DNA from: Symbiodinium sp. CCMP2592
Taxonomy: Eukaryota; Sar; Dinophyceae; Suessiales; Symbiodiniaceae
Reading direction: 5' to 3'
Assembly (NCBI GenBank): GCA_905221615.1
Contig: CAJNDT010004557.1
Span: forward strand, 558,001 to 622,000
DNA length: 64,000 bases
Shown here: piece after piece, positions 1-64,000 of the stretch
How positions within the stretch are numbered: the first letter of the stretch is position 1
Layout of the letters: each line of letters opens with the position of its first letter
Program-made: the position numbers and the translations under genes
The notes under the pieces: model-generated
What the model saw: only the letters and a program-made list of their open reading frames with translations
Databases searched by the model: none
What the model was told of the DNA's origin: nothing

Positions 1-281
1 TCCAGAAGGGAGTTAGGGGTCCTTGTAGTTCGGAGTTTAGAGCTGAGGGTCTAGATATTTTGGGTTTATAGGCTGTAAGGCCCAGGGTTTACGGTTTAGG
101 GTTTAGAGCTGGGCATCTTCCTGATATGACCACCGCTGTACATGATGGGTGACTGAACATTGCTGTTCACTTTGCGCTTACTACTGTAATGCCTCTGTAT
201 TTGTGGTGATTGTCGACCCGTTCGAGGAGGACGAGGACGACGACGACGTGCGTGATGACCACATGCATTTCTTCCGGCTGC

Positions 282-282
<1 letters not shown>

Positions 283-333
<51 letters not shown>
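283..333. repeat. (GCT)n microsatellite
   Basis: Seventeen uninterrupted GCT units run from 283 to 333. They create poly-Leu or poly-Ala frames on both strands that are not evidence of a gene. Confidence 0.95.
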
Positions 334-1210
334 AGCACGTCCCGTCGCTGCCGCACATGTCCCTCATCACCATTGTCATCTGCGTCTGCATCCTGATCAA
401 CCTCACCATCCTGATCACAACCATAACCACCATCACCATCACAATCAGCAGGCTTAACGTGCTATTGCAATTGCTGGCGTGGCCTTATGCGACTGTACTA
501 TCAGTACAGTTGCTTCACACTCGTTAACATCATCATCGCTCTGATCATCACCAACACCATTTACATCGTCATTATCATCCCGGAATCATCCCCATCGTCG
601 ACCCCAACTTCATGATTGTCACCGGCACCCTAGACCCGAAAATTCAGAGCCCTGAACCTTGAAACAGTTGAGCTCGGGTCTCGGAACCGCGAAAACCTCT
701 CAGACAGTGGCCGTAATCAGTCGATTAGAGCGTAGGATATGTTTTTGTATGGGAGCCTAACTTATAGGCTTTAGGGCTTCGGGTTTATGGCCCCCCACCC
801 TCGACCCAGGACCTTCCACCCCTCAACCACGCAACCCTCAACCCTAATCCAAAACAGCCTTCAACCTAAAGCCTAAACCCTGAACCCTGAATCCTAAACC
901 CCTGTAACTCCCGCTGTCCTCTGTTGAGAAGACCCAAAAATCGCCGAAGGTCCCATTCGCATCGGATTGGCCTAGGGTGGGTTTGAGGTTTAGCGTTTTG
1001 GAGGGTTTAAGGTTTAAGGATGTTTAGAGTGGTGTAATAAGGGTCTAGGGTCCAGTGTTTCAGGTTTAGGGGTTCACGGTTTTGGCTGTAGTGCACCAAG
1101 TCAGTCGTTGATGGTTTAGGGTTTCCGGTTCAGGCTCGGAGTGTTGGTGTTAAATATAGGGGCCTTCATGACTGCAAGAGGGTTTGGAAGCATATTTTAC
1201 TAAAACCATA

Positions 1211-1244
1211 AGGGTTTAGGGTTTAGGGTTTAGGGTTTAGGGTT
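1211..1244. repeat. Interstitial telomere-like array (TTTAGGG)n
   Basis: About five consecutive TTTAGGG units lie inside the window with no flanking duplication that I can see. The unit matches the plant/dinoflagellate-type telomere repeat. Confidence 0.9.
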
Positions 1245-1358
1245 TCAGGACCCCACAGAATAGTGTAGGTCATTATTGAAGCCCCTGGCCTGTATTAGGG
1301 CTGAGGATTCAAGCTGAGGTTTCAGGTTAGAGGGAGCTTTAACGCAATACCTTTGAAG

Positions 1359-1457
1359 GGGCCCCCACCCTGTAATAGTGACCATAAGGACTATATTAAT
1401 ATTATATTAGGGCCCTATTATATTCCTATTATACCACTATTACAGGGTGGGGGCAGC
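1359..1457. mobile_element. Foldback element, family C, copy 1
   Basis: The arms GCCCCCACCCTGTAATAGTG and its complement bound an AT-rich centre. The flanks share a degenerate duplication (AGCTT....GCAATACC..TG at about 1334-1355 and 1455-1476). There is no coding capacity. A second copy lies at 3769-3869. Confidence 0.75.
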
Positions 1458-2686
1458 TTCTGAGCAATACCCCTGGTTGTCCCCATCTTCAGGGAGAGAC
1501 GAGCATGGTCTGTCGGTTTGAAGAATTTGGGAAAGAATAGTATAGGGGCCTTAATAAGTACAAGAGGGTTTTGCGGTATATTAAACCCTAAGTATAACAA
1601 GGATCCCCCAAAATAGTATCGATAATCATTTTGGCCCTTGTATTAGACCCGAAGTTTAGGCTTTAGGGTTTAGGGCCAATACACGGCTTGCCCAGCCTGA
1701 ACAATGAGAAAAACTATTCGTTGGGAGTTCTTCATATACTCATTCTATCGAACCCCGATTTCAGCGTTCAGGGTTTAAGGTTTAGGGTTCAAGATCTAAC
1801 TTATATCCAACAAAACCCCATGGAACCCGTCTAAGAGCCGTTTTAAGTGCCTTTAAGGACCATTGTAATGGAGAACCCTCTCCGGACTACAAGAAAGCAC
1901 AACAGCAGACTTCGATCGAACCCTTTAGCGTCCTTTTTCTAAAAAGGTGCCGTGCTACTTTGGGGTAGCCAAAAAGGGACCCTCATTTAGAGAACTACCC
2001 ATTTCCGGTTTGGGGTTTGGGACTTCAGGTTCCCATGCAACATACCTTAAACAATAGTAGGATCCCTAATATGATTAAAGATGTAATCCGGAATTCAGGG
2101 ATTTTGGAAGGTCTGGGTTTAGGGTTTAGATCGAGACAGGAAGCCGCCATAGAGCCACATCTCGCTGAGTACAGGGTCCTCAGCTCCCCCACACTTCAGC
2201 TGTCAGCGTCCGCAGTAAGACATTCTAGGTTTAGGGTAGTTTAGGGTAGTTTAGGGTTTTGGGTTTAGGGTTCAAAAGGTTTCGGACTGAATATAGGACT
2301 GTGGTAAGTAGAACAGCACCAGGGTGGATTAAGAACACAAGTATCTGTGGGAAGCCTAAGGAGTACTGTTACTGAGTCTGCACCCTGCAAACCACTTCTA
2401 GAATCGTTCTCAAAAAAATCTCGGTAATCCCTTATGCAACTTCTACTTTGGTTGCGATGAATGATATATTAACTTTTGGCGGAGGGCTGTTGATCTCCGT
2501 TTTGGGGGTGACTGGGAGTGGTGGGCGTAGATGATCGGTTTACGGCTTAGGGGTTAGGGCCTCAGGGTTTGGGCCTTTTAGATCCAAGGCTTAGGACTTT
2601 AGGAATTAGGGCTTAGGATCTTGAAGTTCAGGTTTTGTAAAACTAAACTCAAGACCCTAAAACCTAAATCCTAAACCCCAAGCTGC
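1458..2686. other. Gene-free repeat-rich stretch
   Basis: Degenerate telomere-like words and fragments of foldback elements are present, including one near 1925-2003 that resembles sequence at 9946-10008, 35178-35240 and 51655-51737. I see no supported gene. Confidence 0.5.
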
Positions 2687-2810
2687 TACTTAAAGAATCA
2701 TGGGACTTAGTAAGCGGGTTATAATTGGGGTTATAAGTCCCCTAAGTGGGGTTATCCTCATTATAACCTACTTATAACCTTACTTACTAAGTCCCATGAG
2801 CCTTTAAGCA
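2687..2810. mobile_element. Foldback element, family A
   Basis: The ends TACTTAAAGAATCATGGGAC and GTCCCATGAGCCTTTAAGCA form inverted repeats around AT-rich sequence. This is the commonest palindromic family here, with at least a dozen copies of 100-125 bp and the core word GGGACTTAGTAAGT. No ORF is present, so it is MITE-like and non-autonomous. Confidence 0.85.
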
Positions 2811-3768
2811 GACTCCAACCCAAACCCTACACCCGGAATCCTACCTACCCTGCCGTAGACCCTCGAAAGACCATTAAACAAAAAAAGGTCTTGGCGTATA
2901 ATCCCAATAAAGGTACTTCTGACATTACTTTCGAAATCAAATGATCCCCCAGTTAGGGATTTTGAAGCTCCTGAGGTCAAGGGTTCAGAAAGGTTCTCTA
3001 ACGGATTTCTAGGGTTTGGTATTTCGAGGGCTTCACTGTAAGGGAACCTTAGGGAGTACTAGGGAGAATTAGGGATCACTAGGCTATATACCCCCCTTGG
3101 ACCCCCCTCCCTTAGGGATACTACAATTCACGGCTTCAGGGTTTCAGGGTTTGGGGTTTAGTGCACCGAGACCCTGGCAATAAACCTCCGGAAGTTACTA
3201 GGGTCCTTCCCGTAGCCTTAAACCCTAAACCCGACTTCCCCCATCAAAATGACATAATTAGCGGCCTCAACATAAAAAGAGAGTCTTGGGGAGTGTTCGA
3301 ACTCGAGAATACTTATAATAAGGAACGAATGAAGGAACCCTCGAGAATGATGTTCGTAATTGCTTAACCAGAGACTACAGGACCCCTTCTTAATCGTCAA
3401 CTTATTGAGGGATCCTTAGTATGGTTTAGGGTTTAGGGTTTAAGGTATATCCCTTCATTAAGGGATTCTGGAGTCTCTGGGCAGGCTTCCATATTACATG
3501 GGCCCCTGACCCCTCCGCCCTAAATCGCAAATCAAGGCTTGAAGCGAGCTCCCCGTTACTTTAGGGGGCCAGGGGATGTGGGAAGTCGGGCGCAGTGCTT
3601 GGACCTCAGGGGCAGTTCGGGTGTTAGGGCTGAAGGTTTAGGGGCGTTGGGATGTTAGGGTGGCAGAACCGTATACAGAACCCTAAACCCTAAACCCTAA
3701 ACCCCATACATGTCGTGAGAAAGCCCCGGGCCTGTCTTGACCCTCCTTGGAAGGATCTACTTTAGAAG
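2811..3768. other. Gene-free stretch with a partial family-R element
   Basis: Positions 3047-3127 match the right half of a palindromic element seen whole at 6745-6890 and 32447-32591. Short CCCTAAA arrays occur at 3424-3445 and 3679-3704. No gene is supported. Confidence 0.55.
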
Positions 3769-3869
3769 CTGCCCCCACCCTGTAATAGTGACCACAAGGA
3801 TTATATAGGATTCTATCAGGGCCCTATGATACTCCTATTATACCACTATTACAGGGTGGGGGCAGCTCC
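3769..3869. mobile_element. Foldback element, family C, copy 2
   Basis: This copy has the same arms as copy 1, and the flanks carry a clear duplication. The 14-base word GATCTACTTTAGAA at 3754-3767 recurs at 3873-3886 with one change. A duplication this long is unusual for a MITE. Confidence 0.85.
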
Positions 3870-4121
3870 TAAGATCTACTTTAAAACCACCCCGAGCCCG
3901 GAGTGAATCTCGGACTTTGAACCCCGGAACCGAAATCCCAAAACTTCCATGCTCATGCGCTACACCGGGAGAACCAAAAAAAACCCTAAACCACTATATC
4001 CACAAGGTCCCCTCCGAGCATCCCAGACGGCTGTGTGATCCTGTGAGCTTGGATTGCTGCAGGATTTCAAGGCTCAGAGGTCGGAAAAATTTGTAATTAC
4101 GGCCCCAGACGGTCCCGATAC

Positions 4122-4208
4122 GATTACATACATACATACATACATACGTACATACATACATACATACAGACATATGCATGTACTTATTGTACATATCATA
4201 CTTAGCTT

Positions 4209-4249
<41 letters not shown>

Positions 4250-4440
4250 TGTGTGTGTGTGTCTGCCAGAGAGAGCACGTGCGTATGTGCAGACATGCAT
4301 ATGTGTGCATACACGTATATAAACATATTCACGCATGCAGGAATGCATGCATGCATACAGACAGAAATACAGACATGAAGGCATACAAGCATACACAGGT
4401 GCGAGTATATATATATATATATATATACTTTATATATTCA
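4122..4440. repeat. Microsatellite cluster (CATA, GA, GT, TA)
   Basis: Runs of ATAC/CATA (about 4122-4170), GA (about 4213-4243), GT (4247-4262) and TA (4407-4428) adjoin. All frames through this block are low complexity. Confidence 0.95.
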
Positions 4441-4679
4441 TACGTATGTTGTACTGCTTTATTTACTTATCTTTATAATTATGTTGTGTGTATATGCGCA
4501 TACATCTGAATAGCCATAAGCATATGCATTTATGTACATGCACATAGAAACATTGAAGTATACAGGTACATGCACGTGTAGCTATACTTTGCTTAGACAT
4601 ACACACCTACCTGCATGCATGCATACATAGGCACATGCATACGCTTATGCAAGTCTGCATGCATCTTTCACTACACAGT

Positions 4680-4725
4680 AACCCTAAACCCTAAACCCTA
4701 AACCCCTAACCCCTAACCCCTACAC
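4680..4725. repeat. Interstitial telomere-like array (CCCTAAA)n
   Basis: Three exact CCCTAAA units are followed by degenerate CCCCTAA units. Confidence 0.85.
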
Positions 4726-5036
4726 ACCCCAAAGCCTAACTCAACACTGAGCCCCAGGATTTCGACCCCGAACCTCTGTAGAGACAAATCAAACACATGA
4801 ACCCCACGTCTCTACACAAAAAGGCAGTGATGATCTCACCATGATCAGATTGATCATAAACTCTAAACTTTAAACCTTAAACCAGAAACCTCTAACCCCT
4901 AACACCTTAAGCCCTAAACCCTTTGAAGGCCTTTCTTCTCGCCGGATTTTCCGCGGAGTCAGTGCCTGCCTTGGCCCAGGCGTCTGCCTCTGCCAGGGGG
5001 ATTTCGGTGAGTCGTGCGCACGTTCAGGGTATACTC
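4726..5036. other. Gene-free stretch
   Basis: Only degenerate telomere-like words are visible, plus a short G+C-rich piece near 4940-5030 without a supported frame. Confidence 0.5.
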
Positions 5037-5150
5037 GGAAGGGCAGGGGGCTTAGTAAGTCGTGAAAAAGTAGGGTTATAATTGGGGTAACTCCATTGAG
5101 GGTACTTATAACTCTACTTATAACCTACTTACTAAGTCCCCTGCCCCTCC
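5037..5150. mobile_element. Foldback element, family A variant
   Basis: The arms GCAGGGGGCTTAGTAAGT and ACTTACTAAGTCCCCTGC bound an AT-rich centre. The internal words match family A, but the arm ends are GC-rich. Confidence 0.75.
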
Positions 5151-5349
5151 AAGTAGGGATTAAGGATGAGGGTTCTGGAATTTGGGATTAAGGCTTAGGG
5201 ATGAGGGTTTAGGGATTAGGGTTGAGGGATTGAGGTTTAGGCATTAAAGTTTAAGGATTAGGGATTAGCTTAGGCTAATAATTAGAATAATTGGGGTATA
5301 TCATACTATGGTTTTTTAAGGAACTCCCAAACAGTGTAGGTAATTACTA

Positions 5350-5700
5350 AGCCTTTATATTACTGTACACGGCGAGAATCAAACAAGAGGCGGAACACAC
5401 CAGATACCTGCCGATTGGATGGAGATCTCCGATCACGCGGTCGGTCTGTACAGACACCAGGTTGCAGATCAAAGCTTGCAGTTTGCGAGTCAGTGCACCT
5501 GGATCCCTGTCCAAACCAAGCACGCTTGCGTTTGCCCGCTGCGCTGAACATGGGATGTAGATGCGGTAGAAAGCTTCTTGTGACACAGGCGTCCCCAGAA
5601 TGCGAAGATATCGCAAACCTGCTGCCACGGTGTCAGCCCCACCAAAACCAGAACGCCTTTGAGCCCGAGCTGGCGCGCTCTCTCAGGCACCGGTACGAGA
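5350..5700 (-). pseudogene. Decayed coding fragment, unknown protein
   Basis: The minus strand carries a 93-codon frame (5347-5628) with balanced, protein-like composition, unlike its surroundings. It includes segments such as RILGTPVSQEAF and GRYLVCSASCL. The 5' side appears to continue in another frame at 5625-5690 (ERARQLGLKGVLVLVG), which suggests one frameshift. Both ends run into repeat DNA and there is no clear start. I do not recognise the family. It could be a retrocopy fragment or an exon of a lost gene; GC content is higher than in the flanks. Confidence 0.35.
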
Positions 5701-5763
5701 ATTGAATCCCGAGGCCTATCTGCGCACCAAATAACCTACGGTTCTCAGGACTTATGTATATGG

Positions 5764-5868
5764 GGGGGTTTCCGAAAACCGGGGCGCCTTATGTAGTATA
5801 GTACCCTAAATAGTAGGATCCTTATTATAAGGACCCCACAATAAGGTACACCCAATTTCCTGAAACTC
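5764..5868. mobile_element. Foldback element, family D
   Basis: The arms read GGGTTTCCGAAAA and its near complement. The centre contains ACCCTAAATAGTAGGATCC. Other copies lie at 6606, 7497, 8709 and 54532. Confidence 0.8.
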
Positions 5869-6052
5869 TAAACCCTAAACCCTTTACAGAACCCTTATAG
5901 ATCCCTTCAAAGGACCCCCTAAAGGGATCCCCTTAAAGCTACCCCTAGTTTTACCTACCGTTCCCAGGATTCTACAAGGAAATCATAGCAAGGGGCGCTA
6001 GAAGCCCCAAACGACCCGGTGGAAAGAAGGATCCTGCGGCCTGGTACTTAAA

Positions 6053-6357
6053 GGATCATGGGACTTAGTAACTTATAGGGTAAGGGCTCTTAGACAGGGA
6101 TCTATAAGGCATCTATAGAGATTTATGGTTTAGGGTCTACTTAGAGGATCATGGAACTAGTATCTGGTGTTATAAATAAGGTAACTATACTTATAATTCC
6201 TTATAACCCCAATTACGGTGCTTATAACCTTACTTACTAAGTCCCATGATCCTCAAAGTAGACCCCAAACCCTAAACCCCATAGACCCCTTTAAGGGTCC
6301 CTATAGATCCCTTTAAGGAACCCCTTTAAGAACCCTTACTAAGTCCCGTGATCCAGT
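6053..6357. mobile_element. Nested foldback element (outer copy)
   Basis: An outer arm at 6053-6080 (TACTTAAAGGATCATGGGAC) pairs with an arm at about 6333-6357. Between them lie blocks resembling AAGGGATCTATAGGG and a complete family-A element at 6138-6260. The outer copy therefore appears older than the inner insertion. Confidence 0.6.
6138..6260. mobile_element. Foldback element, family A (inner, nested)
   Basis: The arms TACTTAGAGGATCATGG and CCATGATCCTCAAAGTA lie within the outer element. Confidence 0.8.
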
Positions 6358-6360
6358 ACA

Positions 6361-6605
6361 AGGATCCCTTATTAAAAAAAAAGGGGGCCTTAGCAATTAG
6401 AGTAGGGCTCCTTTAGAACTGGGCTCTGTCAGGGTACTTTTATGTAGAGGCCTTGGGAATTAGAATAGGGTTTTGGGGCCCAGTATACTATTATTGTAAT
6501 AAGGAACCACCAAATGTATAGTATTGGGAATTATGTATGCCCCTATCCTAATCAAGTCATTAGGGGATCTTCGGTATACTCCTCAATAGTCAAGTAAGGG
6601 ATATG
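6361..6605. other. Gene-free stretch with ATAGGGGCCTT-type elements
   Basis: The stretch resembles sequence near 1530-1620 and 8875-9065 (AGGGGCCTT with ATTAGAATAGG). No gene is seen. Confidence 0.45.
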
Positions 6606-6718
6606 GGGGAGTTTCCGAAAATAGGGCACCCTAATATAGTTGCCCTGAATAGTAGGAGCCTGATTATCAGGACCCCAATCCCAAGATATGGTGCCCCCTT
6701 CTTTTTCGGAAACTCCCT
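6606..6718. mobile_element. Foldback element, family D
   Basis: The arms GGGAGTTTCCGAAAA and TTTTTCGGAAACTCCC are present. The element sits 27 bp from a family-R element. Confidence 0.85.
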
Positions 6719-6744
6719 TGGGAAGGTCGGGGATTCAGAATTTG

Positions 6745-6890
6745 TAGTATCCTTAAGGGAGCGGGGTCCAAGGGGGGTATATAGCCTAGCGATCCCTAAT
6801 TTTCCGTAGTACTCCCTAAGGTTCCCTTACAGTCCCCTAAGGATTCCTTATACCCTCCCCCCTTGAACCACCCTCCCTTAAGGATCCTAT
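6745..6890. mobile_element. Foldback element, family R
   Basis: The arms TAGTATCCTTAAGGGAG and CTCCCTTAAGGATCCTA bound the element, and the interior has CCAAGGGGGGTATATAGCC. The inverse orientation of the same element is at 32447-32591. Confidence 0.8.
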
Positions 6891-7023
6891 AAAGAATCCT
6901 GCTTAACGCTCTTGAGGCTTCAGGATGCTAGGATACCCAGTAACCTAAGAATAAAAAGGCCTCTCTTTTTGGTATTGGGTGACTTTATAAGGAACCAGGA
7001 CTACAAAAAGGGAATAAGGGTAC

Positions 7024-7139
7024 TACTTGGAGGCCCTTTTGACTTAGTAAGTCTACTTAGTATCCGCTAGAAACCCTATTAGAAACCCCATAACCCACCT
7101 TACTAACCCTACTTACTAAGTCAAAAGGGCCTCCATGTA
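7024..7139. mobile_element. Foldback element, family A variant
   Basis: The arms TACTTGGAGGCCCTTTTGAC and GTCAAAAGGGCCTCCATGTA are nearly perfect over 28 bp. The arm sequence differs from the standard family, but the core CTTAGTAAGT is retained. Confidence 0.85.
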
Positions 7140-7203
7140 CTGGGCATCCTAGGATGTGAGACTTTGGGCTCTGTCTCAGCGAGCATTTGGGTCTGCAAAG
7201 GTT

Positions 7204-7237
7204 AGGGTTTAGGGTTTAGGGTTTAGGGTTTAGGGTG
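7204..7237. repeat. Interstitial telomere-like array (TTTAGGG)n
   Basis: About four to five perfect TTTAGGG units are present. No flanking duplication was found. Confidence 0.9.
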
Positions 7238-7496
7238 TATGCCGCATTACAGGTTCAGGGTACTGCCACAATGCGACATCAAACTTCTCGCCTGTCGTTG
7301 CTAACCGAGTTCGCAGGAAGGAACTTCACATAAATTGCCAATTGCCACTATACGGACACCTGAAACTTAGTTCCTTGACAAGAACTCAGATAGTCAGCCC
7401 TTGTCGAAGACGGAAAAATTTCGCAGTGACATGCTCTCTGCTACCTTCTTCAACAAGCTGTCCAACAATTCTCAAACTTTCTAGGCTAAACCAAGT

Positions 7497-7598
7497 GGGA
7501 GTTTCCGAAAAAGGGGGATCCTAGTATAGTACCCTAAATAGTAGGATCCTTACTATAAGGACCCCATAATGAGGTACCCCTAATTTTCGGAAACGCCC
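7497..7598. mobile_element. Foldback element, family D
   Basis: The arms GGGAGTTTCCGAAAA and TTTTCGGAAACGCCC are present; the centre matches the other family-D copies. Confidence 0.85.
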
Positions 7599-7756
7599 AC
7601 ATCTGGAGTCAGCCCAAAACTGAGGGGGGTTCAAAACGCAGCTCAAGGGATCCTTAAAGGAGCCCTTAAGGGATCCCTGAACGGAAACCTTAAGGGATTC
7701 CTTAAAAGCCCTTAAGGAATCCTTGCCGGCCTGGCTATCGTAGTACCAGACGTGAT

Positions 7757-7836
7757 TCAAGACAGGGCCGAAGATGTACATACCTTATAGGGTTTAGGGT
7801 TTAGGGTCAAGACAGGGCCGAAGATGTACATACCTT
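7757..7836. repeat. Telomere-repeat insertion with 30-bp target duplication
   Basis: A 30-bp sequence starting TCAAGACAGGGCCGAAGATG at 7757-7786 is repeated exactly at 7807-7836. The 20 bp between the copies are ATAGGGTTTAGGGTTTAGGG. The arrangement is that of a short telomeric insert at a staggered break whose ends were both filled in. Confidence 0.9.
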
Positions 7837-8183
7837 GCTGTTTTTGCGGGCTGTTAGACGGCAGACATACTTAAGGAACCATCGGCAATAAGAACACGAC
7901 TTCCTCAGGCCCACAAGAAGCCTAAAAGCCCTTGTTAGACGTGTTCGGGTTCAAAACATTGAACAGGACACTCCGAACCCGGACAGCAACGCCCACACCA
8001 TGAATCCTTCAACCCTACCTGCGCCCAAAAATTCCTAACACGGCTTTGGGACGGGAGCATATACTCCTTTAAAACAAGAGGCCTCTTTAGGGTGCAAGGG
8101 TTTGGAGTTTGGGTTTCGGGTTTGGGTCTAGGGTTTAGGAGAGGGGGTCAGACTTTGCCGTCTGATATACGGGTCTGAATAAC
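7837..8183. other. Gene-free stretch
   Basis: Degenerate telomere-like DNA with no supported gene or element. Confidence 0.5.
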
Positions 8184-8205
8184 TAGCCGTAGCAGTGTTC
8201 CCATC

Positions 8206-8329
8206 TACTTAAAGGATCATGGGACTTAGCAACTAGCTTATAACTGGGGTTATAAGTCCCCTAACTGGGGTTATCCTAGTTATGACCTACTTATAACCTT
8301 ACTTGCTAAGTCCCGTGAGCCTTTAAGTA
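8206..8329. mobile_element. Foldback element, family A, with 24-bp flanking duplication
   Basis: The arms TACTTAAAGGATCATGGGAC and CCCGTGAGCCTTTAAGTA are present. The flanks 8184-8207 and 8328-8351 are identical over 24 bp (beginning TAGCCGTAGCAGTGTTCCCA). This is the clearest insertion signature of any foldback element in the window. Confidence 0.92.
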
Positions 8330-8504
8330 GCCGTAGCAGTGTTCCCATCTAGTCCTTATACAGTATTTCGACATAAGCCCAAAAGGCCTTAAACCCTAAA
8401 CCCGAAACAACCTGAATTTTGGAACACCGAACCGTTCTCCGGCAACTCCTCGGGGTTTGGGGTACGACTTGAAATCCAACACGCGAAACCCCTGCACTCA
8501 GTCC

Positions 8505-8627
8505 TACTTACAGGATACGGGACCTAGTAACTGGGGCTATAAACAAGGTAACTCTATGTATAAATACTTATAACCCCAATTAAGGTACTTATAACCTTAC
8601 TTACTAAGTCCCATGATCCTCCAAGTA
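8505..8627. mobile_element. Foldback element, family A
   Basis: The arms TACTTACAGGATACGGGAC and GTCCCATGATCCTCCAAGTA are present. The flanks share a weak AACCC(C)TGCAC match. Confidence 0.8.
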
Positions 8628-8708
8628 AACCCTGCACCACAAAACTTCGAAGCTCCATTTCCCAAAACCATACCTAAATACGAAAGTGCCTGGACAATTT
8701 GAGCATAT

Positions 8709-8809
8709 GGGAGTTTCCGAAGACAGGGGACCCTAATGTAGCACCCTAAATAGTAGGCTCCTGATTACAAGGACCCCAAAATAAGGTGACCCTAATTTTC
8801 GGAAACTCT
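8709..8809. mobile_element. Foldback element, family D
   Basis: The arms GGGAGTTTCCGAAGA and TTTTCGGAAACTC are present; the centre has CACCCTAAATAGTAGG. Confidence 0.8.
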
Positions 8810-10075
8810 AAACCCCAAACCTTTCTAGAAGCAAAGATCCCTTCAAAAGGAACCCTTAAATCCCAAGCAATATAGGGGCCTTCATAATTAGAATAGGCTT
8901 CCCTTTAAAGGCTTCCTTTTGAAGGAGTCTTTTTGGATTACTATAAGGGGTAATTATGGGAGTTTAGTATAGGGGCCTTCATAATTAAAATAGGTTGGGG
9001 TGCCCCTTATGCTATAATTATACAAAGGAACCCCAAGAATAGCATAGGCAATTAACTATTAGGCCTCTATATTTAACCCGAAGCTTAAAGACGCTCCACC
9101 GAAAATTGTCAGACAAAGTGGCGCTTTTTCTGGATGTCCCACACCTTGACTTGCTGTTGCGCTAGGGTTTGGGGTTTAGGGTTTGGGGTTTGGGGCTGTT
9201 GGTACTACTATTACAAGGAGTATTGTCATTACATTTGTTGTTGCTATTGATACTGTTCATGTCAACATTGCGCTCCTCAATCAATGCATGTTCACCCAAA
9301 CCCTACACTCTGAACGCTTAACAACGAGCAATAGTAACCTTTACAGCCTAGATTCCTCCCCACACAACTTGATGGAATATTCCTTAAACCCTTACTGGGC
9401 CTTCAACCAGCCCTAACAACTATCATAAAGCCCAGAATGATCTATGAAATCCTACGCAGCCCATCATAAAAGCATACAAAGGTCTTACGTAATCCTTCTC
9501 AGCCTGCAAAGCCATATACGACCATGTCAAACTTGGGGTTGAAGTGCGTAAAGCTTCTGAATGAGCTTTAGGGCAAAGGGCTTAGAGTTGAATGTCTTAG
9601 TCTCAGGACTTTTAATTTTGTTTGAAGCTTAGGGTCTAGGGCTTAGGGTTTCGGGTTTAAGGCTTGCTTACAAGGGCCGTTAAGGCGGTTGTACCAGGGA
9701 TTCGGGGCTTTGCGTCGAAGCTTGATAAGAAGCTCTTGGTTTAACGGTTTTACGTTCAAGGTTCAGGGTTCATAAGGGTCACTGCCTCGGGCCTGGATTC
9801 CAAAGTTCGGGCAGTACTGTTGCCCTCAGAATGTCTGCGAATGGCCACAAAAAATCCTCCGCAACCCATTTGACACCTCCTCCCCTTAAAAATTTCCTGC
9901 CCATGCCCACACCCTGGGCGGTTGTCAAGGTTATGGTCCCGTTTTGGGTCCCCAAAAAACTCGGCACCTGCTATTTAAGATACCCAAAAAGAGAGCCTAA
10001 TTTTGACAACCACCCCCCTGAATCCTGCATACACCCTGACGAGCTTTGTGTAAGGTAACAGCACTCGCTGCAGTA
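8810..10075. other. Gene-free stretch
   Basis: Two tandemly placed ATAGGGGCCTTCATAATTA-type segments lie at about 8875-9065. The rest is degenerate telomere-like DNA. A 77-codon frame at 9183-9416 is not convincing. Confidence 0.5.
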
Positions 10076-10322
10076 GTCCTCGCAGTAGCAGTAGCAGCGG
10101 CAGCTAGTAGCAGTAGCAGTAGCAGTAGCAGTAGCAGTAACAGTACCAGTAGCACTAGGAGTAGGAGTAGTAAGCAGTAGTAGCAGCAGTATTAGTAGTA
10201 GTAGCAGGAGTAATAGTAGCAGAAGTAGTAGCAGGAGTAATAGTAGTAGTAGCAGTAGTCGGAGGAGTAATAAGAGTAGAAGGGTCTTAGTTGTAGCCGT
10301 AGTAGTAGTAGTAGTAGTAGTA

Positions 10323-10359
<37 letters not shown>

Positions 10360-10580
10360 CTGTTGTTGTTGTAGCAGCAGCAGCAGTAGTAGGAGGAGGA
10401 GGAGGAGTAGGAGTAGCAGTAGCAGTAGCAATAGCGGTAGGTTGTTGTTCTTGTTGGAGCAGTAGCCAGACTAACAGTAGTCGTGGCACTGATAGAATAG
10501 GTACAAGTACCCCTACAGTACTGGTGGAGGTAGTGGTAGTGGCAGTCCTGGTCGTGGTAGCGGTAAAGAGTTGGAACAGG
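10076..10580. repeat. Trinucleotide array (AGT/AGC/AGG)n
   Basis: About 500 bp of imperfect AGT, AGC and AGG triplets lie upstream of the plus-strand retroelement. Long minus-strand Leu/Thr/Tyr frames here are artefacts of the repeat. Confidence 0.95.
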
Positions 10581-10953
10581 AGCAGTGACAGTCTTTGTAT
10601 GCGAGTCTGCGTGTGTGTAGGTATGTAAACAGGTAGATACGTGCGCACGCATGTATGCATGTGATAGTGTTGGAAGTGGAAGACCCAAAGACAGGGAAAG
10701 TTTGTGCTGATGTTTCCGTTTGCAAAGACACGATGATAAGGTCAAGCGACAGAGATTTTGAGAATGATGTCATCATTAGGTTTAACCGTTTCGTCAACTT
10801 TCGTCTGCGAATGATGATGATGACGATGATGATCATGATGATGCTGATGAAGCCCCACGGCTCACAGTCGAGGCCCGGGGTTCCTTTTCCGTTTGGCTTT
10901 GTGTTGTGTTTCGGGGTCGGGTTGGGGGGCTTCTTCTTCTTTGGTGAAGTTAG

Positions 10954-11670
10954 ATGCACAGCCATGGAAGCCCTCATGACGATGAAGCAGCATCTGCCGA
11001 GAGCGTTGAGAGCACGGACCGCACTCCTCGCGACTTTGTTCGTCATGGTAGTGTGCAACCCCACGAGCTTCTGCCGAAGGGACCACCGCCTCCTCAGCCA
11101 GTCAACCTGCCACCCAGAGAGCGGGAGGCTACAGCCGGCAGAGACAGTCCAGCTTGCCTTTCAGATGCATGTGAGGAAGCCGCAGCATCCAGTGAAGCCT
11201 CGCATCCGGAGTACCGCTGGCCGTTGCACCAGGGTGAACGCCTTGCTGGGCCCTTCCTGCCGAATGGACGATTTGCTGAGACGACTTCCTCCTCCTCCAG
11301 TTCATCCACTGACGACGACGATAGAGCAAACCCGCGCCGCGAGGCCGGCGACGATCTTGACTCTGACGCCGGGAGCTGGAGCAGTACCAGCATTGACCTG
11401 GGAGGAGCCCCGCTGGCTCGTGCAGTGGACTTCCTACTGGGCCAATACCGCAGCCAGCTGTCCGACTCCACCGAACTCTACACCAATCGTGAGGTGGGTG
11501 GAAAAGTGGGCGGCCTGCGCAGGCACTTGGCTGGCAAAAACTGGGCCTATGTCAGTGACGTGGCACGGCGATACCTGGAAGGCGAAGCACTCGCCTCCTG
11601 GAGAGAGTATGAGCAACGGGCCACACATGCAAGGAGGCCCAGCCGCCATGTCCGGGCTCGCCACGCCTGA
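10954..11670 (+). CDS. ORF1 of USP-bearing LINE (hypothetical, Pro motif)
   Basis: A 238-codon frame starting at the ATG at 10954. The N-terminal half is acidic and Ser-rich, with the motif GPPPPQPVNLP at about residues 44-54 and a long Ser/Asp run near residue 115. The C-terminal half (about residues 150-238) is mixed charged sequence with YLEGEALASWREYEQ. I recognise no RRM or zinc knuckle. Its position before ORF2 suggests an RNA-binding or assembly (gag-like) role, which is inference. The stop TGA at 11668 lies 20 bases past the ATG at 11648 that opens ORF2, so the two frames overlap by 23 nt. A similar Pro motif occurs in the 1,247-codon minus-strand ORF at 18064-21804. Confidence 0.6.
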   Translation: MHSHGSPHDDEAASAESVESTDRTPRDFVRHGSVQPHELLPKGPPPPQPVNLPPREREATAGRDSPACLSDACEEAAASSEASHPEYRWPLHQGERLAGPFLPNGRFAETTSSSSSSSTDDDDRANPRREAGDDLDSDAGSWSSTSIDLGGAPLARAVDFLLGQYRSQLSDSTELYTNREVGGKVGGLRRHLAGKNWAYVSDVARRYLEGEALASWREYEQRATHARRPSRHVRARHA

Positions 11671-14600
11671 TTTCGCTTGGCCTATTGGACGAGCAAGGAG
11701 CCATTGTGCTTATGCTTTCCAAATGCTAACCCGGTTACATGCCTTCGCCCCCACTAGGACCTCCCGACTCCGTAGACACACTCGACCCCACAAGAGTGTC
11801 AATCGCTGCATGCAAGCTGCAGCACCGCCGCCGAATGCAGGCCATCCTGCACCTTTCGGGCTGACTCCATCTCCTAGTCCTGTAAGCCACTCTAGGACCC
11901 CACAAACGTCTGGATTAAGCCGAGCCGGTCCCAAATCCGGCACCTGCCTCAGAAAGGTTCTAGTGATAAGCACCTTCGTAAGGGCAGGCGGGGCGAGGGT
12001 TTCGCCTGTATCCGCGAGAGGCGTGGGACCCACTGCCTCGGTAGTGGGGAAGCAGCGCGGCACCGCGCTTCTCGGATCGTCGGCAGCAGCCAGGCCGACA
12101 GCCATCCCATTTTCAGTTAAACGTTCCTTTCGTAGAGCTAGGCTTAGGGCCCATCAATCCCGTAATCAGGGTACTTGGTATAAGGGAGCCTGGCATACCA
12201 CTGAGACCCTAGGCCAACTGCCCCAACCTATCCCCAGCACTCATCGCTTAAGACGTTCCAATCGCGCCAGCAGGCGCCTTGACCACTTAGCCATAATGTC
12301 TTGGAATGCAGGAGGGCTCCCCTCCCACATGTATCAAGAATTCCTCGCATGGTGCGACATGCAGTGGCAACTTGACATCATTGTAGTCCAAGAAACACAT
12401 TGGCACGAAACAAGCGACTATGTGTCTGGGTCATGGCTAGTGTTACACTCGTCCGGTCGTGGACCGGACGTCGAATTTGGCAGGTGCTCTGGGCTCCTCT
12501 TCCTCATCAACCAGCGAGTCTTCAAGGACCCCAGAATCTTGGAAGTTATGCCAGGACGCCTAGCCCTCATTCAGATGTGTCACAAAACCAGTAACACACC
12601 GATTAGCCTCATTGGCGTGTACCAACATGTGTGGCGTAGCGGCCTAACCACGGCCAAGAATAAGGAACTACGACAAGGTCTATGGACACACCTTGATGGT
12701 CTGATCATGAAGACGCCTGCCCGGCATCATCTTATCATCAGTGGCGACTTCAACACCACCGTTCGCCCGGATCATCCCGTAGTAGGTCCCTGTGTGCCTG
12801 CCGACACGACTGACACCAATGGGGGAGACGAGCTTCAGATGATGCTTAGGACTCATAACCTCACGGTGCTTAACACCTGGCAGACCAAACACCCTAGTAC
12901 CTACTACGCTCCCACGGGTGAGACACAGATTGATTACGTCATCGTGCGACAGGATGCTGCTGTGGCCAAAGCCAAACAGGCAAGCCCAGATAGATCATTT
13001 CCAATTGGGGGTGGTAGGCTCACTGGGCATTTTCCCATCCGCGCTGAGCTACCCTTGCTCCCCATATACTTCTCACAAAAGCCGGGACACTCTAAACATG
13101 TGCAGGCTCTGGATGTCACCGCTCTGCAAGCAGCGGTACGAGCTCGCTCAACTGAGGCCCAGCTTCTGTGTCAGAACGTTTCGGCACGACTGTCTCAAAT
13201 CGACACATCCCAGATAGCTAGTGCACACGCCAGTGTAAACCGCATTCTTCTGGAGGAAGCGGCACTTGCATTTCCTCGTGAACCAAAGCCCGACCACCGG
13301 GTGTCGGCACAACCAGGCTTCCGGATCACCGCACGGGCTGTGTGGCAGACTTACCGACAGTTTAAGCGAGCAGGAGTGTGCACTTTCGGTCGCATCTTCG
13401 ACAAGTGGCGACTGGCCACCAGCTTCGCCAAGGCCTCCAAAGCCTTACGCCAGCAAAGTAAAGAGCTAAAGCGAGCCTTCTATGAGGAGCAAATCGGGGC
13501 AGCTGAACTGGCAGCCGCCCGAGGCGACCAACGAAGCCTGTTCCTCATAATCCGCCGACTCTCCCCTAAAACCCGAAAAATTGCAGGTCGCATGCGCGGG
13601 GAAGACGGCCACCTGCTCTCTCCTGCAGAGGAGATGGAGGCCATAATTCGCTATAGTAAAACTTTTGCTGCCCGACCTGATGAGCCACACATTGCACCCC
13701 TCACCGAGGACCTAGTAATCACTGACCAAGCCCTTCTGGACGAACTCAGCAAGCTAGGCATAGGGAAGGCAGTACCCAAGCACATTGCACCGGCAGCTGT
13801 TTGGCGCCTGTGTGCCACGTCCATCAGTCATGCTCTTGGCCAGGCATTGCGACAGCACTTGCGAAGCGGCTCCCAATGCCAGCTCGACGAGGACTGGAAG
13901 CATTCCCATGTCTCCTGGATCCCTAAACCATCGAAGGCACCTACATCGGTTGAAGCCCTACGCCCAATAGGACTCACTAGTCCCGCTAGTAAGGCCCTTG
14001 CCGGGTGTTTACGATCCTCCCTTGTCAGCAGCCTCCAGCCCCTTTTGCAGCAGCTACCACAGTTTGCTTACGCCAAGCAAAGAGGAACATTCGATGCCAT
14101 CATCCGCGCCCACCAGCACTTCGAGGCGGTCGCCGAAGTTCTGCAGCAAACCAAATGCAACCGATTCCAGCAACGAGTAGGCAAGAAGCAACGCCCCACC
14201 TCGGGGGGCCTTGGCCTCTCCTTAGACTTGTCCAAAGCATTTGATGGGGTCGACAGACCAGAGATTTACCGATCAATGTCTCGACATGGCGTCCCGAGCA
14301 GCACCATCACTCTTGTGCAGCAGCTGCATGCTGATGCCAGATACATCTTTCATAAGGGGGACCTCCGCGGCTCAGTCATCACATCAAATGGCATAAAGCA
14401 GGGATGTGTCATCGCTCCATTTCTATGGAACTACTTCTCTATATCCTTTCTCCTCTTGCTCCGCGACCAACGTAGTCAAGAGTGGATTGAAAGAGTTCTC
14501 TCTCTCTTTGCCGATGATGTATGGGGAGCCTGGGTTATCCGCGGACTCCCAGACCTTCGTGCTGCCATTGACGATGTAACCCTCATCCTTGAGACCCTAG

Positions 14601-16819
14601 AAACCCTGCATATGCAGATTAACTACGGTAAAACTGCCATCCTCCTCAGACTTGTAGGCAAAGATGCCAAGCAACAGCTCCGAGAACACACGTACATGCA
14701 CGCAGGCCAGTTGCATCTTCGACTCACCGTCCACGGACGGGAATGTGGCGTCCCGATCAAGGACCAACACCTGTATCTGGGAACGGTTGTTACTTACAAG
14801 CACCGACTTGATCGCAACATGACACATCGGATTCAGGCGAGCCAGGTCAGGTATCAGAGCCTTAGGAAGCTCTTGAATGGCAACCACCATCTCACTACCT
14901 CACATCGGTTGCGACTTTGGCAAGCCTGCATTTGTTCCAGTGTGATGTACTCACAGGCAGCTGTTGGTGTCACCGAAAGATCCTTACGGAAACTCACGGT
15001 GTACCTCACCAAGCAGCTTCGAGCCATCCTCAGGGTTCCAGCTCATATTACACACATCACCACAGGCGGTGTGTGGCAACAGGCTGGTTTGCCCATGCCA
15101 GGCTGGAGCATTCAGCACACACTCCGAGATTTCCTTCAAAAGCTTGAGCGTAAAGCCTTCACGGCTGCTGACATTACCACAGGCGATCAAGCTTTCCAGC
15201 ACCTCCGCCTGCTTGATACACGCCTCGATAAGCTACTGATGGAAGCCGCTGTGGATCTTGCAAAGGAGCCTCTAGGAGTCCCCCTAGTGAACTGTCCCCA
15301 TTGCAATGAAGCCTTTCATACTGAAAACTCCATGCGTATCCACAGTAAGCTCAAGCACGGGGACCTACCGGCACACAGCACCAGGACCCCCACGGCCTTC
15401 CGCCCCGAGCTGCACTCCTTAGCAGGCATGCCTGCATGCCGCCTGTGCTCTAGGCAGTTCTTTCGCTGGTCCCATCTTCGCATTCACATTGAAAGTGGAG
15501 CCTGCAGTCAGCTAGGAGGTGATAGCCTGGTTCGTGCCCCGATCCCTGATGAACAGGCAGCCGAGATCATCCAAGCACCTCCCGCGGTGCACAGAGGCAT
15601 TTTTGCAGATGAAAATGCGGCTCATACACCACTTGTAATGCGAGCGCAGTTTCAGCAGAAGCTTCATGATTGGGAGAGCTGGTTGAAAGAGCCCGCTGTC
15701 CGCCAAGAGCTCTCCAGTCACTGTGTGCTTTGCAACATGTGGATATCGAGCTACAAGCATGTCAAACAGCACTTCAACAAGGTTCATGCTGCACAGCATC
15801 CCACCTTAATGGACCGTGCTCTCAAGCTCAGCCTCACATTCAAATCGCATCTCACACGTGACCGCTCGTGCTTGTGGTGCCACCACAAGGTGGGAGCGCC
15901 AGGACGCCACGTCCAACAATGCACACCGCTGGTGCAACTGTGTCTAGCTGTCCTACACTGCCAGGACACACAAGATGTTCGGGGGGAACTACCAGATGGG
16001 CAACGACGAACTCGAGATCTTTGCCAGTTGTTGGGGGGGACCCGAGTACCAACCGCCTCCACCAAGGGGACCCAAGCGCCACCGACCGGAGCAGCAGCCT
16101 CACTGGGGACATCCCGGCTCCCAGATGACTCGACATCCGGGAGGCCAGCAACCACCTCCACATCGGGGACCGCCAGGACACTTCGGCAACTTTGGGTACC
16201 AGCCACAGCAGAATCGGCAAGACCAGCTACGACTCTTGACGCGAGTAGTCCTTCAACAGGAAGAAACCATCAGTCGTCTTCGTCAGGACAAGGTCTTCAT
16301 CCTCTTCATGAGGAACGAGACCGACGGAACGTTGGCCTCACTGATGAAAGTGGCTCGCGAGTGGAGGAATCGCAAATCCTCCGACGATCCGAAGCTGAAG
16401 TCATCTCTCAAAACACTGCTTCTTGCATCACTCCTCCAGGAGGTACTGAATCAGGCCCAGAAAGCTGTCGCCACGGCCGAGAACAAAACCAAGATGGTGA
16501 CCGCCGGCTGGATGACACAGGAAAGCGGCTGGACGTATCGAACCTGGCACCACTCCGAAAAGCGCCTCTGCCAGGACACCCAGAAGGACCCCCTGTCCCA
16601 CGACGAGGCAGTCAGAGTGTTGACCCAGCTCCAGAAGCACGTCACTGGGGATGTCATTCAGAAGTTCGCCTCCACGGTGGGATTGCAGAAGCTGGAGGAG
16701 CAGGGCTCGAACGTGGCCACGTTTCAGCTGGAGGTCTCTCTCCGAGGCAACATGGCTCAGGAGATCTACGACAACCTGTCCCGTCTGACAGGACCTCAGC
16801 CTGGTGGGGGTCTCCATGA
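11648..16819 (+). CDS. ORF2: AP-endonuclease-like + reverse transcriptase + four zinc fingers
   Basis: The open frame (part of one open from 10655) is taken from the ATG at 11648, which overlaps the end of ORF1. A basic linker precedes an exonuclease/endonuclease/phosphatase domain from about residue 217: MSWNAGG, VVQETHW, ISGDFNT, IDYVIV and a terminal TGHFPI where SDH is usual. Reverse transcriptase follows: WIPKPSKA and LRPIGLTSPASK, motif A LSLDLSKAFDGVD (about residue 858), motif B GIKQGCVIAPFLW, motif C FADD (about residue 953) and YLGTVV. C-terminal zinc fingers lie near residues 1216 (CPHC..H..H), 1262 (CRLC), 1358 (CVLC..H..H) and 1407 (CLWC..H..C). Together these make target-primed reverse transcription plausible. 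After about 15975 the frame is Ser/Thr/Gly-rich and overlaps ORF3, so the true C-terminus may be near there. The core has no stop or frameshift, so this part may be recently active. Confidence 0.85.
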   Translation: MSGLATPDFAWPIGRARSHCAYAFQMLTRLHAFAPTRTSRLRRHTRPHKSVNRCMQAAAPPPNAGHPAPFGLTPSPSPVSHSRTPQTSGLSRAGPKSGTCLRKVLVISTFVRAGGARVSPVSARGVGPTASVVGKQRGTALLGSSAAARPTAIPFSVKRSFRRARLRAHQSRNQGTWYKGAWHTTETLGQLPQPIPSTHRLRRSNRASRRLDHLAIMSWNAGGLPSHMYQEFLAWCDMQWQLDIIVVQETHWHETSDYVSGSWLVLHSSGRGPDVEFGRCSGLLFLINQRVFKDPRILEVMPGRLALIQMCHKTSNTPISLIGVYQHVWRSGLTTAKNKELRQGLWTHLDGLIMKTPARHHLIISGDFNTTVRPDHPVVGPCVPADTTDTNGGDELQMMLRTHNLTVLNTWQTKHPSTYYAPTGETQIDYVIVRQDAAVAKAKQASPDRSFPIGGGRLTGHFPIRAELPLLPIYFSQKPGHSKHVQALDVTALQAAVRARSTEAQLLCQNVSARLSQIDTSQIASAHASVNRILLEEAALAFPREPKPDHRVSAQPGFRITARAVWQTYRQFKRAGVCTFGRIFDKWRLATSFAKASKALRQQSKELKRAFYEEQIGAAELAAARGDQRSLFLIIRRLSPKTRKIAGRMRGEDGHLLSPAEEMEAIIRYSKTFAARPDEPHIAPLTEDLVITDQALLDELSKLGIGKAVPKHIAPAAVWRLCATSISHALGQALRQHLRSGSQCQLDEDWKHSHVSWIPKPSKAPTSVEALRPIGLTSPASKALAGCLRSSLVSSLQPLLQQLPQFAYAKQRGTFDAIIRAHQHFEAVAEVLQQTKCNRFQQRVGKKQRPTSGGLGLSLDLSKAFDGVDRPEIYRSMSRHGVPSSTITLVQQLHADARYIFHKGDLRGSVITSNGIKQGCVIAPFLWNYFSISFLLLLRDQRSQEWIERVLSLFADDVWGAWVIRGLPDLRAAIDDVTLILETLETLHMQINYGKTAILLRLVGKDAKQQLREHTYMHAGQLHLRLTVHGRECGVPIKDQHLYLGTVVTYKHRLDRNMTHRIQASQVRYQSLRKLLNGNHHLTTSHRLRLWQACICSSVMYSQAAVGVTERSLRKLTVYLTKQLRAILRVPAHITHITTGGVWQQAGLPMPGWSIQHTLRDFLQKLERKAFTAADITTGDQAFQHLRLLDTRLDKLLMEAAVDLAKEPLGVPLVNCPHCNEAFHTENSMRIHSKLKHGDLPAHSTRTPTAFRPELHSLAGMPACRLCSRQFFRWSHLRIHIESGACSQLGGDSLVRAPIPDEQAAEIIQAPPAVHRGIFADENAAHTPLVMRAQFQQKLHDWESWLKEPAVRQELSSHCVLCNMWISSYKHVKQHFNKVHAAQHPTLMDRALKLSLTFKSHLTRDRSCLWCHHKVGAPGRHVQQCTPLVQLCLAVLHCQDTQDVRGELPDGQRRTRDLCQLLGGTRVPTASTKGTQAPPTGAAASLGTSRLPDDSTSGRPATTSTSGTARTLRQLWVPATAESARPATTLDASSPSTGRNHQSSSSGQGLHPLHEERDRRNVGLTDESGSRVEESQILRRSEAEVISQNTASCITPPGGTESGPESCRHGREQNQDGDRRLDDTGKRLDVSNLAPLRKAPLPGHPEGPPVPRRGSQSVDPAPEARHWGCHSEVRLHGGIAEAGGAGLERGHVSAGGLSPRQHGSGDLRQPVPSDRTSAWWGSP

Positions 16820-16884
16820 AGAAGGACACCCTCCCGAGATCTGCCCTCGCGAAGCACCTGGCGAACCAGTTTTACGGCCACTGA
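15975..16884 (+). CDS. ORF3: Pro/Gln-rich then coiled-coil protein, end shifted by one base
   Basis: A second frame opens at the ATG at 15975, just after the last zinc finger of ORF2. Residues 20-80 are rich in Pro, Gly, Gln and His. Residues 80-270 are helical and charged (LLTRVVLQQEETISRL; VLTQLQKHVTGDVIQKFAS), with coiled-coil character. The frame stays open to 17087, but its sequence stops looking coding after about 16793. A natural continuation (VGVSMKKDTLPRSALAKHL) is then found in another frame, ending at the TGA at 16882-16884. That implies a one-base indel or programmed shift near 16793. I do not recognise the family. A structural or RNA-binding role in the retroelement particle is inference. 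Confidence 0.5.
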
Positions 16885-17980
16885 CGAAGCAGCTGGCCCC
16901 GTGGCCGCGCACGAGCCACCGCCTCTCGATCTGCCTACTGTTCGACTTAAAGGGGGCTCCAACAGCTGCTACATCAATTCATTCCTGTATAGTCTGTGTA
17001 CGGTACTTCGGCAGTGCGAACAACAGCATCTCCTACCTCAGGCCTTTTGGGAAACTTCAGAGCACCCGCGAGAAGCGATGCGTCTGATTGGGTTTAAACT
17101 TCTGGGCTGGTCGGAGCCTCGACGACAGCACGACGTAGCAGAGTTCATAGACCATTTACACCCTAAACTGGCCCGAACCACTTCCCTAGGTCATTGGGAG
17201 ACACGTGGCCAGACTGCGGAGGGTTTTCACCGCCAGGTCCAGGCATCTGCTGCTAAGTGCATACAACTTCCCACTGATCCCGCCAATCCCACACACAACG
17301 TGCAGGACCTGGTGCAACTGTGGCACCAGCAAGCGGAGCTGCAGGCTTTTGCTCAGGCACCGCTCTGGGCCTTTCTGCAACTACCTAGATTTCGGTATAA
17401 TGAGCGAGGTAAAGCCGAGAAACTCCTGCATCCCTACACCCTGCCCCACACAATCCGGCTTCCTGTTTCTGCATCAGCAGACTCACTGGCTGTCCAGTGG
17501 ATCTCGTATCGCACAACAGCGTGCATACAGCATCATGGAGCCCGCCCCACGGCAGGTCATTACACTACGGCGATCTTCAGAAAGTCCGACCTATGGCAGC
17601 TGGACGATGAAAAATCGTCCCGTATGCATCGGCCGAAACAGCTTGACCACTTGAGTACCAACATGTACATCATAGCCATTGCACGCAAACCCGACATAGT
17701 CCTGCAGCCGTCAGCCGATTCACAGTATATGCAGTCCCGACACCATGGAACCTCACCGCGACCCTCGCACTCTACGCGAAGAGGACCTCAACTGGATTGC
17801 GTCTCAGCTGTTTCTACTGAAGCTGCAAGTCTCGGGCATAGCGGAAGGGCTGGAGGCTCTACAGTGTGCCCACAATCGCCTCGAAGGCGCGCTACGATTG
17901 CTGAATGCGAGGATGGAACAAAGTACCGAAGCTGCAAAGCTTTTTTTTTTTTAAAGTGCAGTGGGGCCTTTTCTGCGTGA
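16820..17980 (+). CDS. Ubiquitin-specific-protease-like domain of the retroelement
   Basis: The frame is open from 16820 with no ATG before the catalytic cysteine. A GTG at 16901 is the first near-start, so expression may depend on a frameshift or coupling from upstream. The Cys box NSCYINSFLYSL starts at 16961 (Cys codon 16967-16969), matching the N-x-C-Y-x-N-S signature of USP/UBP peptidases (family C19). The His box AGHYTTAIF (His codon 17558-17560) is followed by WQLDDEKSS at about 17594, giving the usual His and Asp. Spacing of about 200 residues is short for a USP, so this is a minimal domain. Cysteine-protease removal of ubiquitin or ubiquitin-like proteins is known for the family; activity here is inferred. 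The region after about 17690 is low complexity and overlaps a small ORF in the next frame. The element is interrupted at 17941, so the last residues come from foreign sequence. Confidence 0.75.
   Translation, partial: RRTPSRDLPSRSTWRTSFTATDEAAGPVAAHEPPPLDLPTVRLKGGSNSCYINSFLYSLCTVLRQCEQQHLLPQAFWETSEHPREAMRLIGFKLLGWSEPRRQHDVAEFIDHLHPKLARTTSLGHWETRGQTAEGFHRQVQASAAKCIQLPTDPANPTHNVQDLVQLWHQQAELQAFAQAPLWAFLQLPRFRYNERGKAEKLLHPYTLPHTIRLPVSASADSLAVQWISYRTTACIQHHGARPTAGHYTTAIFRKSDLWQLDDEKSSRMHRPKQLDHLSTNMYIIAIARKPDIVLQPSADSQYMQSRHHGTSPRPSHSTRRGPQLDCVSAVSTEAASLGHSGRAGGSTVCPQSPRRRATIAECEDGTKYRSCKAFFFLKCSGAFSA
17745..17954 (+). CDS. Small coiled-coil ORF overlapping the USP frame (truncated)
   Basis: An ATG at 17745 opens a 69-codon frame, +1 relative to the USP frame. 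The core EEDLNWIASQLFLLKLQ, followed by ALQCAHNRLEGALRLL, is amphipathic and coiled-coil-like. The second element copy has a matching frame in the same relative position (28205-28474: GEEWIASQLYLQEIHLHKL, QQRHNKLQDEM). Conservation of the protein in an overlapping frame between diverged copies argues it is real. Its last residues (Lys-Leu-Phe-Phe-Phe) are read from the 12-T tract at 17941, so the native C-terminus has been lost to the insertion. Confidence 0.6.
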   Translation: MEPHRDPRTLREEDLNWIASQLFLLKLQVSGIAEGLEALQCAHNRLEGALRLLNARMEQSTEAAKLFFF

Positions 17981-18010
17981 GGTCCAGCCGTTAGCCGGCT
18001 TGCACTTTAA
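17941..18010 (-). other. A-tract plus terminal hairpin of the minus-strand element
   Basis: On the minus strand, the inverted repeat TTAAAGTGCA/TGCACTTTAA (18001-18010 and 17951-17960, 10 bp perfect, 40-nt loop) is followed at once by twelve A residues (17952-17941). The hairpin starts 54 nt after the ORF stop at 18064. A stem-loop directly abutting an A-tract is a common form of LINE/SINE 3' terminus. It lies exactly where the plus-strand element loses similarity to its relative. Confidence 0.65.
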
Positions 18011-18063
18011 TAGGTCATCATTTAGACCCATTGAAAGAAAGAAAACCAAAGCCCTCAGTCTCA

Positions 18064-21000
18064 CTAGTCCACCACCTCGAGACCTCGACGACGTACAGAG
18101 AGGACAGGTTCATGACGGTCGGCGGGGCTACCAGTAGACGCAGTTGCCGTACTCGCCGAGTGCATTGTGGACAAACCAGTACCAGACGACCCATCAGCAT
18201 CACGGCTACGACTGCGGTCACGATCACGAAGACGTCGATCATCAAGAGCTGCATGAGGTCCGCGAGAAGCAGCATCGTCAGGTAGACCTTGTTCCCTTCG
18301 AGTGGAACGTGATTCATGTGGTACTGCACCAACGACATCGCCTAAACCACCTTGAGGGAAGAGGACAGGAGGTGGTCGTGGAGCGCGTAGTCGTCGCCGA
18401 TGACGTGGAAGACGGCGATCTGGTGGTCCAGGTGGTAGCATCCCATCTGGGATGTTAGTCGGGGCCGCATTTTCATCTGTCTGGATGAGATAGAGAACTT
18501 GGTCATCCTCCGAGGGCCACCAACCTTCTGGAATTGCGTGACCATCTTGCACATGAAGTGCTCTCGCATTGTGCCTCCAAGCACGGCGCCGTAGTCCCAC
18601 TATGGTGCGTGGTTCCATGTGAGGCAGGCTGTTCCAGAGGCTCCGGAGATCTTCAGGGAGGCCTGGTTGGAGCAAAGCTGCGGCTGTGGTGCTGACTTGG
18701 GTGGTACCAGATGATGATGCACCCATGCCGAAGTTCGCCTCCTGGTTCACAACACCCCAGATGTGCATTTCCATCGTCGGAGAATTGAACACCATGGAGT
18801 TCGCGGGCACTGGCATCCACGTGAGTGCCTCCTCAATGGCCACTCCAATGAGGCGTCCCAAGTGGTTAAGACGTCGCTGTCTCGCCTGAAGCCTATGGAG
18901 GACATCGACAATGTCCGCCACGCTGCCATAGACAAGTTCGCGATTAACAGCATCACGAACAACATCCTCCGGAGACAGAGTCGTCGTAGAGGTCGAAGTT
19001 GACGTAGAACACCAACCACCAGCCAGTGCAAAGTCATCCCAGCAGGACCCAGGGGACAGAGAGGAGTCAGGCAGCAGGGGCATACACGACACCAGAGTTG
19101 AGGTAGAAGTCGAGGTCCATCCCACACCAGCAGAAGAAGACCACAACTGCACAAGAGCACCCATGTCACCCACCATGTCCTCCTCCAGGTTGAAGGTAGT
19201 CGAAGATAAGGTAGTGGAGCTGGCTGTCGATTCAGTCCAGATGCCCAGTAGGGCTCCATTGAGAGCCTCCTCCACAGAGCCGTGGACAGGGACCGGCACC
19301 GGCTGTCCTGGACGAAGATGGCGAGGCAAGTTCACCGGGATGGGCGGCGGAGGTCCGTTGGGAGGTTCATCCGGTCTCGCAGGTAGAACACAAACCAGTT
19401 GTCCATGTTCATTTAGTGCCACTTCGCTGTTCAATGACGGTGCCTCGTGGGAGGATGCGGCAGAGCGGCGGCTACTCGTTGACACGACTCCTCGGCTCCG
19501 GCTGCGGCTCCTTGTACGGTCACTTCCACCTGACGAGGACGAAGAAGGCGCCACCAGATCAGTACCAGCACTCGGTTCCTGTCGCACAGTCGACCCAGGG
19601 GTCGTAACCGGGTCCAAGGTGTCAGGTACTGTGTTACCTTGTGGTCCTTCGCCTGGTTGGAGACGGACCTGAAGGTTCCTGTCGAAGCACCCCACAAAGG
19701 TTCCTGCGAGATTCCTGACCCAATTGAAGAGCTGCCATCGTTGCATTTCTTCAGCTGGAACTCTTTGGATCGGTAAATAGCCACGAGGAAGAAGTCGACG
19801 TACAAGCACACCGTAGATGGACTCGATCGTAGCCATGCCATCCTCCACCCGTTCCAACAGGTGCCCCAGGGCCCAACGAGCTTCCGGACCTAGATCTTGG
19901 TCGTTGTGAGTGTCAAGGGCCTGCAGAAACTGCTCCAGACGATCCACATCAGCGCGAGGAATCCCTGCTTCTTGCAAAGTCGCACGTTCAGACCCAGTCA
20001 TCTGCATCAGGGAGATGACATCAGGTAGTGCCGGTTCAACCACAGGCTCAAGACCAAAGTGTGGAAGCACTGGGCTGGTGGAAGAGGAAGTGGTCGACGA
20101 GGACGTGGTGGAGCAAGACGGCGTAGTACAAGACCAGTCTTCCCAAGATTGCCATGTCCCCCATGTAGAAGAAGACCACGCAGGAGACCAAGAAGAGGGT
20201 GCTGTAGACCATGTTGACGACACCCCATTTTGGTTCCACCAGTCGTGATGCCAGGATTGCCCAGACCAGGGATCCCAGTCCAGTTCCCAGTTTCCATCTT
20301 CGGACCCATGTGTAGGCTCCCCCCAAGAAGAGGTTTCCTGTGACTTGGCAGTCTGGTCTTCAGTCTCCAAGGCCTTGCCTGTGAAGGCTGCCATGATCTT
20401 GGGGTCGACAACGGGCTCCTCTTTCTGCACCTCTGTCCCAGCACCCAGTCCAGCTTGTTGAAGAGCTCGGGCTTCCTTTTCTCTAGCGTATCGAACCAGC
20501 CAGGCAGGTTTCCAAGAGCCCTCCATATACGAGACCATCCTCTGGTGTTTCCGAGCTGCACGCTGCGGTCCCATACCTCCTCGGTGCTGCCTCTGCTCAG
20601 TGACTGTCCGTGCACGAGAGTGCCAAACACCATGTCGCCAAAATCCTACTGAAGCATCCGTCGCCGAAGAGTCAGGGCCTGAGCTTTCATCGTCCCCACC
20701 AGAAGTAGAACTACCAGCAGTAGTAGAAGCCTCTGGTTGGATGCTTCCAGGACTGGCCCACACCTGGAAGGAGTCACCATAGAAACTCGTAGCCTTAACC
20801 ACAGGAAGGCCATCAACTTCACCCACCCCGACCACCGTGAAAGGTTCAGCATGATCGAGTTGAGGATCATGCGATTCTGGAGCAGCTTCTCGTCGCTCTC
20901 GTGCACGGTTTCTCACAGAGCCGTCAGGGTGATGCCACCGATCCAGTCCACTGCGTGTACGACCAAAACGCGAGGTCACCCCAACATTTGTCTCCATGTT

Positions 21001-21804
21001 CGAGGAGGACGAAGCGCTCGAGGAAGCAGTGTCATCATTTCTGGTCAGCAAGGAGGCGGGGTCGCGTCCAGGGAGACCAGCAGGAGGGACACCTCCGCGA
21101 AGTACACGGTGATCACGGACGAGGTCTAGCCAATCCACTGCCGCGTCTCTGTCCACAGGGGGTCCTTCACCACTGTCACCAGGGGCACCATGTCCTTCTG
21201 CTGCTTCACCAAAAGGGAGAGGAAGGTCCTCAGGTATCGGAGCAAGACCCCCGAAGTCAACCTCCTCACCATCCATGTGAAGGACACCCGTAGCCAGGGC
21301 CCAGCAGATCTCTGCATCACTCTCAATCCGGTTGTTCGCTCCACTGGATGCAACCGGCATGCATGAAGAGGACGGACACGACCAATCCAAAGAACTCGAC
21401 GAGGGGAGGGAGGAGGTCCACGGCCACGGCGTCGATGTGTGTAAAGGTGACGAACTCCACGTAGAACTCGAGCAGGTCCAGGAAGAAGACGATGAGGAAG
21501 CAGATGACTGGGAAACCTCACCCTCAGCTGCCAGAACAGGGTCACCGACAGCAACAGGACCAACCGCGGAGGCAGAGGAAGAAGTCCACGGTGTAGAAGA
21601 GTCATCCCATCCAGGCGCAGTAGCCGGAGAAGACGTCGAAAGGTTCTCGTCATCCCATACTGCAGCCATGTGGGCTGCAATTTCCTCCTGAGTCCAAGGT
21701 CGACAGCGATCTTCCGGTGGATCAGTTCCCCGTTGAACACAGCGACCACCAAGGGCAGCAGCCAACCACACCAGGAGACGCGCGAGGGGCAGCAGGCGCG
21801 CCAT
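18064..21804 (-). CDS. Large Ser/Trp-rich ORF with signal-like N-terminus (unknown)
   Basis: An uninterrupted frame of about 1,247 codons when started at the ATG at 21804; it is open further, to 21999. The first residues, MARLLPLARLLVWLAAALGG, look like a signal peptide or membrane anchor. Acidic sequence follows, then long Ser/Trp/Thr runs (for example near 21560-21420 and 20260-20080). There are two Arg/Ser tracts: RTRSRSRSR at about 19500 and RDRDRSRSRDADG near the C-terminus. A Pro motif, GPPPPIPVNLP, lies at about 19350. More globular stretches include LPIQRVPAEEMQRWQLFNWV and LVYGSVADIVDVLHRLQARQ. No catalytic motif is recognised. The Pro motif and the nearby LVCVLP/HELLP context resemble ORF1 of the plus-strand LINE, suggesting a gag-like relation. 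It starts 252 nt after the RT stop. The intact length argues for recent function. Confidence 0.55.
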   Translation of the reverse strand: MARLLPLARLLVWLAAALGGRCVQRGTDPPEDRCRPWTQEEIAAHMAAVWDDENLSTSSPATAPGWDDSSTPWTSSSASAVGPVAVGDPVLAAEGEVSQSSASSSSSSWTCSSSTWSSSPLHTSTPWPWTSSLPSSSSLDWSCPSSSCMPVASSGANNRIESDAEICWALATGVLHMDGEEVDFGGLAPIPEDLPLPFGEAAEGHGAPGDSGEGPPVDRDAAVDWLDLVRDHRVLRGGVPPAGLPGRDPASLLTRNDDTASSSASSSSNMETNVGVTSRFGRTRSGLDRWHHPDGSVRNRARERREAAPESHDPQLDHAEPFTVVGVGEVDGLPVVKATSFYGDSFQVWASPGSIQPEASTTAGSSTSGGDDESSGPDSSATDASVGFWRHGVWHSRARTVTEQRQHRGGMGPQRAARKHQRMVSYMEGSWKPAWLVRYAREKEARALQQAGLGAGTEVQKEEPVVDPKIMAAFTGKALETEDQTAKSQETSSWGEPTHGSEDGNWELDWDPWSGQSWHHDWWNQNGVSSTWSTAPSSWSPAWSSSTWGTWQSWEDWSCTTPSCSTTSSSTTSSSTSPVLPHFGLEPVVEPALPDVISLMQMTGSERATLQEAGIPRADVDRLEQFLQALDTHNDQDLGPEARWALGHLLERVEDGMATIESIYGVLVRRLLPRGYLPIQRVPAEEMQRWQLFNWVRNLAGTFVGCFDRNLQVRLQPGEGPQGNTVPDTLDPVTTPGSTVRQEPSAGTDLVAPSSSSSGGSDRTRSRSRSRGVVSTSSRRSAASSHEAPSLNSEVALNEHGQLVCVLPARPDEPPNGPPPPIPVNLPRHLRPGQPVPVPVHGSVEEALNGALLGIWTESTASSTTLSSTTFNLEEDMVGDMGALVQLWSSSAGVGWTSTSTSTLVSCMPLLPDSSLSPGSCWDDFALAGGWCSTSTSTSTTTLSPEDVVRDAVNRELVYGSVADIVDVLHRLQARQRRLNHLGRLIGVAIEEALTWMPVPANSMVFNSPTMEMHIWGVVNQEANFGMGASSSGTTQVSTTAAALLQPGLPEDLRSLWNSLPHMEPRTIVGLRRRAWRHNARALHVQDGHAIPEGWWPSEDDQVLYLIQTDENAAPTNIPDGMLPPGPPDRRLPRHRRRLRAPRPPPVLFPQGGLGDVVGAVPHESRSTRREQGLPDDAASRGPHAALDDRRLRDRDRSRSRDADGSSGTGLSTMHSASTATASTGSPADRHEPVLSVRRRGLEVVD

Positions 21805-22055
21805 GAGAAGAGCAGGTCGTAGGAGACGAAAAGGGCGTAAGTTTTCACACCTAAGCCGAAGAGGCTCAAGAAAGACAAAGTGTAAGTTGAAACTTGCGAA
21901 AGAGATCTTCGTGCATGACATCCGGCATCCGAAAAGAGCAGCACAGCATGACAATGTGTGTACATGGTTCTCAACATACAGGAAGAGTGGCACCACCAAG
22001 ATGGATCTTCAACTCAAAGACAGAGCTTCATTACTCCAACTAGGCAGGAAGCCAT

Positions 22056-23690
22056 TCAACATCTAATCGAGAGCTGTCGTCCGCTGGCCCAGCGTACGTC
22101 CCATTCTTCAATATATTTTCCACGCGCAAGAGACCAGCTCGCACGATCTTGGGCTAGAACATGCCATAGGGGTCCACAGCTGTGAGACAGCTGCCGTTCT
22201 GCATTGGAAGCATAGAACTGACACGGATGGCGCATGGAGGTGCTGGGACTAAGCTGTTGCTGTTCACGCCACCAAAAAGTGTTTCGCCAGAGAACTGCTC
22301 TCATTGGAGCACAAGCTTTGGCAACCCCTCGGACGACCTCATAGCGACGAGACCAATGCCCGTGGAGGGTATGTTGGAGCGTAAGCACCTTCTCAGACCA
22401 CCGAGGAATTTGGTTCGAATGCAACCACACACGAACGAAGCGCATGGATCTTTGATTCCATTGCACCCAGCTCTCAGAGGAAGCTCGCCTGAGGCCAAAA
22501 GCGGCTCTGCATGTATGCTGTTGCAAAACATTCAGAGCGTGAAGGTCGTCCTTTGCCCAGTGCAATGCCCCCGCTGTCCAGCTGAACTGGGATTCGATCA
22601 AGGTCCTCATGATCGAAACCTTGTGCAGCCATGCACCAGGGGCGCGAAGAAGATCTTTATGTGCAGCAGCAGCATCCCGCGCACGCCCAATCAGTTCCTT
22701 TGCTTGCTCGGATGCATCACGTGACAGAGAGAACGAGAGCCCTAGCACCTTGAGCGAATCACCCGCAGATGCAATGCAGTGGGCGTTCTCCCCTACGGTC
22801 GCGCGGCGAGGACCAACATAATGTTCATTGGCAACGATCTTCGTCTTCTCCTTTGCTAACGTAAGGCCAGCTTGCCGAAGACATCGATCAACCACCCCAA
22901 TCCTTTTGCATAGGCGACCAAAGTTGGTCTCGACGATGAAGACGTCGTCCTGATAAAATAGCAGGTCAATGTCCACACCGGCAATGGGAGAACCAAGATC
23001 ACCCCAACGTTTGCAATGAACAAGCTCGGAAAGGAGTGAATCAACCACAAGTCCGAACAACTCGGCACTCTCGGGAGCACCTTGTTTAATACCATTATCA
23101 GGACGAAGACGGACTTCTTTGCCTCCAGGAGCTTTGCCGACGATCTCATGAACAGAGAGTTGAGCAAGTAGATACCGTAGTTCAAAGCTCACCCCCTTGC
23201 GTTGCAGCCGAGCCCGAAGAAGTTCAGCGACTTTTGCTCTGTCGACTTTATCAAAAGCGCCTGCAACATCGAGCTTGCAAAGAATGAGTGGGTGGCACCA
23301 CTCTTTCGAGACATCACGAAGGCGGGACAGGCAACCGATGAGGTCTGCCGCTTGGCGACCCTTGCCGCAACAACTAATCTTCGACCCCTGCCTCATCAGC
23401 GGAAGCGCCCTGGAGCAGACCAGACGATTGACGAGCTAGGCAGAGGACACGCAAATAGGGCGGAGATCAGAGGGTTGGCTAGGGAGACGACATTTAGCAA
23501 GAAGCGCAAGAAAGCTGCGCTCCCAGCTGGCCGGTAGCTCCCTTGTCTTGACAATGTGATTGATCAGGCTCAGTAGGCGCGGCCCAAGAACATCATGGTC
23601 AGCACATTCACGGAGAAGATGGACGCCAATACCGTCAGGCCCGACAGCACTACGACACTTCATCCCCTGCAACTCAACCCGCACGTCCAA
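22056..23690 (-). pseudogene. Reverse transcriptase of minus-strand LINE, broken
   Basis: The RT core is read in one frame from about 23690 to 22056. It begins with CRSAVGPDGIGVHLLREC and PASWERSFLALLAK, then LRPICVSSA followed by an in-frame TAG at about 23436. It resumes with motif A LILCKLDVAGAFDKVD, motif B DNGIKQGAPESAELFG, motif C LLFYQDDVFIVE and LTLAKEKTKIVAN. The C-terminus has the GHWSRRYEVV element and Trp-rich WRNTFWWREQQ common to LINE tails. It is shifted by one base from the endonuclease frame (around 23690). One frameshift and one nonsense codon make this copy inactive unless recoded. YQDD in place of FADD/YADD, and QGAPES in place of QGxPLSP, are atypical for LINEs. Confidence 0.8.
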
Positions 23691-25027
23691 GATGGTGAAG
23701 GGACAAAATTATCGTCCTCAGCAGCAGCCTGAATAAGACCAGCAAGCTGGTCTTCCCATTCGGAGGCCGTTCTCAAACTGCAAGTCATCTTTTCACGGAG
23801 ATGAGCAGTGATCTCATGTGCGAGATCGACGGAACTATTCTCAGCAAGCATGTTCCCCCACCATCCTCGCCTACGCTTGCGTTCGTTCTGCAACTGTCGA
23901 TACTGATCCCAGTCACCATTGAGGATCTTGGAAAGACGTGATTGAGTCCATAGACGTTTGTGGGCACGACGAAGCTTGTGTACCTTCTTCCACTCACGCG
24001 CACAACCCGAGGAACGAGCAGCACTGATGGCACCCTTCACCTCATCACCATCTCTGTACTGCTGTGAGGCACGGGGCTTCGTACAGCTGTTCGCCAGTTC
24101 AATGAGATCGTCTTCGTCAACAATCTCGACATCAGGGAGATCACGTACAACCCACCGAGGTCGCGAGTCATTTCCCCACACAGTTTTAGTGGGTCCACCA
24201 GCAATCAAGATGTCCCCTACGACAATAGCATGATCCGAACCGATGATGTGCCTCCGATCCGGCTCAATGTGGAGGGGGCATACATGGAGGAGCCTAGAAA
24301 AGATCATGTCAATTTGTCGGCCACGCCTTGTGGAATCACGAGGGAAATGGGTAGCAGCGTTTCGATCAGCAAGGCGGGGAGCTATAGGATGGACCCCTTG
24401 TTGTAGCATCTCGTGTAGGAGGGCCTCAAGATTGTTAGAGTTCGTCCCGATATTGAGAAGGCCATTTTCCTCAAGGTCCCAGTGAGGTACTTCATTGGCA
24501 TCGACACCACAAAGCACTGGCAGGTGTCGAAATCGACGGGGGCAATGACCAGCGAATTCTTGAGCTGCAGCTTGATAGACGGCCGTGGTAACTCCAGTAT
24601 GGCAATGGGCACACCCCAGAACCACACGTCCAAGACCAAGAACCCTCGCCACCATCCAAAGACCTCGCTCTGATGCAGTTTTCCAAGTGACCGAGTCAAA
24701 CTTATCCAAGGCAATTCCAATCCCCGTGCCTCTCCACTGGCGAGCGTCCCGGAATGTCACCCAATGAAATTCATCCGTGTCAAAGGAGCTCCACCCACAA
24801 GTGTCACGAGCGATCTCTTGCGCAAATACAATGTCACAGTCTTTACAAGCGACATCGAGGAGACTAACATGCTGCCCACCAAGGTTCCAGGTACACGATC
24901 TACCCCATCTGCATGTTGCACACGGACGAGCCGAAGTCACCCCACTTTCCTCAGGAATAGCAGAGTCACCCCGAACCTGGTGAAGCGAATTCTGATCATC
25001 ACGGGTGAAACCGTCGAGCCGCTGACG
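23660..25027 (-). CDS. AP-endonuclease-like domain of minus-strand LINE
   Basis: The open frame begins directly after the ORF1 stop codon (TGA at 25030-25028) in the same frame and runs to 23660. Endonuclease motifs are in order: WNLGG, VFAQEIARD, LCGVDANEVPH, RQIDMIFSRLL and IGSDHAIVVGD. These give the Asn, Glu, Asp/Asn, Asp and SDH residues of exonuclease/endonuclease/phosphatase enzymes that nick the LINE target site. A basic, helical linker follows (KKVHKLRRAHKRLWTQ). No ATG precedes the first catalytic motif, and the first near-start is a GTG at 24940. UGA readthrough from ORF1 would give a natural fusion. The frame shifts by one base into the RT near 23690-23660. Confidence 0.8.
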   Translation of the reverse strand, partial: RQRLDGFTRDDQNSLHQVRGDSAIPEESGVTSARPCATCRWGRSCTWNLGGQHVSLLDVACKDCDIVFAQEIARDTCGWSSFDTDEFHWVTFRDARQWRGTGIGIALDKFDSVTWKTASERGLWMVARVLGLGRVVLGCAHCHTGVTTAVYQAAAQEFAGHCPRRFRHLPVLCGVDANEVPHWDLEENGLLNIGTNSNNLEALLHEMLQQGVHPIAPRLADRNAATHFPRDSTRRGRQIDMIFSRLLHVCPLHIEPDRRHIIGSDHAIVVGDILIAGGPTKTVWGNDSRPRWVVRDLPDVEIVDEDDLIELANSCTKPRASQQYRDGDEVKGAISAARSSGCAREWKKVHKLRRAHKRLWTQSRLSKILNGDWDQYRQLQNERKRRRGWWGNMLAENSSVDLAHEITAHLREKMTCSLRTASEWEDQLAGLIQAAAEDDNFVPSPSWTCGLSCRG

Positions 25028-26362
25028 TCACAGCTCGCGCTCAAAGGCGCTCTTGGAATCGTCCGTCGAGCACCCTGCAATTCTAGCCACTGCGGAGACG
25101 TTCACCCAGCCGCCGCTCATAACGACAAACTCGTCCTGGCATTTCGGCTGACGGTGAGTGGTGCTTTCAAGTTTTTCACTGCCACACCACACGGTCCCCA
25201 TGTTCCAGTCACAGTCGTAGGAACTGATCTGGTCGTTCACCCCTTGGTTCTGCTCCTGGTTGTCCTTCACGAGCGCGATAGCGACCCTCCTAATCATGCT
25301 GACGTGGGAACTTCGAAGGCGAGCATTCTTGCTCTTCACAAACGATGCCCAAAGGGTCTTAGTTTCACCAGACGCAGAAGTGCTCGGCAGAGAATGCTTA
25401 ATTCGTCCCAGTGCTCGAATGAGTTCCCACATACGGCCTTTCAAGGTCTGGGGCGATTCACCCTCCCGAAGCTTGAACCGGAGGAGTCCAACTGAACGAC
25501 GAGGTCCAAAGATCTGCAGCTTGTCATTGTCAATGAGGCTCGCAACTTCAGGCATCTGCAAGATCACACCAGCCTCCTCTTCGATGACCGAGCGTTTTGT
25601 GTCCTGAAGCCACCCTCCAATCACAAGGGTTCTTTTATCCTCCTCAGGGATGAAGTCACCCTTATCGTCCTGCGGATTTCCCCCAGAGGGACGAGATGCT
25701 TCTTTTGGATCACCACCCAAGGGACCAGGTGAACGACGAGCCTGCAGGTAGTCACTCCACGGATCCACTCCTGGAGGGTTAAGCACAGCTCCTGGTCGCG
25801 TATCACTGGGGGCAGGGCGGGAGTTCAACTCATCAATCTTGACCTGCATCTTCTGGACGTCGGAGGTGAGATCATCCAAGGCTTTCGTCTGTACTTGCAG
25901 GTCCTTTTTCTGCTGGTGATGGTCTTTCTCAAGTACTCTCGTGTGTGTCTGCAAATTGGTGATTTCGAAACTGCTCTTCTTTTGTTCTTGTTCGACACAG
26001 TCAAGACGCCCCTTGAACGAATCCCATGCAGTCCTCATCTCGCAAACATGTCCAAGAAGAAGCTCACGGATCTCACGGGCGGTAAGGGGTTTATCTCCAG
26101 AAAGTGAGGGTCTCTTTGATGGGCTGTCTTCGTCGTCGGAGTCAGGGACAGGGCGAACTCTAGGGTCACACTTAGACGCAGACGACTCACCCCTCTTCCT
26201 CTTTTCAAGCTTTGCGGGCATTTCAGCATCATCACCATCACCCTCGGAAACCTCTTCCTCAGCGAGCTCCGTGGGGGAACCAACTCGTTCAACACCATCA
26301 CCAGCCTCTTCAATCTGCATGGCAGAGAGCAGCCCAGGCTGCGTCTCCAAGTTGTCCGTCAT
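25028..26362 (-). CDS. ORF1p of minus-strand LINE: coiled coil + RRM-like domain
   Basis: A 444-codon frame with ATG at 26362. The first 90 residues are acidic, with a basic KLEKRKRGES patch. Residues about 100-185 have heptad-like coiled-coil sequence (FEITNLQTHTRVLEKDHHQQ; VQKMQVKIDELNS). A Pro/Gly-rich hinge follows. A folded domain then begins at about residue 243 with RTLVIGGWLQDT and SVGLLRFKLREGE, resembling the RRM and C-terminal part of L1 ORF1 proteins. In that family the protein trimerises and binds the element RNA; that role here is inferred from architecture. The stop is a single UGA followed by C, after which the same frame continues into the endonuclease. The start ATG overlaps the stop of a short upstream frame (ATGA). 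Confidence 0.75.
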   Translation of the reverse strand: MTDNLETQPGLLSAMQIEEAGDGVERVGSPTELAEEEVSEGDGDDAEMPAKLEKRKRGESSASKCDPRVRPVPDSDDEDSPSKRPSLSGDKPLTAREIRELLLGHVCEMRTAWDSFKGRLDCVEQEQKKSSFEITNLQTHTRVLEKDHHQQKKDLQVQTKALDDLTSDVQKMQVKIDELNSRPAPSDTRPGAVLNPPGVDPWSDYLQARRSPGPLGGDPKEASRPSGGNPQDDKGDFIPEEDKRTLVIGGWLQDTKRSVIEEEAGVILQMPEVASLIDNDKLQIFGPRRSVGLLRFKLREGESPQTLKGRMWELIRALGRIKHSLPSTSASGETKTLWASFVKSKNARLRSSHVSMIRRVAIALVKDNQEQNQGVNDQISSYDCDWNMGTVWCGSEKLESTTHRQPKCQDEFVVMSGGWVNVSAVARIAGCSTDDSKSAFEREL

Positions 26363-26571
26363 GACGAGGAGAGCACGTCGAAGTCAAAGTCGAACAAGAC
26401 AAAGTAGCCAACGAAGTCGACCCACTCCAGTCCACCAGCAGGTGAACAGGCCACCCAGACGTCGTCTCCCTTTTTGGCAAAAGTCACAGCAATGAGGTCG
26501 ATGTCCTCCCAACCAGAACCCAAATGTGCACGCTCGACGTCCGAAAGAGAAAGAGAGAGAAGAGGAGCCAA
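26359..26571 (-). CDS. Possible short leader ORF upstream of ORF1
   Basis: An open frame of 70 codons ends at the TGA at 26361-26359, overlapping the ORF1 ATG as ATGA. The stretch GWEDIDLIAVTFAKKGDDVW looks protein-like. It has no ATG; the frame opens after a TGA with a TTG. It could be the 3' part of a longer spliced or decayed ORF0, or chance. Confidence 0.25.
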   Translation of the reverse strand: MAPLLSLSLSDVERAHLGSGWEDIDLIAVTFAKKGDDVWVACSPAGGLEWVDFVGYFVLFDFDFDVLSSS

Positions 26572-26599
26572 AGTTCACCCCAACAAAGACCACGAACTA

Positions 26600-27107
26600 C
26601 GTCCCACGTTCACCTTGCACGGCAAGAACTCGCCGAGGGCGCGGATGCCGAACTCGCCCAAGACCGTAACACCCCAGCGAAGAAGAAGAACAGAATCAGG
26701 TAGAGGAAGAATTTCCGATCCGACTTCGCGAAGGACACCAGGGAGCCCACGTGCGCCAAAGGAGCGAGCGGAGGCAGGAGCAGGGGCACTGGAACTAGAC
26801 GGAGCTGGCTAGGCCTCGAGCACAACAGCTTGTAGCCATTGAGAGCTTTATCATACTGGATTCTCTTGACGACTAGCCGGCTGCTCACGGAGACTGATGC
26901 CAAGCATACAGTCCATATTGTTTAAGGCGTTTCGGCGCACCCCTTTTGACTCTCCTCCTCTCTCTCTCTCTCTCTCTCTCTCCTCTCTCCTCTGCTCTCC
27001 TTTTGCCGACGGCCCATAAGAGGCATTCGTGCCTAAGCCATGTTCCAATGGCCGGCTCAATGAGCTGAAAGGCGCGCGCAGGACGAATCATTTCGCCGCG
27101 TGGGGAA
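26600..27107. other. Gene-free stretch with CT microsatellite
   Basis: This is the probable 5' leader of the minus-strand element, then a (CT)n run at about 26958-26982, then the unique flank of the trinucleotide array. Minus-strand frames here (for example 26610-26903) are not convincing. Confidence 0.45.
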
Positions 27108-27110
27108 GAA
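26998..27110. repeat. Flanking repeat unit, copy 1 (leads into microsatellite)
   Basis: It contains AGGCATTCGTGCC near 27021 and CGCGTGGGGAAGAA near 27097, directly followed by a GATG/CTG array. The same order and spacing recur at 28740-28860. Confidence 0.55.
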
Positions 27111-27169
27111 GATGATGCTGATGCTGATGCTGCTGGTGATGCTGATGCTGATGCTGATGCTGCCGCTGA

Positions 27170-27213
<44 letters not shown>

Positions 27214-27368
27214 GTGCTGGTGCTGGTGATGGTGGTGGTGATGGTGATGGTGATGGTGATGGTGATGGTCCAGTGATGGTGATGGTGATGCTGATGCTGA
27301 TGCTGATGCTGATGCTGATGCTGATGCTGACGCTGACGCTGACGCTGACGCTGACGCTGACGCTGCTA

Positions 27369-27401
<33 letters not shown>

Positions 27402-27486
27402 GTGCTGGTGCTGGTGCTGGTGCTGGTGCTGGTGATGGTGATGGTGATGGTGATGCTGATGCTGTTGCTGATGCTGATGCTGATGC
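27108..27486. repeat. Trinucleotide/hexanucleotide array (GATGCT, GCT, GGT, GAC)n
   Basis: About 380 bp of CTG, GGT, GAT and GAC triplets in blocks. It adjoins directly the truncated USP copy. Long His/Gln, Ala/Ser or Leu/Met frames here are artefacts. Confidence 0.95.
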
Positions 27487-27487
27487 A

Positions 27488-28521
27488 TTCAAAGGTCAGC
27501 TCAATGCCGGACCTTTTGAGATTCTGGGGTTTCTTTTCTTAGGGTGGTCTGATCCTCAGCGACAACATGACATTCCTGAGCTTATTGATTTCCTTCACCC
27601 ACGCCTCATACCCAGGTCCTTCCGGGGTGTGTGGCAAGGACGGCGTAAACTCCTCAGTGAGCCTCTACAGAGGACCCCGTCCACATCGCTTGCGAAATGT
27701 CTAAGTCTCCCTACCCCCCTAGACATAAGCCCAAACTGCAACACTTGATCAACAACTGGTCCGCGCAGGAATACCGTCAGGCCTTAGTCAGTACGAATGA
27801 CTGGGTATACATACAGTTGCCGAGATTCACATCAGATAACGGTCGTGTCACCAAAGCCCGACACACCTACGAAATCCCCACTGAAGTTAGGCTGCCTGTC
27901 TTCAGCGATATCGATAGCACGTCGATTCGGTGGATTGCATACCGCCTTGCAGCTGTCATCCAGCACCATGGTGCAAGCCCGAATGCAGGACACTACACGG
28001 TGCTGGTACCGACCGAAGGGGGATTCACTATCCTGGACGATGACAAAAGTCCGTATGCATTAGCTTCGAGTTCGAGTGCCATGCAGAAAGCCCAACGTGA
28101 CATGTATGTCGTTGTGCTCACGCTCGCAACAGCAACACACACGCCTACCGTCTCCCCCTCACCTCCCGACCATAGCTCCATACCTGAAGTAGTCCCAGCA
28201 TCCCTTGACCCTCATGGCGTCGTTGTGGCTCCGCTACATGGATCTTCACGGGGAGGAATGGATAGCCAGCCAATTGTATCTTCAGGAGATTCACTTGCAC
28301 AAACTGTGTCAGGACATGAACATCTTGCAGCAACGACACAACAAGCTGCAGGACGAGATGTCCCTCCTGATGAGATTCTGCAATCAGCTGTCAAGGGATC
28401 GAGCTCCGAAAGGATTCCACAACAAGTTCCGGGATCGCCGGCAGCAGGTGGACTTGCACTCCCTGGACGATTGACTGCTCCACTTTTCTGGCCTGAGCCA
28501 AGCAGTGAGACTTCGGTTTAA
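27488..28521 (+). pseudogene. 5'-truncated, frameshifted second copy of the USP-like module
   Basis: Similarity to the first copy starts at about 27488 (ILGFLFLGWSDPQRQHD against LIGFKLLGWSEPRRQHD), just after the microsatellite. The Cys box is therefore missing. The first part is in one frame up to about 27745 and the rest in the frame of 27697-28521, so one frameshift is present. The His box AGHYTVLVP (His codon 27991-27993) and LDDDKSPYAL are intact. Words shared with the first copy include QLPRF, RLPV, IQHHGA and AGHYT. Identity is low enough to make the copies old relatives, not a recent duplication. It is inactive as it stands. Confidence 0.75.
28205..28474 (+). CDS. Small coiled-coil ORF overlapping the USP frame, second copy
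   Basis: An 89-codon frame, +1 relative to the USP frame as in the first copy. The core GEEWIASQLYLQEIHLHKL and LQQRHNKLQDEMSLL aligns with the first copy's EEDLNWIASQLFLLKLQ region. It runs about 25 residues beyond the point where the first copy is cut, ending in a basic tail (HNKFRDRRQQ). An amphipathic coiled coil with a possible nucleic-acid-binding tail is suggested. Function is unknown. Confidence 0.5.
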   Translation: MTLMASLWLRYMDLHGEEWIASQLYLQEIHLHKLCQDMNILQQRHNKLQDEMSLLMRFCNQLSRDRAPKGFHNKFRDRRQQVDLHSLDD

Positions 28522-28532
28522 GGGCTGAGCTC

Positions 28533-28566
28533 GTTTTTCCCTTTCTGAGCTCGCAAAGGGAAAAAC
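28533..28566. other. Perfect 12-bp stem-loop after the USP stop codon
   Basis: GTTTTTCCCTTT (28533-28544) pairs with AAAGGGAAAAAC (28555-28566) across a 10-nt loop. It begins 12 nt after the stop at 28519-28521. CTGAGCTCG is also directly repeated at 28525 and 28545. It may be a 3' end recognised by the reverse transcriptase or a processing signal. Confidence 0.7.
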
Positions 28567-28739
28567 ACAAGCGTAGCGAGGCTTATGACATGCCGGTACT
28601 GAAACCGGGTATGGCTGCCTTCTTTCGGAGTGAGGAGCGCAAGCGCGCTTGAGATCTCGCATATGATGGTAGTGCATCAACTTTTTATACATACCATGAC
28701 CTGTACAGCTGGGTCGCGCCTACTTCAAGGCGATATGGT

Positions 28740-28860
28740 TCTCTCTTTTGCTAGGGCATTCGTGCCATGCCGTGACACAACGGCCGTTGCATCAGCAAGA
28801 TGTAATGTAGGCGCTTCGCTGGACTTGGGATTTCCAGGCCGCGTGGGAAGAAAGGTGATG
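28740..28860. repeat. Flanking repeat unit, copy 2 (leads into microsatellite)
   Basis: It contains GGGCATTCGTGCC near 28755 and GCGTGGGAAGAA near 28841, followed by a GGTGAT array. It matches 26998-27110 in order and spacing. Confidence 0.55.
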
Positions 28861-28947
28861 GTGATAGTGATGGTGACGGTGACGGTGACGGTGATGGTGA
28901 TGGTGATGGTGATGGTGATGGTGATGGTGATGGCGGTGGTGGTGATG
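28856..28947. repeat. (GGTGAT/GGTGAC)n microsatellite
   Basis: A hexanucleotide array of about 90 bp; no gene. Confidence 0.95.
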
Positions 28948-29982
28948 ATGATTTTCAAAACCCAAACCCTGAATCCAGCGCCGGAAAAGGCCAAAGCTGA
29001 ACCCCCAAAACTCGCAAGAACTCCACTCCGAGCGGCTGCCGTATGCCCAGATTGGCCAATGCCCTCCGCTGAATAGCTCCACTCCAGCGACTGCCCAGTT
29101 TCCCAAACCCCCGGGAGGATCCAAAAAGTAGATCCCGTAATGGGGGTTCCTTTAAGGGTTCCTTTGAGGGTTCCTTTAAGGGATCTATAGGGTTTTAGGG
29201 TTTAGGGTTTAGGGCGTAGGGGAGGGATCCAAAAAGTAGATCAAAAGTAGATCCCTTAATGGAGGTTCCTATAAAGCACCCTTCGTGGTATGGGGCCCCA
29301 AATTAGGGGATCTACTTTCCAGATCCTCCCGAGGGTCTGGGTTCTGGTTCCGGTTGGGTTTAAGGCCCAGGACCTAAACCCCAAACCCTCAACCTGAAAC
29401 CCTAGTAGGGGTTAGAGATTTAATGACTAAGAGACCCTAGACGTGAAACTACCCTAAACTGAAACCCTAAAATCGGGGGTTAGGGACACAGGACAAGGGA
29501 AGCCATGAAACCCAACCCCGAGGCTGCAAAGCCTTGATCCCAAAATCATTGCAACTCCCGGCCAGGGTTTAAGCCCCAAAACCCTTAAACCCTGAACCAA
29601 AAAACTCCTAAACCCCTAAATCCCCAAACCCCTAAACCCCTAAAACCCTTAATCCCTGAACCAAAAAACTCCTAAACCCCTAAATCCCTAAACCCCAAAA
29701 CCCCTAAAACCCTTAAACCCTGAACCAAAAAACTCCTAAACCCCTAAATCCCTAAACCCCTAAACCCCTAAACCCCTAAAACCCTAAAACCCTGAACCAA
29801 AAAACTCTAAACTCTAAACCTCCAAGATCATCCTCACACCTGAAGCGCAGGGCAAACCTCAACGCCTCTCGAAGCCTCTGTAAGCTTGAGGATCATGGGG
29901 ATTAGTAAGGGTCCTGAAAGGGCTCTTTAAAGGGATCTATAGGGTTCCTTAAAGGGATCTATGGGGTTTAGGGTTTAGGGTC
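28948..29982. other. Gene-free stretch: telomere-like and TTCCTTTAAGGGATCT repeats
   Basis: Tandem TTCCTTTAAGGGATCTATAGGG-type words occur at 29150-29300. A degenerate CCCTAAA array at 29570-29820 contains three to four longer units that start near CCTGAACCAAAAAACTCCTA. Confidence 0.7.
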
Positions 29983-30094
29983 TACTTCAAGGATCATGAG
30001 ACTTAGCAAGTAGGTGAAAACTGGGCTAACTGGGGTTATCCTAGTTATGCCCTACTTATAACCTTACTTACTAAGTCCCATGAGCCTTCAAGTA
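29983..30094. mobile_element. Foldback element, family A
   Basis: The arms TACTTCAAGGATCATGAGAC and GTCCCATGAGCCTTCAAGTA are present. A further GGATCATGGGGATTAGTAAG arm lies outside on the left (29890), suggesting nesting. Confidence 0.8.
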
Positions 30095-30529
30095 ATCTTC
30101 AGCTTGAGGGCTGGGGGTGCGAAAGCTTCGCGTTTAAGGTGTCGGCTTTGAGCCTACCGTAAGGCTTTGGGAGTCTGCAAGTTCGGTGTAAATCCTTACC
30201 TTTGGATCCTTTGGTTAGTAGGTAGTCGAAGAATGGTAGTAATAGTAGTTATAATTGTACTCCATTCCTCCATTCCCTACTAACTAAAAGTAAGAATCCC
30301 ACGCCTCTGCGTCGAAGGACCAAAGATCAGACTGATATGAGGCGTCAGAGCCTACCCCACCGTAGACCTCGCGATGCTGTGAAGCTTTGGGAACCCAGGT
30401 GGTTTAGGGCTTAGGGACAAAATTTGGGTTTTGGGTTTGAAGACTTACGGTTAAGCCTCAGTCCTGAACACTAACCCCCGTTCAACCCTGAAGCCCGAAA
30501 CCCCTGATACTTGGAAGGCTGCAACACCA
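30095..30529. other. Gene-free stretch with another palindrome
   Basis: A palindrome at about 30195-30300 has TAGTAGGTAG and CTACTAACTA arms. No gene is seen. Confidence 0.5.
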
Positions 30530-30653
30530 TACTTAAAGGATCATGGGACTTAGTAAGTAGGTTATAACTGGGGTTATAGGTCCCCTAAGTGGGGTTATCC
30601 TAGTTATAACCTACTTATAACCCTACTTACTAAGTCCCATGAGCCTTTAAGTA
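30530..30653. mobile_element. Foldback element, family A
   Basis: The arms TACTTAAAGGATCATGGGAC and GTCCCATGAGCCTTTAAGTA are typical. The interior TTATAACTGGGGTTATAGG is shared with other copies. Confidence 0.88.
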
Positions 30654-30807
30654 CCTAACACCAGCTCCGACCGCAAAAGGACGAAGGAGACAACGAGCCC
30701 GACCCTCGCTGAAGCTTTACAGGAGTTAAGTTTTGATGCCATTTTTTTCCGCCTGCTGTTGTTCGCAATCCGAAAAGCCCAGTGGACTGGGACCCAGCTA
30801 AGAACTA

Positions 30808-30900
30808 GGGTTTAGGACTTAGGGTTTTAGGGTTTAGGACTTAGGGTTTTAGGGTTTAGGGTTTTACGGTTTTAGGGTTTAGGGTTTAGGGATTTAGAGT
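30808..30900. repeat. Degenerate telomere-like array
   Basis: TTTAGGG units are interspersed with TTTTAGGG and TTAGGACTTAGGG variants. Confidence 0.85.
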
Positions 30901-31435
30901 TTAGAGAATTTATAACCGTCCTGCTCATTGGAACCGGGCGCGGCTGTGCTAAACCAGGCGCTCGAAAAGACACACGAAAGTCAGAGAAGCTATTCTTGGA
31001 TTTAGGACAGTAGATATGTAGATTACCACTTTGGAGAGTATATGATTATGATAATTAGCTCCTTACTAATTTTTAGTAACAGTAACCTTGAAATCAGAAA
31101 TTGAAGAAGTCCTCTCTGCACCCTCAGCCCTACCGCCGAAGTGGCCACAACCCAAAACCCTCAAACCACGTGCAGAGCCCCTATCCACACCAAAATACAC
31201 GGCCGCTCTAACTATTCACACTCATGCATTACCGTACAATCTCAAATCACAGCACCGCAACTAAACCTTAATGACCGAGTTAACTTCAAAAGCAACTGTA
31301 AAATTCCTTTCAGAACCAGCCAGGGGATCTTACCCTAAGAGTTCCTTTAAGGGTGCCTGTAAGGGCTTTATAAGGGTTCCTATAAGGGTTTAAGGCATAA
31401 GAGCCCATGTATCCACGCTAGCCCCAAACACCGGG
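30901..31435. other. Gene-free stretch
   Basis: Unique AT-rich DNA at 30905-31330 with no convincing frame; a 65-codon frame at 31141 is weak. Confidence 0.45.
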
Positions 31436-31537
31436 GGCCTCAAAAGGTAGGATGAAGGTAGGTGGGATATTCCCAGATAAGAGTCCTTATATAAGGGATC
31501 CTTAATCCCACCTACCTTCACCCCACCTTGTGAGGCC
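31436..31537. mobile_element. Foldback element with 33-bp arms (single copy)
   Basis: The arms begin GGCCTCAAAAGGT and end ACCTTGTGAGGCC, each containing GAAGGTAGGTGGGAT or its complement. The flanks 31422-31434 and 31539-31551 match at 10 of 13 bases (CAAACACCGG against AAAACACTGG), a possible duplicated target. Confidence 0.7.
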
Positions 31538-31635
31538 TCCGAAAACACTGGAAGCCTCAAGCCACGCCGAAACGCAATTTTCCCAACACCGTGAACACTG
31601 AACCACAAACCCTTTCGGGATTAGAGTTTAGGGTA

Positions 31636-32010
31636 TGAACCCTAAAACCCTAAAACCCTAAACCCTATAAACCCTAAGCCCTACATCCTAAATCCTAAAT
31701 CCTATAAACCCTAAACCCTAAAACCCTAAACCCTATAAACCCTAAACCCTAAATCCTAAATCCTGTAAACCCTAAACCCTAAAACCCCACCGAAAACCCT
31801 AAACCCTATAAACCCTAAACTGCCCTGAACCTTAAACCCTCAACCCTCGAACCGCACGCCGAAGTGGCCCACATCTTCCTTCCGATGGGATCCTCGGCTT
31901 CCACGGAGAAAAGCAGAGCATGGGATTGAAAGGGTGATGTTTAGGGGGTTTAGGGGTTTAGGGGTTTAGGGATTTAGAGGTTTAGGGGTTTAGGGGTTTA
32001 GGCTTTTTCA
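31636..32010. repeat. Degenerate telomere-like arrays in both orientations
   Basis: CCCTAAA, CCCTATAA and CCTAAATCC units occupy 31636-31835. GGGGTTTA units in the opposite orientation lie at 31940-32010. Confidence 0.85.
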
Positions 32011-32113
32011 AGAGTCGTGGGCTTTTCCATTCCGCGACAGCAGAAGCAGCTGGATCCAAGGTTTAGGGTTTCGGGAATCAAAGCTGGGCCTGAAAGCGTC
32101 CTTGTAGGATTCT

Positions 32114-32238
32114 ATACTTAAAGGATCAGGGGACTTAGTAAGTAAGGTTATAAGTAGGTCATAATTAGGGTAACCCCACTTAGGGGACCTATAACCCGAA
32201 TTATAACCTACTTACTAAGTCCCATGATCCTTTAAGTA
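32114..32238. mobile_element. Foldback element, family A
   Basis: The arms TACTTAAAGGATCAGGGGAC and GTCCCATGATCCTTTAAGTA are present. The interior is inverted relative to the 30530 copy. Confidence 0.85.
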
Positions 32239-32298
32239 GGGTTTTCTAGAGTTCGAAAGGTTGGTAATGGGGAGGGGGGTGCTGTTATGTGGTTACAG

Positions 32299-32401
32299 TA
32301 GAAGCCAGAAAGTTGGAATATGGTTATCCTAAACCCTTTATGGTAAATTATAAGGTATCCTACCCTGAAACCATATTCCAACTTTCTGGAGTTCCCTTTA
32401 C
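32299..32401. mobile_element. Foldback element, family E, copy 1
   Basis: CCAGAAAGTTGGAATATGG and its complement form the arms. Two further copies in the opposite orientation are at 45803 and 63499. Confidence 0.85.
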
Positions 32402-32446
32402 ACGGTTACTGAGCTTCGCAGCTTTAGGGTTTCCAATGTTTCTATT

Positions 32447-32591
32447 ATAGGATACTTAAGGGAGGGTGGTTCAAGGGGGAGGGTATAAGGAATCCTTAGG
32501 GGACTGTAAGGGAACCTTAGGGAGCACTAGAAAGAACTAGGGATCACTAGGCTATATACCCCCCTTGGACCCCCCTCCCGTAAGGACACTA
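32447..32591. mobile_element. Foldback element, family R
   Basis: Starts GGATACTTAAGGGAGGGTGG and ends near GTAAGGACACTACA. It is the inverse of the copy at 6745-6890, and a half copy is at 3047-3127. Confidence 0.8.
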
Positions 32592-34655
32592 CAATTTCTA
32601 GGTGCTGGTGCTGGAACTTAGTTGAAGTTAACACGCTAGGGGGTTCAGGAGTTTCTTACGGTTCTTAACGCCGTCTTGAAACTTCCGAGAAAGGAAGCCA
32701 AAAGCCCTCAGTTGATAAATATGCCTTAAGCCTTCTTGGGATTTTTTATGAACCTTGATGCAGTTTAGGCATGAAACACACGAACCTTCTTCAGCGGCTG
32801 TTGGTTCCCTTGATAGCAATCGCTAAACCCTGAACTCCTGTTAGTAGGTGATAACCATATTCGGGATCCCTCCAGAATCTGGATTTTAAGGTACATCATT
32901 TCATGTACAGAACCCATGCAAACGCTAAGCCTAACCCCTTAAACCCCTAAACCCTGAACCCCTAAACATCTTAAACCCCTAAACCCCAAAGCCCCTACAA
33001 TAAAATCAGTAACCCAAAGGCCTCGAACCTTCGTACACCCCTATAAGGCCCCTATACTAAAATTAACAAAAACCCGCAAACGCCTACTTAAACCCAAATC
33101 CCCCTAAACCAAACTTAAAGCTCTAAAAGGCGCTGTGCCAGGTGGCGAAGCAGGCGGAGTGGCCGGCTCGGGGAGTAGGACCGAAAGTGAGCGGCTTGAA
33201 ACGCCAGGTTCGCGACTCAGATGACGGTTTAAGGCTTTAGGGTTTCAGGTTCAGGTTTTAGGATTTCAGGATTCAGGGTTTCGGGACTGAGATGAAGGGC
33301 GGGTGTTCTAGAGTTCGTTTTTATTTAAGGGGTTGTGGGGTTTAGGGAGTTCGGTTTTTGAGAAACCCTAAACCCTGAATTCTTAGTGTATACCGTCTTT
33401 GGGAGTTCATGGATTGGAGGTCACAGTTGAGACCTGTGGGAATTAACTCTAGGGTTGGCGGCTAGGCGATTAAGGTTTGAGGGTTTAGGGTTTAGGTTTA
33501 GGTTTAAGGTTTAGGCTTGGGGTTTAGGGTTTCGGGTTTAGGGTTTAGGTTTAGGGTTTAGGGTTTAGGGCTTGAAGGGTTAGTTGGATTTGAGTCCAGG
33601 GTTTGGGTTCGGGAGTTTCGGGCTGGGGGGCTTTTACGCTAGCGCCGACACCTTTTCTTACGAAACACTTCGGGCTTTGGGGGCCGACAAAGAGCTCGGC
33701 CAAAATGGAGGTCGGAACAATGAAAAACACACTTCCGTAAGGTTCCTGAGTATAAGATATACAAGTAAGAGATAAGAAGCATGCATGACCGTTTTCCCCA
33801 GATACTAAGGCCCCCTGTAGTACAAGTTCCCAGGTTGACTGCTTCTTGGAGGTAAGACGTCTAGCTTCGGAGCTCAGGTTTCAGGGCTTCGGGCTTAGGG
33901 TTTAAGTTTAGGGCTTAGGGCTTAGGGTTTCGGGCTTAAGGCTTAGGGTTTAGGGTTTAGGGCTTCGGGTTTAGGTTTAGGGCTTAGGGCTTAGGGCTTA
34001 AGTTTAGGGCTTCGGGGTATTTAAGGGCTTGAGGGATGCGCAAAGGTTCTTGTAGCGGTTCTTTGAAAAGTCGTACGGGGCTTTTCTAGAAGGTTAGATG
34101 GGAATTTCCGAAGATTAGGGGTACCGTAGTTTAGGGTCCTTATAATAAGGATCATATTAAAGACCCTCCCTTAACCCCACAACCTGACACCTATCATATC
34201 ACAGTATTATCTCTGAACCCTAAATCCCTTAAACCCCTAAACCCTAAAACCCTAAACCGACTCCCAGAAGGTTGGTCTCGGACTCTCGAATTTCTGGTTT
34301 ACGGCCACACTTTAGGGTTTAGGGGGTTTAGGGTTTAGGGGTTTAGGGGTTTAGGGTTTAGGGTTTAGGGGTTTAGGGGTTTAGGGTTTAGAGCCCTGAA
34401 CCCTAAGCCCCTCGGCCCTGAGCCCTAAGCCTTTACCCAAACCTGTGTGGGATAAGTCGCCCGAAGAAGTATAGGCCTTGGGGTTTAGCAGCTGTGAAAG
34501 AGGAAAAGTTGATACTTTGAAGCATGTACTGAAAAAGGTTCTCTAAGAGACTCCGTGACTGGCTCCTTTAAGGGGTCTACAAAGGTTCTACAAGTGGGTT
34601 CTAGAATTGCTTCAACATGGGACTGTGTAACTCGGCGGGCTATCAACAGAGTAAC
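32592..34655. other. Gene-free stretch, telomere-like arrays
   Basis: Degenerate TTTAGGG/GGGCTTA arrays lie at 33480-33575, 33880-34015 and 34310-34395. A partial family-D element is near 34094-34165. Short frames (32628-32819, 33584-33775) are weak. Confidence 0.55.
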
Positions 34656-34768
34656 TACGCGGAGGATCATGGGACTTAGTAAGTAGTGTCATAGGTACGT
34701 TAAATAGGCTTATAAGTGGTTGTAAGTATAGTTACCTTATTTATAACTACGTCCCATGATCTCAAGTA
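34656..34768. mobile_element. Foldback element, family A (degenerate)
   Basis: GGATCATGGGACTTAGTAAG on the left and ACTACGTCCCATGATCTCAA on the right are recognisable; the right core is eroded. Confidence 0.65.
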
Positions 34769-34931
34769 GAGCTGTCAGTACGTACAACCCCAGTTCAGGT
34801 GCTTATTGCCTTGCTAACTAAATCCCATGACACTCCAAGTGGGTGGTTACCAACATTAAAGGTCGTGGTTTCTAAATCAGCTTCCAGCAAACGGTTGTTT
34901 AAAAAGATGAAGGCCAACATGACCATGCAAC

Positions 34932-35140
34932 TCAGTTGGTCTTTGCCTTTTTGGCTTTGGGCCCAGCAGTGGCTGCAGTGGCCTTCAGATATGTCAGCTG
35001 CTCGCCTTTCGCCAGCGGCTTCTTCGGCTTGAAGTAAGGAATCTCCAGCATGTCATGGGTGATCTCATGCAGCTCCATGGTAGCATCCTTCACCCGTTGC
35101 TTTCGGCATCGGACGAATAACCAGGTATGCGGGTCCTGCG
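34932..35140 (-). pseudogene. Isolated coding fragment or 3' exon, Lys-rich end (unknown)
   Basis: A minus-strand frame of about 70 codons has normal protein composition: HTWLFVRCRKQR, MELHEITHDMLEIPYFKPKK, then a basic Lys/Ala C-terminus ending at the TAA at 34932. Upstream on the minus strand, TGCGCAG precedes GACCCGCATACC and could be a splice acceptor. It stands alone in repeat DNA, so it is either a last exon whose partners lie outside, or a retrocopied fragment. No family is recognised. Confidence 0.35.
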
Positions 35141-35162
35141 CAGTATGCAGACCCTGAAGCAA

Positions 35163-36780
35163 CGAGCTTCCACTACCCTAAATATTAGGTGCCGTATGCT
35201 AAGAAGTACCCCAAATGGGACCCTAATTTGGACAACTACCCAGGTTTGGTTTGGGCTTGGGTAGCCTTCAGGAGTACGTGGGCTTCACGGCCCGGTTCGT
35301 GTCACGCTAAGTCTGGGTTTAGGGTTTGGGGTTTTGGGGTTTAGGGGTTAGGGGGAAGGAGTTTAGGGTTTAGGGGTTAGGGCTTTAGAGGTTTAGGGTT
35401 TAGGGGGGTTCGGGTTTAGGGTTTAGGGGCCATGATGCTTCGATTAGATGCGCAGGTGTGGGAGGTATGGAAGAACTTTTGAAACGTAGGCTCAAAATGC
35501 GTGGCAGTTGAGCCCTCTAGCTTCTAGCCTTGGGCTCCTTCTCTCGCCTCCTGGGTTTCCCAAACTCCAACATGCGCCCCTTTGATGCCAAGGACCCCCA
35601 GGTGGGATGACCAACATCACTCGTCCAGGTTCACCCAAGCCCCATCCACGTGAGCCTCTCAACAAAAGAAGACTCTTTGTCCGCTAACTCTCTACCCTAA
35701 ACCCTAAACCGTAAACAAAGCCCAGCCACGGACATGTTGTACAGAAACACTTCACCGGACACGGTGGCGTCTTTGTTCGTGCCTGGGAAGGACTTGGGCC
35801 GACTTGCTCCCATCTTCGCAGGTTTAGGGTTAAGCTTTGAGGATTTAGGTTTTAGGGCTTAGGTTTTCGGGTTTCGGGGTTGCGGGTTGCGGATTTTGGG
35901 GCTGCGGGTTGCGATCTGCGGGCTTGGGGTGTAGCTGGTCTTTAAAGCCCGGAACGGCTTTGCCCTCAAACTTGGAGACCCGACCTTTTACCCTGCACCC
36001 CCAACTCCAAGATCGTAAAGAAACTTTCAAAACCCTAAACCCTGAACCCTTCAAAACCCTAAAACAAAGCATTCTAAAACCTTGCAAAGCCCGCCACCAT
36101 CCCATCAAACCCCAGCGCGCAAAAAAAACAAACCCAAACCCAATGATTAAGAAACCCTGTAGTAGGGTTCATGTCAGGAACCCTAATAAAGGCCCAAGGT
36201 TTCTTTATCAGGTTCCTAAACCCTAAACCCTAAACCCAAAACCCTAAACCCAAAACCAAAAACCCTAAACCCTAAAACCAAGCTCAACTAAGAGGCCTCC
36301 GTACACGATCGCCTCCTGAGACCTTTCGTCAAAGACGATGGTGTGCCCCCTGGGGACATGGATTCTGAACCGGTTAGGGTTTGGGTTTGGGGTTTTAAGG
36401 TTTAGGGTTTAGGGTTTAGGGTTTAGGGCTTGGGGTTTAGGGTTTGGGGTTTCAAGGGTTAGGGTTCAGGGTGTAAGGTTGATGGCTTCAGGTTTTAGGG
36501 TTTAGGACGAGCTATGGGGAGGAGGTTTGCAATTTCAAGTCTCAGGTTGACACAAGCTATGCATCGGGAATCTGCTGCAATATCTAGACTCTCCAGACCC
36601 TAACTGATTTTGAATTGGGTAACTTCTTAGACTATATCAGTGCACAGGGACTACATGTGTATACGACTACCAATGTCAATAAACGTTAAGCACGGAACAT
36701 ATTACATCTTTGGAGTTTTGTGGTTAAGACTTAGGACTTAGGCTTTTGGGTTTGGAGTCGGTGCTTTGGGTGCTAATGTT
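35163..36780. other. Gene-free stretch, telomere-like arrays
   Basis: TTTAGGG-type arrays lie at 35310-35425, 36210-36275 and 36375-36510. A palindromic segment with TTTCTTTATCAGGTTCCT occurs near 36150-36215, related to 44665-44768. No supported gene. Confidence 0.5.
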
Positions 36781-37660
36781 GGCAGTGGTTGACTTTCCTT
36801 GTTTGCGTTCACATGCCCTTCCTGGCTCCCAATGCAGATTCTGGTGGCTTTCAGGCTACGAAAAGCAGTGATGTGCAGCAGTCTCGCTTCTTCCCCAGTT
36901 GCCACTGCAGCAAATGGCAGCATTTCCTGTTGTTCCTAACGCTCTACTTTGCAGTATTTCCGGCTGTGTTCTGGCTCCAACCGCTGCAACTTTCAGCATC
37001 TCAGGTGGTTCGCAGGCTGACGGGGTTGCCTCCTGTAGCATGTCTGGCTGTTTTAACAAACCCTGCCGGCTGTTACCATCTGAACTGAGTTTTCTCCGAG
37101 TTGCGTTCAAATCAAAACTATTTACCTTGTTGTACTGTGTTGTGTTGTCGATGTGGCAGACATGCCGGATTTCGTCACTACGCTAACTTCACTCACCCGC
37201 CCCAGCAGCAAAACGTAAAGTAGATTCCCCGTTGATTCATGGAAGACATATTGGATGCTCATGCCATTCCAGCTTCACCACCCAACTGTCTAGCGCAAAG
37301 GCGTGTGGTTTCTCCATCTGCTCTGGAAGACATGTTTGGTTTCTTGCTACTTTAACTTGACCCCGCAGGCTACTCAGTAAAGCGAAGACGAGGAAAAGAG
37401 GAGAAGCGGATCACAGGAAAGCCCACACGGCCACAAGACCGGCTAATTAAAAACACGCCACATATTCGAAGGCCATAGACACAAGTCTTGCAGGAGCTTT
37501 TGCAACACCTTTTCCTGCACTACTTCAAAACCCCAAAGCCCGCAGCCCTAAAAGAAACAAAACCCTGAAAACCGCCCATGGGCAGGCCAAGCGTCATGGC
37601 AGGTCGCGAGCCACCCGGGGGATTTGGGCCACCTGGCGGGCCTCCACTTTCAACGATTTG
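36781..37660. other. Unique, non-repetitive island of uncertain content
   Basis: About 0.6 kb without telomere-like words. Frames on both strands (plus 36789-37088 and 36899-37186; minus 36856-37110) overlap and none has a clear protein signature. It could hold an exon, but I cannot choose a strand. Confidence 0.3.
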
Positions 37661-37664
37661 GTTT

Positions 37665-37825
37665 GTTTAGGGGTTTAGGGGTTTTAGGGTTTAGGGGTTT
37701 AGGGGTTTAGGGGTTTAGGGGTTTAGGGGTTTAGGGTTTAGGGGTTTAGGGTTTAGGGTTTAGGGGTTTAAGGGTTTAGAGAGGGTTTAGGGTTTAGAGA
37801 GGGTTTAGGGTTTAGGGGTCTGGAG
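37665..37825. repeat. Degenerate telomere-like array (GGGGTTTA/GGGTTTA)
   Basis: About 20 units of TTTAGGG or TTTAGGGG in one orientation. Confidence 0.9.
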
Positions 37826-38214
37826 GTCCGAAGCTATGGGAGGGCCCAACTAATCCGAAACCCCTGGAGGAAACCCGGCGGAAAGCTGCAGAGGGACGCA
37901 TAATGTGATTGTTTAGGGTTTAGGGTTTGAAACCGCCTTAAACCATGAGTCCTTCTAAGGCCTAGCCCCTGATTCGCGGTGTCTGGAGTCTTCGGAAACA
38001 TCAAGCACCCGAAACACTCTCTATCAGAAGCCGAAACCCCTAAGGCCCAAACCCTGACGCCCAAACCTTACGGCCTAAACCCTAAGTCCAAACCCTAAGA
38101 CCTAAGGCCGAAACCCTGAGGCCCAAAGCCTAAGGCCCAAACCCTAAGGCCCAAACCCTGAGGGAAAAACCCGAAAACCCGAAACCCCTATGGCTAAGGC
38201 CGAAACCCTAAGGC

Positions 38215-38515
38215 CGACATCCGCCTTGTCCACCATTCCGTTTTCGCCTTGTCCACGAATTCCGCGTTGTCCACGAATCCGGGTTTAGGGTTTAGGGTTT
38301 ACGGTTTAGGGTTTAGGGTTTAGGGTTTAGGGTTTAGGGTTTAGGGTTTAGGGGAAATCGCCTTGTCGACTACAAAGCTTTCGCCTTGCCCGGCAACGAC
38401 TCCGAAATCGCCCTGTCCACTAAAAGTTTTCGCCTTGTTCACGAATTCCGCCTTGTCCACCAGTCCGACATCGCCTTGTCCACTAAAAGTTTTCGCCTTG
38501 CTCGACAATTTCATG
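38215..38515. repeat. CGCCTTGTCCAC tandem repeat with embedded telomeric array
   Basis: The word CGCCTTGTCCAC and variants, often followed by TAAAAGTTTTCGCCTTG, recur about nine times. A run of about ten TTTAGGG units at 38281-38353 sits inside the array. Confidence 0.85.
38281..38353. repeat. Interstitial telomere array (TTTAGGG)10
   Basis: The longest near-perfect telomere-like array in the window, with one TTTACGG variant. Confidence 0.92.
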
Positions 38516-38737
38516 TGTGTATATATATATATATATATATGATAAAAAGTGTTTAGGGTTTAGGGTTTAGGGCCTGGAGGGAACCCCTACATTGCCCTTA
38601 CAAGAACATAGAGGGGCCTCTGAATGGGCTGTTGCCAGGTGCAGCCCTAAACCCTAAACCCTACACCCTAAACCCTAAACCCTGTCACTCTGCATGTGCT
38701 GCTGCTGATCATGCTAAGCCCTAGAATCCCTAAAATC

Positions 38738-38863
38738 AAAGGGAAAAGCAGGGACCCTTAATGGGTACCCCTGCCCTATAATTGGCTAAATCATTGGTAT
38801 ATAATGGCTATGTTAAGGGTATATACCTAGGGGTCCTTATTAAGGGTCCCTCCTTTTACCCTT
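38738..38863. mobile_element. Foldback element, family F, copy 1
   Basis: The arms AAGGGAAAAGCAGGGACCC and GGGTCCCTCCTTTTACCCTT bound a centre with GGTATATAATGGCTAT. A second copy is at 49398-49525. Confidence 0.85.
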
Positions 38864-39354
38864 GGATAAACTCCGAAACCCGGAGAGCGCTAATTACTAA
38901 ACCTCGAGAGCCCGAATCACAATCCCTCAGAGGCATCATCTGAAACCCGAAAAGCCCCAATCCGCAAACCGAAAGAGAGGGTTTAGGGCTTAGGGTTGAG
39001 CAGGCCTCATCGACTAACCCGAGCCCCAATAGAATCTAATCGCGCTGGTGCTTCATATGTTGTTAAGGTAACGTCTGCATGCTTAGGGCCTAGGGGAAAC
39101 CTCCAGTGCAGCCCAGATGCCCTGCAGACGTCGCCCCGAAGACTTCGACAAGATGCCTGGTGGGTTTAGGGTTCAGGGTTTCAGGTTTAGGGCTTGGGGG
39201 TTTAGGGCTTGGGGTTTGGGGTTTGCTGTTTAGGGTTTGGAGTTTGGGGGAGGCTTGTGCATTTGCCAGAAAAGAACGGGCCGAGAATATCTGGCCACAT
39301 TATTTTTCTGCTTCTGCTGCCATTTGTCTTTTTTTTTTTTGGCCCTGGGCCCTG
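38864..39354. other. Gene-free stretch
   Basis: Short telomere-like words lie at 39160-39245; no supported gene. Confidence 0.5.
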
Positions 39355-39842
39355 TTACTCTCATACTTTTATACTCTATTACTCTATGACTCCATTACTC
39401 TGTTACCCTATGGCTCTATTACTCTCTTACTCTAAAAGCTCTATTAATTACTCTATTACTCTAGTACTCTACTAGTCTATTACTCTGTTACTCTATTACT
39501 CTATTATTCTATTACTCTATTACTCTATTACTCTATTACTCTATTACTTTATTACTCAAATACTCTATTACTCTATTACTCTATGACCCTATTACTCTTA
39601 TACTCTTACTCTATTACTCTATTACTCTATTACGCTATTACTCGATTACTCTATTACTCTATTACTCTAATACTCTATTTAATAGAGTATTAGAGTAATA
39701 GAGTACTCTACTACTCCATTAACTCTATTTATTACTCTATTACTCTATCTACTTTATTTCCTCTATGACTCTATGACTCTATGACTCTATTACTCTGCTA
39801 CTACCCCTACTCCTACTCCTACTCCTACTCCTACTCCTACTC

Positions 39843-39890
<48 letters not shown>

Positions 39891-41460
39891 GTACTACTAA
39901 TACTGCTATTGCTACTGTTACTGGTACTGCTAATGTTGTTTTTGTTTTTTGCCCTCGGCCCTGTTACTCTATTACTCTAATACTCGATTACTCTAATACT
40001 CTATTACTTTATTAGTCTACTACTCTATTACTCTATTACTCGATTACTCTTATACTCTTACTCTATTACTCTATTACTCTTTACTCTAGTACTCTAGTAC
40101 TCTAGTACTCTAGTACTCTAGTACTCTATTACTCTAGTACTCTATTACTCTACTACTCTACTACTCTATTACTCTATTACTCTATTAGTCTATTCCTCTT
40201 ACTCTGTTACTCTATTACTCTATTACTCTATTACTCTATTACTCTATTACTCTATTACTCTATTACTCTATTACTCTATTATTCTATTACTCTATATCTC
40301 TATTACTCTATGACTCTAATACTCTATTACTCTACTACTCCTTTAACTCTCTTTATTACTCTATCATTCTTTTTTACTGTATTTCCTCTATGACTCTATG
40401 ACTCTACCCCTACTACTACTACTGCTTTCTGTATGTATGATCCAAGATTCAAGAGATATGCATGTGTATCCTCCACAGTTACATTGAACCAAAATTGTTA
40501 AGTATGATTATTGTGAGCGCCAAAAGCGCTGAAAGCGCAAGAAGCGACGACTCGTATCATGAGGCAGGGTTCAGGGTTCAGGGGGGAAGTCAGGAGCTGA
40601 GGGTTGAGGAATTTGTGTTTGTCGGTGCTTCTATGGCTCTTGCTGCTAGTGCTGTTGCTGTCGTAGCTGCTGCTGTTGCTGGTGTCGTAGCGTCTTGTCT
40701 GAACTGTGGTTGTTATTGTTGTTGTTATTGTTGTGGTTGTTGTTGTTGTTGTAATGCAACGGCCGCCGCCACCACCACCACCACCACCGCCACCACCAGC
40801 ATAAGATCACTACTATTACTAATACTAGTACTAGTACTATTACTATTACTATTACTTCTACTATTACTATTACTACTACTATTACTATTACTATTACTAT
40901 TACTATTACTATTACTATTACTATTGCTATTACTATTACTATTACTATTACTATTACTATTACTATTACTATTACTATTACTATTACTATTACTATTACT
41001 ATTACTATTACTATTACTTTTACCTTTACTATTACTATGCAGCACTATTACTATTACCATTGCCAATGCATAAAGTCATGGAGCAAAGCCTGCGGGTCAC
41101 GCGCTTCGCGCGCACTGTTTCTTGTACTATTACTCTGTTCTTTATTACTCTATTGCTATTGCTCTATTGCTCTATTGCTCTATTGCTCTATTGCTCTAGT
41201 GCTTTATTGCTTTATTGCTTTGTTACTTTATTACTCTATTAGTCTTTTCGTCTTTTAGTCTGTTTAGTTTGTTTAGTCTATTAGTCTATTAGTCTATTAG
41301 TCTACTAGTCTATTAGTCTATTCGTCTATTAGTCTCGTAGTCTATTGGTCTACTAGTTTATTATGTCTATTAGTCTATTAGTTTAATATCCGTCTATCTG
41401 TCTATTAGTCTATGACTGTATTACTCTATTACTCTTTACTATTACCAGTACTAGTACTAT
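39355..41460. repeat. Octanucleotide satellite mosaic (TATTACTC and variants)
   Basis: About 2.1 kb. TATTACTC units dominate 39355-40400. CTCCTA and CTA triplets occur at 39804-39892. TATTAC hexamers with GTT/CAC triplets occupy 40640-41060. TATTGCTC units lie at 41150-41220 and TATTAGTC units at 41235-41400. All ORFs here (poly-Leu, poly-Ser/Asn) are artefacts. Confidence 0.95.
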
Positions 41461-42236
41461 CTATAACAAACACGCCACAGGTGCAAAAAATAATGGCGAC
41501 AAAAATAGGCCATCCAAAAAAAACTCCACGCCAGACACCCGAAATCCAAACTTAGGGTTTAGAGTTTACGGCCCAGGCCGTGTCAACCCGACACCCCAAA
41601 AAGACCTCAATCACTCAACCCCCTCTGCTCCCCTAGCCCCATACCCCGAAACCCTTGCGCTGAAACCCAAACCTCAAACGCCTAAACCCCGACCTACAGG
41701 ATCACGGCACTTGGAAAGTCAGATCATGGACGCTGTTACTGGTATGATCAGTTAGTCTCAGGGTAGTTACCCTAATCATTACCCTGGCTACTAAGTCCCA
41801 TGACCGTATAAGTAACCCTTAACCCCCTTGGATCCCTTATGGAGCCCTTTAAAGAGCCCTGTAAGGAACCCTGTGAAGCTACTAACTCCCATGATACGAT
41901 CCTTCAAGTAGACCCTCAACTCTGAACCCTAAATCCCAAGAGGTGCCTTATAATATAAATCCCGTTTGTGGATCCTTTCAGGAACCCTGCTAAGTTACTA
42001 CTTGGAGGGTCGGGGGACTTAGTAAGTAGGTAGTAAGTAGACTTATAAGTACCCTAAAAGGGACCCTAGTTACTTACAAGTCCCTAAAATAACCAGTTGC
42101 TAAGTCCCCTAAACCCTAAACCCTTATAGAATCCCTATAGATCCCTTCAAGGGGGCCCTTAAGGAACCTTACAACCCCCTCTAAAGGCCTCCAAGTAAGC
42201 CCCACGATCGATTCAGTAGAGATGCAAGTTTGAGCG
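41461..42236. other. Gene-free stretch with broken foldback copies
   Basis: Degraded family-A pieces occur near 41700-41815, 41860-41915 and 42000-42195 (CTTAGTAAGTAGG, TAAGTCCC). Confidence 0.55.
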
Positions 42237-42360
42237 GCCTTGTCCTTTTTGGGGAAATTGACAGGGCCCTTTACCCCAGTCCCTTAATAAGAAGCCCTTA
42301 AAGAAGGTACCTTAACCGATCTGTCTATTCTTTATTAGGGGACCATAACAAAGGACAACA
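42237..42360. mobile_element. Foldback element, family T, copy 1, with flanking duplication
   Basis: The arms CCTTGTCCTTTTT and AAAGGACAAC are present. AGTTTGAGC is repeated at 42227-42235 and 42364-42372, within a longer imperfect match. A second copy is at 49638-49761. Confidence 0.75.
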
Positions 42361-42665
42361 GTGAGTTTGAGCCGGGGTCCCCTCTGAGAATGGTCTGAGC
42401 TGAAAGGCATGAGGCTTAGGGGTTTAGGGTTTGGGGTTTTGAGGGTTTCGGCTTTTAGGGTTTTTGGGAAGTTTAGAAGTTTTGGGCTTAGTTTTGGGGT
42501 TTGGGGGTTTAGGAAGTGTAGAGCTTAGGGTTCAGGATCTGGGCTTTAGGGTTTGGGAAGTTTGGGGTTTTGGGGATGAGGGTTTGGAGGGCAAGACTGA
42601 GCATTGACACAAAGGGCTCTGGTGCAGGACGGACTCAGGTGAGGGAGTTCTTGGGGTGTAGAGTT
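42361..42665. other. Gene-free stretch
   Basis: Degenerate TTTAGGG/TTTTGGG words only. Confidence 0.5.
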
Positions 42666-42788
42666 TACTTAGAGGATCATGGGACTTAGTAAGTAGGTTA
42701 TAATTGGGGTTATAAGTCCCCTAAGTGGGGTTACCCTAGCTATAACCTACTTATAACCTTACTTACTAAGTCCCATGATCCTTTAAGT
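42666..42788. mobile_element. Foldback element, family A
   Basis: The arms TACTTAGAGGATCATGGGAC and GTCCCATGATCCTTTAAGTA are near perfect. Confidence 0.88.
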
Positions 42789-43500
42789 AGGGGTTAGGGT
42801 TTAGGATTTAGGGTGCCAGGATATATATGGCCCATGGGTGCAGGGTAGTCTAGCGCTTCACGATTTGTTCCAGTGCATCTGCATGCTTGCACATGGTACG
42901 GTCTAGAGTTTAGGGGTTAAGGCTCCGTGTTTAGGGCCTCAAAACAGAGATACAACTCCACAAAACCTTGCAAACTAAGGACCCCTAAACCCCCAAACCC
43001 TAAACCCCTAAACCCTAAACCCCTAAACCAATTAGGGGAAATCCTGAAAGGGCAGCCTGGTCCCCCGTAGCCGCCGCCGTAGCCACCCACACCCCCATCA
43101 CCGCCGTAGTAGTATCCGCGATTTTCGCCACCTGGGATAGGGTTTAGGGTTTAGAGTTTAGGGGTTTAGGGCTTCGGGTTTTGGGGTTTCGGGTTTAGGG
43201 TTGAATGAGTTGGCTTTAAGGTTTTCGGTCTGGGTTTAAGGGCTGTCTGAGAGCTTGTACCATTTTGCAACCCTAGACCCAAACCCTGAACCCTGACACC
43301 CGAAACCTTAGAGGTTTAGGATTCACTGCTTGTTTGCTAATTCCTCGACCTGGGCCTAAACCCTGACACCCCAAGCACTAAATTTTACACACTCAAATAC
43401 TCATACTTGGGAGATCATGGGACGTAGTAAGCAAGGTTATAAGTTATAAATACCTTAAATTAGTTGGTTACACGCGCACCAGGCGCCACGATATATCGTG
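42789..43500. other. Gene-free stretch
   Basis: Telomere-like words and a truncated family-A arm near 43408-43455. No gene. Confidence 0.5.
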
Positions 43501-43510
43501 CCTTCCATTA

Positions 43511-43554
43511 GGGTGGAGGGGGGAGGGGGGGAGGGGGGGGGAGGGGGGGGGGGG
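43511..43554. repeat. G-rich tract
   Basis: Runs of 3-13 G separated by single A or T-G-G-A. It has G-quadruplex potential on the plus strand. Confidence 0.9.
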
Positions 43555-43579
43555 TTAAGAACGACCTCTGGCCTCGTAT

Positions 43580-43662
43580 GCATCTACAGACCAAGATTTC
43601 AAGTTTAGGGCTTTGGGTTTTTTTTTAGGGTTAGGGCATCTACAGACCAAGATTTCAAGTTT
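43580..43662. repeat. Telomere-like insertion with 27-bp target duplication
   Basis: The sequence at 43580-43606 (starting GCATCTACAGACCAAGATTT) is repeated exactly at 43636-43662. The 29 bp between the copies are telomere-like (AGGGCTTTGGG...TTTAGGGTTAGG). Confidence 0.9.
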
Positions 43663-44261
43663 CTTGTATGTCAGCTGCTCACAGAGCGACAAGGCATCGG
43701 TCAAGCGTCTGAGATATGTTTTTCGAATTTCTGCTCCAGACCTGTAGCTGGGTCACCCCAGGCCTCAACCCTAGGTAGAGGGCTTTCTGTGGTCCTTCAG
43801 GTTCCGGTGCGACTTTGGCGTGCAGGTTGCGAGTCTTTCGGGTTCAGAGTGTCTAAGACAAGAGAAAACCACACCCCAAAAACAGTATTTCCTGGTGTAA
43901 ATTAGCTGATTTATCAATAAAAAAGAATAGTTGGGGGCTCCTGATAATAACTTGAATTTACACCAAAATCATACCAAAACCCAGGAAATAAGCACATTCA
44001 GACACTGCAACGTAACAGGGCGCCTCACGCGCATGTGACCTAGTTACCCTAATACGAACCCTGGTTACAGGGTCCCATGATCCTTTCAGTAAGGGTAGTA
44101 TGAAGGTGCCTCGAAGGGCTCTGTAAGGGTACTGGCAGTTTTGAGGCTTACCTTGAGCTACCAAACCCTGTAAATTAGTGTTAATAATACCCTAAACCCT
44201 GAACCCCTAAAACCCTAAACCCTAAACCCCAAAGGAACCTGCACAAAATTTCGGCTATGGT
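43663..44261. other. Gene-free stretch
   Basis: Mostly unique DNA with a few CCCTAAA words. A 68-codon minus frame at 43958-44164 is weak. Confidence 0.45.
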
Positions 44262-44307
44262 AACCCTAAACCCTAAACCCTAAACCCTAAACCCTAAACC
44301 CTTAAAC
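44262..44307. repeat. Interstitial telomere-like array (CCCTAAA)n
   Basis: Six nearly perfect CCCTAAA units. Confidence 0.92.
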
Positions 44308-44503
44308 AGGGGTACCTGTAGCATTTCAACCTTGCAAAAGATGCCACCTTGATCCTGAGCACGCCTCACAGCTCAACTCTTCGGCGTTGCATAAGGGTTC
44401 CTTTAAGGGATCTATGAGGGTTCCTTTAAGGGATCTATGAGAGTTCCTTCGAAGTGATCTATAAGGGTTCTATAAAGGGTTTAGGGTTTCCGAAAATTAG
44501 GAC

Positions 44504-44626
44504 TACTTGGAGGAGCATGGGACTTAGTAAGTAAGGTTATAAGTACTTTAGTTGGGCTATAAGTAATTATAAGTATAGTTACTTTATTTATAACCCCAGT
44601 TACAAAGTCCCATGAGCCTTTAAGTA
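44504..44626. mobile_element. Foldback element, family A
   Basis: The arms TACTTGGAGGAGCATGGGAC and GTCCCATGAGCCTTTAAGTA are present. It immediately follows a partial family-D end (TTTCCGAAAATTAG). Confidence 0.82.
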
Positions 44627-44664
44627 GGGTTGAAGGTTTAGGGTTTAGGCGGTTAGGGTTTAAT

Positions 44665-44768
44665 GTAGGAACCTGATTAAGAAACCTTCGGCCTTCGTTC
44701 GGGCTCCTTATATGGATCCTCATATATTGGGGTTATAGGCACAGGGTTTCGTAATCAGGTTCCTACAT
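44665..44768. mobile_element. Foldback element, family H
   Basis: The arms ATGTAGGAACCTGATTA and AATCAGGTTCCTACAT bound the element. Related arms are near 36150-36215. Confidence 0.75.
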
Positions 44769-44827
44769 GAGGTGTTTAGGGTTTAGGCTTCGAGCCGAAG
44801 CAAAACCCTAAAACTCCAGAACCTGCG

Positions 44828-45045
44828 ACCTAAATCCTAAAACCCTACATCCTTCCGCGACCTAAATCCTATAACCCTACATCCTTCCGCGACCTAAATC
44901 CTATAACCCTACATCCTCCAGCGACCTAAATCCTATAACCCTACATCCTCCTGCGGCCTAAATCCTATAACCCTACATCCTCCTGCGGCCTAAATCCTAA
45001 AACCCTACATCCTCCCGCGACCTCAATCCTATAACCTTGCATCCT
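44828..45045. repeat. 32-bp tandem array
   Basis: About seven units of the form GCGACCTAAATCCTATAACC followed by CTACATCCTTCC. They resemble an expanded telomere-like sequence. Confidence 0.9.
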
Positions 45046-45135
45046 GAACCTTAAACCCTGAAATGCATCCACTGCTTCGCTTCCCGGCCCCCGGAAGTCG
45101 GCCAAGCATTTTGCGGCTTCACGCTTGTACTTCCA

Positions 45136-45283
45136 ATCATAGGAACCCTTAGTAGGCTTTAGGGTTACGGGGGAGGCGGGGGTTACGGGGCCTTGATACC
45201 TATAATAAGGACGGAAGAAAGCCTAAAAAAGTAAGTAGAGTCCCCTACCCCCCGTCCCCCTACCCCCTAAGGGTTCCTATGAT
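45136..45283. mobile_element. Foldback element, family G, copy 1 (uninterrupted)
   Basis: The arms ATCATAGGAACCCTTAG and CTAAGGGTTCCTATGAT surround G-rich and C-rich inner arms. Interrupted copy 2 is at 46284-46597. Confidence 0.82.
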
Positions 45284-45329
45284 CTAAGCAGAGAGGGTTT
45301 AGGACTTAGACCCCTCACCAGCGGAATAG

Positions 45330-45690
45330 TACCGAACCTGGCGATGACCTTGTCAAGGCATTGCTCTGCAAAACTTTGGATGATTCCGAAAACCACACGG
45401 AACTCTTCACGAGTTGTCATATCTTCCATGTTGCACAAGTGCTCTCTGATTGACCCATGTACAGGGATACTTCAAGTGCACCACCTGCCCATGCTCGTCC
45501 CGATACTCCTCTGATTCCCTCGAACTGCTGGACGAACTCCTGGCGCCGAATGAAGCCCCCGGGCACCAGGAAGACTTCTCTGAGGTGTTGGAACATGCGC
45601 TGCACACACTCGACTCAGGCGTGGAGCTGTGCACGCATGATTGCACGGTCTCGCCACACGAATCGATCAGAAGCACGCAAGGAGCCTTCC
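45330..45690 (-). pseudogene. Frameshifted coding relic (unknown protein)
   Basis: The minus strand reads as protein-like sequence in successive frames. RMFQHLREVFLVPGGFIRRQ (45605 side), then EEYRDEHGQVVHLKYPCTWV, then REHLCNMEDMTTREEFRVVF and IIQSFAEQCLDKVIARF toward 45330. A real gene broken by at least two frameshifts is the simplest reading. It is GC-rich against an AT-rich, repeat background. No family is recognised. Confidence 0.4.
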
Positions 45691-45802
45691 TTCTCAGGTT
45701 GAGATCACAACCGCAAACCTAATGTGAGGTTTAGGGTGTATGCCAACGCCAGAACCCTAAACCCTGATTCCAACAGTTCAAACCGTCAACCCGAAACGAC
45801 CC

Positions 45803-45910
45803 TAAAGGGAACTCCAGAAAGTTGGAATATGGTTTCAAGGTAGGATACCTTATGATTTACCATAAAGGGCTTGCGATAATCATATTCCAACTTTCTGGCT
45901 TTTACTTTAA
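45803..45910. mobile_element. Foldback element, family E, copy 2
   Basis: The arms CCAGAAAGTTGGAATATGG and CATATTCCAACTTTCTGG are present. The flanks AAACGACCCTAAA (45794-45806) and AAACGGCCCTAAA (45909-45921) match at 12 of 13 bases. Confidence 0.88.
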
Positions 45911-45987
45911 ACGGCCCTAAAACCCAAGTTCCAAAACCCTCACGATTTCAACCCCGAGACGCCTTTTTGAGCTCGATTCTAGGGGCT

Positions 45988-46198
45988 GCTTAAGGGATCA
46001 TGGGACTTAGTAACTTAACAAGGTTCCTTAAAGGGGTTCTATAAGGGATCTAACGGGTTTTCGGGTTACTTCAAAAATCATGGGACTCAGTAACTAGGGT
46101 CACCATTAAGCTATATTTATAGTTACTTCTAGCCCCAATTATAGTACTCATAACTTATAACCATACTTACTAAGTCCCATGCTCCTTTAAGTAGGGTT
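45988..46198. mobile_element. Nested family-A foldback elements
   Basis: An outer left arm (GGATCATGGGACTTAGTAAC near 45997) with TTCCTTAAAGGGG blocks surrounds an inner copy at 46077-46193 with arms TACTTCAAAAATCATGGGAC and GTCCCATGCTCCTTTAAGTA. Confidence 0.65.
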
Positions 46199-46283
46199 CC
46201 TAGGGGTTCCTTTAAAGGGGCCTACAAGTAGAGTCTCGGCTTCGGGATTCCAAGTTTGGTGTTGGGATTCCTTTGCCTGCTTC

Positions 46284-46597
46284 AATCATAAGGACCCTAA
46301 AGAAGGTAGGGGGAGGGGGGTTTAGGGTTTAGGGTTTAGGAGGGCCTTACGACTACTTGAAGGATCATGGGACTTAGTAAGTAGGTTACAATTGGGGTTA
46401 TAAGTCCCCTAAGTGGGGTTACCCTAATTATAACCTACTTATAACCTTACTTACTAAGTCCCATGATCCTTTAAGTAGGGGGGAGGGGAGTGGGGGGCCT
46501 TAATACCTATAACAAGGCCGTACTCGTAATCAGGCCTACTTAAGGAAGTCTAGTCCCCTACCCCCCTCCCCCCTACCCCCCTAAGGGTCCCTGTGAT
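46284..46597. mobile_element. Family-G foldback element interrupted by telomere repeats and a family-A element
   Basis: Outer arms ATCATAAGGACCCTAA and TAAGGGTCCCTGTGAT match copy 1 at 45136. The left G-rich arm is split by TTTAGGG units (46320-46340) and a family-A element. The split site shows GTAGGGGGAGGGG on the left and GTAGGGGGGAGGGG on the right, a probable duplicated target. Confidence 0.8.
46354..46477. mobile_element. Foldback element, family A (nested in family G)
   Basis: The arms TACTTGAAGGATCATGGGAC and GTCCCATGATCCTTTAAGTA are near perfect. Confidence 0.9.
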
Positions 46598-47560
46598 TCA
46601 AGGCGGCTAGACATAGAGCGTGGCGTTTAGGATTTGGAGTGTCGGGTTTGGGGGTCCGGGTTTGCGTGCTTGGGAGAATCACAGGCCTTGGTATTCTGGC
46701 TCAAAAGCCTTACAATCTAGGTTAGGACTAGGGTGTAGAACTCGAAACCCTAAATCGTTGCACCACTAAACCCCACAAACCCTGAACCGTGGCTGCAATG
46801 CTCTGATTGCGCTTCCTGCGGCAGGGCAGCTCCCCAAATCGCCAAGCTCCACCTACAGAAAGGTTCAGAGGACTTTGTGACTTAAAGGGCTCCTAAACAG
46901 GCTTCTAAGGGACGTATAGGGATTATGGACTTATAGCCGTGCTTACCACAACCCCTGAAACCTACAACCTCTAAAACCCTTATAGTGCCCCCTATTTAAC
47001 GTTCCTCCTCCAAGCATCGCAAGGGATCCAGAGAGCCCAAGACCCCTTAATTAAGGAGCATAGCTTAAATCATGATAGGAAGCCCCCAATAATTTGAGGT
47101 ATATCTATAAACTACAAACCCTAAACCTAAACCTAAGGGGCGTTTGGGCTCTCTGGGGATCCAGTTGCGAAGCTTTGAAATCTAGGGGCTGGCTCCTGGG
47201 CTTTGCGGCTCTTCAACTTTAGGCATACACCCCCCCTCAGAACCATAATGAAAATAGTGCTTCAATATTCTCTTGGGCTTTATATGGAAAAATATTACAT
47301 AATGAAAACAAAACTTTTAACTATTCTCTTAGGTTTTATATGAAAAAATATGCAAAAAAAGAATCCTAAGGAGACTAGAGTTTACGCTTGCAAAACCCTA
47401 AAGCCTTTTGGAGTCAAGAGCGGCAAAAGCGGGGCTCAGCTTTTAGGCTGTAGGGCTTGTGAGGAATTTTGTGGATTTTTGGAATGCCAAGTCTAGGGTT
47501 TGAGGTTTAGGGGTTTAAGGGCTTAAGGGTTTAGGGCTTAAGGGTTAAAGGGTGCGGCAT
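46598..47560. other. Gene-free stretch
   Basis: A palindrome-like stretch at 47025-47160 has AGAGAGCCCAA and TTGGGCTCTCT ends (a possible foldback element), with scattered telomere-like words. No gene. Confidence 0.5.
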
Positions 47561-48300
47561 TCAGGATGGTCGGTTATGCTATGATGAGAAACAGTCTTGC
47601 TGCTATCGCGATGGCCATTGCTACCCACGACACTCCTAGTCTCCACTACCGACCGGCTGCTCTCTCACAAGATCATCTGCTGTCCGTCATGACTAAATTT
47701 CTGCTGCCAAGCCCAACCATGACCACTGCCACTAACACCACCAGCACCACCAGCACCACCAGCGCAGTCACAAGTAGCACTGGGAGTGGGAGCAGCAGAA
47801 AGAGAAAAACTAAGAGCAGGAGGAGCAGGAGAAGGATGGGGAGCGGCAGCAGCCGCTGCAAGTCTCAAGCAGTAACAATGGTTCTCGTCTCGTTATCATC
47901 CTCATCCCGCTGGCCCTCTTAGACGTCAAGGTCGTCTTCACGTCGTCGTCGTCGTCGGAGCCAATGCCGTTCCCTTGGCCATCGTTGTTGTTGCTATTGC
48001 GGCGTCGTCGTGTTATGGTCGTCACCGTCATCGTCATCGTCATCGTCGCCGCCGCCTCCTCCTACGGTACTCCTCCCCCTCAGCCTCTTCCTCCTCCTCC
48101 TCCTCCTCCTGCTCCTCCTCCTCCTCCTAATCCAAGTCCTGTCTGTTGCCGTCGTCGAAGTCATCTCGTGTTTACTTGGATGCTGACAGCACCTACTAGG
48201 TCTACCAATTGTCTTTTCCTATTGCCAGCAACTACCGTACCAATAGTAGTTAGTAGTCCAGGCAACAGGGCTAAGTCACAGGTCTATCGCTGATGAGCAT
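47561..48300. repeat. Trinucleotide-rich low-complexity region
   Basis: CCAGCA/CAC repeats (47720-47765), GTCGTC (47935-48035) and CTCCTC (48050-48130). Thr/Ser-, Arg- and Pro-rich frames on both strands are most simply explained by composition. Confidence 0.75.
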
Positions 48301-48817
48301 TACATCAACGACCTCGCTATAATCATCACCATCACAATCATCAGAAGCGGCAGAAATGGTCATGAGCATCCGCAAGATTATCCTCACTCTAAAGCCTAGC
48401 GGAAGGAGCCCTTGAAGCCAAGTCCCAAGCCATAGTGCCTAAATACTGCAGCCTGAAACACCCAACACCCCTAAGACCTAGGCCGCAAACCCGAAAGTCC
48501 ATCTGAGCACCTGAGCGATAAGGTCCCCGAGCCCCTAAACCCGAATGTTCCCAATCTTCTTAACATCATCTTAACTAGACCCAAGAGTCAACTAGGAACA
48601 AAAAAAGGGGTGCCCTTTCTTGGTGCATTACCCATAGTAAGGAATATACCATAATTCCCCGAGTTTAGGGTCCTTAAGGTAATGCAGGATTTATATCATC
48701 AACCGTAGTTAAGAACCGAAAACGGCGAGCCTCCACCCATCTTCCGGCCTGAAGATGAACAGTGCTTTGGATCTCGGGGTTTGGGTTAAGTTTAGGGTTT
48801 TGGGGTTTTGGGGTTTT

Positions 48818-48945
48818 GGGGTGTAGGGTTTGAGGTTCCTTTAAGGGGTTCTTGAAGGTTCCTTTAGGGTTCAGGGGTTTCGGGGTGTTCAGGGGTTTCG
48901 GGGTGTAGGGTTTGAGGTTCCTTTAAGGGGTTCTTGAAGGTTCCT
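48818..48945. repeat. 46-bp direct repeat flanking telomere-like sequence
   Basis: Positions 48818-48863 and 48900-48945 are identical (starting GGGGTGTAGGGTTTGAGGTT). The 36 bp between them are GGG/TTT-rich and telomere-like. Confidence 0.88.
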
Positions 48946-49319
48946 AAATCCTAAACCCTCAACCCTGAACCGGGCTACAGTAGACCCCATAAAGTTGGAA
49001 ACCGGATTAAGGCCAAATAGTGCTGGGATTCTACTGTAATCTGTTTTGGGCTTCTACTGTAGTCTGTTGGGAGCTCAGGAGAGTGGCCTGTTTCATGCTT
49101 CGAGGAGCTTGCAGAAAGGCTTTGGGGGTCTTTTGTGGCATGGCATCATCTTAAGGCACAGGGTAAAGAGCTCCTGTCTGACGTCTTCAAAAGGGGGTTT
49201 AGGGTTCTTTCTAAGGGATCTATAGGGGTTGAGGGTTTGGGGTTTAGGACTTCAGGATTTAGGGGTTTAGGGTTCGGGGTTTAGGGGTTTAGTGATTAGG
49301 GTTTTTAGAGCTTCCTTTC

Positions 49320-49375
49320 GGGTCTCGGTTTAGGGTTTAGGGTTTAGGGTTTAGGGGTTTAGGGTTTAGGGTCTC
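49320..49375. repeat. Interstitial telomere-like array
   Basis: Five to six TTTAGGG units with one TTTAGGGG variant, preceding a family-F element. Confidence 0.88.
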
Positions 49376-49397
49376 GGTCATTTGCATGGTTTGTGTC

Positions 49398-49525
49398 AAA
49401 GGGGAAAAGGAGGGACCCTTGATGGGGACCCCTACCCTATACTGGGCTATATAATGGGTATATAATAGCTATATGAAGGGTATATACCTAGGGGTCCTTA
49501 TTAGGGGTCCCTCCTTTTACCCTTG
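49398..49525. mobile_element. Foldback element, family F, copy 2
   Basis: The arms AAAGGGGAAAAGGAGGGACCC differ slightly from GGGTCCCTCCTTTTACCCTT. The 10-base word GTTTGTGTCA occurs just before the left arm and again after the right arm, consistent with a duplicated target. Confidence 0.85.
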
Positions 49526-49637
49526 GATTGTGTTTGTGTCATCGACCAACCTTAAGCCAACAGCCTTAACTCTTTAAAATCCACCGCCGAAACCTAAAGC
49601 TTGCCATCCCCTTACCAGGCTCAGCTCCACCGTTCAC

Positions 49638-49761
49638 CCTTGTCCTTTTAGAAAAGATAGACAGAGCCCCATACCCATATCCCTCAATAGGAATTAATAT
49701 TTTAGAAGGTCTACTAGCCGGTCTGCTTATTCTTTTGGGGGAGCCATGAAAAAGGACAAGG
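49638..49761. mobile_element. Foldback element, family T, copy 2
   Basis: The arms CCTTGTCCTTTTAG and AAAAAGGACAAGG are present. The interior TCTGCTTATTCTTT resembles copy 1 at 42237. Confidence 0.78.
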
Positions 49762-49831
49762 TTGCGGTACTACCTATTTTACGAAACCCAGGAACCCTTA
49801 AGTCAAAAACGATGCAAAACCTAGAGCCCTA

Positions 49832-49933
49832 AGGGTCCATGTACCCAAATACTATATACATTGGCCTTAATGTAGTCCCAATATAGGTACATTGGGCCCA
49901 AAGTATATACTATTTGGGTAATTACATGGACCC
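49832..49933. mobile_element. Foldback element (single copy)
   Basis: The arms AGGGTCCATGTACCCAAATA and ATTTGGGTAATTACATGGACC bound an AT-rich centre. Confidence 0.75.
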
Positions 49934-50029
49934 TCAAGCGGTCCCCGACGTCCTCAAAGCAAGTCCTTAAGCCCTCGAGTCGCTTAAAACACTCGGCGCG
50001 CGTTCCGAGAATTCGTCTTCCTCCCACGG

Positions 50030-50077
50030 TTTAGGGTTTAGGGTTTAGGGTTTAGGGTTTAGGGTTTAGGGTTTAGG
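50030..50077. repeat. Interstitial telomere array (TTTAGGG)6-7
   Basis: Near-perfect units. CCTCCCA occurs on both flanks, too short to be decisive. Confidence 0.92.
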
Positions 50078-50790
50078 GGCCTCCCAGCAGGACCCAAGAC
50101 TCCGAGCAACTTGAAGGTTTAGGGCGTCTTTTGTTTTTGAAAGCTCCTTTTCGTGGCTGCAGATCAGCTCCGAAGTTTTAGGGCGGTTTAGGGCTTACAG
50201 CTTCTACCCTAAATTCTGTAGCCAAAAACCCCCAACGCCAGATCCTGAAAGCCTAAAGCCTCAAATCCAAAGGCCAAACCCCCGGCCCCAGAGCCAATAA
50301 GCTCGAAAGCAAGCAAGAAGGATGCGACCGATTGTGATCACCTCTTTGGCTTAGGATACTACAGACCCATGCCTCGTCCCCAAGGACGGTGAGTGAACCA
50401 CTGTTACTTGGAGGGGTAAACCCTGAACCCCATAGATCCCTTTGAGCAACCCTATAGATCCCTTGAAGGAGCCCTCTAAGAACCCTTACTAAGTCCCCTG
50501 CCCCTCCAAAGAGGGCGTAGGGTTTAGGGCTTAATGGAACTACCGAATCGATCACAACTGCTGTCCAGACACCTGGGTCCCGCCGCACCTAGGCTCCACT
50601 GGGGTTTTGGGGTCTTGGGGTTTAGGGCTTCGGGCTGATTCGGGTTGAGGGCTTCGGGATTGAGTCTGGCATTCAGTTCGGGTTACGCTTGTAGACCTGA
50701 GTGCCGAGAGTTGAGGGTTCAGTTGAATGCCTAGGTTGAGGGTTGTAGGGTCGACGGCTCTAGGATTGTAGGTTTCGGCTTTCGGATGCT
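50078..50790. other. Gene-free stretch with a family-A/B derivative
   Basis: At 50405-50515 a degraded element shows TACTTGGAGGGG, ATAGATCCCTTTGAG blocks and TTACTAAGTCCCCTGCC. The remainder is telomere-like. Confidence 0.5.
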
Positions 50791-50796
50791 TTCAAA

Positions 50797-51048
50797 AGCT
50801 TGGTGGCAACGTTGACCTTGCATGACATCTGGCGACAGGACGAACAGTGCTTGTCATGTCGCATTGAGGATGCGGCTGCTAACCACATGCCCGATCCCAT
50901 GGAAAGAATGCCGACGCACGTCATAAGCATATTGAACTGCCTTTTATGTGCACACAGGTGCACTTTACGCATGTACCTTCCATGGAGCACGATGTCGTTC
51001 GGTCAAGACGCACCTGTGATGCGCTCTGTAGTACGGCTGCATGCGTGA
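50797..51048 (+). CDS. Possible coding fragment (unknown)
   Basis: A plus frame of about 82 codons has mixed composition and several Cys (QCLSCRIED, ILNCLLCAHRC). The antisense frame is also open, so the strand is uncertain. No ATG of good context and no recognised family. It may be an exon, or unique non-coding DNA. Confidence 0.2.
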   Translation, partial: SLVATLTLHDIWRQDEQCLSCRIEDAAANHMPDPMERMPTHVISILNCLLCAHRCTLRMYLPWSTMSFGQDAPVMRSVVRLHA

Positions 51049-51271
51049 AACCTTGAAGCCCTCCTACCCAACCCCAAACCCTGAAACCCTAAAGCTGTGT
51101 CCCAGCGGCTTATATTACCGAGACCTCTTGCACTCTGCCAGAACACCCCACGACCCCCAAGCCCTCGGTACCGCAAGCCCCACAGGGGCCCTCTCTCCCT
51201 GAGTTTAGGTTTCGGATCGCAATCCCAAGTCGTGTGGGATTAGGAATTGGAGGCTTTCAGGTCTGTAGAGG

Positions 51272-51454
51272 ATGTTTGGGGAACGAGGTCTTCGTCCCGG
51301 CACCAAAGTAGAAGCAGCATGCAACGCCATCCAGGCCATTGCATCTTCCGAAGTCTTGGAGTACAACGAAAAAGAATCGAACATTAAAAAGCGAGGTGAA
51401 GATGCAAAGATCGAAAAAAACCTCGCAAGCTCCAGAGTGAGAAGCGAAGCGTGA
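51272..51454 (+). CDS. Possible short ORF, Lys/Glu-rich (unknown)
   Basis: A 60-codon frame from an ATG with a helical, charged second half (YNEKESNIKKRGEDAKIEK). It sits between repeat segments. It could be an exon, but evidence is weak. Confidence 0.2.
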   Translation: MFGERGLRPGTKVEAACNAIQAIASSEVLEYNEKESNIKKRGEDAKIEKNLASSRVRSEA

Positions 51455-52310
51455 AGAGGTACACCCTATTCAACTATTGCCATGCTAGTCCATGCGCTTC
51501 TTGCCTACTGCCATGGGGTCAAAAGCCTCTCAGGCCCTCTACCCTTGAGCCTGGGAACAAATGGGGTTTAGGGTTTAGGCGTTTAGGGTTTAGGGTTTAG
51601 GGTTTTAGGGTTTTAGGGTTTGGGTTTTGGGGTTCAGGGTTTAGGGTTCCAAAATATGGTCCTGTTTGGGTCCTCATTATAATACGGCACCTAATATTTA
51701 GGGTACCCAAAAGGGCCATAAGTCTGACAACTACCCAAATCGCAAGCCTCCCAAGGCCCACAGTTCGGCATGTAAGGTTTTCTCGATGGTTAAAAAGAGT
51801 TACGAGCAGTAATACTTCTTCGACTCCTACCCCTACCCACCACTAGACGACAACGACCACTAGCACTACAACTACTGCGACTTCTCTTGCTTCCGCCACT
51901 GCGACTGGCACTACGACTACTGCTGCTTCTGCGACTAATCTGGCTCCAGGAGCTACCACCTCTAATTGAGCCTGAAACCACACCTAAAAGTATTGCCAAG
52001 AGCGCAAACTAGATAAACCCTAAACCCTAAACCCCACTCCCTAAACCCTAAAGCCCATACCAAACCCTTGAACGATAAACCGTGCATGCCGTTGGTTTGT
52101 GCTCCCGTTGGTCCTACACCCATTCGCCAAAACCCATGAACCTGCTCCTGCCCTCAGTTGGCACCCGACACCCTCTTGGGACCGAGGCCAAGCCATAGGG
52201 GCGTGCTTAAACGTTTAAGCCTGGGGATGGGAACCTGAGAATTTCAACCCAAACAGTTTAACGCAAATACCCCTTTGGCTTACTTTTTAGCCGCAGCCAT
52301 CCGGCTACAC
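51455..52310. other. Gene-free stretch
   Basis: TTTAGGG-type words at 51565-51650 and a palindrome-related segment at 51655-51737. An Arg/Ser-rich minus frame at 51790-51999 comes from CGACTACT-type repeats. Confidence 0.5.
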
Positions 52311-52311
52311 C

Positions 52312-53195
52312 CTATTGCACTACAGGCATGTGCTTGAAAGCCTGGTACCACTTCAGCTCAGCAACTCTCTCCACAGGTTTATGACGACCGAACCAGTCAC
52401 TAGTATCTAGTAACTCCAAAACCCTCTTAGTATACTCCAAAACCCCTTTAGTAACTTTAGTATACTCCAAAACCCTCTTGAAATGATGAAGGCCCAGATA
52501 TCGCTTTTTGCCGGTGCGAGCGAGAGCAAGCTCCAGCTCATCCTCTGCGGGGTGTGTCGCCTTAAGGGTTCCCGCAGTAGGCAGCCAGCGAGTGGCGAGC
52601 TGCCTCGGACATCCAAGCACGAGTAGCCTGGAGATCTGGGATGCAGTTCCATGTTTCGGAATGTCACAGATGTTATCATAACCTCACCGGATGGGTGAGA
52701 GTGATCAAAAGCAGTCGTCACTAAAGTACCTGTTGGGCAGAATGCTGCACTGCCCGGCACAACAGGGAGTCGTGACCGATCACACTGCACCCAACGACTC
52801 CAATCGCTCTTCCCGAGATGCTTCGAGAATGTGGCCTCTGCACCCACAGCACATAGAAGCTTTCGCACTTCTAACGCTTAAGGTTGAAATTACGCTGAGG
52901 GGATTAGGTAACAGGGCCGCGCCGTACGGCTTGGCCTGCATCTCAGTCTCCTCAAGCTGTACTTGAAAAGGAACAGGAGCTAGCACTCCTTTAAAGAAGG
53001 CCAGCGCAATGCTGAGCAAGTCATGGGAGGCGAAGTCACCTGGCCATCATCCTGCCCAAATAAAACACGGCAGAGCTGCAATTGTGGCACGGTCACATGA
53101 TGACCCTGGACGGAGTAGCTTGTGCCCCACAGAACACATTCAGCCGCTCCACACCGCGCACAATATCTAGGGCTTACACGCCCCGTGGCGAGCAC
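52312..53195 (-). pseudogene. Possible decayed gene, Cys-containing (unknown)
   Basis: Overlapping minus-strand frames together look like pieces of one protein. 53195-52980 contains LQLCRVLFGQDDGQV. 53019-52780 contains PVPFQVQLEETEMQAKPYG. 52868-52407 contains LGKSDWSRWVQCDRSRLP. Frame changes occur near 53000 and 52860. A small TATACTCCAAAACCC tandem repeat lies at 52425-52475. Alternatively these are exons. No family is recognised. Confidence 0.25.
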
Positions 53196-53481
53196 GGAGG
53201 AGCTCGATCCGAGGCAGCTTTGAAAGCTTCGCCTTGTTTACCGTTGTGGGGTGTCTGCGAAAGCAAAGGTGCATCGGAACCCAAGGCACAGAGGGCAGAC
53301 AGCACAGAGCGCCACTCGGGATGCGTCGCGAGAGACAAAGTTGAACCAGGCAGAAATTCTAAATGGCCTGGATTCTTGTCTAGGGTCTAGGGTTTTGGGG
53401 ATTAGGGTTTAAGTTTAGGGTTCATGGGCTGCAAGAACCAAGCGTCTCAGGTCTGAAGAAAGGAGAGTATGAACACGCCAG

Positions 53482-53838
53482 CTAACTCGTTTTGTGTAGA
53501 AACGCCCGTCCGGTGAGCTGAGGGTATCGCTGCGAATGTACCCTTAGACCTATGTTGCTCCACCTTTCTTCACCACGTTCATTGGCATCTGCACTTAAGC
53601 AAGCCACTCGCGTCACCCTCCAGGCAAACACCAGCATCTGCATAGCAAGGAATCCAAACACACCTTTAGCTGTTGGCGGCGTTGATGCCCCTGCATCTTC
53701 TGAGGGGAGAAGACAACAAGCCTCGTGGAGAACCGATTCCGGCACTTCTGCGTAGCACGAAACACCAGGACCAGGCGTGCGCGAACGGGCCTCCCAAGCC
53801 CAGTTGACGGATGATGTCTCCAGACTGTCAGCCTGCAC
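53482..53838 (-). CDS. Hypothetical ORF, one hydrophobic segment
   Basis: A 118-codon frame ends at 53482. It has Ser/Pro-rich sequence, then a hydrophobic stretch near residues 60-80 (VFGFLAMQMLVFAWRV), then a basic C-terminus. There is no recognised domain, and other frames overlap it. It lies in the lower-repeat part of the window upstream of the tandem array. Confidence 0.25.
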   Translation of the reverse strand: MQADSLETSSVNWAWEARSRTPGPGVSCYAEVPESVLHEACCLLPSEDAGASTPPTAKGVFGFLAMQMLVFAWRVTRVACLSADANERGEERWSNIGLRVHSQRYPQLTGRAFLHKTS

Positions 53839-54531
53839 CCTGCCAGAGTCCCAAGCATCTGCCGGCGCTGCGTCTGAGTGCCCCTCAACCCTACATCACA
53901 CCAAATCCTAAACCGACCCGAGCCATGGCTGACACGGCCAGCCAAACGGTGCCAGGGCTTTGCTGAGACACCCTGCACTCTCAGTGGCTGCATCCTCTCG
54001 GCTAGAGCAGGGAATGACGGGGTTCTACTTCCTCGAAGTCAGGTTGCTATGTTCCAGGATGAACTTTGGCGCAAGTCCACTGACATGCCCGACCGACCCT
54101 TGGCGCAGTTTGCCATCTCAAAGGCTGGCTCGTGACAGGGCGCAGTCTCCTGAACTTCCAGGGCTTGGTCTGTTGCCGAAAGGTTGAAAGCCCCGCAGCA
54201 TGAGCGGCACAGGGCTTGCACTTACGGATTAAGGATGTAGGGTTAAGGGCTCATGTTTGAGAGATGGGGAACGGTGCATCAAGCCGATGAGCACTGGACG
54301 TTTCCAGAACATGCTGACGTCTGCATTCGCAGCGACTGCATCTCAATTTGACTGTGATGGAGGGCATGAACCGCAGGCTACACAGCTATGGCCCTATGAT
54401 TCCTACGATGCCTTGATGCCTGCCCTGGCCCTCTAGCTACGGGTATCCTGGTCCTGGTAGCGGCAAGAGGAAGCGAGCTGGTGCTGCAGCGATCGCAACA
54501 TCCTCTCAGAAAGGAACACTCCTCACGCAAT
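53839..54531. other. No supported gene
   Basis: Largely unique DNA. Several overlapping short frames on both strands give no clear protein signal. Confidence 0.4.
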
Positions 54532-54632
54532 GGGAGTTTCCGAAAACAAGGGGTACCTTACTTTGGAGTCCTTATAAAAAGGATCCTACTATTTCGGGTA
54601 CTATATTAGGGTCCCCTATTTTCAGAACCCCC
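54532..54632. mobile_element. Foldback element, family D (distant copy)
   Basis: The arms GGGAGTTTCCGAAAACAAGG and TATTTTCAGAACCCCC are present. The centre is inverted relative to the copies at 5.7-8.8 kb. Confidence 0.75.
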
Positions 54633-55059
54633 AATCGGATTCCTGAATAAGGCATCTCTTGGTGACGGTAGGCCGGAGGTTCTTGGTCCTTCAAGCCTGC
54701 CTCAGCTTCTATGAAGCACGGCACGGACTACCTGGGGGTCCCTAGGAACTTTGGCAGCAGAACACATCTTCTGCGACAGAAACCATCTGCAAAGCATCCA
54801 TGGCCGCTTGAGCGGAGGTTCTGGGAGCAACCCAGCAAACACCTCAGCCAGCCAGGGAGTGAAGCGCCGCTTTCAACTTACCACTCCGGCTTGTTCTGGA
54901 TTTGTCAGTGTCGCTCTGCCAAGGCCTGGTAGCCCTCATCCAGCCCCTCAGCGAGAGGCCCTCAGGCAAAGAGGATGTTGCTGACACAACAGTAGACCAC
55001 TGCTATTGGTCGCCCTCTCCGTCAAAAATGCCCCAAAACGGAATCTGGCCAGGCTTTGG

Positions 55060-55900
55060 CCCTTGCCAGAAGTTGTCAGTACACCGCTATGACGGCAAGA
55101 GTACTGGGGTAAGTCCCTGCATGGCCAAAACAAGAACAGCAGCGAGGCTGCACACCGTGGTCCTGCTCATTTTCCCGCTTGAATGCTGCTCAAGGCACTT
55201 GCGTGTTTCTGGGGTTGTCAGTGTCGGGCTGTTGGGCAGTCCGCCTTCGTCAAGCTCACGAGAGCACGCACAATCTCGGCAAAATCCAGGACATCTGCTG
55301 GCACAGAATGCCATATGCTGCGATAGTTCCGAACCAGACTTTCCACTTGGTGCTCGGGCATGTCTGGTGGAATTCTCCCTCTCCACCGGCCTTCCATTTC
55401 CTTAAACGACAGTTTGGCCCTTAGGGTAAACCATGGCGCTTCCTCACCGCCGTAGTTATTGCATAGAAGGACCTTCGGAATCTGCGAAGGCTCCGCCCGC
55501 TCCCAGAAATCCAGGAGGAGTTCCTCATAAAACCCCAGAGGCCTTTGCGTCATCCCTGAGCTTTTCAGATTTCCCTCAAGGCTTGCCAGTTTGGGGGGGC
55601 TGAAGCATCCGCAAAATACAAAACGTCTGGAGGCGGGAAGCCCAAAAAATTCCTCAACTCCTCGGCGTTATAGTGGACCGACTTAGGGAGTCTTCTAATG
55701 TGGTGCTGGATGAAGCACATTGGGTCAACTTTTCTTGAAAGTGCTTCGTTGAGCAGGACGGTCAGGGTAGACTTGCCTGTGCCAGCAGCAAGGGCTACCA
55801 AGGTTGTTCTCTGCGACAGTGCTGCAAACCTCTTGCTCAATCTCTTGTGACGGACCCAAGCGCCGTCGTTTGAAGCTGCTGCCTCGGGCATTGGGTATCT
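55060..55900 (-). pseudogene. P-loop NTPase-like gene, array copy 1 (diverged, broken)
   Basis: The minus strand carries an N-terminal part (55891-55565) with the Walker A motif AAGTGKST, ARKVDP-like SRKVDP and LPKSVHYNAEELRNFLGF. The sequence then breaks near 55560 and resumes in another frame (55553-55218: FYEELLLDFWERAEPSQIPK, LLCNNYGGEEAPWFTL). About 40 residues present in the other copies are missing or shifted at the break. It aligns along its length with copies 2 and 3 but is clearly diverged. It also keeps the downstream small frame at 55170-55087. It is probably inactive. Confidence 0.65.
55087..55170 (-). CDS. Conserved 27-residue hydrophobic small ORF, copy 1
   Basis: MSRTTVCSLAAVLVLAMQGL followed by seven residues and a TAG. 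The same frame, length and stop occur in copies 2 and 3 (56728-56645, 57856-57773). It looks like a signal peptide: either the first exon of the next gene in the array or a small secreted or membrane peptide. Confidence 0.45.
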   Translation of the reverse strand: MSRTTVCSLAAVLVLAMQGLTPVLLPS

Positions 55901-55913
55901 CTGAATGACCCAC

Positions 55914-56628
55914 TTGGCAGGCTTTACACGCCCTTTTTCATGTTTCGCTATCCATTTGACGTGTCCGAAGCACGGTTAAAGTTAAAGTTTATGGGTTTAG
56001 GGTTTGGGGCATGTCTCTGCCTAGAGTACGTTGCCCAAAGACAGCGGGGGCAGGGCTGCCAAAACTTCACCTGCGAAAGCTGGAGAGGGTCTCGAGTCCT
56101 CGTGACCAGGGAAGAACTATATACTCGTAGTCTTAGTATAGCAAAAAGATCTGGGCTGGGGTCGTCACCTTACTCGACGGAATGCGCAGCCATCAAAATC
56201 TCTGCGGACTCAAAGCAAGGGCCGCCGAGCATCGAGCTATAAGGGTAAGACTTGTATAAGGGCTTTTAATTTCAATCAGGGTACTTATGACCCGACTTCC
56301 TAAGTCCGACGGTCCTTGGCTACACTGGAGCAGCCCCGGTCTTGACTGCCAAAGCAAGAACTGCTGCGACTAAGACGGCGGATGACAGACCTGCCTTCAT
56401 TCCACAGACCCAGGGGAATGCTGAAGATCTGAGTGAGTCAACCTACCACGATATCCACGACTGCCGCAGCATCTGTCGCTTTTTGGACTCCTGCGAAGTG
56501 CCGAGTGCGGAAGGACGATGCATCATCCACCGTGAGTGGTGAACCCAATCACAGCGCACACTCTCTCAAGTGCTCCGAAACGAGCAGCTACCTCTGCTTC
56601 CGCAGAGGCTTCGGCCCTCCGTGTGTAA
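55914..56628. other. Spacer of the tandem array, with one conserved exon-like piece
   Basis: On the minus strand at about 56209-56150, an open piece reads CFESAEILMAAHSVE and is followed by GTAAGG, a good splice-donor sequence. A matching LMAAHSVD occurs upstream of copy 3 (about 58985). The rest shows no certain gene; a plus frame at 56342-56542 is weak. Confidence 0.35.
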
Positions 56629-57487
56629 AGCTGTCAGTGTACTGCTATGCTAGCACAAGTGTTGAGGCACATCCCTGCATGGCCGAAACAAGAAAAGCAG
56701 CAAGGCTGCACAATCTTGTCCGGCTCATTTTGCTTCTTGCAGGCTGCTCAATGTACCTGCATGTTTCTCCTGCGGCTGCATCTTCATCTCCTGCGAGCTC
56801 AAAACACGGTTGTTGCTGGAAGGAATCGTTAGCCTGTGAGGCCTGCTGTCGTCGCCAAGCGAACCAGTGCCTGTACAATGTCAGAATAGCTTAGGACATC
56901 TCCTGTCAGATCGTGCCACGCCCGGCGCTGGCGCCGAAGAACACGCTCCACTTGGTCATCGGGCATATCTGGCGCAATTCTGCCTCTCCATCGTCTCTCC
57001 GTTTCCTTACACGGCAGTTTGGCTCTAAGAGTAAACCATGGCGCTTCCTCACCTCCGTAGTTATTGCATAAGAGGACCTTCGGAATCTGCGAAGGCTGGG
57101 CCTGTTCCCAAAAATCCAATATGAGTTCCTCGTATGCTCCCAGGGGCCTGTACCCTGTCTTCTCAGTCATCAGCCTGAGATTCTCAACACGGCTTCTCCA
57201 GTACGGATCAGGCGAATCATGGACAGAATCAGCATCCGCAAAATACAGCACCTCTGGAGGCAGGAATCCCAAAAACTCCCTCAACCCCTCGGCATTGTAG
57301 TGAACCGACCGAGGCAATCTTTCCAAATGGTACTCGACAAAGCGCATCGGGTCTACTTTTCTCGCAAGTGCTTCGTTGAGCAGGGCTGTCAGCGTAGACT
57401 TGCCTGTGCCGGGAGCTAGCGCCACCAAGTTTGTTCTCTTCGACAGTGTTGCGAACCTCTTGCTCAATCTGTCGTGTCTCGCCTGCG
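56628..57487. repeat. Direct repeat unit of tandem duplication (copy a)
   Basis: About 860 bp nearly identical to 57756-58615, at an exact spacing of 1,128 bp. I found about three substitutions (for example at 56743, 57030 and 57449), so the duplication is recent or homogenised. Confidence 0.92.
56645..56728 (-). CDS. Conserved 27-residue hydrophobic small ORF, copy 2
   Basis: MSRTRLCSLAAFLVSAMQGC plus seven residues, then TAG. It has the same length and stop as copy 1 despite divergence elsewhere, which suggests selection on this frame or on the splice site next to it (CATAGCAGTAC). Confidence 0.45.
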   Translation of the reverse strand: MSRTRLCSLAAFLVSAMQGCASTLVLA

Positions 57488-57527
57488 CTTCCCAAGCTGC
57501 TGTCTGCGGCGAGACCTCTTTCAACAT
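56829..57527 (-). CDS. P-loop NTPase-like protein, array copy 2
   Basis: A 232-codon frame from an ATG at 57527. Residues 1-15 are unique to this copy. The Walker A motif APGTGKST lies near residue 37, followed by LTALLNEALARKVDPMRF. Conserved stretches follow: LPRSVHYNAEGLREFLGFLP, LGAYEELILDFWEQAQPSQI and KVLLCNNYGGEEAPWFTLRA. A Walker B-like strand may be KVLLCNN. A nucleotide-binding or kinase-like role follows from the P-loop only; the family is not recognised. The start region differs from copies 1 and 3, so this copy's true 5' end may have been replaced during the tandem duplication. Head-to-tail arrays are typical of dinoflagellate genes. Confidence 0.65.
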   Translation of the reverse strand: MLKEVSPQTAAWEAQARHDRLSKRFATLSKRTNLVALAPGTGKSTLTALLNEALARKVDPMRFVEYHLERLPRSVHYNAEGLREFLGFLPPEVLYFADADSVHDSPDPYWRSRVENLRLMTEKTGYRPLGAYEELILDFWEQAQPSQIPKVLLCNNYGGEEAPWFTLRAKLPCKETERRWRGRIAPDMPDDQVERVLRRQRRAWHDLTGDVLSYSDIVQALVRLATTAGLTG

Positions 57528-57559
57528 GACCGCCCGAGTCTATCAGTAGCACTGTCACT

Positions 57560-57690
57560 GTCATTCTGCCAAGGCCGGAGAATCCCCATCAACCGCCTCG
57601 GTGATAGTACCTGTCGGACTGGCTCGAGGCCTTGAGGCAAATGGGACGCTGATGACAAAAACGAAACACAATTATTGGTCGCCGCTCCGG
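57560..57690 (-). other. Exon-like segment conserved between array copies
   Basis: The minus-strand pieces HLPQGLEPVRQVL and LRPWQNDSDSA resemble SLPEGLSL and TRPWQSDTDKS at about 55015-54905, in the same position downstream of the small ORF. GCGACCAATA is conserved just upstream. It is probably another exon of the array gene. Confidence 0.4.
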
Positions 57691-57755
57691 AACGGTGCAA
57701 GTTCTGGCTTCCGCACTCCATCCCCCGTGTCTCCTCTGAAAGAAAGCATTACGGG

Positions 57756-58615
57756 AAGCTGTCAGTGTACTGCTATGCTAGCACAAGTGTTGAGGCACAT
57801 CCCTGCATGGCCGAAACAAGAAAAGCAGCAAGGCTGCACAATCTTGTCCGGCTCATTTTGCTTCTTGCAGGCTGCCCAATGTACCTGCATGTTTCTCCTG
57901 CGGCTGCATCTTCATCTCCTGCGAGCTCAAAACACGGTTGTTGCTGGAAGGAATCGTTAGCCTGTGAGGCCTGCTGTCGTCGCCAAGCGAACCAGTGCCT
58001 GTACAATGTCAGAATAGCTTAGGACATCTCCTGTCAGATCGTGCCACGCCCGGCGCTGGCGCCGAAGAACACGCTCCACTTGGTCATCGGGCATATCTGG
58101 CGCAATTCTGCCTCTCCATCGTCTCTCCGTTTCCTTACACGGCAGTTTGGCTCTAAGGGTAAACCATGGCGCTTCCTCACCTCCGTAGTTATTGCATAAG
58201 AGGACCTTCGGAATCTGCGAAGGCTGGGCCTGTTCCCAAAAATCCAATATGAGTTCCTCGTATGCTCCCAGGGGCCTGTACCCTGTCTTCTCAGTCATCA
58301 GCCTGAGATTCTCAACACGGCTTCTCCAGTACGGATCAGGCGAATCATGGACAGAATCAGCATCCGCAAAATACAGCACCTCTGGAGGCAGGAATCCCAA
58401 AAACTCCCTCAACCCCTCGGCATTGTAGTGAACCGACCGAGGCAATCTTTCCAAATGGTACTCGACAAAGCGCATCGGGTCTACTTTTCTCGCAAGTGCT
58501 TCGTTGAGCAGGGCTGTCAGCGTAGACTTGCCTGTGCCGGGAGCTAGCGCCACCAAGTTTGTTCTCTTCGACAGTGCTGCGAACCTCTTGCTCAATCTGT
58601 CGTGTCTTGCTTGTG
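57756..58615. repeat. Direct repeat unit of tandem duplication (copy b)
   Basis: Near-identical to 56628-57487 at +1,128 bp. Similarity to diverged copy 1 continues past its right end, so this unit is likely the source of the duplication. Confidence 0.92.
57773..57856 (-). CDS. Conserved 27-residue hydrophobic small ORF, copy 3
   Basis: Identical in protein to copy 2 (starts MSRTRLCSLAAFLVSAMQG), same TAG stop. Confidence 0.45.
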   Translation of the reverse strand: MSRTRLCSLAAFLVSAMQGCASTLVLA

Positions 58616-58620
58616 GGTTG
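57957..58620 (-). CDS. P-loop NTPase-like protein, array copy 3
   Basis: A 212-codon frame from 58595, open further upstream. The protein is the same as copy 2 from the SKRFA region on, apart from Ala for Thr in that segment. The Walker A motif APGTGKST is near residue 23. Upstream, the nucleotide sequence (a TCATTTGAAGCTGCTGTCTC stretch at about 58627) matches the region upstream of copy 1, not copy 2, so this copy keeps the ancestral 5' context. A further exon-like piece lies at 59127-58861. Function beyond nucleotide binding is unknown. Confidence 0.65.
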
Positions 58621-58860
58621 TCGTCATTTGAAGCTGCTGTCTCTGGCGCTGGGTATGTCAGAACGACCCACTTAACAGGCGTTGAACTCTATTTTGATTT
58701 TCAATTTGTCTGAAGCACCCGCTGCAAGGGACCGACTTCACAAATCTGCTGCCATTAGCTACCCAAAGACTGCACCATTCAACTCAAAGTCGCTTAGGTC
58801 TTCTTGAACATGGTCTTCAACATGAAACCGGGCTGGGAAAGCCTTCTGGCAAGAGCAGAA

Positions 58861-59127
58861 CTACTCTTCGTCTGCCTCTCCGCTTGGGGTTATTGTCGCC
58901 GTCACTTTCCTGCAACTTCCTGCCCAAGGAACCGATGGCTGGAAGATGGGGTTACCCACGACCACGTCGACTGAATGCGCTGCCATCAAAGCGGCAAACC
59001 GTATGACGGACTCAGAGCGTGCGGAGCCACGCGGAGGACACGCGGCCTGCACCGGAGCATTTACAGCCAAAGCAACGAGCGCTTCAAATAAAGATGTGTC
59101 TGACAAACTTGTATTCAAGCCAAGCAC
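58861..59127 (-). CDS. Possible upstream exon of array copy 3
   Basis: An 88-codon frame with ARSESVIRFAALMAAHSVDV; the LMAAHSV word recurs upstream of copy 1 (56150-56209). It ends GEADEE then TAG. A GGTAACC donor-like site follows VDVVVG. It could be an exon, or part of a secreted or membrane protein read with the array gene. Moderate support only. Confidence 0.35.
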   Translation of the reverse strand: MLGLNTSLSDTSLFEALVALAVNAPVQAACPPRGSARSESVIRFAALMAAHSVDVVVGNPIFQPSVPWAGSCRKVTATITPSGEADEE

Positions 59128-60029
59128 CCACGGAACATCTGGCTGAATCAGCCCACACCGATTCTGCCCAGAGCGCCATTCAGACTTCTCAAATCGTCAC
59201 GGCTCCTATGCTTGGGAGGCTGCCTTACACAGACGGAATTTGCACCTGCTGTCCGGACCCCTAGAGATACCTGCAGATATACGCAGATACTCCGGGCCGT
59301 CAGTCCTGTAAGCTAGCTCCCGCAGTCTGTTTAACCCCTTCTTCCACGTGCTCGGACCTGAGTATTTAGCTTTTCCGGTCTTGGGGTAAAGCCAAACGCC
59401 GACACCGAACTTGTCAGGGCCGCTGGGGCATTACTCAAACGGGCTCTTGTTAGGCGGCAAGTGGATGAGACCTTGAGCTCCATGACTCCATGCCCTCGTT
59501 TGAGATCACCGCCCCAACAGGAATTTGGCTTCAGGACCCTTTTAAACCCTGACCCCCAAACAAGGGTTGCACAAATGGCGGATTTGACCCTCGAACCTTT
59601 CGCTTCCGTCCCTGCCAGGTTCGAGAACGAAGGCTTGGGAAACGGAAAGCTGCGTAGCGTCTTGGCTTTACCTTCACCCCAAGTAACCTACCTTTTTAAG
59701 GACCTATATAAAGAAATCATTTTAGGCAGACGCACAGGCAAGATGCATGCATTCACGGGTCTCTCGCATGCGACAGCTGAGCCTGATGCGGCACGGGAGG
59801 TCAGTGAAAGAAAGCCCCTAAACGGTTTAGGGTTTAGCCGGCCCCTGGGACCCGAGGTTGCATGCAAAGAGGGAAAACACAGAGAGCCCGGAATTTTGGG
59901 CGCTTGGATGCTCTCCTAAATTTGAAGCACGATTGCACGCGACTGGTATGCACAGGGCACACTCGAGGGTTCTGGGAAGGCCTCCAACCGCACTCAATGC
60001 ATCTTGAGCCGATCTCACAGCTTGGATCC
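59128..60029. other. No supported gene
   Basis: Unique DNA with one short CCCTAAA/TTTAGGG island at 59818-59836. A 152-codon plus frame at 59461-59919 starts at GTG and reads through that telomere-like island, so it is probably not a gene. Confidence 0.4.
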
Positions 60030-60107
60030 AAGCCTTCTGGCGATGGCAAGTTGACAATTCCAGGCCTGAGGTGCATGCAAAGGCCAAGGCGACATGTCTT
60101 CTGAGCC
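60030..60107. repeat. Partial segmental repeat (end piece)
   Basis: CTTCTGGCGATGGCAAGTTG and onward matches the 3' quarter of the 338-bp repeats at 60312 and 61210. Confidence 0.8.
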
Positions 60108-60311
60108 AGCTTCGCAGCTGCCTTGTCCGCATTTGACGGTCTCACTGGCCCCGAAGCCAAAGCACAAGTGCGAAGACGTGGCCGGCATGAACGTTTCACG
60201 TGTGCCTCAAGCTTTGAGGGTGCGAGACGCGCAAGGCGCACGCTGTGGGTTTGAGAACTGCAAGTCGTCTATTCACATTCGACCACTGAGCACCGGCTTG
60301 TCTCCAAACGG

Positions 60312-60649
60312 CAGCTGATTCGATTCAACTCTTGTCGGCTCACGCCCTCTTGAAAACGCGTGCGATCTATTCGGCTCGATGCCGCCTTTGCGAGGATAAG
60401 CAAAAGCCACAACATAGTCGGCAAGGTTCGCACGTGCACGGCAGCTGGCAGAAGCATAGCAACACTCAGACCATGCAACGGTACATCTGCTAAAGTCTAC
60501 CGGTTGACTTACTCCTGCTCTTGGGTAGCGTCCTGAAAGTATAGCCACTGGATGAGGCAGGTATTACAGATTAGGCCCAAGCTTTCTGGCGATGGCAAGT
60601 TGACAATTCCAGGCCTGAGGTGCATGCAAAGGCAAGGGTGACATGTCCC
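60312..60649. repeat. Segmental repeat, copy 1 (338 bp)
   Basis: Nearly identical to 61210-61547 at a spacing of 898 bp. It contains an open plus frame with LLSAHALLKTRAIYSARCRL and CEDKQKPQHSRQG. Differences between the two copies change residues (Ser/Leu, His/Arg), so coding is not proven. Confidence 0.88.
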
Positions 60650-61140
60650 CTGCGAAAGCTTCTCAGTGCATGGTCCTGCTAAGCTCGGCTAGTCAAAAGC
60701 GAGCACTCCCCGTGTCGAAAGTAAGCACTGGCGCTGTACGGCTACACCGACAGCCTTGCCAAGAACACACAAAGAAGCAGTGCGACCGCTTCGGGGAGTC
60801 ATGCAAGCGCGGCAGCGGTAGCAAGATACAGCACATACACATTGCCAAAATCCATATGTGGGCGTCCGAAGAAATGCTTGATGTGACTAAGAAAGACTCC
60901 CAGTCGTAAGCTGGCCCTAAACCGCAGAAGCCTCAGTCAACGATTGCTGGTCACTGGCCAGGGGCTGCTTCTTGCAAGGCACAAACATCAACCAGAAGCA
61001 TCCGGCGAGGTCGCTGCAACCATCGCATTGTGACAACACCGAGCTGCATTGAGCTACACCGGCACGGCAACGCTCGAACGAGGGACCTGCAGCATCAAAA
61101 ATATGCGGGCATCAGCCCAGGACGAAGCCTCGGTACTGCA

Positions 61141-61547
61141 GCATGAAAGCGAGACTGTTGCTGCGTCGTCAATGCATGAGGTGCACGGCTGGGTCCGTTC
61201 GCCAGACGACAGCTGAAATAAAGCAACTCTTGTCGGCTCACGCCCTCTTGAAAACGCGTGCGATCTATTCGGCTCGATGCCGCCTTTGCGAGGATAAGCA
61301 AAAGCCACAACATAGTCGGCAAGGTTTGCACGTGCACGGCAGCTGGCAGAAGCGTAGCAACACTCAGACCATGCAACGGTACATCTGCCAAAGTCTACCG
61401 GTTGACTTACTCCTGCTCTCGGGTAGCGTCCTGAAAGCATAGCCACTGGATGGCGCAGGTATTACAGATTAGGCCCAAGCGTTCTGGCGATGGCAAGTTG
61501 ACAATTCCAGGCCTGAGGTGCACGCAAAGGCAAGGGTGACATGTCCC
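61141..61547. repeat. Segmental repeat, copy 2
   Basis: Holds the 338-bp unit (61210-61547). Its upstream part (GCATGAAAGCGAGACTGTTG) is shared only with copy 3. A plus frame of 99 codons (61143-61442) runs through it, with a Cys-x2-Cys motif and later His residues. Confidence 0.85.
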
Positions 61548-62386
61548 AGGTGCCTGCAGCACCAGTGACCTGCGTGTGCCAGTCTTAGAATTCCTTTTCG
61601 GGTGCGGGTACCCATTCAAGCAGCCCTTCGTATGAGAGTAAGAATATAGGGGTGTCTAAGGTTACGACGGCAATGCAATAATGACAGACCCGGACTGCCT
61701 CGCGAACTTGCGAGATGTCTTGACCTTGGATGAAGCCCTTTCACTAGCATCTCGCCTGGAGAAAATGAAACTTCCGGCAAAGCAACCCTAAACCCTAAAC
61801 CCTAAACCCTAAACCCTAAACCCGAAACTCTGAGACTGCGTTTCTCATAGACCGGCTGGCGATACGCGGCCCTCCGGCCGCGACTTCCCACCTTCGTGGC
61901 TTCCCAGTCCACTTTGAACCCAGGTTTTAACTGCCTGCGCCTGGCAGCTTGCAAGGCGAGGGCCCCGCTGTGGAGGCAGTTTCTTCGAATATCCTCTTCA
62001 AAAAACCCTAAACCCTAAACCCTAAAGGAAGCAAGGCACTGAACCCCAGGTGTCCTAAGTGCGAAGCTTTAAGACCCCAGCTCTTAAACCCGGGCCAAAA
62101 TCCCTAAATCCTACAGACACCCTGCCGTCCACAGGGTCTGATCCCAAATAACCTACCCTTTCAGGGCTCCTTAACTAAACAGTGGTTTTGGGGTTCCCTT
62201 GGCTCTTTAGCTCCTTCTTCAATAGGGCTTATCATCATCCCTGGCTCCTTAGCTCCTCCAATATCAAAGGTTCCTTAATATGATTTCCGTACATAAGTCC
62301 TTATTAAAGGGATATGTTATTTGGGGCTAACATAGAGCCTGCAACTCTGAACGCAGGCTCTCGCATGCTGAAACCTCTGTACCGCA
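61548..62386. other. Gene-free stretch with telomere-like arrays
   Basis: CCCTAAA arrays at 61787-61823 (five units) and 62006-62024 (three units). A CTCCTTAG-rich stretch at 62170-62290. No gene. Confidence 0.6.
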
Positions 62387-62697
62387 GCATGAAAGCGAGA
62401 CTGCTGCTGCGTCGTCAATGCATGAGGTCACGGCTGAGTTCCCTCAACAGTCGGCAGCTGAATCAAAGCAACTCTTGTCGGCTCACGCCCTCTTGAGAAC
62501 GCGTGCGATCTATTCGGCTCGATGCCCCCTTTGCGCGGAGAAGAAAAAGCCACAACACAGTCGGCAAGGCTTGATCGTCCATGACCATATCGACCGGCGC
62601 AAGCACAACAACACTCAAACCACGCAACGGCAAATCTGCTGATGTCTACGGGTTGCTTAGGCCTGCTCTTGGGCAGCCTCCTGAAAGTATAGCCAAT
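62387..62697. repeat. Segmental repeat, copy 3 (diverged)
   Basis: The frame LLSAHALLRTRAIYSARCPL, CAEKKKPQHSRQG is kept despite many substitutions. It lacks the end quarter present in copies 1 and 2. Confidence 0.78.
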
Positions 62698-63498
62698 GCA
62701 CTATCAGTGCAGACCGTTGGTCATGCACGTGTTGCAGGACTGGAGGCACCCATTGCATGGTCGTGTCAAGCAGACTCGTGCTAGGCCTTCACAAGTGCCA
62801 CTCGATCCAAGCGAGAACCCAAGCACGTGGCAACGTCGCGACGCGCTAGGAGATCGCAAAAAGCCTCTTTAGGAAGCATGGCCATACATTACATCTGGCA
62901 GCTGCATAGGCTGAGGTCAAACACGTGCAGTGGCATCGGACTGAAGATCAAAGAGTGCTTGTGGGGCACAGTCTGCAGTCGTGTCATGGCAGGATGCGTT
63001 GCAAGGATATTGCAATGCATGTTGTCCACGGGTGAGCATGTGGCATGAAGAAGCTCAAGCTTGCGGCGGTCCGCTTGCATGTGGGTGGGCAACGACGATT
63101 CCTGCAGTCACATTTCCACTAACCTTGCCAGACACAACAAGCTTTAAGGCTACTGCGGAGACGGCAGCCGGGTGGAGCGAGACATCCCAAAATCAGCCGC
63201 AACTTATCTAGCGAGCTTGGTCAGTGAAGACCGCCACATGATGGCACATGTCACCCAAGCGAACTGGACATGGAAGTGCGGTAGCAAGGCTTGGCGATGA
63301 GCGGGCTTAGTGTGATTCAAGCGCATCGTGGGCGAACCCATGCATTCGGCTCGAGAATAAGCAGGGTTCCTGCGTCAGGGGCCCTGTAGAAACAGGCAAG
63401 GGCCTCAAGGCAACTGCCAGGAATTGCCTGCACCTGGGCGCTTGTGCACTCATGCGAACAATATCGCTCCAGGAGGCGACTGGTGGCTGGTTTGACCC
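62698..63498. other. No supported gene
   Basis: Unique GC-balanced DNA with short overlapping frames on both strands (for example plus 62827-63048, minus 62889-63092). None has a recognisable motif. Confidence 0.4.
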
Positions 63499-63606
63499 GT
63501 AAAGGGAACTCCAGAAAGTTGGAATATGGTTTCAGGGTAGGATACCCTGTAATTTACCATAAAGGGTTTAGGATAATCATATTCCAACTTTCTGGCTTTT
63601 ACTTTA
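63499..63606. mobile_element. Foldback element, family E, copy 3
   Basis: The arms CCAGAAAGTTGGAATATGG and CATATTCCAACTTTCTGG are present. It is very close in sequence to copy 2 at 45803. Confidence 0.9.
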
Positions 63607-63933
63607 ACCCTGAAATCATGCCGATGCATGTCATTTGATGTCTGATCGTTGCAGACAAGTGTAACATGGTATCGTCGGACTGCTCCTTCGATGCCGTGGA
63701 GGCATGTGTTGCCTAAGGTTCGGCTTAGACTTTTGTCATGTGGCAGCAACAACATAAGATTAGCAAAAGCTTCTGCACATTGTGGGCAATATGGCCTAGG
63801 AAGTGAGATGCTGGTCCAGCACAGCAGGCCACAGCGTGGCCTTGAAGAGTGGACGAGGACCCGGAAAAACCTAGTACTGCACAAGAGGTGCTCTTGCAAG
63901 GCCCTCTGTTCGAGTTCGACCACAACTCTGTGA
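63607..63933 (-). CDS. Possible exon (unknown), strand uncertain
   Basis: A minus frame includes YCPQCAEAFANLMLLLPHD and CLHGIEGAVRRYHVTLVCND with normal composition. The plus strand is also open over 63649-63933. No clear start or family, and the minus frame runs on through the family-E element, so its end is not defined. Confidence 0.2.
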
Positions 63934-64000
63934 ATCTGCGACCAGATCCTGTGATGATAATAAGATTATGAGTGGTAGAATTACTTAATACTATTTAGTA

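Follow-up and report, generated by a model that had tools for sequence, protein, structure and literature searches.

The genome of Symbiodinium sp. CCMP2592, named S. tridacnidorum in the available text of PMC8045281, harbors a family of APE-endonuclease LINEs whose ORF2 protein is predicted to end in a ubiquitin-specific protease (USP) of peptidase family C19. As judged from the sequences, the fusion of the LINE reverse transcriptase (RT) with a USP is almost certainly real. The predicted domain order of endonuclease, RT, zinc fingers, linker, and USP is contained in one frame in many copies. The extended reading, according to which the USP of this old family protects the ORF2 protein in cis, has about an even chance of being correct. 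The starting point was a 64,000-nucleotide stretch of the genome, hereafter the window, in which a first-pass annotation had proposed a LINE carrying a USP. That reading stands, but the annotation had overlooked a further USP box (QHDVAEF), the overlap with a +1 ORF, a nested insertion, and the broken state of the window copy. The purposes that it suggested for the USP (shielding the element's proteins from turnover, processing a ubiquitin-like fusion, or countering host control) stay conjectural.

The USP ORF of the window (16820..17980, plus strand, 386 amino acids) was characterized using Pfam, a profile search, a structure model, and motifs. The first-pass annotation had given this range for the LINE with its USP-like module; a USP is present there, but the C19 domain proper extends from approximately 16961 to 17690, and the rest of the ORF is formed by a linker and a tail. 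The Cys box NSCYINS (16961-16981, catalytic Cys codon at 16967), the His box AGHYT (17552-17566, His codon at 17558), and the W-x-L-D-D segment within WQLDDE (17594-17611, Asp at 17603/17606) are located where they had been reported and lie in a single frame. QHDVAEF is positioned at 17126-17146, and QLPRF at 17378-17392 is in the same frame as the other USP boxes. The Cys, QxD, and His boxes and the Asp follow one another in the order of family C19. The proposed C19 (USP/UBP) identity is borne out by a highly significant match of the ORF to Pfam UCH PF00443 (E=3.8e-13; 50.1 bits with a cut-off of 23.9; residues 57-276). Chance occurrence of the motif was ruled out by this match and by shuffling of the USP ORF, which yielded the three-box pattern in order in 0 of 20,000 shuffles. 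A USP profile of 23 sequences has 77 matches in the PDB at E≤0.001, and the 60 of these that were listed are all USP/UBP enzymes. The AlphaFold model of the USP (pLDDT 82.6, pTM 0.85) has a USP fold, with USP46/USP12 as the top structural matches and numerous USPs tied within 1 Z. The sequence LRLxGG, which precedes the Cys box in the window and in relative P0006, was considered as a ubiquitin-like cleavage site and rejected; other lineages have LxNPxN there, indicating an ordinary lead into the Cys box.

Upstream of the USP on the same strand, in agreement with the first-pass annotation, is frame A (10637..16819, plus strand), which corresponds to ORF2 and is 2060 codons long from stop to stop in the ORF list. 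It encodes an APE-type endonuclease, an RT, and zinc fingers, followed by a linker toward the USP. The endonuclease (12296..12976, plus strand; MSWNAGG... GDFNTT...) matches Exo_endo_phos_2 at 12680-12976 with E=4.8e-4, which is below the Pfam cut-off. The endonuclease score exceeds the cut-off in relatives P0006, P0020, P0026, and P0035, and in P0006 it does so for both Exo_endo_phos and Exo_endo_phos_2. The RT (13919..14674, plus strand; FADD at 14507) matches RVT_1 above the cut-off (E=1.5e-15), and the RT part of the window is a 100% match to a database protein named Pol from Symbiodinium sp. CCMP2592. The four CxxC...H zinc-finger-like motifs (15293..15925, plus strand; at 15293, 15437, 15722, and 15869) match zf-C2H2_4 with E=0.0012, below the cut-off in the window copy, and their Cys/His columns are nearly invariant in the alignment of relatives. 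The APE endonuclease followed by an RT within a single ORF, together with 5'-truncated copies and a common 3' terminus with unrelated flanks, identifies the element as an APE-type LINE. The N-terminal part of frame A is overlapped by an ORF1-like frame (10954..11670, plus strand, 238 amino acids from its ATG) that has no Pfam match; in the alignment with copies C5085, C5005, C5373, and C162, its C-terminal half is similar to the frame at the same position.

The window copy is a broken, dead member of the USP-LINE family. An in-frame TGA at 16817-16819 splits the RT from the USP, and the frame changes near 16790 and, according to manual frame reading, at approximately 16880. Copy C2223 aligns to window positions 11518-16885 and 16949-17942 and then to 26845-27162, and the jump from 17942 to 26845 indicates that a minus-strand retroelement of approximately 8.9 kb (17943..26844) was inserted into the LINE and split it. 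The nested element has an RVT_1 match at 22056-23435 (minus strand, E=3.2e-12) and, downstream of it, a 1,314-codon ORF (18064-22008) without a Pfam match. AGCTTT is present at both junctions of the nested element, and poly-T is present at the left one. The 3' end of the window LINE copy (26845..27111, plus strand) terminates in GCCGCGTGGGGAAGAAG at 27095-27111. The only two exact plus-strand sites of ATGATGCTGATG in the window, 10838-10849 and 27112-27123, are a possible target duplication, located within simple repeats and dependent on a provisional 5' end of the LINE near 10850.

A second USP-LINE copy, which belongs to another lineage and is 5'-truncated and frame-broken, lies at 27521..28852 (plus strand); it contains a partial USP (27521-28158) and a 3' tail 90% like that of locus L023. 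Simple repeats of the GATGCT/CTG type occupy 27110-27490 between the 3' parts of the two USP-LINEs, and several other USP-LINE copies end beside GAT-rich repeats, as if these were preferred targets. A 3' tail of approximately 120 nucleotides (GCATACGTGCC... GGCCG... CGCTGGAC... GCG..GAAGAAG) is conserved across lineages; it was found in the window (26990-27111 and 28711-28852) and in L023, L027, L029, L037, and L039, and is perhaps a region recognized by the RT. Several groups of near-identical copies (98-99%) have a common 3' terminus ending in GAAGAAG, beyond which the flanks differ, and this combination points to recent retrotransposition of relatives of the window copy.

Other copies in which the USP frame adjoins the same RT lineage, as implied by the first-pass reading, were found repeatedly. 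Profile searches of the window's own genome (1.098 Gb), in which only the best candidates were scored, produced at least 142 USP, at least 106 RT, and at least 138 matches of ORF B, the +1 ORF described below. In the adjacency count, which used 85 typed USP matches of the 142 listed and 70 typed RT matches of the 106 listed, 49 USPs are preceded on the same strand by an RT at a distance of at most 10 kb, and the RT-to-USP spacing is 1.46-2.26 kb in 47 of these pairs. The RT and USP share a frame in 24 of the 49 pairs, whereas 14 and 11 pairs are in the other two frames. The 25 pairs that are out of frame, together with the displacement of ORF B in 6 of 30 loci, indicate that many copies are frame-damaged. 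All 142 USP, 130 of 138 ORF B, and 57 of 106 RT matches were typed in the frame-pair count; since 36 low-scoring RT matches were never typed and, of the 13 dropped between the two counts, 12 lack a listed USP in their vicinity, the 49 of 57 RT matches with a USP do not represent a rate. For six copies, the greater part of the sequence was read: C5085, C5005, and C5373 each consist of one ORF, of 2,348, 2,402, and 2,138 codons, respectively, and the window copy, C2223, and C162 are broken.

The fusion is also found in protein sequences. PF00443 and PF00078 occur together in 17 of 64 protein RT matches, and a LINE-USP profile detects the USP in 86 proteins of a set of 176, some of which are partial, come from early-ending gene models, or belong to a few distant outgroups. 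An RT DD motif is located upstream of the USP in 83 proteins, at a median distance of 797 amino acids in the same chain. The absence of a USP from the other 90 proteins probably reflects, in part, fragments and gene models that stop short of it. Named protein matches belong to Symbiodinium species, except for RTs of the distant outgroups Leptosia and Cordylochernes. EukProt entry Skav221349, which we take to be from Fugacium kawagutii, is a weak relative that bears a USP. A search of viral contigs with P0010, in a set that possibly leaves the window's own and near genomes outside, gave nine pattern stretches, none of them related. At C405:110262-111461 there is an RT copy 99% identical to that of the window with no listed USP behind it, perhaps truncated or unlisted. 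Gene models P0014 (2-hydroxyacid dehydrogenase-like 1), P0048 (hsp-3), and P0121 (atxn2) match the RT region of the LINE and are probable chimaeric annotations. USP-LINEs seed many UCH and reverse-transcriptase matches and chimaeric gene models in dinoflagellate annotations.

Sequence trees show the RT and the USP to have descended in parallel. The trees of 22 proteins have the same main clades, and the Mantel correlation of the distances is 0.88, a value that none of 9,999 permutations reached (highest 0.79, n=22); the trees are quick ones, and long deep branches that meet among the deepest rows help the correlation. In the deepest USP-bearing arms, RT identity to the window falls to approximately 27-31%. 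The simplest reading of these sequences is a single capture of the USP before the family diversified. The genome also contains other UCH loci (at least 148 UCH matches were scored, LINE copies counted in), which could suggest that a host USP gene or retrocopy came to lie beside a LINE by chance. Against this stand the fixed spacing, the one-chain fusions, and the agreement of the RT and USP trees. Furthermore, in a quick tree search, one branch (SH-aLRT 97) separates 28 LINE USPs from the other UCH loci, represented by just five putative host genes. Recurrence of the RT-USP arrangement rules out a host gene adjoining the LINE by chance, and we give the chance neighborhood next to no weight. 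In contigs C994, C2844, and C1987, UCH matches with open frames of 593-1,870 amino acids are arranged in series, spaced approximately 17.5 kb apart in C994 and 13 kb in C1987. Loci L004 and L008 (open frames of 1,631 and 1,813 amino acids) have UCH near the start of the frame and no upstream ORF B.

Purifying selection, as measured by codon comparisons, has kept the USP and its predicted catalytic residues intact. In the best 30 of the 142 USP matches listed in the genome, hereafter the 30 loci, the USP domain has no in-frame stop, and the oxyanion Asn, the Cys, and the QHD, GHY, and DD residues are invariant. The dN/dS ratio is 0.07-0.25 for 19 of the 22 closest USP pairs; it is 0.10 at dS 0.44 for the window and C2223, and 0.11 at dS 0.73 and 0.09 at dS 0.87 for further pairs. 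The remaining three values are one zero, one undefined for an identical pair, and 2.4 for L029/L032, a near-identical segmental duplicate with a handful of changes. Among 71 nearly full domains of the 176-protein set, strict patterns recognize the Cys box in 47, GHY/F in 66, and the following D/E-D in 59. The patterns may simply miss distant members, or these may be inactive. It is quite likely that the tethered USP is an active deubiquitinase.

The linker between the RT and the USP overlaps ORF B (15948..16790, plus strand, first ATG at 15975), which is +1 relative to frame A and was analyzed by homology, selection, and stop counts. The ORF B homologues, present upstream of the USP in all 30 loci, are at USP frame +1 in 24 of them (the exceptions are L012, L020, L026, L030, L032, and L036); the same holds for 59 of the 71 B-USP pairs among typed matches. 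The matches in the genome typically have their own open frame of approximately 290-430 amino acids. The protein is predicted to form a long helix and a globular part (pLDDT 67.8), and a Foldseek search for its fold gave 40 rows, none of them at E≤0.001 (best 0.41). Nucleotide comparisons indicate that ORF B is under amino-acid selection: four pairs with third-position differences of 30-35% differ by 6-9% in the first and 2-5% in the second positions. Frame A is offset by one base from ORF B, so that most third-position changes in ORF B alter an amino acid of frame A; the amino-acid sequence is thus not what is conserved there.

Over the span homologous to ORF B, frame A of the 30 loci has 0 stops in 7,369 codons, while ORF B has 6 and the third frame 298. 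The count includes L012 and L032, in which ORF B is in two or three pieces; frame A was taken as the frame before ORF B, which in the six displaced loci was set by ORF B and not by the frame of the USP. Controls with the same frame relation have 274 stops in 5,363 codons of the endonuclease-RT-zinc finger region of five copies, and 408 stops in 7,656 codons of the USP of the 30 loci. The possibility that the overlap is open by codon usage alone was ruled out by these control rates and by codon resampling of ORF B, which predicts 140 stops, as opposed to 0 observed, in 20 loci; 21 loci had been picked for an undisturbed frame relation, and L034 was left out owing to a stop in ORF B. The linker frame A, in the sequences compared, is kept stop-free while the overlapping ORF B bears amino-acid constraint. 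From the zero stops in comparison with the controls, we infer that frame A is translated through ORF B and that the link of the RT to the USP is selected. The frame of the USP is open across all 1,500 upstream bases that were fetched in 15 of the 30 loci.

Alternatively, the USP might be made separately, from an internal start or by trans-splicing of a shorter RNA, with the endonuclease and RT joined to ORF B by a frameshift. Annotated gene models often cross from frame A to ORF B, as though through small introns, which are themselves inferred, and the homology of ORF B begins immediately after the last zinc finger; both would agree with separate production. However, nothing would then keep frame A stop-free, and the control rate predicts approximately 375 stops where 7,369 codons have none. 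Separate production of the USP is thus very improbable, and we consider it likely that a polyprotein frame of 2,000-2,400 codons is held open through a constrained +1 gene, and in half of the 30 loci also through a third, small one, to tether a working USP. The fusion spans lineages with RT identity of approximately 30%, and the stop-count test of the overlap covers the 30 nearest loci.

ORF B itself is presumably made from the same RNA, by its own start or a frameshift. Its E-A-x-I-F-like motif was found in 18 of 23 loci and is preceded by an ATG 4-15 residues before it in 14 of the 18; L027, L028, L029, and L034 have no ATG at this distance. A small +1 frame, ORF C (17700..17954, plus strand; DLNWIASQL...), overlaps the tail of the USP and is cut by the nested insertion in the window. 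Its motif is present in 15 of the 30 loci, always in frame +1. The support for ORF C and for the ORF1-like overlap is less firm than that for ORF B.

The proposed mechanism begins with ribosomes that would read frame A across the overlap, producing a single polyprotein of 2,000-2,400 amino acids with a tethered deubiquitinase. The USP could remove ubiquitin in cis from its own ORF2 protein or ribonucleoprotein, and the rare, large polymerase may thereby be shielded from proteasomal turnover until its RNA is copied. In the available sections of PMC5695851, the deubiquitinase of TYMV acts on the viral polymerase and may affect its stability. By analogy, self-protection of the ORF2 protein or ribonucleoprotein is the function that we find most plausible, and about half of our expectation rests on it.

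In the same fusion, the tethered USP might instead act on chromatin or repair proteins, such as ubiquitylated histone or PCNA- or FANCD2-like substrates, and ease target-primed reverse transcription. The USP is in the same chain as the polymerase and endonuclease and would be held at them, a repair role was suggested for the OTU and Ulp1 proteases of Ginger elements in the available part of PMC2836005, and the chromatin and repair deubiquitinases Ubp8, USP1, and USP7 are among the structural neighbors of the model, alongside many others. Given that USP46/USP12 are the top folds, with many tied within 1 Z, and that closeness of fold names no substrate, we regard a chromatin or repair target as a tentative minority option. 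A role of the USP in processing the polyprotein, or in deconjugating another ubiquitin-like protein, is improbable. We know of no USP that acts as a sequence-specific endopeptidase, and a Pfam scan of the window ORFs and of 14 relatives finds no ubiquitin-like domain. Nevertheless, the close structural matches of the model include USP18 with ISG15, and TYMV PRO/DUB combines processing with deubiquitylation (PMC5695851, in part). Shielding of the element's own polymerase remains the preferred explanation.

The USP family joins the enzymes carried by LINEs and raises the testable question of whether retrotransposons must counteract the ubiquitin system for their polymerase to survive. As an example of overlapping coding in a mobile element of eukaryotes, the linker is unusually clear: one of its frames stays open under little amino-acid constraint. 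If the proposal is true, overlapping-gene compression and a built-in deubiquitinase are combined in one eukaryotic retrotransposon. LINEs with accessory enzymes were known already; the enzyme family, its position, and the coding arrangement are new. Neither a LINE with a USP nor such a frame overlap was found in the open PMC literature, outside of which are subscription papers, preprints, and Repbase, and the main text of PMC6338049, on accessory domains of retrotransposons, contains no ubiquitin, OTU, or Ulp1.

Deconjugating proteases are present in several other mobile elements, described here from the available portions of the sources. NeSL/Utopia LINEs (PMC4640811) are likewise non-LTR elements with a deconjugating cysteine protease, but theirs is Ulp1-like, N-terminal, and found in some members, and their endonuclease is restriction-like, whereas the USP-LINE has a C-terminal C19 domain and an APE-type endonuclease; the window element does not have the features that define NeSL/Utopia. 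Ginger1 (PMC2836005) resembles the USP-LINE in that a mobile-element enzyme carries a C-terminal ubiquitin or SUMO protease, OTU or Ulp1, and a Trichomonas transposase with Peptidase C19 from the same source is one C19 precedent. Unlike the USP-LINE, both are DNA transposons without an RT, and the available text mentions no overlap of frames. Helentrons (PMC4067079) also combine an AP endonuclease with a cysteine protease, there OTU-like, but they are rolling-circle DNA elements with the OTU in an additional ORF. TYMV PRO/DUB (PMC5695851) provides a deubiquitinase acting on its own polymerase, as in the mechanism proposed for the USP-LINE; it is an RNA virus enzyme with an OTU fold and a Cys-His dyad, and the relation is one of analogy alone.

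The SymbioLINE-Dnmt elements are Symbiodinium LINEs with a cytosine methyltransferase (PMC5890265, in part). The word ubiquitin is absent from the main text of that paper, and Pfam detects no DNA methylase PF00145, the hallmark of SymbioLINE-Dnmt, in the window frames 10637-16819 and 10954-11670. The two families share the host genus in its old sense, Exo_endo_phos and RVT_1 domains, and an accessory enzyme under purifying selection. According to the portion of PMC5890265 available, SymbioLINE-Dnmt lacks a poly-A tail and has conserved untranslated regions; the USP-LINE likewise has conserved 3' ends without poly-A. In contrast to the C19 domain at the C-terminus of ORF2 in the USP-LINE, the methyltransferase of SymbioLINE-Dnmt is encoded in the upstream ORF1.
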